DNA of 32,114 nt from Gammaproteobacteria bacterium. GTDB taxonomy: Bacteria > Pseudomonadota > Gammaproteobacteria > GCA-001735895. Shown here one piece after another: positions 1 to 32,114 of this stretch (the first letter of the stretch is position 1; each line of letters opens with the position of its first letter). The position numbers and the translations under genes are program-made. The notes beneath the pieces were generated by a model that made no database searches, was not told where the DNA came from, and was given only the letters and a program-made list of their open reading frames with translations. The DNA lies in the NCBI GenBank assembly GCA_029864185.1, contig JAOTTY010000009.1, positions 1-32,114 on the forward strand, read 5' to 3'.

Positions 1-35
1 GGCACTAAATCAAAGACCTGACCCCGTTTTCAATG
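1..35. repeat. Possible end of a dispersed repeat / REP-transposase-linked element
   Basis: The first bases carry a string of the type AAATCAAAGACCTGACCCCG. From memory, similar strings occur in many copies near IS200-like or REP-associated tyrosine transposase genes in gammaproteobacteria. No transposase frame or inverted-repeat partner is visible, because the window starts here, so this may be only the tail of such an element. From here to base 220 I see no other gene or convincing promoter. Confidence 0.25.
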
Positions 36-220
36 TTGTAAAAAGGCCAGCAGCGGACGTTCGTAATAACTAATTAAATGCGCTGTCACTGGTAATTTCG
101 CAGTCAGTCTTGTGGACGGATGAGATGCGCTAATGATGGATCTTCCCAGCCGATAAGCCTTCTCCATGACTAAACAGACCGGTATGATCGCCAAAGGCTT
201 TCTATGCAATCGAGGGCAGC

Positions 221-1945
221 ATGCACCTGGAAGGGTTCATTGTATCCGCTTTGCTTCTGCTGGCTGTTACATCCGTCGCGGTCGCGCTTTTTCGCCATCT
301 AGGTCTCGGTTCAGTATTGGGGCTGCTCATCGCCGGAATCGTAGTCGGTCCCCACTCCCCTGGACCTTATGTAACTCCCCACGTCGAGGATGTCCGGCAC
401 TTTACCGAACTGGGTGTGGTGTTGTTGCTTTTTGTCATCGGGCTGGAGATAAAACCAAGCCGCTTATGGTCGCTACGCCGAGACTTGTTGGGTCTTGGCT
501 CATTACAGATCCTGCTAACCGGCTTTGCTATTACCTTCTATGTTTCACTGGGTTCCGATACCTGGAGAACGGCTTTGCTTATCGGGCTTAGCCTGTCACT
601 TTCTTCCACTGCTTTCGTTATGCAACTCTTGCATGAAAAGGGAGAATTCGCCAGCCAACACGGGACCGGCACCTTTGCGGTCCTGCTGGCGCAGGATCTA
701 TCGGTCGTTCCGATGCTCGCCCTGGTGCCATTGCTATCAGACACTGCAGCCATCAGCGCGGGCATCCCGCTTTGGGAACAGTTACTTATATTGATCGGCA
801 TGTTCGCTGTTCTTTTCATCTTTGGCCTTCGTCTGGTCCCTTACGCCCTGGAGTGGTTGGCGCGCCACGACAATCGGGAGGCCTTTTTGCTAGTAGTATT
901 TCTGGCTGTTTTGCTTGCAGCCTGGGCCATGCATCAGGCAGGATTATCGATGGCGCTGGGTGCATTTCTCATGGGCATACTGCTTTCCGGGTCGAGTTAC
1001 AATATGCAAATTCGTGCCCTCATCGAACCCTACAAGGGTCTTTTGATGAGCCTGTTCTTCGTCGCCGTAGGCATGTCCATCGACCTGGATTCGCTGGCCC
1101 AACAGCCAATTGCATTTTTTCAGCACACTGCTGTCTTGATTGGCATCAAACTCACGGTATTGTTTCCGCTGGCGATCGCCTTCGGATACTCTCGTAGCAA
1201 TGCGGTGCGCATGACATTTCTTCTTGCCCAGGCGGGTGAATTCGGTTTCGTGCTTTTCGGATCCGCGCTGGTTTTAGCGGTCATCGACGAGTCGACGTTT
1301 GTTATGGCCGTGGGTGTAATATCATTGAGCATGCTGCTTACCCCGCTGCTGGTGCGCTTCGGAAACGCGTTAGCCAGCCGCCTTGATGCTCAATCGAAAA
1401 CAACAGGTGGTGACCGCCAGGAGGTACTGGACACGATACCGGAACAACCTGTTTTGATTGGGGGATACGGACGTGTGGGTCACACCATTGCTACCCTGTT
1501 CGAGGCCAGCGGGATTCCGTTCGTCGCTTTTGATGTCGATCCGAAGCGAGTCGCCCAGGGACAGGTGTATGGCCACCCTGTTCTATATGGAGACATTTCT
1601 GATCCCGAATTACTCGCTGTCGCGCACGCTGAAAAAGCCAGGTTGGCCGTGCTTACTATCAACCACGGCCCAACTGCTTTGCTGGCGATCTCCCACCTGC
1701 GAAACATTTACCCCCAGGTGCCGATCATCGCACGAGCCAGGGACCTGGAAGAATGCGCCCGGCTCCTCGAGGCCGGTGCAACCCAGGCATTTCCCGAAGC
1801 CCTGGAGGCAAGTTTGCGTCTCGGAGCCGAAGCCCTCCAAATGGTGGGCGCGCCGGCGGATAACGCGGAGTTGTTGCTGCAGGGCGTTAGAGACAAGGGA
1901 TACGAACTTGTACGCGAAGAGCCTGAAATCGACCAAAAGCATTAA
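221..1945 (+). CDS. KefB/KefC-like monovalent cation:proton antiporter (CPA2 family) with TrkA-N domain
   Basis: This is an inner-membrane antiporter predicted to exchange K+ (or Na+) for H+, with a cytoplasmic nucleotide-binding regulatory domain. Residues 1-385 are a run of hydrophobic segments of the Na/H exchanger fold. They include AQDLSVVPML at about 157-166, the region holding the conserved Gln-Asp pair of KefC-type proteins. Residues 408-530 form a Rossmann TrkA-N domain with GGYGRVG at 414-420 and an acidic residue ending the second strand (FDVD). At 574 aa it is slightly shorter than E. coli KefB/KefC and lacks most of their C-terminal tail. The ATG is chosen because GAGGG precedes it by four bases and the first hydrophobic helix starts immediately. 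No KefF/KefG-type ancillary oxidoreductase is adjacent. Base composition looks less GC-rich than the genes from 2121 onward. The family assignment is firm; glutathione gating is unproven. Confidence 0.9.
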   Translation: MHLEGFIVSALLLLAVTSVAVALFRHLGLGSVLGLLIAGIVVGPHSPGPYVTPHVEDVRHFTELGVVLLLFVIGLEIKPSRLWSLRRDLLGLGSLQILLTGFAITFYVSLGSDTWRTALLIGLSLSLSSTAFVMQLLHEKGEFASQHGTGTFAVLLAQDLSVVPMLALVPLLSDTAAISAGIPLWEQLLILIGMFAVLFIFGLRLVPYALEWLARHDNREAFLLVVFLAVLLAAWAMHQAGLSMALGAFLMGILLSGSSYNMQIRALIEPYKGLLMSLFFVAVGMSIDLDSLAQQPIAFFQHTAVLIGIKLTVLFPLAIAFGYSRSNAVRMTFLLAQAGEFGFVLFGSALVLAVIDESTFVMAVGVISLSMLLTPLLVRFGNALASRLDAQSKTTGGDRQEVLDTIPEQPVLIGGYGRVGHTIATLFEASGIPFVAFDVDPKRVAQGQVYGHPVLYGDISDPELLAVAHAEKARLAVLTINHGPTALLAISHLRNIYPQVPIIARARDLEECARLLEAGATQAFPEALEASLRLGAEALQMVGAPADNAELLLQGVRDKGYELVREEPEIDQKH

Positions 1946-1987
1946 TCTTCCCAATTTCCGTACATGACTCTCCCGGATCGAATCCGG

Positions 1988-2020
1988 AAACAGGCCACCG
2001 CAAACCGAGCGCCTGTTTTT
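1988..2020 (+). terminator. Probable rho-independent terminator of the antiporter gene
   Basis: AAACAGGC (1988-1995) can pair with GCCTGTTT (2011-2018), and the T run continues to 2020. A second small hairpin, CCGGAT-CGA-ATCCGG, lies just upstream at 1973-1987. The position 40 bases after the antiporter stop, before a convergent minus-strand operon, fits termination. Confidence 0.5.
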
Positions 2021-2120
2021 GGGTACTGACTGGTTTCTCTGTGCGCCCTGCCTTGATGGTCGGCAAGGTGTGAGCTCAGACTTTGCCAACCGGATTACAG
2101 GATCGAACGCAGGAATCGGC

Positions 2121-2684
2121 TCAGGCGTTGCGTCTGTCGATTTCCTTCATGAAACGGTCGCGGATGACAACAGGATCCATGTCGATGACCGGCACCTTGA
2201 TATTGCCCGAATCGCACTTGCAGACGATGATCGTCATGCGGTCCGAATCAAGCGCGGCCTGCACCGTTTCGACCGCGTTTTCACCCCGGCACTCGACGAC
2301 GTTTTCGCAGCCGCAGGCCGTGGCGACCGCGGTGAGCGAGGTTTTCATACCGGCGTAGGTCGGCTGATCCCCGGTCGAGCCGTAGCTGCCGTTATCGATG
2401 ATCAGCAAAATGAAATTGTCGGCGACGTTGTTGGCGATCGTCGGCAGGGTGCCGAAATTGGTCAGCACCGACCCGTCGCCATCGATTGAGATTACTTTCT
2501 GCGGCTGCGAGAGCGCGAGGCCGAGGCCGATCGACGATGCCAGGCCCATCGTTCCGAGCATGTAAAAATTGCTGGGCTGATCGTCGAGCATGTGCAGTTC
2601 CTGGCTCGGCAGACCGATGTTGCAGACCACCAGATGGTCGGATATCACCGGAATCAGTTGCTTTAGTACTTCGCTGCGGATCAT
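2121..2684 (-). CDS. comE: Sulfopyruvate decarboxylase-type enzyme, beta (TPP-binding) subunit
   Basis: This is the thiamine-diphosphate-binding half of a two-subunit 2-oxoacid decarboxylase. In the ComDE family the reaction is sulfopyruvate to sulfoacetaldehyde plus CO2. The 187-aa protein shows the C-terminal TPP fold only: GDGSVL at 69-74 starts the Mg/TPP motif and DNGSYGS at 97-103 ends it. Upstream, MLGTMGLASSIGLGLA is the usual glycine-rich helix. The length matches split ComE rather than the ~380-aa fused phosphonopyruvate decarboxylases. It starts one base after the stop of the alpha subunit, so the pair is surely co-translated. No sulfoacetaldehyde acetyltransferase (Xsc) or sulfolactate dehydrogenase is in the window. 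Phosphonopyruvate or another 3-substituted pyruvate therefore remains possible as substrate. Confidence 0.8.
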   Translation of the reverse strand: MIRSEVLKQLIPVISDHLVVCNIGLPSQELHMLDDQPSNFYMLGTMGLASSIGLGLALSQPQKVISIDGDGSVLTNFGTLPTIANNVADNFILLIIDNGSYGSTGDQPTYAGMKTSLTAVATACGCENVVECRGENAVETVQAALDSDRMTIIVCKCDSGNIKVPVIDMDPVVIRDRFMKEIDRRNA

Positions 2685-2685
2685 G

Positions 2686-3183
2686 TCAGGCCCCCTTCCA
2701 GAAACTGGCGTCGGTCAGGATCGCGACCGGCTTTTTGCTCATGTAACAGTATTTGAGAATTGCCTCCAGCTCCTGCGCGTCATCCGGGTGATGAAAGTGA
2801 TAGGTCGGGATGTGCAGCTGTCGCAGCAGCGCCTTGGTGTGCACCGCCATCTCGACCTGGCAGGCCACCGGCTCGCCGAGTTCGCCGCGGTAGCTGATCA
2901 GCATCGGCAGCGGGATGTGGTAGTACTGGATCAGAGTCGCGAGCGTGTTGATGGTCACGCCGATGGCGGTGTTCTGCATGATGATCGCGGACCGCTTGCC
3001 GCCCATGTAGGCGCCGGCGCATAACCCCATGCCCTCGTCTTCCTTGTTCGACGGGATATGAAAAATTTCTTCGCTTTTATCGATCAGCTCGATGACGCCG
3101 GCGAGCTGCTTGCACGGCACGGTGGTGACGAAGGACACGTTGTTGCTGACGAGATCGGCAACGATCCGCTGATTTACTGACAT
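2686..3183 (-). CDS. comD: Sulfopyruvate decarboxylase-type enzyme, alpha (pyrimidine-binding) subunit
   Basis: This is the partner of the TPP-binding subunit: 165 aa with the N-terminal pyrimidine-binding fold of TPP enzymes. The stretch PSNKEDEGMGLCAGAYMGG at about residues 46-64 contains the conserved glutamate that activates the thiamine ring, followed by a helix like that of ComD. The open frame extends 24 codons further upstream, but the ATG at 3183 is preferred: homologues begin this way, and a candidate promoter at 3214-3242 would leave the upstream extension untranslated. The Shine-Dalgarno is weak. Two separate small genes for the alpha and beta halves is the arrangement known for ComD/ComE. 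The physiological substrate is inferred, not shown. Confidence 0.8.
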   Translation of the reverse strand: MSVNQRIVADLVSNNVSFVTTVPCKQLAGVIELIDKSEEIFHIPSNKEDEGMGLCAGAYMGGKRSAIIMQNTAIGVTINTLATLIQYYHIPLPMLISYRGELGEPVACQVEMAVHTKALLRQLHIPTYHFHHPDDAQELEAILKYCYMSKKPVAILTDASFWKGA

Positions 3184-3213
3184 GGTCTTTGCTTGTTCGG
3201 ATTCGGGCCGACT

Positions 3214-3242
3214 AGTATCAAGCCTAATGTGGCGATTGACAA
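3214..3242 (-). promoter_or_regulatory. Candidate sigma70 promoter for comDE
   Basis: Read on the minus strand, TTGTCA (3237-3242) and GATACT (3214-3219) are separated by exactly 17 bases and lie about 24-30 bases before the comD ATG. They match the consensus hexamers at five and four of six positions. It sits directly after a terminator-like hairpin, which suggests comDE is expressed separately from the GTPase and amidohydrolase genes. Confidence 0.5.
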
Positions 3243-3253
3243 CACCCCTGCGC

Positions 3254-3294
3254 AAAAAATGCCGCTAGACGCCGATTGCGTCGCAAATGGCGTC
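3254..3294 (-). terminator. Possible intrinsic terminator overlapping the 3' end of the GTPase gene
   Basis: On the minus strand GACGCC...GGCGTC (3268-3294) forms a stem with inner complementarity TTG...CAA. A run of six T follows about eight bases later (3254-3259). The stop codon of the GTPase lies between stem and T run. The distance from stem to T run is longer than ideal, so termination may be partial. Confidence 0.4.
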
Positions 3295-4146
3295 ACTCTC
3301 CGGTAGCTCGTCGCGGCCGATGACGACGAGACGCATGCCGTCGTCATCGCTCGCCTGTATCGACTCCCAGGCCAGGTTTTTCCCGACGACCTGCAACAAT
3401 CCATAATCGTTATTCTCGAGCCGTGCCCATCCCTTGATGCGGTAAACGTCGTCGCGCCGACGCATCCAGCGCCGCAGCCGTTCCAGATCGAGGCGCCGCC
3501 TGCTGACTATGCTGCGCGCGGTAAATCCGAAGTGTGGCTCGAAGTTAAAGGCAGCCCCGGATTGCGCCGGCGACAGCTCGGCGAGCAATTGCCAGCTGTG
3601 CCCGGAATCCTGCGCCACCGGGGTATCGGGAAACCATTGGTGCAGGCGCAGGCGGACTTCGTCGCGAACCCGCGCTCCGGCAATATCGAGCTTGCTCAAC
3701 AACAATAGATCCGCCGAGGCGAGTTGCGCTTTCACGGTGTCGGCGATCCACCTATCCGCAAGCTGCGCCTCCAGCGCCAGGGTATCGACCATCACGATGA
3801 TGCCATCGGCCTGCAGCTCCGGCGAAATCCGCGCGATGTCCATGATACGACCCGGGTTCGATACCCCGCTGGCCTCGACGATGATGCGTTGCGGTGGGCA
3901 GTTGCCATCCAGTACGCGCGCGAGAGACCGGCCCAGGTCGTTACCCATGGAGCAGCACACGCAGCCGTTTTTCAGCGTGATGGTGTCGCCGCCGTGTTGC
4001 GCCACGAGACGCTCGTCGACGGCGATGTCGCCGAAGTCGTTGACCAGGATCGCGCAGCGCGGCGCATCCGCGCGGTTGACGAGCCGGTTCAGGAAGGTCG
4101 TCTTGCCGGCCCCGAGAAACCCCCCGATAACGGTTAACGCTATCAC
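3265..4146 (-). CDS. CobW/COG0523-family GTPase, putative metal chaperone
   Basis: This is a G3E GTPase of the CobW/P47K/YjiA group, proteins thought to deliver metals such as Zn or Co to client enzymes. Residues 8-16 (GGFLGAGKT) are the Walker A loop. CVCC at 62-65 is the CxCC metal-binding motif of the family, SKLD at 151-154 is the guanine-specificity motif, and residues ~190-290 are the CobW C-terminal domain. At 293 aa it is typical in size. It begins with GTG inside the stop codon of the upstream amidohydrolase (GTGA overlap), so the two are translationally coupled. This suggests the metal-dependent amidohydrolase is its client. No Zur site is evident nearby. The family call is firm; the client is inferred from context. 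Confidence 0.88.
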   Translation of the reverse strand: MIALTVIGGFLGAGKTTFLNRLVNRADAPRCAILVNDFGDIAVDERLVAQHGGDTITLKNGCVCCSMGNDLGRSLARVLDGNCPPQRIIVEASGVSNPGRIMDIARISPELQADGIIVMVDTLALEAQLADRWIADTVKAQLASADLLLLSKLDIAGARVRDEVRLRLHQWFPDTPVAQDSGHSWQLLAELSPAQSGAAFNFEPHFGFTARSIVSRRRLDLERLRRWMRRRDDVYRIKGWARLENNDYGLLQVVGKNLAWESIQASDDDGMRLVVIGRDELPESDAICDAIGV

Positions 4147-5783
4147 CGGCCCGCGGCCGGGTCGGCGGCCGGTTGCCAGGTGCCGCCCAGCATCGTGCCG
4201 AGCACGCGGATATCCCGGATTCGCATCGGCTCGACCCCGAGCGGGTCACGGTCGAGCAGCGTGAAATCGGCGTGCTTGCCGGGGCTGATACTGCCGACGC
4301 GATCGTCCATGCCCAGGCCGATCGCGGGCGCCAGCGTAACCGCGCGCAACGCCTCCGCGGGCGTTATGCGCTGGTCGAGGCCGAGGTCCCGTCCCGACGC
4401 GGTCTGACGGTTGACCGCGCACCACATGCAGAACAGCGGCCCCAGCGGGGTAACCGGTGCATCGCTGTGCAAGGCCACATCGAGGCCCAGGTCCAGCGCC
4501 GTGCGCGCCGGGTTCATGCGCGCCGCGATTTCGGCGCCGACGGTCGCGTCGCGGTGCTGGTCGCCCCAGTAATAGGTATGGCTTGCGAAAAAGTTGACGA
4601 CCAGGCCGAGCCTTTTCGCCCGCGCCAGCTGCCCGGTGTCCATCATTTGCGCGTGTTCCAGTACGTGTCGCTGATGCGGCGCGGACTCGCCGACGACTTC
4701 CTCGAATATCTGCAGCACCAGTTCCGAGGCCTCGTCGCCGTTGACGTGGATATGCAGCCTGACTCCGGCGGGGTGCAGGGCGTGTATCATTTCCCGGATT
4801 TTTTGCGGGGCTTCGTACCAGACACCGTTTTCGACACCGTTCAGGTAGGGCTGCCGCACCCGCGCGCTGAAACCGGCGATCGCGCCGTCGGTAACGATCT
4901 TGACCGAGCCCAGACACAGCCGGTCGTGGCCGCGCCCCGAAATCTCCGCCAGTCGCATGCGCAGACGTTCGAGATTAAATCGCGTGGTCGCGAGCGCGGG
5001 CACGATGCGCGCCGGAAAACCGGGCTCGCGCGTTACCGCGTCGAAGGTATCGAGCACGTCCGGCTCGAGATCGCTATACAGGTCTGACGCCGTGGTGATT
5101 CCGGCGCGGTGGCAGGCGCGGCCGAAACGCCTGACGTCCTCGGTCGCGTAGCCGACGTCGAATACCGGGTCGCCGACGACGCGCAGCACCGGGAACATCG
5201 CGGCAACCTCGGCCAGTTCACCGTTAGGCTCGCCGTTATCGTCGACATAAACGCCTTCCACGAGGTTGTCGCGGGTGATGCCACCGAGCTCGAGCGCGAC
5301 CGAGTTGACCGTGATCAGGTGCAGGCTGGTGTGAAACAGCACCACCGGGCGGGACGTCGACACCCGGTCGAGATCGCGGCGCATCGGCTTGTCGCTGAAG
5401 TAGATCGAGTCGTAGCCCCAGGCGAAAAGCGCCTCGTCCTGCGAGGCCAGCGCCCGCTCCAGCTGCTCCAGCCTCGCGACCAGCGCATCGACCGTGCTAC
5501 AGCCCCTGAAGACCTGGCCGTCGGGATGCATTCGATCATAAAACCCGACGTACGGCAGTTTCCAGATCATACCCTCGCTGGCGTGGGCATGCGCCTCGAC
5601 GAACCCCGGCACCATGACATGCCCGACGAACGTGGCGTCCGCCGCGCCATACGCTCTTTCCAGCTCGTCGCCACCGACCGCCAGGACCCTGCCATCGCGG
5701 ACCGCGACATGACTTGCCGCGGGAATTTGTCCATCCATGGTGATGATTTTCAAAGCGCGGTAGGTTTTTACTTCGCTTGCCAT
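4143..5783 (-). CDS. YtcJ-type metal-dependent amidohydrolase
   Basis: This is a predicted cytoplasmic hydrolase of the amidohydrolase superfamily (YtcJ/NfdA-like, Amidohydro_3), which cleaves C-N bonds in amides, formamides or cyclic amides. The HAH metal motif is at residues 65-67 in the context PGFVEAHAHAS. Further metal or catalytic elements follow: SVKIVTDG, HVNGDEA, LEHAQM and LHSDAPV. The C-terminal segment ISPGKHADF is the small beta-sandwich end typical of the family. From the ATG at 5783 it has 546 aa. An in-frame ATG at 5816 would add 11 residues; neither start has a clear Shine-Dalgarno. The last four bases overlap the COG0523 GTPase gene. It diverges from the CocE-type hydrolase operon. 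The substrate is not recognisable from sequence. Confidence 0.85.
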   Translation of the reverse strand: MASEVKTYRALKIITMDGQIPAASHVAVRDGRVLAVGGDELERAYGAADATFVGHVMVPGFVEAHAHASEGMIWKLPYVGFYDRMHPDGQVFRGCSTVDALVARLEQLERALASQDEALFAWGYDSIYFSDKPMRRDLDRVSTSRPVVLFHTSLHLITVNSVALELGGITRDNLVEGVYVDDNGEPNGELAEVAAMFPVLRVVGDPVFDVGYATEDVRRFGRACHRAGITTASDLYSDLEPDVLDTFDAVTREPGFPARIVPALATTRFNLERLRMRLAEISGRGHDRLCLGSVKIVTDGAIAGFSARVRQPYLNGVENGVWYEAPQKIREMIHALHPAGVRLHIHVNGDEASELVLQIFEEVVGESAPHQRHVLEHAQMMDTGQLARAKRLGLVVNFFASHTYYWGDQHRDATVGAEIAARMNPARTALDLGLDVALHSDAPVTPLGPLFCMWCAVNRQTASGRDLGLDQRITPAEALRAVTLAPAIGLGMDDRVGSISPGKHADFTLLDRDPLGVEPMRIRDIRVLGTMLGGTWQPAADPAAGR

Positions 5784-6024
5784 CAGGTGTACCAGCAGCG
5801 GGATCCTGGCAAGCATAAACGCAGTTCCGGCGCCGGTCTAGCGGCACCGGCGGCGGCCGGGCAAAGGTCGCCGATGACCGGCTTCGCTAACAATTGTGCC
5901 GCATGACACGATGGGTTAATGTTTCCGCGGCAGTCAGCACTGGCGGTATTCACAAAAAATCTTACCGACGGGCGTGGTGATCGCAAGGGCCAACGCCGCG
6001 TCTCGAATGGGGGAGGCAGATCCG

Positions 6025-8046
6025 ATGATAGAGGTGGTAACAGAATTTCCACGGCGAACCCGGGTACTGGACCCGGTATTCATACCCATATCCGACGGCG
6101 TGCGACTCGCTGCCCGGATTTGGCTGCCGCAAGACGCCGAGCAGAATCCGGTGCCGGCGATACTCGAATTCCTGCCCTACCGCCGTGAAGATCGAACCGC
6201 CGATCGCGACGCCATGACCCACCCCTATTTCGCCGGCCACGGCTACGCCAGCGTGCGCGTCGACATGCGTGGCTCCGGCGATTCCGACGGGGTCCTGCTG
6301 GGCGAATACCTGCAGCAGGAGCAGGACGATGCGCTCGAAATCATCGACTGGATCACGGCCCAGCCGTGGTGTGCCGGTAGCGTCGGCATGATCGGCATTT
6401 CCTGGGGCGGTTTCAACGGCCTGCAGATCGCGGCGCGCAAACCGCCCGCGCTGAAAGCGATCGTATCGATCTGCTCCACCGACGACCGCTACGCTGACGA
6501 TATCCACCACATGGGCGGCTGCCTGCTGAACGATAACGCGGCCTGGAACGCGGCCATGTTCTCGATCAACACGACGCCGCCCGACCCGGCCGTGCACGGC
6601 GAGCGCTGGCGTGAAATATGGCTGGAACGCCTGCGTGGCAGCGGGTTCTGGCTCGAGGAGTGGATGCAGCACCAGACGCGCGACGACTTTTACCGGCACG
6701 GCTCGGTGTGCGAGGATTTTGGCGCGATCGAGGCAGCGGTGTATGCCGTCGGCGGCTGGGCGGACGGTTACAGCAACGCGGTATTCCGCCTGCTCGACGG
6801 CCTCGAGGCGCCCTGCAGGGGACTGGTCGGGCCCTGGGCGCACAAGTACCCGCACTTCGCCAAACCGGGGCCGGCGATCGGCTTCCTGCAGGAATGCCTG
6901 CGCTGGTGGGACCACTGGCTGAAGGGCGAGAATACCGGCATCATGGACGAACCGCGCCTGCGCTGCTGGATGGAAGACCCGGTGCCGCCGAGGACCTACT
7001 ACGACGAACGCCCGGGACGCTGGGTCGCCGAGGAAAGCTGGCCTGCGCCGCGCATCGTGCCGACGACTTTCCACCTCAACCGCGAAGGCTTGCAGCAAAA
7101 ACCGGGGGCGGCGGCCCGACTCGAAATCTCGTCGCCGCTGACGGTTGGCCTGATGGCGGGGGCCTGGTGCGCTTACGGTCTGCAGCCCGATCAATCCGGC
7201 GACCAGCGCAACGAGGCCGGTGGATCGCTGGTTTTCGACAGCGAACCGCTGTCCGATGTCGTCGAGATCCTCGGCGCCCCGGTGGCCGAACTAGACCTGG
7301 ACTGCGATCGCCCGCAGGGCATGGTGGCGGTGTGCCTGTCCGAAATCCTGCCGGACGGTGCCGCGACCCGCATCAGCTACGGACTGCTGAACCTGACCCA
7401 TCGCGACAGCCACGAATTCCCCGAACCGCTGGAGCCCGGCCAGGTTTACCGTATCCGGGTTCGGCTGAACGACGCCGCACATCGTTTTGAGGCGGGCAAC
7501 CGCATCCGCGTCGCGATCTCGAGCAACTACTGGCCGATCGCCTGGCCGTCGCCGCGCAAGACCACACTCGGTATTGCCGCGGCCAGCAGCATCTTGCGGC
7601 TGCCGGTGCGCCCCGGACGCGACGAAGATCTCTCGCTGCGACCTTTCGAAGGCGCGGAATGCGCGCCGTTGCTGGATAAGACCGTGCATCGACCGATCGA
7701 CTACCGCTGGACCATCGAGCAGGACATGAAGAGCGGCGTGGTGACGATGAACCAGTTCTTCGACGATGGCCGAATCACCTACAACGAACACGATGGCTGG
7801 ACCACCGAGTCGACCCATGACGAATATTTCACGATACATCCCGACGACCCGAGCAGCGCCAGGCTGGATATCACCCGGACCGAACGGTTCGAGCGCGACG
7901 CCTGGCGGGTATCGTCGCGGACAAATACCGTCTTTACGTCTACCGAGTCACATTTCATCGTAGCCGCAAAGCTCGAAGCCTGGGAGGGAGACGAACTCGT
8001 GCATTCGCAGCAATGGAAGCGCGAGTTCGCGCGCAACCAGGTCTGA
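6025..8046 (+). CDS. CocE/NonD-family alpha/beta hydrolase (peptidase S15-like)
   Basis: This is a serine hydrolase of the X-Pro dipeptidyl-peptidase/cocaine-esterase group, predicted to cleave ester or amide bonds. Numbered from the ATG at 6025 (673 aa), the nucleophile motif GISWGG places Ser126. GGWAD gives a likely catalytic Asp247 and GPWAH a likely His273. The C-terminal ~300 residues are the jelly-roll domain of the family, with a long final extension. The start is chosen because GGGAGG lies nine bases before it; an upstream in-frame ATG at 5974 has no comparable site. No signal peptide is seen, so it acts in the cytoplasm, downstream of import by the ABC system encoded next. The true substrate (peptide, ester or acyl amide) cannot be told from sequence. 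Confidence 0.88.
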   Translation: MIEVVTEFPRRTRVLDPVFIPISDGVRLAARIWLPQDAEQNPVPAILEFLPYRREDRTADRDAMTHPYFAGHGYASVRVDMRGSGDSDGVLLGEYLQQEQDDALEIIDWITAQPWCAGSVGMIGISWGGFNGLQIAARKPPALKAIVSICSTDDRYADDIHHMGGCLLNDNAAWNAAMFSINTTPPDPAVHGERWREIWLERLRGSGFWLEEWMQHQTRDDFYRHGSVCEDFGAIEAAVYAVGGWADGYSNAVFRLLDGLEAPCRGLVGPWAHKYPHFAKPGPAIGFLQECLRWWDHWLKGENTGIMDEPRLRCWMEDPVPPRTYYDERPGRWVAEESWPAPRIVPTTFHLNREGLQQKPGAAARLEISSPLTVGLMAGAWCAYGLQPDQSGDQRNEAGGSLVFDSEPLSDVVEILGAPVAELDLDCDRPQGMVAVCLSEILPDGAATRISYGLLNLTHRDSHEFPEPLEPGQVYRIRVRLNDAAHRFEAGNRIRVAISSNYWPIAWPSPRKTTLGIAAASSILRLPVRPGRDEDLSLRPFEGAECAPLLDKTVHRPIDYRWTIEQDMKSGVVTMNQFFDDGRITYNEHDGWTTESTHDEYFTIHPDDPSSARLDITRTERFERDAWRVSSRTNTVFTSTESHFIVAAKLEAWEGDELVHSQQWKREFARNQV

Positions 8047-8066
8047 CCGGCCGGGCGCGGATTGGG

Positions 8067-8096
8067 TTGACTCGACTCGCCGGAATGTGGTGAAGT
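8067..8096 (+). promoter_or_regulatory. Weak candidate promoter ahead of the ABC importer
   Basis: TTGACT (8067-8072) is a good -35 match, but the best -10 (TGAAGT, 8091-8096) is poor and 18 bases away. It lies in the 127-base gap between the hydrolase and the substrate-binding protein gene. It could raise binding-protein expression above that of the hydrolase. Confidence 0.3.
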
Positions 8097-8173
8097 GGAT
8101 CCCAACAAATAAACAGGCCGCGAAGGGTCATTCAGAAGAGCCCCGCGGACATCGACAACCACCGGAGGATTTC

Positions 8174-9727
8174 ATGACCAACTTTAAACCATCGCGCCGC
8201 CAGTTCCTGCAAATGGCGGCATACGGCGGCGCCGCTACCCTGATCGGCGCCTATCCCGGCGTTTCCTATTCCGCCAAAACCGATACGCTGACGGTTCGCT
8301 TCGACCGCGAAATGGAAAGCCTGGACCCCGGCTACTACGTCGGCGGGCACCCGCCGAACGACGTCAACTGGTGCGTGATGCCGTCGCTGGTGCACTACGG
8401 CATGGAAGGCGGCAGGTCCGTCTGGATACCGTCGCCTTTCGTCGAAAGCATCGAGGTAACCGATGCTACCCATATCGATTTCACCCTTAAAAAGGGCCTG
8501 AAATGGTCGGGCGGATTCGGCGAAGTCACCAGCGAGGACGTGGCCTATACCTTCGATCGCATGGCCAAGAGCGAATGGAAGGGCGATTACGTCGCCTATG
8601 ACCGCGTCGACATCAAGGACAGCTACAGCGGCACGATCGTGCTCAACCAGCCGTTTTCGCCGTTCATGACCGCGACCCTGGCCTCTGGAACCGGCATCAT
8701 CGTCTGCAAGAAAGCGGTCGAGGGCGTGGGCGGCAAGTACACCGTCGATATCCCGGCGACCTGCGGCCCTTACGTGTTCGAGCACAAGCAGGCGCAGTAC
8801 GTCAAGATGCGGCCCAATCCCGACTGGAACGGGCCCAAGCCCGGCTTCAAGAACATCGACTGTATCTTCGTCACCGAGGACGAGGCCGGCTCGCTTGCGT
8901 TCGAGGCTGGCGAACTCGACTGTACCAAGATTACCTCCAACTCCTACGCGCGCTACCAGAAGCAACTGCCGCCGAACAGCAAGCTGACGGTGGCCGGTGC
9001 GCTGCAGTACATGTGGATGGGAATCAATACCGAGCACCCAAAACTCCAGGACATTCGCGTGCGCCAGGCGATCCAGTACGCGGTGGACCAGGCTTCGATC
9101 ATCCAGGGGGCATATTCGGGTACCGCCGAGCCTTCTTTCGGCGTGGTCTGCCCGGGGCTGGTCGGCAAACGCAACAAGGCATCGTATTCCTACGACCCGG
9201 CAAAGGCGAGAGCGTTGCTGCGGGAGGCGGGCGTATCGGGTTTGAAACTGAAACTGCGCACGCTTAACGCCCAGGAACGCATCCTCGCGGCGCAAATCAT
9301 CCAGGCCAACCTCGGCGCCATCGGCATCACCGTCGAAGTCGTGCCGCTGGACTCCGGACCTTTCTGGGAAATGGGACAGGAGAGCAAGGGCGACACCTGG
9401 AAGGACCTCGAGCTGTGGATCATGCGCTACGGCGCCGGCACCGATCCCTACGAGCCGTTCCAGTGGTTCGTGCGCGACCAGGTCGGCATCTGGAACTGGG
9501 AGCGCTGGTCGTCCGACGAGTTCGAGGCGTTGTTCAAGAAGGGCGTGGCCGAAACCGATCCCGAAAAGCGCAACGTGATCTACCTGCGCATGCAGGAAAT
9601 CATGGAAGCGACCGGCGGCTACGTGTGGTTGACGCACGAACCCGAGGTGTTCATCCACCGCGCGGATATCGACGCGCGCTTCGCGCCGTCGGGAGAAATG
9701 CAACTGGCCTATTTCAAATCGGCGTAA
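8174..9727 (+). CDS. ABC transporter substrate-binding protein, peptide/nickel type (SBP_bac_5), Tat-exported
   Basis: This is a periplasmic binding protein of the DppA/OppA class, 517 aa. The N-terminus SRRQFLQMAAYGGAA is a twin-arginine signal, so the protein is probably exported folded. The body shows class features: FDREMESLDPGYY near the mature start, FTLKKGLKWS, and VRQAIQYAVDQ around residues 300-310. The ATG at 8174 follows GGAGG (8164-8168) closely; the open frame upstream to 8087 is not needed. Permease and ATPase genes follow in order, completing an importer. The ligand could be a di/oligopeptide, an opine-like compound or another amide, and the flanking hydrolases suggest it is degraded after uptake. 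Confidence 0.9.
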   Translation: MTNFKPSRRQFLQMAAYGGAATLIGAYPGVSYSAKTDTLTVRFDREMESLDPGYYVGGHPPNDVNWCVMPSLVHYGMEGGRSVWIPSPFVESIEVTDATHIDFTLKKGLKWSGGFGEVTSEDVAYTFDRMAKSEWKGDYVAYDRVDIKDSYSGTIVLNQPFSPFMTATLASGTGIIVCKKAVEGVGGKYTVDIPATCGPYVFEHKQAQYVKMRPNPDWNGPKPGFKNIDCIFVTEDEAGSLAFEAGELDCTKITSNSYARYQKQLPPNSKLTVAGALQYMWMGINTEHPKLQDIRVRQAIQYAVDQASIIQGAYSGTAEPSFGVVCPGLVGKRNKASYSYDPAKARALLREAGVSGLKLKLRTLNAQERILAAQIIQANLGAIGITVEVVPLDSGPFWEMGQESKGDTWKDLELWIMRYGAGTDPYEPFQWFVRDQVGIWNWERWSSDEFEALFKKGVAETDPEKRNVIYLRMQEIMEATGGYVWLTHEPEVFIHRADIDARFAPSGEMQLAYFKSA

Positions 9728-9798
9728 GCGGCGTTGCCTCTGCCAGGAGCGGACCCTCGGGGCGGAGGCATCTTGCGGATACCGTAATGTAAATCGCC

Positions 9799-10743
9799 AT
9801 GTGGCTTTACCTGATCAAACGTATCCTGTTATCGGTCGTCATCATCCTGCTGGCGATACTGGTTCTGTTCTCGATGCTGCACATGATCCCGGGCGACCCG
9901 GTCAGCATCGCGCTGGGTCCGCGTGCGACGCCCGAGGTGCAGGCGGCGTACGCGGCCAAGATGCACCTCGACCAGCCGTTGCCCTACCAGTTCCTGATAT
10001 TTATTGGCAACGTACTGCAGGGAGATCTCGGCGCGGACGTGTTCTCGGGTCGCAGCGTTGCACAGACGCTGTCAGAGCAACTGCCGTTCACGATCATCCT
10101 CGCCATCACCGCATTGGCCTGGTCGGCGCTGATCGGCATCCCGCTCGGTTGCCTGTCGGCGATCAAACCAAACACCTGGATCGACCGGGTCACGGGCATA
10201 CTGTCGGTCGGCACCATCGCGGTGCCGTCGTTCCTGGTTTCGATCTGGTCGATTCTGGTGTTCGCGATATCGTTACGCTGGCTACCCGTTATCGGCGCGG
10301 GCGACGAGGGCGACATACTCGACCAGATTCAGCACCTGGTGTTGCCGGCCTTCGCGGTCGGCCTGGGCTGGGTGGGCTACCTGGCGCGCATGGTCAGGGC
10401 CTCGATGCTGGAGGTCATGGGCGAAAACTATATTCGCTCGGTGCGGGCCTTCGGACTTCGCCACCGTACCATCGTGTTTCGCTACGCGCTCAAGGTGGCG
10501 GTGCTGCCCACCATCACGCTGATCGGTATCGGCTTCGGCGGACTGCTCTCCGGTACCGTTTTCGCCGAGATCATTTTTGCCCGGCCCGGCATCGGCAAGA
10601 TCATTTACGACATGGTGCTGGCGCGCAATTTCCCGGTAGTACAGGGCGCGGTGCTGGCGACTATCGCGCTGTACGTGCTGGTCACGCTGGCAGCCGATCT
10701 CGTCGTATCGTGGCTGGATCCCCGTGTCCGTGACTCCCTCTGA
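9799..10743 (+). CDS. ABC transporter permease, DppB/OppB type
   Basis: This is the first inner-membrane permease subunit of the peptide-type importer, 314 aa. MWLYLIKRILLSVVIILLAILV begins with the first transmembrane helix, followed by HMIPGDPV, the hallmark of DppB-class proteins. The coupling loop for the ATPase is around ENYIRSVRAFGLRHRTIVFRYAL at residues ~211-233. It contains about six hydrophobic segments. Its 3' end overlaps the next permease gene by 20 bases, so the two are co-translated. The start has only a weak ribosome-binding site. Confidence 0.92.
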   Translation: MWLYLIKRILLSVVIILLAILVLFSMLHMIPGDPVSIALGPRATPEVQAAYAAKMHLDQPLPYQFLIFIGNVLQGDLGADVFSGRSVAQTLSEQLPFTIILAITALAWSALIGIPLGCLSAIKPNTWIDRVTGILSVGTIAVPSFLVSIWSILVFAISLRWLPVIGAGDEGDILDQIQHLVLPAFAVGLGWVGYLARMVRASMLEVMGENYIRSVRAFGLRHRTIVFRYALKVAVLPTITLIGIGFGGLLSGTVFAEIIFARPGIGKIIYDMVLARNFPVVQGAVLATIALYVLVTLAADLVVSWLDPRVRDSL

Positions 10744-11638
10744 TCCCGCGCCGGGCCCACTGAATCCGGCGGCGGCGGCCGCGGAGCCCGCCTATAGCGA
10801 GCGCCGTGAAAAGCTGCTGCTGTTCCTGCAAAACAGGCTCGGACTGTTCGGCCTGATCCTGGTAGTAATGTTTTTCCTGAGCGCGATCTTCGCACCCATT
10901 TTCGCGACCCATGATCCGTTCCAGATGGATATTCCGAACCGGATGTCGGGACCGACCGCAGAGCACTGGGCCGGCACCGATCAACTCGGACGCGACACCT
11001 ACTCCCGGGTTCTCTATGGCGGCCGGGTGGCGCTGCAGGTCGCGGCCATCGGCGTATCGGTATCGCTTGCCGTCGGCCTGTTGCTCGGCATGGTGGCGGG
11101 CTACGGACCGCGCTGGCTCGACAACCTGCTACTGCTGGTCTTCGACACCATCAGGTCCTTCCCCACCATCGTGCTGGCGCTGGCCGCGGTGGCGCTGCTG
11201 GGTCCGAGCCTGAACCTGGTGCTCGCGGTGGTTATCGTGACGACGATTCCCGGATACGCGAGACTCGCACGCACCAGCACGCTTGCGCTGAAGCACACCG
11301 AATTCATACTGGCGGAGCGTTCACTCGGGGCCAGCCCTGCCAGGATCCTGCTGCGACACGTGCTGCCGAACGTCATCGGGCCGTTGCTGATACTCGCCGC
11401 GATGGATGTGCCCGTCGTGGTTACCATCGAGGCCGGCCTCAGCTTTCTCGGCCTCGGCGTGCTGCCGCCGACCGCGAGCTGGGGGACGATTCTGAACGAG
11501 GGCTACCTGATTATTCGCGACACCCCGTGGCCGGTTATCGCCGGGGGTGTCCCGCTGGTGTTGACCACAATCGGCTTCACCTTCCTCGGCGAGGCGTTGC
11601 GCGACGTGTTCGACCCCAAGCTGCGCAAGGGACATTAA
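10724..11638 (+). CDS. ABC transporter permease, DppC/OppC type
   Basis: This is the second permease subunit, 304 aa, starting with GTG inside the 3' end of the DppB-like gene. A hydrophilic, Ala/Pro-rich N-terminus (~30 residues) precedes the first helix. The periplasmic segment contains HWAGTDQLGRDTYSRVLYGGR, which is diagnostic of DppC-class proteins. The coupling loop with the EAA-like motif is near ERSLGASPARILLRHVLPN. The next gene (ATPase) begins three bases after its stop. Together these genes form one transport unit. Confidence 0.92.
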   Translation: MSVTPSDPAPGPLNPAAAAAEPAYSERREKLLLFLQNRLGLFGLILVVMFFLSAIFAPIFATHDPFQMDIPNRMSGPTAEHWAGTDQLGRDTYSRVLYGGRVALQVAAIGVSVSLAVGLLLGMVAGYGPRWLDNLLLLVFDTIRSFPTIVLALAAVALLGPSLNLVLAVVIVTTIPGYARLARTSTLALKHTEFILAERSLGASPARILLRHVLPNVIGPLLILAAMDVPVVVTIEAGLSFLGLGVLPPTASWGTILNEGYLIIRDTPWPVIAGGVPLVLTTIGFTFLGEALRDVFDPKLRKGH

Positions 11639-11641
11639 CCC

Positions 11642-13666
11642 ATGGCAGCGCTGCTCGACATACGCAACCTGAACGTCGACTTCCGCACACCGAGAGGCCG
11701 GGTGCACGCGCTGCGCGACGTCAGTTTCAAGGTACCGCAGGGCAAGATCGTCGGCGTGGTCGGCGAGAGCGGCTCCGGCAAGAGCACCGTGATCTGGACC
11801 ATCACCCGGCTGCTGGCCGGCAACGCGATCATCGAGAGCGGCGAGGCCATGTTCGACGGCCGCGACCTGCTGAAACTGCGGGAATCGCAGTTGCAGAATG
11901 TCCGTGGCGAGGAAATCTCCATCGTGTTTCAGGATCCGATGACGTCGCAATCGCCGGTGCATTCCTACCGGCAACAGATGACCGATATCCTGTATCGACG
12001 CAACAGTTCCGAAAACGACAAGCGCAAGCGCGCTGTCGCGATGATGCGACGCGTCGGCATTCCCGATCCGGAGAGCCGGATCCTGCAATACCCGCACCAG
12101 TTCAGCGGCGGCATGCGCCAGCGCGCCGGCATCGCGATGGCGCTGCTGATGGACCCGATGCTGCTGATCGCCGACGAGCCCACCACCGCGCTCGACGTCA
12201 CCATGGAGGCACAGATTATCCACCTGATTCAGGAGCTGCAGGCAGAATTCGACGCCACCATCATGGTGGTCTCGCACAATCTCGGGCTGATCGCCGAACT
12301 CTGCGACGAAGTCATCGTCATGTATGCCGGCGAAGTGGTCGAAAACGGTGGCGTGCGCGAAATCTTTCATAATGCGTCCCATCCCTATACCCGGGCCCTG
12401 CTCGAATGCGACCCGGCGCGCGAGCTGACCCGGTCGCGTTTCCTGCCGACGATTCCCGGCGACGTTCCCGATCTGCACGCCAGGCCCCTGGGCTGCGTAT
12501 TCTCGTCCCGCTGTACGCAGGTATTCGATGCCTGCCACAAACGGCAACCGGCGGCGCAGCCGGTATCCGTCGATGGCCATACGGCCTGCTGCCATCTGCT
12601 GGATGCCACGATTGCGCCGAATGCGCGCCCCCAGGCCGCCGCCGCGACACCGCGGGACGATCCGCCCGAATTCGCGCGGCGTGAGGAATCGGCGTTGCTC
12701 GACGTCAAGGACCTGCGCGTCCGCTTCCGCACCATGGGCAACCTGAAGGCGCGTATCAAGGGTGTCAGCGATCCCTTCGTCGATGCCGTGCTGCATGCTT
12801 CGCTGTCGCTGAAGTCGGGCGAGACGCTGGGTCTGGTCGGCGAGAGCGGCTCGGGTAAAACGACACTGGGGCGGGCGATTCTCGGGCTGGTGACCGCGCA
12901 GGAAGGCTCGGCCAGATTCGAAGGCAAGGAATTGATGGGGCTTACCTCCAGCGAATTCATGCCGATGCGCCAGCACATGGCGATGATGTTCCAGGACCCC
13001 AACGGCTCGTTGAGCCCGCGTCAGACGATCCGCTCGCTGTTCACCGAGCCCTTCGAAATTCACGGACTCAAGGGCCGCAACATGGATGACGAGGTTCATC
13101 GCCTGTGCGACATGGTGAGCCTGCCGCGTAACTTCCTGTCGCGCTATCCGCACGAGCTCTCCGGCGGGCAGGCGCGTCGGGTCGGCGTCGCGCGCGCGCT
13201 GGCGCTGAATCCGAAACTCATCATCGCCGACGAGCCCACCGCGGGACTCGACGTTTCGGTGCAGGGCGAGATCCTGAACCTGATGAGCGAGCTGCAGGCC
13301 GAACACGGGCTGGGTTACCTGATTATCAGCCACAACCTGCCGGTGGTACGCCATATCAGCGACAAGCTTGCGATCATGTACCTGGGCCGGCTGGTCGAAC
13401 GTGGCGACTGCGACCCGATTTTCGAAAACCCGGCCCACCCCTACACCGAGGCGCTGGTCGGTGGAGTGCCGCAACCCGATCCCGACAAGCGACGCTCTCT
13501 GGTGTCGATCGAAGGCGAGGTGCCCAGCCTGACGAATCGGCCGAGCGGCTGCGAATTCCATACGCGCTGCAAGTACGCGACCGACCGCTGCCGCATCGAG
13601 CGGCCCGAAGAGACCATGCTTGGCGACGGCCGGGTCGTCACCTGCCACTTTCCCCTGGTCAATTGA
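11642..13666 (+). CDS. Fused double ATP-binding protein of peptide-type ABC importer (DppD-DppF fusion)
   Basis: This 674-aa polypeptide carries two complete ABC ATPases that are usually two proteins. Domain 1 has Walker A GESGSGKS at 41-48, signature FSGGMRQ at 154-160 and Walker B LLIADEP at 174-180. Domain 2 has GESGSGKT at 400-407, signature LSGGQ at 506-510 and Walker B LIIADEP at 526-532. After each ATPase comes the OppD-type C-terminal domain with four cysteines at similar spacing (C285, C291, C298, C317; C637, C643, C650, C668). This pattern fits the [4Fe-4S] site described in some Dpp/Opp ATPases. A ~30-residue Ala/Pro-rich linker joins the halves. No separate ATPase gene follows, so this polypeptide should serve both sites. 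Confidence 0.93.
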
Positions 13667-13709
13667 AGTGCTGAGTCAGGACAGGCCACCGTTTGCTGGA
13701 GGTTAGAAA

Positions 13710-14534
13710 ATGCCCGCAGCCGAAGAAAACCTGCCGCCCATCGACTTCACGCGCTACCCGCTCGACAGCGAAGACCCGTCCGCAATGGACGCGCTCGTCG
13801 AGCGCTGCCGCTGCGAGCTCGACAACCGCCAGTATTGTTCGCTGCCCGGATTTTTCCGCGCCGACGCGATCGGCGATATCCTGCGCACGACGGAACCGCT
13901 GCTGGAACGGGCCAATCGTGCGGATTCCTGGCGCAACTGTTACCTGCAACGCGAAAAAGATGCGAGCCTCGCGGCCGATCACCCGCGCAATATCTTCAAC
14001 CACGCCCGCTACCGCATGATTCCGGCAGACCTGTTTCCCGAAACCTCTGCCCTCAAGCTGCTGTATTACTGGCCGCCATTTCAGCGCATGGTCGCGGCGA
14101 TCGTCGGCGTGCCGCGGCTGTTCCCGAACGAGGACCCGCTGCAACCGGTCAACGCGATCTGCTATGGCGATGGCGATCAGTCGGCCTGGCACTACGATTC
14201 CACCAACGCCTTCACCATGACGCTGATGCTGCAGGCGGCGCAACAGGGGGGCCTGTTCGAACTCGCGCCGAATACCCGCAACGGTCCCGCCGACGAGGAT
14301 ATCGGCTACATGCAGGAAGTCCTCATGGGCGATCGCGGCCGCGTCGAAACCGTGTCGCGCGAACCGGGGGAGCTGACCATTTTCAGGGGCTGCAATTCGC
14401 TGCACCGGGTTTCGCCGGTGCAGGGCGACCGGCTGCGCATGATGGCCGTCTTCGTGTACGAGGAAGAACCGGGCATCAGGGGTGACCCGGAAGTCAACCA
14501 GACGGTTTACGGGCGCACCGGTCTCGAAACCTGA
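13710..14534 (+). CDS. PhyH-like Fe(II)/2-oxoglutarate-dependent oxygenase
   Basis: This 274-aa protein is predicted to be a non-heme iron oxygenase that couples 2-oxoglutarate decarboxylation to hydroxylation or oxidative cleavage. His161 and Asp163 (in AWHYDSTN) with His232 (in NSLHRVSP) form the HxD...H iron triad. Arg241 is a candidate for binding the 2-oxoglutarate carboxylate. The start follows GGAGG at 13698-13702 by seven bases. It lies 43 bases after the importer ATPase and 69 before a methyltransferase, all in the same direction, so it probably acts on the imported compound or a product of it. Relatives include phytanoyl-CoA dioxygenase and the aminophosphonate hydroxylase PhnY, but this one cannot be assigned a substrate. 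Confidence 0.75.
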   Translation: MPAAEENLPPIDFTRYPLDSEDPSAMDALVERCRCELDNRQYCSLPGFFRADAIGDILRTTEPLLERANRADSWRNCYLQREKDASLAADHPRNIFNHARYRMIPADLFPETSALKLLYYWPPFQRMVAAIVGVPRLFPNEDPLQPVNAICYGDGDQSAWHYDSTNAFTMTLMLQAAQQGGLFELAPNTRNGPADEDIGYMQEVLMGDRGRVETVSREPGELTIFRGCNSLHRVSPVQGDRLRMMAVFVYEEEPGIRGDPEVNQTVYGRTGLET

Positions 14535-14603
14535 GGCTTGCGCGTCGGCGGATCGAGGATTAATTTGCGCAGGTGGCGCCGTAAGACTCAGGAGGATTGT
14601 GAC

Positions 14604-15389
14604 ATGACAGAAAATTCGATCCAGGAATACGACGACGACTTGATCGCCCTGCTGGAGACTCTGTGGGGAGAGGGATTCATGTCGCCTGGCGGGACCGCGG
14701 AAGTCGATCGCTACCTCGCAGGCGTCAGCCTCGCGGGCCGCTCGGTACTCGATATCGGGTGCGGCCTGGGCGGTGTCGATATACACCTGGTCAGACAGCA
14801 CGGTGCCCGCTCGGTGGTTGGTATAGACGTGGAGCCGGGCCTGATCCAGCGCTGCGAGCGACTGGCGCAGAAATACGACGTCGCGGCGCTAATTCGATTC
14901 GTCTGCGTCGAACCGGGACCGCTGCCCTTCGACGATGCCAGTTTCGAAACCGTTACCAGCAAGGACTCGATCATCCACATCCCCGACAAAAAAGCCCTTG
15001 CCGCCGACGTTTACCGCGTGCTCGAGCCCGGCGGCTGGTTCGCCGCCAGCGACTGGCTTGCCGGATACGACGGGGAACCGTCCCCGGAAATGCGGGCATA
15101 CCTCGAGGCCGAGGGGCTCGATTTCGGGCTTGCGTCGGCCAGCGCTTACCTGCAGGCAATGGAGGCTGCCGGTTTCACCGAAATCGAAATCGTCGATCGC
15201 AACGACTGGTACCGCAAGCAGGCCCGGCACGAGCGCGAGCAGCTCGGCGGGGCGCTCTACCAGGGACTGGCTTCGCGGGTCGGAACCGAGTTCCTCGGGC
15301 ATGAAATAGACGTCTGGGACAAGATGATTATTGCGTTAGATCAAGGACAGCTGAGACCCACTCACCTAAGGTGTAGAAAACCCGGATGA
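14604..15389 (+). CDS. SAM-dependent methyltransferase (phosphoethanolamine N-methyltransferase-like class I fold)
   Basis: This is a 261-aa class I methyltransferase. Motif I VLDIGCGLGG is at residues 48-57, the acidic residue at the end of strand 2 is in VVGIDVEPG, and a motif IV-like SKDSIIHIPDK follows. That last stretch and the later LEPGGWFAASDWL resemble the second domain of phosphoethanolamine N-methyltransferases, which points to a small amine or amino-acid substrate. The ATG at 14604 is chosen because GGAGG sits at 14591-14595; the frame is open 22 codons further upstream without such a site. Its stop overlaps the start of the cytochrome c gene (ATGA at 15386-15389), tying the methyltransferase to a redox module. 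The actual methyl acceptor is unknown. Confidence 0.78.
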   Translation: MTENSIQEYDDDLIALLETLWGEGFMSPGGTAEVDRYLAGVSLAGRSVLDIGCGLGGVDIHLVRQHGARSVVGIDVEPGLIQRCERLAQKYDVAALIRFVCVEPGPLPFDDASFETVTSKDSIIHIPDKKALAADVYRVLEPGGWFAASDWLAGYDGEPSPEMRAYLEAEGLDFGLASASAYLQAMEAAGFTEIEIVDRNDWYRKQARHEREQLGGALYQGLASRVGTEFLGHEIDVWDKMIIALDQGQLRPTHLRCRKPG

Positions 15390-16111
15390 AACCGCAACCA
15401 GGTCCGACGATGAAAATCACCCGAATCCTCTGCCGCGGTCTGCTCATTGCGATCGCCGTAATCTGCTCACCCCCGGCCGCCGCGGCCGAACCGATCCGGG
15501 TAGTGCTCGAATTAGTGCCCGATATCGACAATGGCCGCCGCAGCTTCGAAATCTGCGCGCGCTGCCACCTACCCGAGGCCTGGGGCAACGACGACGGCAC
15601 CTATCCGCAACTGGCCGGCCAGCACGTCAACGTGCTGATGAAGCAGCTGCTCGATATCCGCAGCGGCCGCCGCGCCAATCCCGCGATGCAGCCCTTCGTC
15701 CAGCAGCGCACCATCGGCGGTTACCAGGACCTCGCCGACGTGGTGGCCTATATTTCGACCCTGCCGATGAACCCGGACCATGTCAAGGGTCCATGGCCCC
15801 CGGACAGCTCCGAATACCTCGAAGGCAGGAGCCTGTATTCGCAGCACTGCGCCGGTTGTCATGGCGCGACCGGTGAAGGCAACAACGGGCTCTCCTATCC
15901 GCGCCTGCAGGGACAGCACTACGAGTACATGGCGCGACAGGCCCGGCTGGTCAGGGACAATCTGCGACAGATCAAACCCAGCATGGCGGCTCTGCTCGGT
16001 GCGCTCTCCGCCGAAGACTTCGACAAGGTGCTCAATTACGTTTCCTATCTGCCGGTTCCGCAGGCGGACCTCGCGCCGAGCGCCGACTGGCGAAATCCGG
16101 ACTTCCAGTAA
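15386..16111 (+). CDS. Periplasmic diheme cytochrome c (FccA/c4-like)
   Basis: This is a diheme cytochrome of 241 aa with a Sec signal peptide. A second ATG at 15410 (residue 9) gives a more standard signal, so the exact start is uncertain; the first ATG overlaps the upstream stop as ATGA. Heme motifs are CARCH (57-61) and CAGCH (155-159). Candidate axial methionines are Met101 (NPAMQPF) and Met200 (KPSMAAL), giving two similar c4-type lobes. It lies 12 bases before a flavocytochrome-c-type flavoprotein. This is the FccA-FccB arrangement, in which the diheme subunit takes electrons from the flavin and passes them to the respiratory chain. Confidence 0.88.
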   Translation: MKPQPGPTMKITRILCRGLLIAIAVICSPPAAAAEPIRVVLELVPDIDNGRRSFEICARCHLPEAWGNDDGTYPQLAGQHVNVLMKQLLDIRSGRRANPAMQPFVQQRTIGGYQDLADVVAYISTLPMNPDHVKGPWPPDSSEYLEGRSLYSQHCAGCHGATGEGNNGLSYPRLQGQHYEYMARQARLVRDNLRQIKPSMAALLGALSAEDFDKVLNYVSYLPVPQADLAPSADWRNPDFQ

Positions 16112-16123
16112 CGGAGAACCAAC

Positions 16124-17491
16124 ATGAGCAACCCCGATAAATTGAGCCGTCGCCGTTTTATCCAGGCAGGTGGGGCGGCGTTGGCGGGAAGCGCATTCGG
16201 CGCGACGCCGGCGACCGCCACGGCAGCCACAGCTGGGGATGCGAAGCAACCGACGGCGCCAGCCTTGCACAAGCTGTTGCGCAAGGCCGCCATCCCGGCA
16301 AGCAGGGGCGCGCGCGTCGTCGTCGTCGGCGGCGGCTGGTCGGGCCTGACCATGGCAAAGTACCTGAAGCGCTTCAATCCGGCATTCGATGTTGTCCTGA
16401 TCGACCGGCAGTCGGCTTTTGTTTCGTTTCCGGTCAGCAACGCGTGGCTCGCAGACCAGGTCACGCTCGAATTCCTGAGCCACAGTTTTTTCGAGGCGGC
16501 GAACAATCACGGCTACCTGTTCATGCAGGCGACTGCGCTTGGCTTCGACTTTGAATCGCGCCGGGTTTACACCGAGCAAGGTTACGTGGAATACGACTAC
16601 CTGGTGCTGGCGCCGGGCATCGAGTATGACTACTCCCGTATCGGCGTCGACGATACCGAGGCGCAAAACCTGTTGTTCCACCGCTACCCGGGCGGCTTCG
16701 TCACCAGTTCGGAGCTGCTGACCATCAAGCAGAAAATTCACCGCTTCAAGGGGGGCACATTCGTACTCACGGTGCCGAACGGCGATTATCGCTGTTCCGC
16801 GGCGCCGTACGAACGCGCGTGCATGGTCGCCGCCGTATTCAAGCGCCGCCGCATAAGCGCGAAAGTGCTGTTGCTTGACATGAATAGCGAAATCACGATC
16901 AAGAAGGCGGGCTTTTCGCGCGCTTTCGAACAGCTGTACGGCGATTTTATCGAGTACCTGCCCAGTTCCGAGATCAGCAGCGTCGATATAGAGGGGCGCC
17001 GTGTCGTGACCGAGTTCGATGAGTTCCCCTTCGATGACGCCATCATCTACCCGCCGGTGCGCGCGTCGAGCCTGATCGAGGAGGCCGGCATCGACAACCC
17101 GCAGGACTCGCAAAAAGCGGCCAACACCGATCCATTCCGTTACCACCTGGTCGACGACGAGCGCGTATACGTCACCGGCGACTCGCGTTCGCAGCCGTTC
17201 TCGAAAGGCGGTCACACCGCGCATTCGGAAGCGCAGTACGTGGCCGAGGTCATTGCCGCGCACGCGCTGGGCAGGGAAGTGCGCTGGCGCAGCCCGCAGA
17301 CCATGTGCTTTTCCGCGGTCGATATCGAGCCGCTCCGGGCGATGAGCATCATCACCTACTACAAGTTTGACAAGCAATCGGGATTGTTCGCCTTCGACCG
17401 CACTCACCTGATGGACAAATGGGATACCCAGGGCGGCCAGGCAAGCCTCGCCTGGGCCGAGGGGATGTATCGGGACATGTTTTACCTTTAG
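16124..17491 (+). CDS. fccB: Flavocytochrome c sulfide dehydrogenase-type flavoprotein (FccB/SoxF-like), Tat-exported
   Basis: This FAD-dependent oxidoreductase has 455 aa. LSRRRFIQAGGAAL at residues 7-20 is a twin-arginine signal, so it acts in the periplasm. VVVVGGGWSGL (65-75) is the FAD dinucleotide-binding motif. Cys224 in YRCSAAPYERA and Cys395 in TMCFSA match in context and spacing the redox disulfide of FccB (C161/C337 in Allochromatium numbering, from memory). The position of the FAD-linking cysteine (usual context SCPxSN) is Phe102 in SFPVSN, so flavin binding is probably non-covalent. The C-terminal ~70 residues form the FCSD dimer-interface domain. It pairs with the diheme cytochrome just upstream. 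Sulfide is the classical substrate, but the operon context leaves room for another sulfur or thiol donor. Confidence 0.82.
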   Translation: MSNPDKLSRRRFIQAGGAALAGSAFGATPATATAATAGDAKQPTAPALHKLLRKAAIPASRGARVVVVGGGWSGLTMAKYLKRFNPAFDVVLIDRQSAFVSFPVSNAWLADQVTLEFLSHSFFEAANNHGYLFMQATALGFDFESRRVYTEQGYVEYDYLVLAPGIEYDYSRIGVDDTEAQNLLFHRYPGGFVTSSELLTIKQKIHRFKGGTFVLTVPNGDYRCSAAPYERACMVAAVFKRRRISAKVLLLDMNSEITIKKAGFSRAFEQLYGDFIEYLPSSEISSVDIEGRRVVTEFDEFPFDDAIIYPPVRASSLIEEAGIDNPQDSQKAANTDPFRYHLVDDERVYVTGDSRSQPFSKGGHTAHSEAQYVAEVIAAHALGREVRWRSPQTMCFSAVDIEPLRAMSIITYYKFDKQSGLFAFDRTHLMDKWDTQGGQASLAWAEGMYRDMFYL

Positions 17492-17561
17492 CGAATCGCG
17501 GTTGCGCGACCAGAGTCGCACCCCCTTTCCGCTCTATAGCCTCGTGCTGCCTGTAGCTTTA

Positions 17562-17590
17562 TTGACCCTTATCAACCCCGCGATTTGAAT
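17562..17590 (+). promoter_or_regulatory. Candidate sigma70 promoter of the CBS-domain gene, with overlapping inverted repeats
   Basis: TTGACC (17562-17567) and TTGAAT (17585-17590) are 17 bases apart, about 50 bases before the ATG. The inverted repeat GCTTTATT (17556-17563)/AATAAAGC (17588-17595) brackets the promoter. A second one, CTTATC (17568-17573)/GATAAG (17596-17601), interleaves with it. These could be a regulator site. Confidence 0.5.
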
Positions 17591-17641
17591 AAAGCGATAA
17601 GCTTAAATTCCTGATCCTTTCAGAATTTCGAGGAGGCGGAA

Positions 17642-18091
17642 ATGCGTGTCGGCGAATTTTGTAATCGTGAAGTCGTGGTAATCGAAGCGGAGAGTTCCAT
17701 CACCGAAGCGGCACGAATCATGCGCGAGTACCACGTCGGCGACGTTGTGATCGTCAAAACCAGTTACGGGAAACAGACCCCGGTCGGTATTCTGACCGAT
17801 CGCGACATCGCGCTCGAGATCGTCGCCAAGGGGGCCGACCCGGAAATCGTGCAGGTCGGCGACGCGATGAGTTTCGAACTCGTCACCGTCGACGAGAACG
17901 ACGACCTGATGCATGCCATCGAAATCATGCGCGACAAGGGAATTCGCAGGGTACCGGTGGTCGATGCGGACGAAGCGCTGGTCGGGATCATGACCGTCGA
18001 CGACTTGCTGGACCTGCTCAGCGGGGTGTTCGTCGACATCGTGCACCTGGTCGACCGCCAGCGCCGACGCGAGACCAGGACGCGTCCCTAG
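17642..18091 (+). CDS. Stand-alone CBS-domain pair protein
   Basis: This 149-aa protein consists of two CBS motifs, residues ~5-62 and ~72-132, with little else. Such Bateman modules bind adenosyl nucleotides (AMP, ATP, SAM) and regulate partner proteins; free-standing ones have no enzymatic activity. GVLTDRD-like GILTDRDIA (~49-57) and the second-repeat GIMTVDDLL are the characteristic strand-helix ends with Asp residues that commonly contact ribose. A strong GAGGAGG precedes the ATG. It has its own promoter and is followed by a convergent receptor gene, so it appears monocistronic. No partner can be named from the neighbourhood. Confidence 0.87.
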   Translation: MRVGEFCNREVVVIEAESSITEAARIMREYHVGDVVIVKTSYGKQTPVGILTDRDIALEIVAKGADPEIVQVGDAMSFELVTVDENDDLMHAIEIMRDKGIRRVPVVDADEALVGIMTVDDLLDLLSGVFVDIVHLVDRQRRRETRTRP

Positions 18092-18135
18092 ATTTTGCTC
18101 GCCCGGTATGCAGGAGATGCGCCGCCAGGTACCGG

Positions 18136-20232
18136 TTAAAACCGGGTGCGCAGGCTGGCGCCGATGAACAGGTTACGCTCCGGGGCCGGTTCGAAATAGC
18201 GCCCGCCGAAAGCGTTGATGCGAATATTGCCGAAGTATTCTTCGTCGAACAGGTTATTGGCACCGACAAAAACCGAGCCCTCGAGATCCCGTGAAAAACC
18301 ATTATAGCCGGCGCGCAGATTGCTGACGGTGTAAGACTCGACCCTGACCTGGTTGGCGTTGTCGGCATATATTTCGCCGGTGTAAACGGCGTCCCAGGAT
18401 GCATAAAGGCCTGAATCACCAAACCAGGACAGACCCAGCCGCAGCAGGTCCCGCGGGATGCCGGGGATTCGATTGCCATCGAAGACGTCGCCGTCGGCGT
18501 CTTCGAATCGATGGAACACGAAATCCGACCAGGTATAGGCTGCCGACAACTCGAAATCGTCACCGAGCGCGCGGGAATAGGCGACTTCGAGCCCGTCCCG
18601 GTCGGAGGATCCGGCATTTTCGAAAAATACCCGGCCCGGCTGCGCCGGATCCTCGAACGGCGTCAGCTCGTCCTCGACATCGATATGAAAAATAGCCGCC
18701 TCGAAACGATGATTGCCGGCAAGCTTTTTGATCCCGATCTCGTAGTTGGTCGACAATTGCGGGTCCAGATCCTGGTTGAAGCCACCGCCCGAGGGATTTG
18801 CGAACTCGGTCGTGGTCGGCGTTTCGAAAGCGCTGGAAATGTTGGCATAAATCGTCGTATTACCGTCCTTGCTGAGACTGATCCCGATCATCGGACTGAC
18901 CTGGTCGAGATTCACTTTTCCGGAGTCGTCACCATCGCTCAAAAACCGGTCGGAGACATCGAACTCGACATCGTCGTAGCGCAGCCCCGCGGTGATTTCG
19001 ATCTCGTCGGTCAAGCGGATTTCATTCTGTAAGTATATCCCCAGCGACGTGACCAGTTCGTTCTGCTCGAAGGTTTGCGCACCGACGACCCCCTGCAGGT
19101 TATCGAAGCGGCTGCGATCATCGTCCTGGCGGTCATAATCGATTCCCGCCAGAAGCCTGTTACGCCTGCCGGCAAGCTCCCCGGCAACGATATACTTGAG
19201 CCCTCCCCCGGTCACGAGGCGATCCAGTTCGACCACGCCACCGCTTGCGAACGGGAGCCTGTTGCCGAAATCACGGCGGATCGTGTAAACCCTGGCCTCC
19301 AGATCCCGGCCGTCCCCGATCTGGGTTTTGTATAACATGCCGATTCGCGTCTGCGTAAGTGCCTCGCCCGCATCAAACAAAACGTTGTTGGTAAAAGCCT
19401 GCGTCGGATCGGCTGCCGCATCCGGCGCGCTAAGCGCGCCGGGATCGTTGGCCAACGGCTGGTCGGTGTGGTGCAGCGTCGTCAATAAACTGGATGTTGT
19501 CGACAGCGTGTATTCGAAGCGCCCGTTGAACTGGGTATTCTCATACTCGCTGTGATCGCGGTATCCGTCGATGGACGTGTCCGAGAGGTTCAGCAGGAAG
19601 TTCAGGTCGCCGGACTCGCCGCCGGTCTTGAGCTGCAATTTGTTAAAATCGAAATCGCCGGCAGTGGCACGCACCTCGGCGAAAGGCAGCACCGGGCCGC
19701 GCTCGGTTTCGATCAATATCGCGCCACCAGAAGCATTGCCGTAGAGCGACGACGCGGGCCCACGGATCACGCTGATCTGTCGCGCCGAGCCGAGATCGAT
19801 CCCGTCCACGGAGCCCTGACCGTCCGGGAGGGTCTCCGGTATCCCGTCGACCACTATGCGAATGCCGCGAATGCCGAAACTCGAACGGGCACCGAAGCCG
19901 CGAATCGATGCACGCAGGTCCTGCGCAAAATTATAGCGGTTGAGAAAGAATAAACCGGGAATCCCGCCCAGAGACTCATCCAGGCCGAGCTGTTCGGCGC
20001 CGAGCTGAATTTGATCCTGACCGACGACGCTGACCGCAGCCGGGATTTCGGCCGTGGTTTTCTCTACCCGCGTGGCGGTAACGGTGATCGGCTCGAGACC
20101 GGAAGCCCGCGTGATCGCGGGCGCTGCCACGATGATGCCAGCCAGTCCCGCGTAGAGCCATGTACTCGCATCGGGCATCCGCCACCACCGGCGACAATTC
20201 GGCAAAAGGCTTTCTCGGGTCGCGCTAGTCAC
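18136..20232 (-). CDS. TonB-dependent outer-membrane receptor
   Basis: This is an outer-membrane active importer of 698 aa. A signal peptide is followed by a TonB-box-like ITVTATR at residues 49-55, a plug domain (SIRGFGARSSFGIRGIRIVVDG..., ~75-175) and a 22-strand-type barrel ending in a terminal Phe (RTRF), as BamA substrates do. The first codon is GTG, three bases after the cytochrome gene stop; an ATG at 20178 would shorten the N-terminus by 18 residues and still leave a good signal peptide. The gene is last in a minus-strand unit after a PQQ-type dehydrogenase and a cytochrome c. It could therefore import PQQ, its metal or the dehydrogenase substrate. Siderophore uptake is the default alternative. 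Confidence 0.9.
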   Translation of the reverse strand: MTSATRESLLPNCRRWWRMPDASTWLYAGLAGIIVAAPAITRASGLEPITVTATRVEKTTAEIPAAVSVVGQDQIQLGAEQLGLDESLGGIPGLFFLNRYNFAQDLRASIRGFGARSSFGIRGIRIVVDGIPETLPDGQGSVDGIDLGSARQISVIRGPASSLYGNASGGAILIETERGPVLPFAEVRATAGDFDFNKLQLKTGGESGDLNFLLNLSDTSIDGYRDHSEYENTQFNGRFEYTLSTTSSLLTTLHHTDQPLANDPGALSAPDAAADPTQAFTNNVLFDAGEALTQTRIGMLYKTQIGDGRDLEARVYTIRRDFGNRLPFASGGVVELDRLVTGGGLKYIVAGELAGRRNRLLAGIDYDRQDDDRSRFDNLQGVVGAQTFEQNELVTSLGIYLQNEIRLTDEIEITAGLRYDDVEFDVSDRFLSDGDDSGKVNLDQVSPMIGISLSKDGNTTIYANISSAFETPTTTEFANPSGGGFNQDLDPQLSTNYEIGIKKLAGNHRFEAAIFHIDVEDELTPFEDPAQPGRVFFENAGSSDRDGLEVAYSRALGDDFELSAAYTWSDFVFHRFEDADGDVFDGNRIPGIPRDLLRLGLSWFGDSGLYASWDAVYTGEIYADNANQVRVESYTVSNLRAGYNGFSRDLEGSVFVGANNLFDEEYFGNIRINAFGGRYFEPAPERNLFIGASLRTRF

Positions 20233-20235
20233 CGA

Positions 20236-20568
20236 CTACTCGGGCAGTTCAACGGTGATCCTGATACTGGAATACCACTTCGCGACATTGTCGATATCGT
20301 CATCGGACAAGGCCTGGGCAATGATGGACATCTGCGGATGCTGGCGCTTACCCGCCCGGTAAGCCTTGAGCTGGATAATGATGTAGTCTTCGTTCTGACC
20401 GCTCAGGTTGGGCGACCCGGCGATGCTCGACCGACCATCCAGGCCATGGCAGGTCTGGCACACGGCCTGGGCCTTTGCCCTGCCTGCCCGCAGGTCTGCG
20501 GCGAATGTGTCAGCCGATAAAATCGCTGCCGTCAACAGTATCACTACGGCGCCGAATAAGTGCCTCAT
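20236..20568 (-). CDS. Small periplasmic monoheme cytochrome c (c553/c5-like)
   Basis: This 110-aa class I cytochrome has a Sec signal peptide (residues 1-23 end in TFA-A). The heme motif is CQTCH at 37-41 and Met80 (in QHPQMSII) is a likely sixth ligand. HGLDGRSSIAGSPNLSGQ is typical of c553-like electron carriers. It lies between a PQQ-type dehydrogenase (65 bases upstream, separated by a strong hairpin) and the receptor gene (three bases downstream). It is therefore the likely electron acceptor of the dehydrogenase. Confidence 0.88.
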   Translation of the reverse strand: MRHLFGAVVILLTAAILSADTFAADLRAGRAKAQAVCQTCHGLDGRSSIAGSPNLSGQNEDYIIIQLKAYRAGKRQHPQMSIIAQALSDDDIDNVAKWYSSIRITVELPE

Positions 20569-20589
20569 GAAATAAAGCCCCGGGTTGCG

Positions 20590-20622
20590 TGCGGACCGGC
20601 AGTTTTTCGCTGCCGGTCCGCA
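20590..20622 (-). promoter_or_regulatory. Perfect 13-bp intercistronic stem-loop
   Basis: TGCGGACCGGCAG (20590-20602) and CTGCCGGTCCGCA (20610-20622) are perfectly complementary with a seven-base loop. It lies just after the dehydrogenase stop and before the cytochrome ATG. No T run follows on the minus strand, so it is more likely an mRNA-stabilising or partial-termination hairpin than a full terminator. Confidence 0.65.
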
Positions 20623-20633
20623 TCGATTAACAA

Positions 20634-21908
20634 TTAATTCGCGTAGGAGATTCGATATACCGCGCCGGCCTTGTCGTCCGAGACCAGGATCGAACCATCA
20701 ACATACTGTTGCACGTCAACAGGCCTTCCGGAATAAACGCCGTTTTCCTGCAGCCAGCCTTCCGCAAAAGGCACGCTCGAGGCAGCATTGCCCTTATCAT
20801 CGAGAAAAGTCACCATGACCCGCGCGCCGCGCGGCTTGGTCGCATTCCAGGAACCATGCTGGGCGCTGAAGATGGCGTTCTTGTATCTCGCCGGAAACAT
20901 GTTGCCGGTGTAGAACATCATGCCGAGATCAGCGGCGTGGGCGATTGTTTCAACCTGCGCGTCCACATACTTCGACATCAGCGAATCGGGGATCTTCTTG
21001 TCCTTGTACTCGTTAGTGCGGACTTTGCCACCGCCGTAATAGGGATGCCCATACCAATTGCCGAAACCGGGCATACGGTTGATTTCGCCGGGCGGGGTCT
21101 CGTCGCCCATACCGTCCACCTGGTTATCGGTAAACCACAGGCTGCCATCCTTTGGATTGAAGGCGTGCCCAACAGAATTACGGATTCCCGTGGCGACCAC
21201 TTCACGGCCGGAGCCGTCACGATTCATCCGAATCATGCCGCCGATGCCGACCTTGTTATAAAGCTCCTGTTTATCGGGCGGAGAGACGTTGAACGGCTGG
21301 CCCAGGCTGATATAGAGCTTGTCGTCCGGGCCGATCGCGCAGACGCGCGCGGTGTGGTTGTAGGATTCCTCTTCCACCGGGATCAGCTTGCCCTGGGGCA
21401 CGATGGGCAGGGCAACCGTATCGGGGCTTTCCATGAAGAACTCTGCCGCCGGGAACATCATCACGCGATTGCGTTCGGCGACAAACAGAAATCCATCCGG
21501 TGAGTAGCAGACGCCATTGGGTATATCGAATTTTACGCTCGGGCTGAATTCTTCGACCGTATCGGCAACGTTATCCATATCCCGATCGGTCGCGGCCCAG
21601 ATCTTGCTTTTCTTGGTGCCGATCCAGACGGTGCCCTTGTTGCGCCCGACCGCCATATGACGGGCATCCGGCGCCAGCGCAAACAACTCGATCTTGAAAC
21701 CCTCCGGTAACCTGATGGTTTCGAGAACCTTGCGGATATTGTCCGCATATTTACCTTCCTGGGGGATGCTCTCTCCCCCACCGGTGCCGGTGGTTTTGAA
21801 AGCACCGAGCTTGCTCAGGTTGGCTTCATCGCCTGCGGCCAGGGCAGCCCCCCCGAGCAGCGGCAGCAGGGCGCAGGCGATCGATACTGCAAAATGTTTC
21901 AGTTTCAC
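20634..21908 (-). CDS. Periplasmic PQQ-dependent sugar/sorbosone dehydrogenase-family protein
   Basis: This is a beta-propeller protein of 424 aa with a Sec signal (cleavage near AALA-AGDE). Repeated blade motifs such as GVCYSPDGFLFVAE, AIGPDDKLYISLGQ, NSVGHAFNPKDGSLWFTDN and AIFSAQHGSWN match the soluble glucose/sorbosone dehydrogenase family. Members of that family bind PQQ and oxidise alcohols or aldoses. RIRNSVGHAF- and HGSWN-type motifs carry residues that usually line the cofactor site. It starts with GTG, nine bases after GGAGG. The downstream cytochrome c would accept the electrons. No pqq biosynthesis genes are in view, and the true substrate is unknown. Confidence 0.8.
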   Translation of the reverse strand: MKLKHFAVSIACALLPLLGGAALAAGDEANLSKLGAFKTTGTGGGESIPQEGKYADNIRKVLETIRLPEGFKIELFALAPDARHMAVGRNKGTVWIGTKKSKIWAATDRDMDNVADTVEEFSPSVKFDIPNGVCYSPDGFLFVAERNRVMMFPAAEFFMESPDTVALPIVPQGKLIPVEEESYNHTARVCAIGPDDKLYISLGQPFNVSPPDKQELYNKVGIGGMIRMNRDGSGREVVATGIRNSVGHAFNPKDGSLWFTDNQVDGMGDETPPGEINRMPGFGNWYGHPYYGGGKVRTNEYKDKKIPDSLMSKYVDAQVETIAHAADLGMMFYTGNMFPARYKNAIFSAQHGSWNATKPRGARVMVTFLDDKGNAASSVPFAEGWLQENGVYSGRPVDVQQYVDGSILVSDDKAGAVYRISYAN

Positions 21909-21984
21909 GATGATGATCCTCCGGTTGCATTGATTATGTTTTAATTAGCCGATTTATTGGCGACCACTACGTCGGCCAGGCCTT

Positions 21985-22013
21985 AGTATGCTCCCACAAA
22001 GGGCAATCTTCAA
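21985..22013 (-). promoter_or_regulatory. Candidate sigma70 promoter for the dehydrogenase-cytochrome-receptor unit
   Basis: On the minus strand TTGAAG (22008-22013) and CATACT (21985-21990) are 17 bases apart. The start codon lies ~77 bases downstream, in a gap that turns AT-rich. This would separate the unit from the upstream seven-gene run. Confidence 0.45.
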
Positions 22014-22029
22014 TCCGTCCGACCGAAGT

Positions 22030-23460
22030 TCAGATTGCGCCGGCCGACGACAGTTCATCACAGACCCGTGACACCGATTTGCCGACGATAGAGGCGATTT
22101 CATGCATGTCGTCACGCGTCGTGATCAGTGGCGGCGCGAATCCGAGTATGTCGCCATGCGGCATCGCCCGGGCGATCAGGCCATTATCAAGACAGGCGGC
22201 CGAAATTCTTGCACCGACTTTATGGCCGGCGTCGAAACGGACCTTTTTGCCGGGATCGGCGACAAACTCGATCGCGGCCAGCATGCCGGTTCCCCGGACC
22301 TCGCCGACGATGGGCGAATCCGCGACCGCCGCTGCCAGCGTGTCGCGCAGGGCGTCGCCGAGACCGGCGACCTGCTCGACGATTCCGTCGTGCTCGAGCA
22401 CGTCGAGGTTGGCGTTCGCCGCCGCCACGCAAATCGGGTGGCCGCTGTAGGTGTAGCCGTGCGAAAAGGCGCCTACCTCGTCAGAATGCGCCGATAATAC
22501 AGCGGCGACGCGTTCGCCGATCAGTACCGCGGACAGCGGCGCATAGGCCGAGGTGATGCCCTTGGCAACGGTAATCAGGTCGGGTTCGATACCATAGACC
22601 GACGCACCGAACCAGGCGCCGATGCGGCCGAACGCGGTGACCACCTCGTCGGCGATCAACAGTACGTCGTAGCGCTTCAGCACACGCTGGATTTCGTCCC
22701 AGTAGCCCGCGGGCGGCGGGATGATGCCGCCGGTGCCGAGCACCGGCTCGGCGATGAAGGCGCCGATCGTGTCGGGACCCTCGTCGAGAATCATCTTTTC
22801 GAGTTCCGCGGCGCGGCGCCTCGAGAATTCGGTCTCCGACTCGCCAGCCTCGGCGCCCCAGTAGTAATGTGGAACGCCCGTGTGCAGAATGCCGCCGACC
22901 GGCAAATCCATGTGCGCGTGGTAAAAGTTCATACCGGTCATCGAGCCGGAAACCACCGAGCATCCGTGGTAGCCTCGTTCGCGCGCGATAATTTTTTTCT
23001 TTCCCGGTTTGCCGATCAGGTTATGGTAGTGCCACACCAGCTTGGCCTGGGTTTCGTTGGCGTCGGAGCCGGACAGCCCGTAAAAAACCTTGCGCATATT
23101 GCCCGGCGCCAGGTCGACCAGCCGCTGCGACAGCCGCGCCAGCGCGCGCGTGGTATGACCCGCGTAGCAATGGTAATAGGCGAGCCGCCGCGCCTGCTCG
23201 GCAATCGCGTCGGCGACCTCGGTGCGGCCGTAGCCGATGTTGACGCAGTAGAGCCCGGCGAAGCCATCGATCGTGGTTTTACCCTCGGCGTCGGTGATGC
23301 GGATCCCCTGGCCGCTTTCGATGATGCGGGGACCGCCCATCTCGTCCGCCTCGAAGGCTCTTACCGGAGTAAAGGGATGCAGGGTTGCGGCGCGATCCAT
23401 CTTGGCCAGCGTCTCGATGGACGGTTCTTTCAGGGTGTTCTCTTTTACATTGGTGTTCAT
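22030..23460 (-). CDS. doeD: Class III PLP-dependent aminotransferase, DoeD/Atf-like
   Basis: This fold-type I aminotransferase has 476 aa. Lys300 in ITVAKGITS is the PLP Schiff-base lysine, Asp271 in LLIADEVV pairs with the pyridine nitrogen, and GSDANETQ (131-138) forms part of the phosphate site. It belongs to the omega-amino acid:pyruvate/diaminobutyrate transaminase branch. In ectoine catabolism DoeD converts L-2,4-diaminobutyrate to aspartate semialdehyde. Neighbouring TeaA-, DoeA- and DoeC-like genes in the same direction support that role. Taurine:pyruvate or GABA-type transamination is the main alternative. It is the last gene of the seven-gene run and is preceded by a 91-base gap. 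Confidence 0.72.
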   Translation of the reverse strand: MNTNVKENTLKEPSIETLAKMDRAATLHPFTPVRAFEADEMGGPRIIESGQGIRITDAEGKTTIDGFAGLYCVNIGYGRTEVADAIAEQARRLAYYHCYAGHTTRALARLSQRLVDLAPGNMRKVFYGLSGSDANETQAKLVWHYHNLIGKPGKKKIIARERGYHGCSVVSGSMTGMNFYHAHMDLPVGGILHTGVPHYYWGAEAGESETEFSRRRAAELEKMILDEGPDTIGAFIAEPVLGTGGIIPPPAGYWDEIQRVLKRYDVLLIADEVVTAFGRIGAWFGASVYGIEPDLITVAKGITSAYAPLSAVLIGERVAAVLSAHSDEVGAFSHGYTYSGHPICVAAANANLDVLEHDGIVEQVAGLGDALRDTLAAAVADSPIVGEVRGTGMLAAIEFVADPGKKVRFDAGHKVGARISAACLDNGLIARAMPHGDILGFAPPLITTRDDMHEIASIVGKSVSRVCDELSSAGAI

Positions 23461-23551
23461 AGGAATATCCAGGGTTCAGGTATCTGTATTTGTGAATTTA
23501 ACTTCGTCTCGATGAGGGTTCGAATAGCGTCATGCCAGGCGGAGATCGGTA

Positions 23552-24748
23552 TCAGTCTATGACGACCAGCCCGCGATGCACGTCGCACAGGCGCTCGCCG
23601 CCGCGGTCGGTCACGACAAAGGGCTCCGACACGGCGGCGCCAAACTTTTCCAGCCAGACGCCGGACTGAAAATGGAAACACATTCCGGTTTGCAGTTCGG
23701 TCTTGTCTCCGGGACGCAGGCTGGCCGTGCGCTCCCCCCAGTCGGGAGGAAAATTGAGGCCGATGGAATAACCGACACGGCTCTCCTTGCGATAACCGTT
23801 CCTGTTCAGCACCTTCTGCCAGACGGCCTCGACCGCCTCGCAGCTGACGCCGGGTCGCGCCACGCCGAGCGCGGCATCGACGCCTTCGACGATGACGCCG
23901 GCAAGGCGCTCGATTTCCACGGGCGGCTTGCCGAGGTGCATGGTTCGGGTCAATGGCGCATGGTAATGGCGGCGCGCGGCGCCGATTTCCATCACCACCA
24001 GCTCGTTGGCGGGCAGCGGCTCGTCGCTCCAGGTAAGATGCGGTGTGCTGGTCCCCTCGCCGACCTGTATCAACGGGCACAGGCTGGTGTAGTCGCCGAA
24101 CTTGTCCTCGAGGCCCAGTACCTGCGCCTCGTAAACGGCCGCGATAATCCGGTTTTGCGGGACGCCGGGTTCGAGCATGTCGATCACCCGGTTCATCGCC
24201 AGGCTGCAGATTTGGCCGGCTTCGCGCATGTAGGCCACCTCGGCATCGGACTTGATCAGCCTGACCCAGTTGACCAGTTCACGGTTGTCGGCGATGCGCG
24301 CATCCGGCAAACCATCGACGAGATGCCGATGCGCGCGCGCGGTGTAATAGTGGGCGTCGAGTTCTACCCCGATCGACGCATCGGCCCAACCGCGCTGCCT
24401 GATCAGAGCGCAAAGCTCGTCGTAGGGATGCGCGATGGGGTGGTGGACCAGGGGCTCGGAAAACGAAACGATGTTGTGCGCCGGCAGGTCGGTCGTGATA
24501 TGCGCCGATTTCGCATCCTGCGCGCGCCCGAACCAGATCGGTGTCGGCTCGTCGACATGAACCAGCAGGCATTGCGGCGTATAAAACGACCAGCCGTCGA
24601 AACCGCTCAGGTAACACATGTTGGCCGGATCCTGGCATAGGATCAGGTCGAAGCCGGCCTCACGCATGCGCGCCTTGACACGCGCCACCCGCGATTCATA
24701 TTCAGAGATGTCAAAAGGTTTCTGGTAAGGCACGGAACCCGGACTCAA
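23552..24748 (-). CDS. doeA: Creatinase/M24-fold hydrolase, ectoine hydrolase-like (DoeA/EutD)
   Basis: This 398-aa pita-bread-fold protein would open the ectoine ring to N-acetyl-diaminobutyrate. The N-domain contains NMCYLSGFDGWSFYTPQ. In the C-domain all five M24 metal-ligand positions appear changed: the first Asp is Glu254 (VVMEIGA), the second aligns with Pro265 (HAPLTRT), the His with Tyr327, a Glu with Gln361, and the last Glu is not in place. Metal-free chemistry is known for creatinase and EutD. EutD, as I recall, uses Glu255 covalently, and Glu254 lies at that position. GLNFPPDWGERTASLRPGD also recalls EutD/DoeA. The apparent start is TTG (24748), with a GTG five codons later; neither has a strong Shine-Dalgarno. 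It lies 18 bases after the aldehyde dehydrogenase. Confidence 0.75.
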   Translation of the reverse strand: MSPGSVPYQKPFDISEYESRVARVKARMREAGFDLILCQDPANMCYLSGFDGWSFYTPQCLLVHVDEPTPIWFGRAQDAKSAHITTDLPAHNIVSFSEPLVHHPIAHPYDELCALIRQRGWADASIGVELDAHYYTARAHRHLVDGLPDARIADNRELVNWVRLIKSDAEVAYMREAGQICSLAMNRVIDMLEPGVPQNRIIAAVYEAQVLGLEDKFGDYTSLCPLIQVGEGTSTPHLTWSDEPLPANELVVMEIGAARRHYHAPLTRTMHLGKPPVEIERLAGVIVEGVDAALGVARPGVSCEAVEAVWQKVLNRNGYRKESRVGYSIGLNFPPDWGERTASLRPGDKTELQTGMCFHFQSGVWLEKFGAAVSEPFVVTDRGGERLCDVHRGLVVID

Positions 24749-24766
24749 TCGGTGGAAGTTAAAAAT

Positions 24767-26263
24767 TCAGGCATAGTCGCGGCACACGTATTTTACCTCG
24801 GTAAACGCCTCCATTCCCTGGCGCGCACCCTCTCGCCCCAATCCCGACTGCTTCATCCCGCCGAAGGGTATCGGTGCGCCGGTCACCCTGGTGCGATTGA
24901 CGGCCACCATGCCGTACTGCAGGGCGCGGGTCAGCCGATAGATACGATGCGCATTTTCGGTGTGCACGTAGGCTACCAGCCCGTACTCGGTATCGTTGGC
25001 GCGACGCAGTGCCTCGTCTTCGTTATCGAATGGGGCGACTGCCGCCACGGGGCCGAAAGTCTCCTCCCTGAAAAGTAATGCGTCGGCAGAAACGTCGGCT
25101 AGCACCGTCGGCTGGAAAAACAATTCCCCCGCCGGGTGCCGCTGGCCACCGGTCAGAATACGGGCACCCTTCGCGACCGCGTCCCTGACATGCTCTACCT
25201 GTTTGGCCAGTGCCCCGGCGTTCATGAGAGGTCCGATGGCTGCATTGTCCAGGCCGTTGCCGACGCTGAGCGTCGCGGACCTATCGGCGAATTCCCGGCA
25301 AAACTCGTCGTAAACCGGACGCTCCACCAGAATCCGGTTGGCAGCCAGGCAATCCTGCCCCGAGGTAGCGAACTTGGCCGTTAACGCACAGTCGACCGCG
25401 TGCCCGAGGTTGGCATCGGCAAACACCAGGAACGGGGCGTGCCCGCCCAGTTCCATGACCATGCGTTTGATGGTATCGGCGCTCTGTCGAAACAGCAGGC
25501 GACCGACCTCGGTCGAACCGGTAAACGAAATAGCACGCACCAGTGGAGTATTCATCCATTCGGCAACGATCACCGGCGCGGTGCCCGGCAGGACGTTGAA
25601 GACACCTCTCGGAAAGCCGGCACGCTCGGCAATTCGCGCCAGTGCAAGCGCCGACAGCGGCGTTTCGGCGGAAGGGTGCGCGACGACGGTGCAGCCGGCC
25701 GCCAACGCCGCCGCCGCCTTGCGCGTCAGCATCGCGTGCGGAAAATTCCACGGCGTTATCAGGCCCGCGACGCCGAGCGGTTCACGCCAGACTTCGACCT
25801 CGGCGCCTTTCAGGTGCGAGGTCACGCCTTCGATGTTGGGACGCTTGGCTTCTTCGGAATAAAACTCGACGAAAGAGGCGCCATAATCGATCTCACCGCG
25901 CGATTCGTCCAGCGATTTACCCTGTTCCAGGGTCATCAACAGGGCGAGATCTTCCCTGCTTGCGAGGATCATGTCATTCCAGCGGCGCAGCACCCGCGCG
26001 CGTTCCTGTGGCAGCAAAAGCGACCATTCCCGGAAAGCGAGGTCGGCAGCCTCGACCGCGGCGCGGCTCTGGCCCGGGCCGATACTGGCCACCGACGCGA
26101 GCCGGCTGCCGTCCGCGGGATTGGTCACATCGAAGGTTTCGCTGCTTTCACCGTCGCACCACTCGCCATCGATGTAGGCGAGTTCACACAGCAGCTCCCG
26201 GTCTCTGAGCCGCTCGAGGAGCACATCCCGTGCCCTGGATGAAGAATCCCTGTTCATAACCAC
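24767..26263 (-). CDS. doeC: NAD(P)-dependent aldehyde dehydrogenase, semialdehyde type (DoeC-like)
   Basis: This enzyme has 498 aa and belongs to the succinate-semialdehyde dehydrogenase branch. Glu271 in MELGGHAP is the general base and Cys305 in SGQDCLAANR is the nucleophile. ITPWNFPHAM (169-178) and FTGSTEVGR (248-256) build the cofactor site. The lysine normally found in VVKPAxxTP, which contacts the adenosine ribose, is His196 here (VVAHPSAETP). In ectoine breakdown DoeC oxidises aspartate semialdehyde to aspartate, consistent with the adjacent aminotransferase. The first codon is GTG; an ATG two codons later (26257) may be the real start. Plain SSADH function in GABA use is the alternative. 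Confidence 0.78.
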   Translation of the reverse strand: MVMNRDSSSRARDVLLERLRDRELLCELAYIDGEWCDGESSETFDVTNPADGSRLASVASIGPGQSRAAVEAADLAFREWSLLLPQERARVLRRWNDMILASREDLALLMTLEQGKSLDESRGEIDYGASFVEFYSEEAKRPNIEGVTSHLKGAEVEVWREPLGVAGLITPWNFPHAMLTRKAAAALAAGCTVVAHPSAETPLSALALARIAERAGFPRGVFNVLPGTAPVIVAEWMNTPLVRAISFTGSTEVGRLLFRQSADTIKRMVMELGGHAPFLVFADANLGHAVDCALTAKFATSGQDCLAANRILVERPVYDEFCREFADRSATLSVGNGLDNAAIGPLMNAGALAKQVEHVRDAVAKGARILTGGQRHPAGELFFQPTVLADVSADALLFREETFGPVAAVAPFDNEDEALRRANDTEYGLVAYVHTENAHRIYRLTRALQYGMVAVNRTRVTGAPIPFGGMKQSGLGREGARQGMEAFTEVKYVCRDYA

Positions 26264-26304
26264 CAGACGCCTGTCCTGCGATTCACGCCAGCTCTATTTC
26301 CGAT

Positions 26305-26742
26305 CTAGACCACTAGTACCGGGCATTGCGCAAGGCTGGTCACCTTGTGCGAGACGCTGCCCAGCAGGTAACGGGTTGAATCGCTCATACCCCTGCTACC
26401 CATCACGATCAGGTCGATGTCGTGGTCTTCGCTGAACTTGACGATCATGCGCGATGGTCCACCTCCCATAAAAAATGAACGCACTTTCTCGACACCCTGC
26501 CCTTGCGCGTATTCCTTGCTCTTCTCGGCGACTTCCCTGGCATAGGCCTCGAGCGCCTCGTCGGTCGAGGCAGTCAACTCCTGGTTTACCATTGAAACCG
26601 AGGCTTTCCACAGGTTATGTTCGCGATAAACCGATAAAATCAGTAACTCGGCATCACACAGTTTCTGCAATTCGATGGCCTTATCAAGCGCCTGCTGGCC
26701 ACCCTGCGACCCGTCCACCGGCACCAGTATTTTTTTAAACAT
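26305..26742 (-). CDS. teaD: UspA-family ATP-binding protein (TeaD-like)
   Basis: This 145-aa universal stress protein has the ATP-binding signature G-x2-G-x9-G-S, spelled GSRGMSDSTRYLLGS in the last third. It is therefore of the nucleotide-binding type rather than the non-binding UspA type. It starts 12 bases after the large TRAP permease gene, with GGGAG before the ATG. The same position is occupied by TeaD in the Halomonas teaABCD cluster, where it modulates activity of the ectoine TRAP transporter. Regulation of the transporter by ATP status is inferred from that parallel. Confidence 0.85.
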   Translation of the reverse strand: MFKKILVPVDGSQGGQQALDKAIELQKLCDAELLILSVYREHNLWKASVSMVNQELTASTDEALEAYAREVAEKSKEYAQGQGVEKVRSFFMGGGPSRMIVKFSEDHDIDLIVMGSRGMSDSTRYLLGSVSHKVTSLAQCPVLVV

Positions 26743-26754
26743 TTCCGACTCCCG

Positions 26755-28041
26755 TCATTTGGCGAAGGCAACATCACGCAGGTACAGCGCGATCTGGGGA
26801 AAGAAAATCAACAATACCGCGACCAGCAGCAGGATAAACACGAAAGGTGGCGTACCCCGGATAACCTCCAGGTAGGGCACTTTGAAGACGGCGACCGCGG
26901 TAAATATATCGCAGCCGAAAGGCGGTGTCGCAGAGCCGATCGCCGCCTGCAACGTGATCAGCGTACCGACCAGAATCGGATCGAGCCCAGTGCTCTTGAT
27001 GGCCGGCGCGAAAATCGGCACCAGTATCAGGATCACGACGATTGGATCGACGAACATGCAACCGATGAAAAAGGCGATCGCGATAACGAACAGTACACCG
27101 GTCGGACCCATCTGGTCGATGCCGATGGCGCCGAGCAGTGCCTGAGGAATTTGCGCGAACGACAGCACCCAGGCGAAGGCCGCGCCGGCACCCACGAGTA
27201 TAAAGACCACGCCGGTAACCAGGCCGGTCGACTTCGCAATCGAGTAAAAGTCTTTTATCGTGATCGACCGGAATATGACGGTCTCGAGCAGCAGCGCGTA
27301 AAGCACGCTGACTGCGGCCGCCTCGGTTGGGCTGAAGATACCACCAAAGATACCGCCAACGATGATGACCGGAAAACCCAGCGGCCAGACCGCACGCCTG
27401 ATCGCGTCGAAACGCTCGCTCCAGCTTGCCGGTTCCTCGGTGGGCACCCTCTTGACGGTCGCGTAGATCATGCTGTAGATCGAGAACAGGGCGAGGATGA
27501 GTAGCCCGGGCCCTATTCCGGCGACGAACAGCTCCGGGATAGACGACTTCGAGACGACGCCGTAAATGATCATGCCGATACTGGGCGGGATCAGGAACGC
27601 AATGTCGCTGGAATTGACGATCAGCGCGAGGATGAAGGAGTCCTCGTAACCTCCCTTCTGCATGCGTGGACGCAACGGACTGCCGACAGCGACCACGGTC
27701 GCCTGGGTCGATCCCGACACCGCACCGAACAACGCGCAGGCAGACGAGGTGCTGACCGCGAGCCCACCCTTGATATGACGCACGAAGGCCATCACCATGT
27801 CGATCAGGCGATCGGCGGAATGGCCGCGCGTCATGATATCTGCGGCCAGGATGAACATCGGCACCGCAATCAGCGAGGCGGGCCGAATACCGCCGAGCAT
27901 CTGCTGCACCATGAACTCGGTTTTGCCGATATCACCGAACAGCGAAACGACCCCGATAAAGGCGCCGATGATGAGCGGAATCATCATCGGGAAACCGAGC
28001 AGCAGCAACACCAGCATTACCAGAAAGATTGCGATGGCCAT
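26755..28041 (-). CDS. teaC: TRAP transporter large permease, DctM/TeaC type
   Basis: This is the large membrane subunit of a tripartite ATP-independent periplasmic transporter, driven by a Na+ gradient in characterised systems. It has 428 aa with about 11-12 hydrophobic segments. Family landmarks are VPMFILAADIM, GAVSGSTQATVVAVGSPL and IPPSIGMIIYGVVS. The ATG at 28041 is used: GAGGTG precedes it and it lies two bases after the small-permease stop. The frame is open 44 codons upstream but overlaps the small permease gene and has no membrane character. It sits between the small permease and the UspA gene. Confidence 0.9.
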   Translation of the reverse strand: MAIAIFLVMLVLLLLGFPMMIPLIIGAFIGVVSLFGDIGKTEFMVQQMLGGIRPASLIAVPMFILAADIMTRGHSADRLIDMVMAFVRHIKGGLAVSTSSACALFGAVSGSTQATVVAVGSPLRPRMQKGGYEDSFILALIVNSSDIAFLIPPSIGMIIYGVVSKSSIPELFVAGIGPGLLILALFSIYSMIYATVKRVPTEEPASWSERFDAIRRAVWPLGFPVIIVGGIFGGIFSPTEAAAVSVLYALLLETVIFRSITIKDFYSIAKSTGLVTGVVFILVGAGAAFAWVLSFAQIPQALLGAIGIDQMGPTGVLFVIAIAFFIGCMFVDPIVVILILVPIFAPAIKSTGLDPILVGTLITLQAAIGSATPPFGCDIFTAVAVFKVPYLEVIRGTPPFVFILLLVAVLLIFFPQIALYLRDVAFAK

Positions 28042-28043
28042 GG

Positions 28044-28610
28044 CTACACCTCTATTTCCTGGGCTTCGTGCTCGTGCAGGTTGGTCGACAGGTAAATTTC
28101 CTTTTCGCGCAGGTTCTTGACCATCGTCAGCGCGTATTGCACACCGGTAACGAAAAACCCTACCGGCACCCACAGGTAGACCAGGTACACCGGCACGCCG
28201 AGAGCGGGCATAATTCGGCCCTTGGACTGGATGTTGAGAATGTACTCCACCGCGAACCAGGCCAGGAACAGCATGCAGAAGGCGGTGACCCCGGTAATTA
28301 TGGTCATAAGAATCTTGCGTGCCTTGTCCGGCATATGATCGTAAATTGCCGACATGCGAATATGACGGCCGTGCCTGGCCGCGTAGCCGACACCGGCAAA
28401 GGTCACCAGCAGGATAAACACGCTGTTGAGCTCCTCGGCGAATATGATCGAGTGATTGAAAACAAAACGACTGACCACGTTGACGATGGTGTTGACCGCC
28501 ATCAGGATCACGCCGGTCGCCATGATCAGTTCCTCTATTTTCGCGATCACCTGGTCGATCGCATCGAGGATCGATGCCACACCGCCGCGGTTGTTGCTGG
28601 TTTCGCTCAT
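28044..28610 (-). CDS. teaB: TRAP transporter small permease, DctQ/TeaB type
   Basis: This is a four-helix small membrane subunit of 188 aa. Helices lie roughly at residues 30-50, 65-85, 105-128 and 150-170. RHGRHIRMSAIYDHMP between helices 2 and 3 is a DctQ-family landmark (usually R-x2-H-I-R-V). A hydrophilic N-terminus of ~25 residues precedes helix 1. It is separated from the binding-protein gene by a 133-base gap with a strong stem-loop, and joins the large permease gene with two bases between stop and start. Confidence 0.87.
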   Translation of the reverse strand: MSETSNNRGGVASILDAIDQVIAKIEELIMATGVILMAVNTIVNVVSRFVFNHSIIFAEELNSVFILLVTFAGVGYAARHGRHIRMSAIYDHMPDKARKILMTIITGVTAFCMLFLAWFAVEYILNIQSKGRIMPALGVPVYLVYLWVPVGFFVTGVQYALTMVKNLREKEIYLSTNLHEHEAQEIEV

Positions 28611-28664
28611 AACATTACCCCGATCATGTATTGCGGTTAGCGTATTCGGCCGTGGAAAGCCCTT

Positions 28665-28697
28665 GCGGGGCCCTGTCCGAAATGGGCAGGGCCCCGC
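28665..28697 (-). promoter_or_regulatory. 14-bp intercistronic stem-loop between binding-protein and permease genes
   Basis: GCGGGGCCCTGTCC (28665-28678) pairs with GGGCAGGGCCCCGC (28684-28697), with one G-T wobble and a five-base loop. On the minus strand no T run follows. Between teaA and teaB it would stabilise the binding-protein message or cause partial termination. Either would give more binding protein than permease. Confidence 0.7.
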
Positions 28698-28749
28698 CAG
28701 GCGGGTGTTTAACAGATATCAGACCGGTCACATGGAACCAGTCGAAGAG

Positions 28750-29754
28750 CTATTTTCTGGCAGCCGCCAGGTCCTGCTTCATCTGCTCGATGATCTTGCG
28801 TCCACGCTCGCCGGCCTTCTCGATATAGGCTTGCTCGACCACCTTCGCGCGCTCCATGAACACGGCCCGCTCGGCATCGGTCAGCCGGTTGATCACCGCA
28901 TCCGGATTGGTATTCCTTATTTTCATCAGGCCGATCTCATCCATCTTTACCGCCGCGTCCAGAATGTAGTCCTGCGCGTGCGCGGCAGCATCCTGGATCA
29001 GTTTCTGATCGGCGGCGCTCAGGCCATCGTAGAAATCCGCGTTGGCCATCACCGCGGTGGTGTATTGCGCATGACCGGTATAGGTCAACACCGGCGCTAG
29101 ATTGTCGAGGTCGTAGGCCTCGATCCAGATCGCCGGATTTTCCTGGCCGTCGACCATGTTGGTTTTCAATGCGCCGATCAGTTCGCCCCAGGACATTGCA
29201 ATCGGCGACGCACCGAATGCCTTGTAGGTTTCCAGCAACAGCGGCGACGGCATGGTGCGAATCTTCATGCCCGTGAGTTCGTCGGGATTGCGAAACGGTT
29301 TCATCGTCGTGACCACCTGCTCACCCTCGGGAAAGACGGACAGCAGCTCCAGGCCGTGCTCACGATAGATTTCGTGGAACATTTCGTTGACCGCCTTGCC
29401 TTCCTTGAAGTACCTGCGCACTTCCTGGGGATCGGTGGGCTGCACGTAGGGCACCAGGAACGCTTCGGCTTCCGGGATCATCGCCCCGGTAAAGCCCGGC
29501 GACTGGTCGATAAACTGGATCAGTCCGGCAAGGGCCTGCTCCATCGCGTCGGCGGATTCGCCGAGAGCACCGACCGGGTAGATCTGGATGGTATGGTCCG
29601 AGTTCTGTTCGATGTAGGACTTGAACTGGGTCGCGTACATCCCCTGCGGATCGGTAAGACCCTCCTCCATGGCGTAGCGCCATTCGTCGGCTTGCACGAC
29701 GGTCGTCATGCCCAGGCCGAAAAGCAGGGCAAAAGCGGTTATTGATTTAAACAT
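28750..29754 (-). CDS. teaA: TRAP transporter substrate-binding protein, DctP family, ectoine-binding TeaA-like
   Basis: This is a periplasmic binding protein of 334 aa with a Sec signal ending at VVQA-DEW. It resembles TeaA along its length. Residues recalled as lining the TeaA ectoine pocket have counterparts: Glu31 (MEEG), Phe88 (SPGFTG), Arg166 (KIRTM), Trp189 (SWGEL), Trp210 (IWIEA), and Tyr231 where TeaA has Phe. Most of these keep a constant numbering offset of 22 to mature TeaA. This supports ectoine or 5-hydroxyectoine as ligand. GAGGAG precedes the ATG. It is the first gene of the seven-gene minus-strand run, divergent from the Lrp-type regulator, so it is likely induced by the osmolyte or a breakdown product. 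Confidence 0.82.
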   Translation of the reverse strand: MFKSITAFALLFGLGMTTVVQADEWRYAMEEGLTDPQGMYATQFKSYIEQNSDHTIQIYPVGALGESADAMEQALAGLIQFIDQSPGFTGAMIPEAEAFLVPYVQPTDPQEVRRYFKEGKAVNEMFHEIYREHGLELLSVFPEGEQVVTTMKPFRNPDELTGMKIRTMPSPLLLETYKAFGASPIAMSWGELIGALKTNMVDGQENPAIWIEAYDLDNLAPVLTYTGHAQYTTAVMANADFYDGLSAADQKLIQDAAAHAQDYILDAAVKMDEIGLMKIRNTNPDAVINRLTDAERAVFMERAKVVEQAYIEKAGERGRKIIEQMKQDLAAARK

Positions 29755-29966
29755 GATCTTCTCCTCGTTGGTTTTGTCTGATGTTGATTCGGATCGCTAT
29801 CGAACGTTATTTTTCCGTGATTGCCTGGACAATAGTCAGGCCAAACAACTGGGCTACGACGGGTTCACCAGCCGCTATGCAGCGTTTCCCGTCCGGTCTT
29901 TGTCCGCGATTGCCGGTAAACGGGGAAAGCTCAGACAAACCGGGCAAAAACCTCGACAACTCATTC

Positions 29967-29999
29967 TATTGAATTAATGTGCAATAATGCTGCGTATTG
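29967..29999. promoter_or_regulatory. Candidate Lrp/AsnC-type operator with three TATTG half-sites
   Basis: TATTG (29967-29971), CAATA (29982-29986) and TATTG (29995-29999) alternate in orientation with spacers of 10 and 8 bases. The middle copy overlaps a -10-like AATAAT (29983-29988), 40 bases before the regulator ATG. This fits autoregulation by an Lrp-family protein. The rest of this 273-base divergent region also holds a small GCCTG/CAGGC hairpin at 29823-29841. Confidence 0.45.
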
Positions 30000-30027
30000 A
30001 AAGCCACAAACGACGGATTTCTGCAAA

Positions 30028-30513
30028 ATGAGAGAAGACAGGGTCGATTCCAAGATCGACGCCATAGACAGACAATTATTGAAGCTATTGCAATGCGATG
30101 CACTGACCAGCACCGAGGCCCTGGGCGAAGCGGTTGGCCTGTCGGCGACCGCGGCCAAGCGTCGAGTCAATAAATTGCGCCAAAACGGTACCATCGTAAA
30201 GGATGTCTCGCTGGTCCAACCGGGTTGCCTCGGTTACGAGGTCTTCACGCTGGTACTGGTAGATCTCGAAAGGGATCGTCGGGATATCGTGCAGAACTTC
30301 AAGCGCGACATCGTCGACAATCCGCGCATCTTGCAGGCATTCTATACGACTGGCGACACCGATTTCGTGTTGCTCGTGGTATCGAAATCCCTGGGGGACT
30401 ACGAGAAATTCACCCAGTCTTTTTTCTGGGAGTCGCCTTATATAAAGAGTTTCAAGACCATGGTGATCATGGAAAACGTAAAGCTTGGTCTCGAGTTACC
30501 AATCGGCGAATAA
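30028..30513 (+). CDS. doeX: Lrp/AsnC-family transcriptional regulator (DoeX-like)
   Basis: This 161-aa protein has an N-terminal winged helix-turn-helix (residues ~10-62, LLKLLQCDALTSTEALGEAVGLSATAAKRRVNKL) and a C-terminal RAM ligand-sensing domain (~70-150). It is transcribed away from the TeaA-like gene. DoeX in Halomonas and AsnC-type regulators in EutABCDE clusters occupy similar positions and sense intermediates of ectoine breakdown. It probably controls the divergent uptake and breakdown genes through the half-sites found upstream. Its stop lies one base from the stop of a convergent XRE-type gene. Confidence 0.83.
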   Translation: MREDRVDSKIDAIDRQLLKLLQCDALTSTEALGEAVGLSATAAKRRVNKLRQNGTIVKDVSLVQPGCLGYEVFTLVLVDLERDRRDIVQNFKRDIVDNPRILQAFYTTGDTDFVLLVVSKSLGDYEKFTQSFFWESPYIKSFKTMVIMENVKLGLELPIGE

Positions 30514-30514
30514 A

Positions 30515-30856
30515 TCAGGACTTATCCTCTACCAGCAGGCCGAGCTCGTCCAAGCTGCGTTGCAAGTCCTTCATGATGGCGTTGACATCGCTCATTTTCT
30601 GTCGCAGCAATCCTTCGCCCGACTCATTCCTGCCATGGGCAGGTACCTGCTGGCTTCCCGCCAGCAACCACAGCAGAGGCACGTCGAGCAGGCTCGCGAT
30701 CATCTGCAGGCGGTTGGCGCGCGGGTCCTCCCTGCCGCTCTCCCATTTTTCTATCGTGCTACTCTTGACGCCAAGCCGGTTGGCCATCACCTTCTGGCTC
30801 ATACCGGACGCCTCGCGTGCATTTTTCAGGCGTTCGCCAAAAAGTACTTTTTCCAT
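30515..30856 (-). CDS. XRE-family helix-turn-helix regulator
   Basis: This small DNA-binding protein has 113 aa. The Cro/C1-type HTH covers residues ~8-62 (LKNAREASGMSQKVMANRLGV, then KSSTIEKWESGREDP). A C-terminal helical tail (MSDVNAIMKDLQRSLDELG) may mediate dimerisation. The ATG at 30856 is chosen because GAGGGAG precedes it by seven bases; the frame is open 42 codons further upstream without support. It is divergent from the NYN-domain gene across 144 bases, so it may regulate that gene and itself. Confidence 0.83.
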   Translation of the reverse strand: MEKVLFGERLKNAREASGMSQKVMANRLGVKSSTIEKWESGREDPRANRLQMIASLLDVPLLWLLAGSQQVPAHGRNESGEGLLRQKMSDVNAIMKDLQRSLDELGLLVEDKS

Positions 30857-30884
30857 GTTCTTGCTCCCTCGCAAATGCCTGCGC

Positions 30885-30913
30885 ACCCTAACAACTACCA
30901 ACCCGTTTTTCAA
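30885..30913 (-). promoter_or_regulatory. Weak candidate promoter of the XRE-type gene
   Basis: On the minus strand TTGAAA (30908-30913) is 17 bases from TAGGGT (30885-30890). The -35 is fair and the -10 is poor. It lies back to back with the better plus-strand promoter at 30932-30960. Confidence 0.3.
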
Positions 30914-30931
30914 CTCGGGCAGGAATAGGCT

Positions 30932-30960
30932 TTGACCGCGAATCCGGTTGTCGGTTAGAT
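30932..30960 (+). promoter_or_regulatory. Candidate sigma70 promoter of the NYN-domain gene
   Basis: TTGACC (30932-30937) and TTAGAT (30955-30960) are separated by exactly 17 bases, about 40 bases before the ATG at 31001. It lies in the divergent region shared with the XRE-type gene. Confidence 0.55.
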
Positions 30961-31000
30961 TGCGCGGATCGATAACCAACATTCCCCAGCGGAGAAAAAT

Positions 31001-31840
31001 ATGTCATCGGGTAACGAAGACCAGAACCTCGCGATATTCTGCGATTTCGAAAATATCGCGCTGGGCGTCAGGGATGAAAAGATGGATAAATTCAATATCA
31101 ACCTGATACTGGAACGCCTGTTGGTCAAGGGCAGCGTGGTTTTCAAAAAGGCCTACTGTGACTGGGAGCGTTACAAGGAATTCAAGGCAGTCATGCACGA
31201 TGCGGCATTCGAACTCATCGAAATCCCGCATACGCGCCAGTCGGGCAAGAACTCGGCCGATATCCGCATGGTGGTGGATGCGCTCGACCTCTGCTACACC
31301 AAGGAGCACATCGACACCTTCGTCATCATCAGCGGCGACTCGGACTTCTCGCCGCTGGTCAGCAAGCTGCGCGAGAACAACAAGGTCGTCATCGGCGTCG
31401 GGGTCAAGAGCTCGACTTCCGACCTGCTGATGAACAATTGCGACGAGTTCATTTTTTACGACGATCTCGCCCGCGACGAGGAATCCAGCAAGCAACGTAA
31501 GCGCAGGCGCAAGCCCGCAACGAAGAAAAAAACGGCCAGCAAGGAAGATGCGAAACCCAGGGAAAAAGATGCGTCTGAAGATGACAAGATCGACGAAGCC
31601 ATCGGCCTGATCATGGAGACGGCCGAGGCGCTATATGCCGAGCGCGGTGACCGCGACAAGCTGTGGGGCTCGATGATCAAGCAGGCGCTTAAACGCCGGC
31701 GCCCCGGTTTCAACGAGAGCTACTACGGGGTGCGTTCTTTCAGCGACCTGCTGGAGGAAGCCGAGCGTCGCGGACTGGTCGGACTGTCGCTGGACGAGCG
31801 TTCCGGCGGCTACGTTATCCAGAAAATCGAAAGCGATTAA
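31001..31840 (+). CDS. NYN (PIN-like) domain protein with C-terminal LOTUS/OST-HTH-like domain, putative RNase
   Basis: This 279-aa protein of the LabA/DUF88 group is a predicted Mg-dependent ribonuclease. Acidic residues expected in the PIN-like active site are visible: Asp15 (FCDFEN), Asp87 (KNSADIRM) and Asp113/Asp115 (SGDSDFSPL). A strongly basic, charged linker (residues ~162-200, with KQRKRRRKP) follows. The C-terminal ~70 residues (LWGSMIKQALKRRRPGFNESYYGVRSFSDLLEEA) look like an OST-HTH/LOTUS RNA-binding fold. GGAG lies upstream of the ATG. It is divergent from an XRE-type regulator. Its role could be RNA turnover or stress response; a target cannot be named. Confidence 0.85.
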   Translation: MSSGNEDQNLAIFCDFENIALGVRDEKMDKFNINLILERLLVKGSVVFKKAYCDWERYKEFKAVMHDAAFELIEIPHTRQSGKNSADIRMVVDALDLCYTKEHIDTFVIISGDSDFSPLVSKLRENNKVVIGVGVKSSTSDLLMNNCDEFIFYDDLARDEESSKQRKRRRKPATKKKTASKEDAKPREKDASEDDKIDEAIGLIMETAEALYAERGDRDKLWGSMIKQALKRRRPGFNESYYGVRSFSDLLEEAERRGLVGLSLDERSGGYVIQKIESD

Positions 31841-31841
31841 A

Positions 31842-31890
31842 CCAGGATTCCCTGGATATACCGCCGGCGATTGAAGCGGTGCCCGTTTTT
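31842..31890 (+). terminator. Possible weak terminator after the NYN gene
   Basis: CCAGG-ATTC-CCTGG (31842-31855) is followed by ACCGC (31860-31864)/GCGGT (31876-31880), and then by a run of five T at 31886-31890. The stems are short and the T run is five bases past the second stem. Confidence 0.3.
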
Positions 31891-31943
31891 CTCCCGCCGT
31901 TGCGAATTGGTTGGATGCTTCTCTAGTTTGCGAACATGAAAAA

Positions 31944-32114
31944 ATGACTTCCTGTTTGCTGCTTTTCGGCTCGGCTTTCCTGGCCGCAACAATTCTGCCT
32001 TTTTATTCGGAAGTGCTGCTGTTCGCGCTGCTGCGCGAGGGCGGCGACCCGTTTACGCTGGTGGTCATAGCTACGCTTGGCAACACGCTCGGCGCGGTGG
32101 TCAACTGGATGCTA
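31944..32114 (+). CDS. yqaA: YqaA-family inner-membrane protein (5' part, cut by window end)
   Basis: Only the first 57 codons are present. The translation starts MTSCLLLFGSAFLAATILP and continues with YSEVLLFALL and VVIATLGNTLGAVVNW. This closely follows the E. coli YqaA pattern (short N-terminus, SxFLxATLLP, SEVxL, ATxGNxLG) in the SNARE-associated/DedA-like superfamily. The function of YqaA is not established. The ATG lies inside the stop of a three-codon frame (ATGAAAAAATGA at 31936-31947), with no clear Shine-Dalgarno. The reading frame stays open to the last base. Confidence 0.75.
   Translation, partial: MTSCLLLFGSAFLAATILPFYSEVLLFALLREGGDPFTLVVIATLGNTLGAVVNWML

What the first reader, a model, noticed from the sequence alone, without database searches (positions are those of the whole stretch)
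22030..30513. Ectoine-type osmolyte uptake and breakdown locus lacking the deacetylase
Seven co-directional genes plus a divergent Lrp-type regulator combine TeaABCD-like TRAP uptake with DoeC-, DoeA- and DoeD-like enzymes. Known ectoine catabolism needs DoeB/EutE to deacetylate the DoeA product, and hydroxyectoine use needs EutABC; none is here. Either these genes lie elsewhere, or the pathway handles a related substrate (a guanidino or cyclic amidine compound) or uses a different deacylation route.
Basis: partly seen in the sequence, partly recalled or inferred. Interest (0 to 1): 0.75.

Follow-up and report, generated by a model that had tools for sequence, protein, structure and literature searches.

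The report
Ectoine uptake-breakdown operon with divergent hydrolase
A marine-type gammaproteobacterium carries an operon for importing and breaking down the salt-protectant ectoine; the "missing" deacetylase is elsewhere in its genome, and the unusual part is a second, divergent ectoine-ring-opening enzyme whose gene sits inside the transporter operon only in this genome among its sampled relatives.

Summary
The gene anatomy is real: teaABCD (TRAP uptake), an ssd/doeC-type dehydrogenase, a DoeA-like M24 enzyme and an aminotransferase run in one direction, with a divergent Lrp. The claimed gap is not real at genome level. Contig C404 of the same genome encodes DoeA, DoeB, EutB and EutC, all above their curated cut-offs, and no ssd, atf or transporter was found there. 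The two loci complement each other, and the doeA-doeB pair is near-universal in the genus.

The interesting part is the window's M24 protein ("M24v"). It lies outside the canonical DoeA clade (about 40% identity; 404 bits against a 613-bit cut-off) in a strongly supported sister clade, but keeps the DoeA fold and the residues invariant in DoeA, including the putative nucleophile Glu255. Elsewhere this clade often sits in ectoine clusters with DoeB, EutBC and Ehu. In nine genomes it is the only DoeA-like protein and has DoeB in its cluster. In congeners tea-ssd-atf lacks M24v, and M24v stands alone at an FCSD-NYN site; the window interleaves the two at gene boundaries.

Best reading: an ectoine/hydroxyectoine operon with a recruited second hydrolase, relying on DoeB in trans. 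Substrate untested.

The parts
28750..29754 (-). teaA/uehA-like TRAP substrate-binding protein (DctP)
   Evidence: phmmer 1.7e-108 to H. elongata TeaA (3gyy), 51% identity to 2vpn and to UehA 3fxb
28044..28610 (-). teaB-like TRAP small permease (DctQ)
   Evidence: Pfam DctQ 5e-28; 48% to the TRAP small permease of the Leisingera ueh-eut cluster
26755..28041 (-). teaC-like TRAP large permease (DctM)
   Evidence: Pfam DctM 3e-104; 76% to the TRAP large permease of the Leisingera ueh-eut cluster
26305..26742 (-). teaD-like universal stress protein
   Evidence: Pfam Usp; 51% to the usp of the Leisingera ueh cluster
24767..26263 (-). aldehyde dehydrogenase of Ssd/DoeC type
   Evidence: SSADH family; 67% to Ssd of the annotated Leisingera ueh-eut cluster, 63% to Ssd of the annotated Rhizobium eut cluster
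23552..24733 (-). DoeA-like M24 hydrolase of a sister clade (M24v); GTG start at 24733
   Evidence: TIGR02993 404 bits, cut-off 613; tree; residues; AlphaFold model closest to DoeA, TM 0.90; dN about 0.06 against dS about 1.0 to same-genus copies
22030..23460 (-). class III aminotransferase of Atf/DoeD role (PRK07482 subfamily)
   Evidence: 740 bits to PRK07482, cut-off 687; 52-53% to Atf of annotated ectoine clusters, 64-67% to a related subfamily beside another DoeA-like M24 in Mesorhizobium or in other contexts
30028..30513 (+). divergent Lrp/AsnC-family regulator
   Evidence: Pfam HTH_AsnC and AsnC_trans_reg; divergent from teaA in two congeners with the tea-ssd-atf operon
17491..23550 (.). 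segment (TonB receptor, GSDH-like gene, atf) absent from the FCSD-M24v-NYN locus of congeners
   Evidence: blastn gap against L159 and L160
24735..30990 (.). segment (ssd, teaABCD, lrp, XRE gene) absent between M24v and NYN in congeners
   Evidence: blastn gap against L159, L160 and L165

Best explanation
This is the uptake-and-finishing half of an ectoine/hydroxyectoine catabolic pathway split over two loci. TeaABCD imports ectoine (inferred). DoeA on contig C404 and/or the window's DoeA-like M24v open the ring to N-alpha-acetyl-diaminobutyrate; EutB and EutC (C404) serve hydroxyectoine. DoeB (C404) removes the acetyl group. The window's aminotransferase and Ssd convert diaminobutyrate through aspartate semialdehyde to aspartate. 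Lrp/AsnC regulates. M24v belongs to an uncharacterised sister clade of DoeA, most likely a second ectoine-type hydrolase (perhaps preferring hydroxyectoine) that hands its product to DoeB in trans. In this genome it lies inside the tea-ssd-atf operon. Shown: gene content, presence of DoeB, clade position, synteny, conserved residues. Inferred: substrates, reaction, co-transcription.
For: DoeB and DoeA at C404 over their cut-offs, same-genus copies in most genomes. EutB/EutC over cut-off. No Atf, Ssd or transporter homologue found on the fetched 20 kb of the 22-kb C404 contig. Tea-ssd-atf-lrp without M24v in two congeners that also have doeA-doeB. M24v clade beside DoeB in about 20 of 82 loci, EutB/C in about 17, EhuA-type genes in 43. 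Nine genomes with M24v as the only DoeA-like protein and DoeB in the same cluster. Glu255, His238, His361, Glu377, Tyr52 (6twk numbering) and about 100 other positions shared with DoeA. Fold closest to substrate-bound DoeA, TM 0.90 against 0.77 for creatinase. Strong purifying selection on the operon copy.
Against: M24v misses the DoeA family cut-off and clade. 26 positions are near-fixed but different between the clades, some close in sequence to putative active-site residues (T359C, M363Q, E374A), so specificity may differ. Other M24v loci lie beside a second M24 gene and sarcosine oxidase genes, or M20 deacylases, hinting at other substrates. The genome already has a canonical DoeA. MAG contamination is 5.5%.
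Confidence: 0.7

Rival explanations
1. The operon (or M24v at least) handles a different but related compound, such as an N-methylated or guanidino/cyclic amidine osmolyte; the DoeA resemblance is chemical only, and a non-DoeB deacylase or none is needed.
For: M24v is outside the DoeA clade. About 20 of 82 relatives have sarcosine oxidase genes, mostly with a second M24 gene, next to M24v, most of them without DoeB; Mesorhizobium L084 has an ArgE/DapE-type deacylase in the same stretch. The window aminotransferase is closer to a non-canonical subfamily.
Against: TeaA, TeaC and Ssd are close to ueh/ectoine cluster proteins. M24v replaces DoeA next to DoeB, EutBC and Ehu in many genomes. Residues invariant in DoeA, including the putative nucleophile, are kept.
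Confidence: 0.2
2. An ordinary ectoine operon in which M24v is redundant or decaying: canonical DoeA/DoeB on C404 do all the ring opening and M24v has no distinct role.
For: Canonical DoeA is present; two same-genus tea operons lack M24v.
Against: dN about 0.06 against dS about 1.0 shows strong constraint; intact frame; position between ssd and atf keeps it in the operon.
Confidence: 0.08
3. The interleaving of M24v with tea-ssd-atf is an assembly chimera; the true genome has a free-standing M24v and a separate tea-ssd-atf operon as in congeners.
For: MAG with 439 contigs and 5.5% contamination; none of the 30 congeners shows the same junctions; in congeners the two modules lie at separate sites.
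Against: Two interleavings at gene boundaries in one contig; the matching segments have same-genus best matches; M24v lost its own 5' region and the Shine-Dalgarno-like stretch seen in congeners and sits 33 bp behind ssd, unlike a random join.
Confidence: 0.07

Closest known systems
[quoted passage not shown]
   Same: TRAP transporter plus usp, a DoeA-fold hydrolase, ssd, atf and an asnC/lrp gene in one locus
   Different: The window has no eutE or eutABC (they are elsewhere), lrp is divergent, and its hydrolase is from the sister clade
teaABCD and doe genes of Halomonas elongata
   Same: TeaA 51% identical; usp-type teaD; DoeA/DoeC/DoeD-type enzymes
   Different: In H. elongata the transporter and catabolic genes lie apart; here tea, ssd and atf share an operon while doeA-doeB lie apart
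EutD/DoeA ectoine hydrolase (PDB 6twj, 6twk, 6yo9; TIGR02993)
   Same: M24 pita-bread fold (TM 0.90), shared invariant residues including Glu255, no canonical M24 metal-ligand set by alignment
   Different: About 40% identity, 404 against 613 bits, separate clade, 26 clade-specific substitutions
Creatinase (creatine amidinohydrolase, 1chm)
   Same: Same M24 fold
   Different: TM 0.77 and about 20% identity only; not close

Membership tests
DoeA/EutD ectoine hydrolase (TIGR02993 equivalog) | Score at or above the curated cut-off of 613 bits | tested here: not met
   404 bits; the genome's own C404 DoeA scores 639
DoeA/EutD ectoine hydrolase (TIGR02993 equivalog) | Falls in the clade of characterised DoeA (6twk) | tested here: not met
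   Sister clade of 50 rows, SH-aLRT 99; canonical clade 12 rows, 100
DoeA/EutD ectoine hydrolase (TIGR02993 equivalog) | DoeA fold and invariant active-site residues including Glu255 | tested here: met
   Foldseek TM 0.90 to 6twk/6yo9; E255, H238, H361, E377, Y52 shared. The role of Glu255 is from memory of Mais et al. 2020, not read here
DoeA/EutD ectoine hydrolase (TIGR02993 equivalog) | Partner DoeB in the genome | tested here: met
   C404:6589-7563, 503 bits against 402.7; in the same cluster as M24v in about 20 of 82 relatives
DoeA/EutD ectoine hydrolase (TIGR02993 equivalog) | Hydrolyses ectoine/hydroxyectoine to (hydroxy-)alpha-ADABA | not testable with these tools
   Needs enzyme assay
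TeaABC/UehABC ectoine TRAP transporter | SBP closest to TeaA/UehA among solved SBPs | tested here: met
   Top three PDB matches are TeaA and UehA (E 1e-104 to 1e-108), next 4e-41
TeaABC/UehABC ectoine TRAP transporter | Ligand-site residues conserved | tested here: inconclusive
   E9, F66, W167, W188 identical to 2vpn, F209 is Tyr; which residues touch ectoine is from memory
TeaABC/UehABC ectoine TRAP transporter | Binds ectoine | not testable with these tools
   Needs binding assay
Ectoine Ssd/DoeC | Close to Ssd of annotated ectoine clusters | tested here: met
   67% to Leisingera, 63% to Rhizobium Ssd
Ectoine Atf/DoeD | Groups with Atf of annotated ectoine clusters | tested here: inconclusive
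   52-53% to canonical Atf, 64-67% to another subfamily; tree unresolved

The most novel reading that the evidence does not exclude
M24v founds a second, unnamed class of ectoine-type ring hydrolase (hydroxyectoine- or derivative-specific) that is the only DoeA-like enzyme in a set of marine and soil bacteria. Its clusters carry EutA, PhyH dioxygenases and a threonine-aldolase-type enzyme, or sarcosine oxidase, which would be alternative routes for hydroxyectoine or a modified ectoine, and the window records the gene joining a tea-ssd-atf operon.
Probability: 0.4. Interest if true: 0.65.

Novelty: new variant of a known kind. Interest (0 to 1): 0.45.

Why it matters
Ectoines are abundant marine nitrogen and carbon compounds. 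In the annotated records seen here the M24v clade is called only "M24 family metallopeptidase", yet it sits in clusters with DoeB and is the only DoeA-like protein in several genomes, so surveys that require canonical DoeA may miss ectoine consumers. The case also warns against inferring pathway gaps from one contig, and shows one operon with and without an extra enzyme among congeners.

Tried and rejected
(1) Missing DoeB: rejected, found on C404 and in most congeners. (2) DoeB as a contaminant: unlikely, since doeA-doeB copies of 82-90% DoeA identity occur across the genus. (3) M24v as creatinase or prolidase: rejected by profile scores, tree and fold. (5) The EutD structure paper (Mais et al. 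2020) is not held, so residue roles rest on memory. (6) A literature search for TeaA ligand residues found nothing. (7) My first ORF-clustering of the neighbourhoods was swamped by shadow ORFs and was replaced by reference-based annotation.

Full report
Observation. The eight genes are real and intact: teaA (28750-29754), teaB (28044-28610), teaC (26755-about 28041), teaD/usp (26305-26742), ssd-type ALDH (24767-26263), M24 (23552-24733) and an aminotransferase (22030-23460), all on the - strand, with a divergent Lrp/AsnC (30028-30513). Sequence similarity far exceeds chance, e.g. TeaA 1.7e-108 to H. elongata TeaA.

The gap. The window is contig C293 of a 4.35-Mb MAG (97% complete, 5.5% contaminated). 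Contig C404 of the same genome carries eutB (470 bits, cut-off 413), eutC (500, cut-off 472), doeA/eutD (639, cut-off 613) and doeB/eutE (503, cut-off 403), plus a second cyclodeaminase-like gene. Two EutA-like proteins (209 and 199 bits, cut-off 318) are elsewhere. No Atf, Ssd or transporter homologue was found on the fetched 20 kb of C404; the window supplies them. Of 31 genomes of this genus, 24 have DoeB over the cut-off, nearly all beside canonical DoeA, so this is not stray contamination. Published surveys already note clusters with separated or absent eutE (PMC13188858; PMC8739950).

What the M24 protein is. It scores 404 bits to the DoeA model (cut-off 613) and is about 40% identical to the genome's own DoeA. 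In a maximum-likelihood tree it falls in a 50-row clade (SH-aLRT 99) outside the canonical DoeA clade (12 rows, 100); haloarchaeal and other DoeA-like groups lie nearby. Yet about 100 positions are near-invariant in both clades, including the residue equivalent to DoeA Glu255, and 26 positions are fixed differently. An AlphaFold model (pLDDT 86) is closest to substrate- and product-bound DoeA (TM 0.90), well ahead of creatinase (0.77) and prolidases (0.78 or less). That Glu255 forms the covalent intermediate is from my memory of Mais et al. 2020; the paper is not in the library.

Context of the clade. Among 82 loci, M24v has EhuA-type genes in 43, DoeB in 20, EutC in 17, EutB in 16, EutA in 10 and threonine-aldolase-like genes in 10 (low-identity EhuA matches may be other ABC ATPases, so that count is an upper bound). 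Example: Mesorhizobium NZP2077 has eutB, eutC, doeB, an EutA-like gene, M24v, an aldolase, ehuD and ehuA in one stretch. Of 25 genomes tested, nine have exactly one DoeA-like protein at E <= 1e-60, the M24v, with DoeB in the same cluster (G061, G063, G066, G067, G073-G077), including isolates of Taklimakanibacter, Dongia and Cereibacter. This is the strongest evidence that M24v does DoeA's job there. Against it, about 20 loci (Mesorhizobium, Shinella and others) pair M24v with another M24 protein and sarcosine oxidase, and Mesorhizobium L084 has an ArgE/DapE-type deacylase, so the clade's substrates may vary.

How the window operon arose. TeaA occurs in 4 of 31 genus members. In G017 and G005 the operon is lrp< teaA>B>C>usp>ssd>atf> without M24v. 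In G015 and G017, and as far as its short contig shows in G028, M24v is free-standing next to FCSD and NYN genes. DNA comparison shows the window to be an exact interleaving: 14621-17490 (FCSD), 23551-24734 (M24v) and 30991-32113 (NYN) match the free-standing locus, and the segments between match the tea operon plus extra genes. Congeners have a Shine-Dalgarno-like stretch before the M24v GTG; the window has lost that upstream region, and the GTG lies 33 bp after the ssd stop, suggesting co-transcription (inferred). dN about 0.06 and dS about 1.0 show that the gene is maintained. None of the 30 other genus genomes has the same junctions, so an assembly chimera cannot be wholly excluded, and the direction of change (capture here or separation elsewhere) is not settled.

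Mechanism and confidence. Most likely TeaABCD imports ectoine/hydroxyectoine, DoeA and/or M24v open the ring, DoeB (in trans) deacetylates, and Atf then Ssd give aspartate, under Lrp control. Gene presence and relationships are shown; substrates, co-transcription and regulation are inferred.

Verdict. The headline (pathway without deacetylase) is explained by genes elsewhere in the genome. What remains of interest is the unnamed DoeA sister clade and its place in this operon: a new variant of a known kind, interest about 0.45.

Noticed in passing
G000:C310:7970-8341 (L190 4968-5354): An ectoine synthase (EctC) gene without EctA or EctB matches among its scanned neighbours; possibly an orphan ectC.
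   Followed up: partly
L023, L025, L026, L030, L037, L093: M24v clusters with DoeB, an EutA-like gene (most of them), PhyH-type dioxygenases (several) and a GntG-like threonine aldolase: possibly an aldolase route for 3-hydroxy-diaminobutyrate from hydroxyectoine.
   Followed up: partly
L055, L061-L069, L071, L073, L075, L077, L080, L094: M24v followed by a second M24 gene and sarcosine oxidase genes, divergent from ehuABCD-like genes; substrate unclear, perhaps an N-methylated compound.
   Followed up: no
L173 and L174 (Rhizobium and Sinorhizobium plasmids): A DoeA-like M24 (45%) in an operon with an M20 aminoacylase, an ABC transporter and a DUF2817 protein: a possible alternative deacylation cluster.
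   Followed up: no
L171 and L172 (haloarchaeal plasmids): DoeA-like M24 proteins (46-48% to the window protein) next to gdhB; an aminotransferase and a BCCT transporter are also near in L171.
   Followed up: no
G000:C324:18677-20676 (L191 3678-5677): A distant M24 protein (103 bits to DoeA model) divergently adjacent to an EutA-like gene, unexplained.
   Followed up: partly
window 18136-21908: TonB-dependent receptor-like gene and a glucose/sorbosone dehydrogenase-like gene downstream of atf, in the segment absent from the congeners' M24v locus.
   Followed up: no
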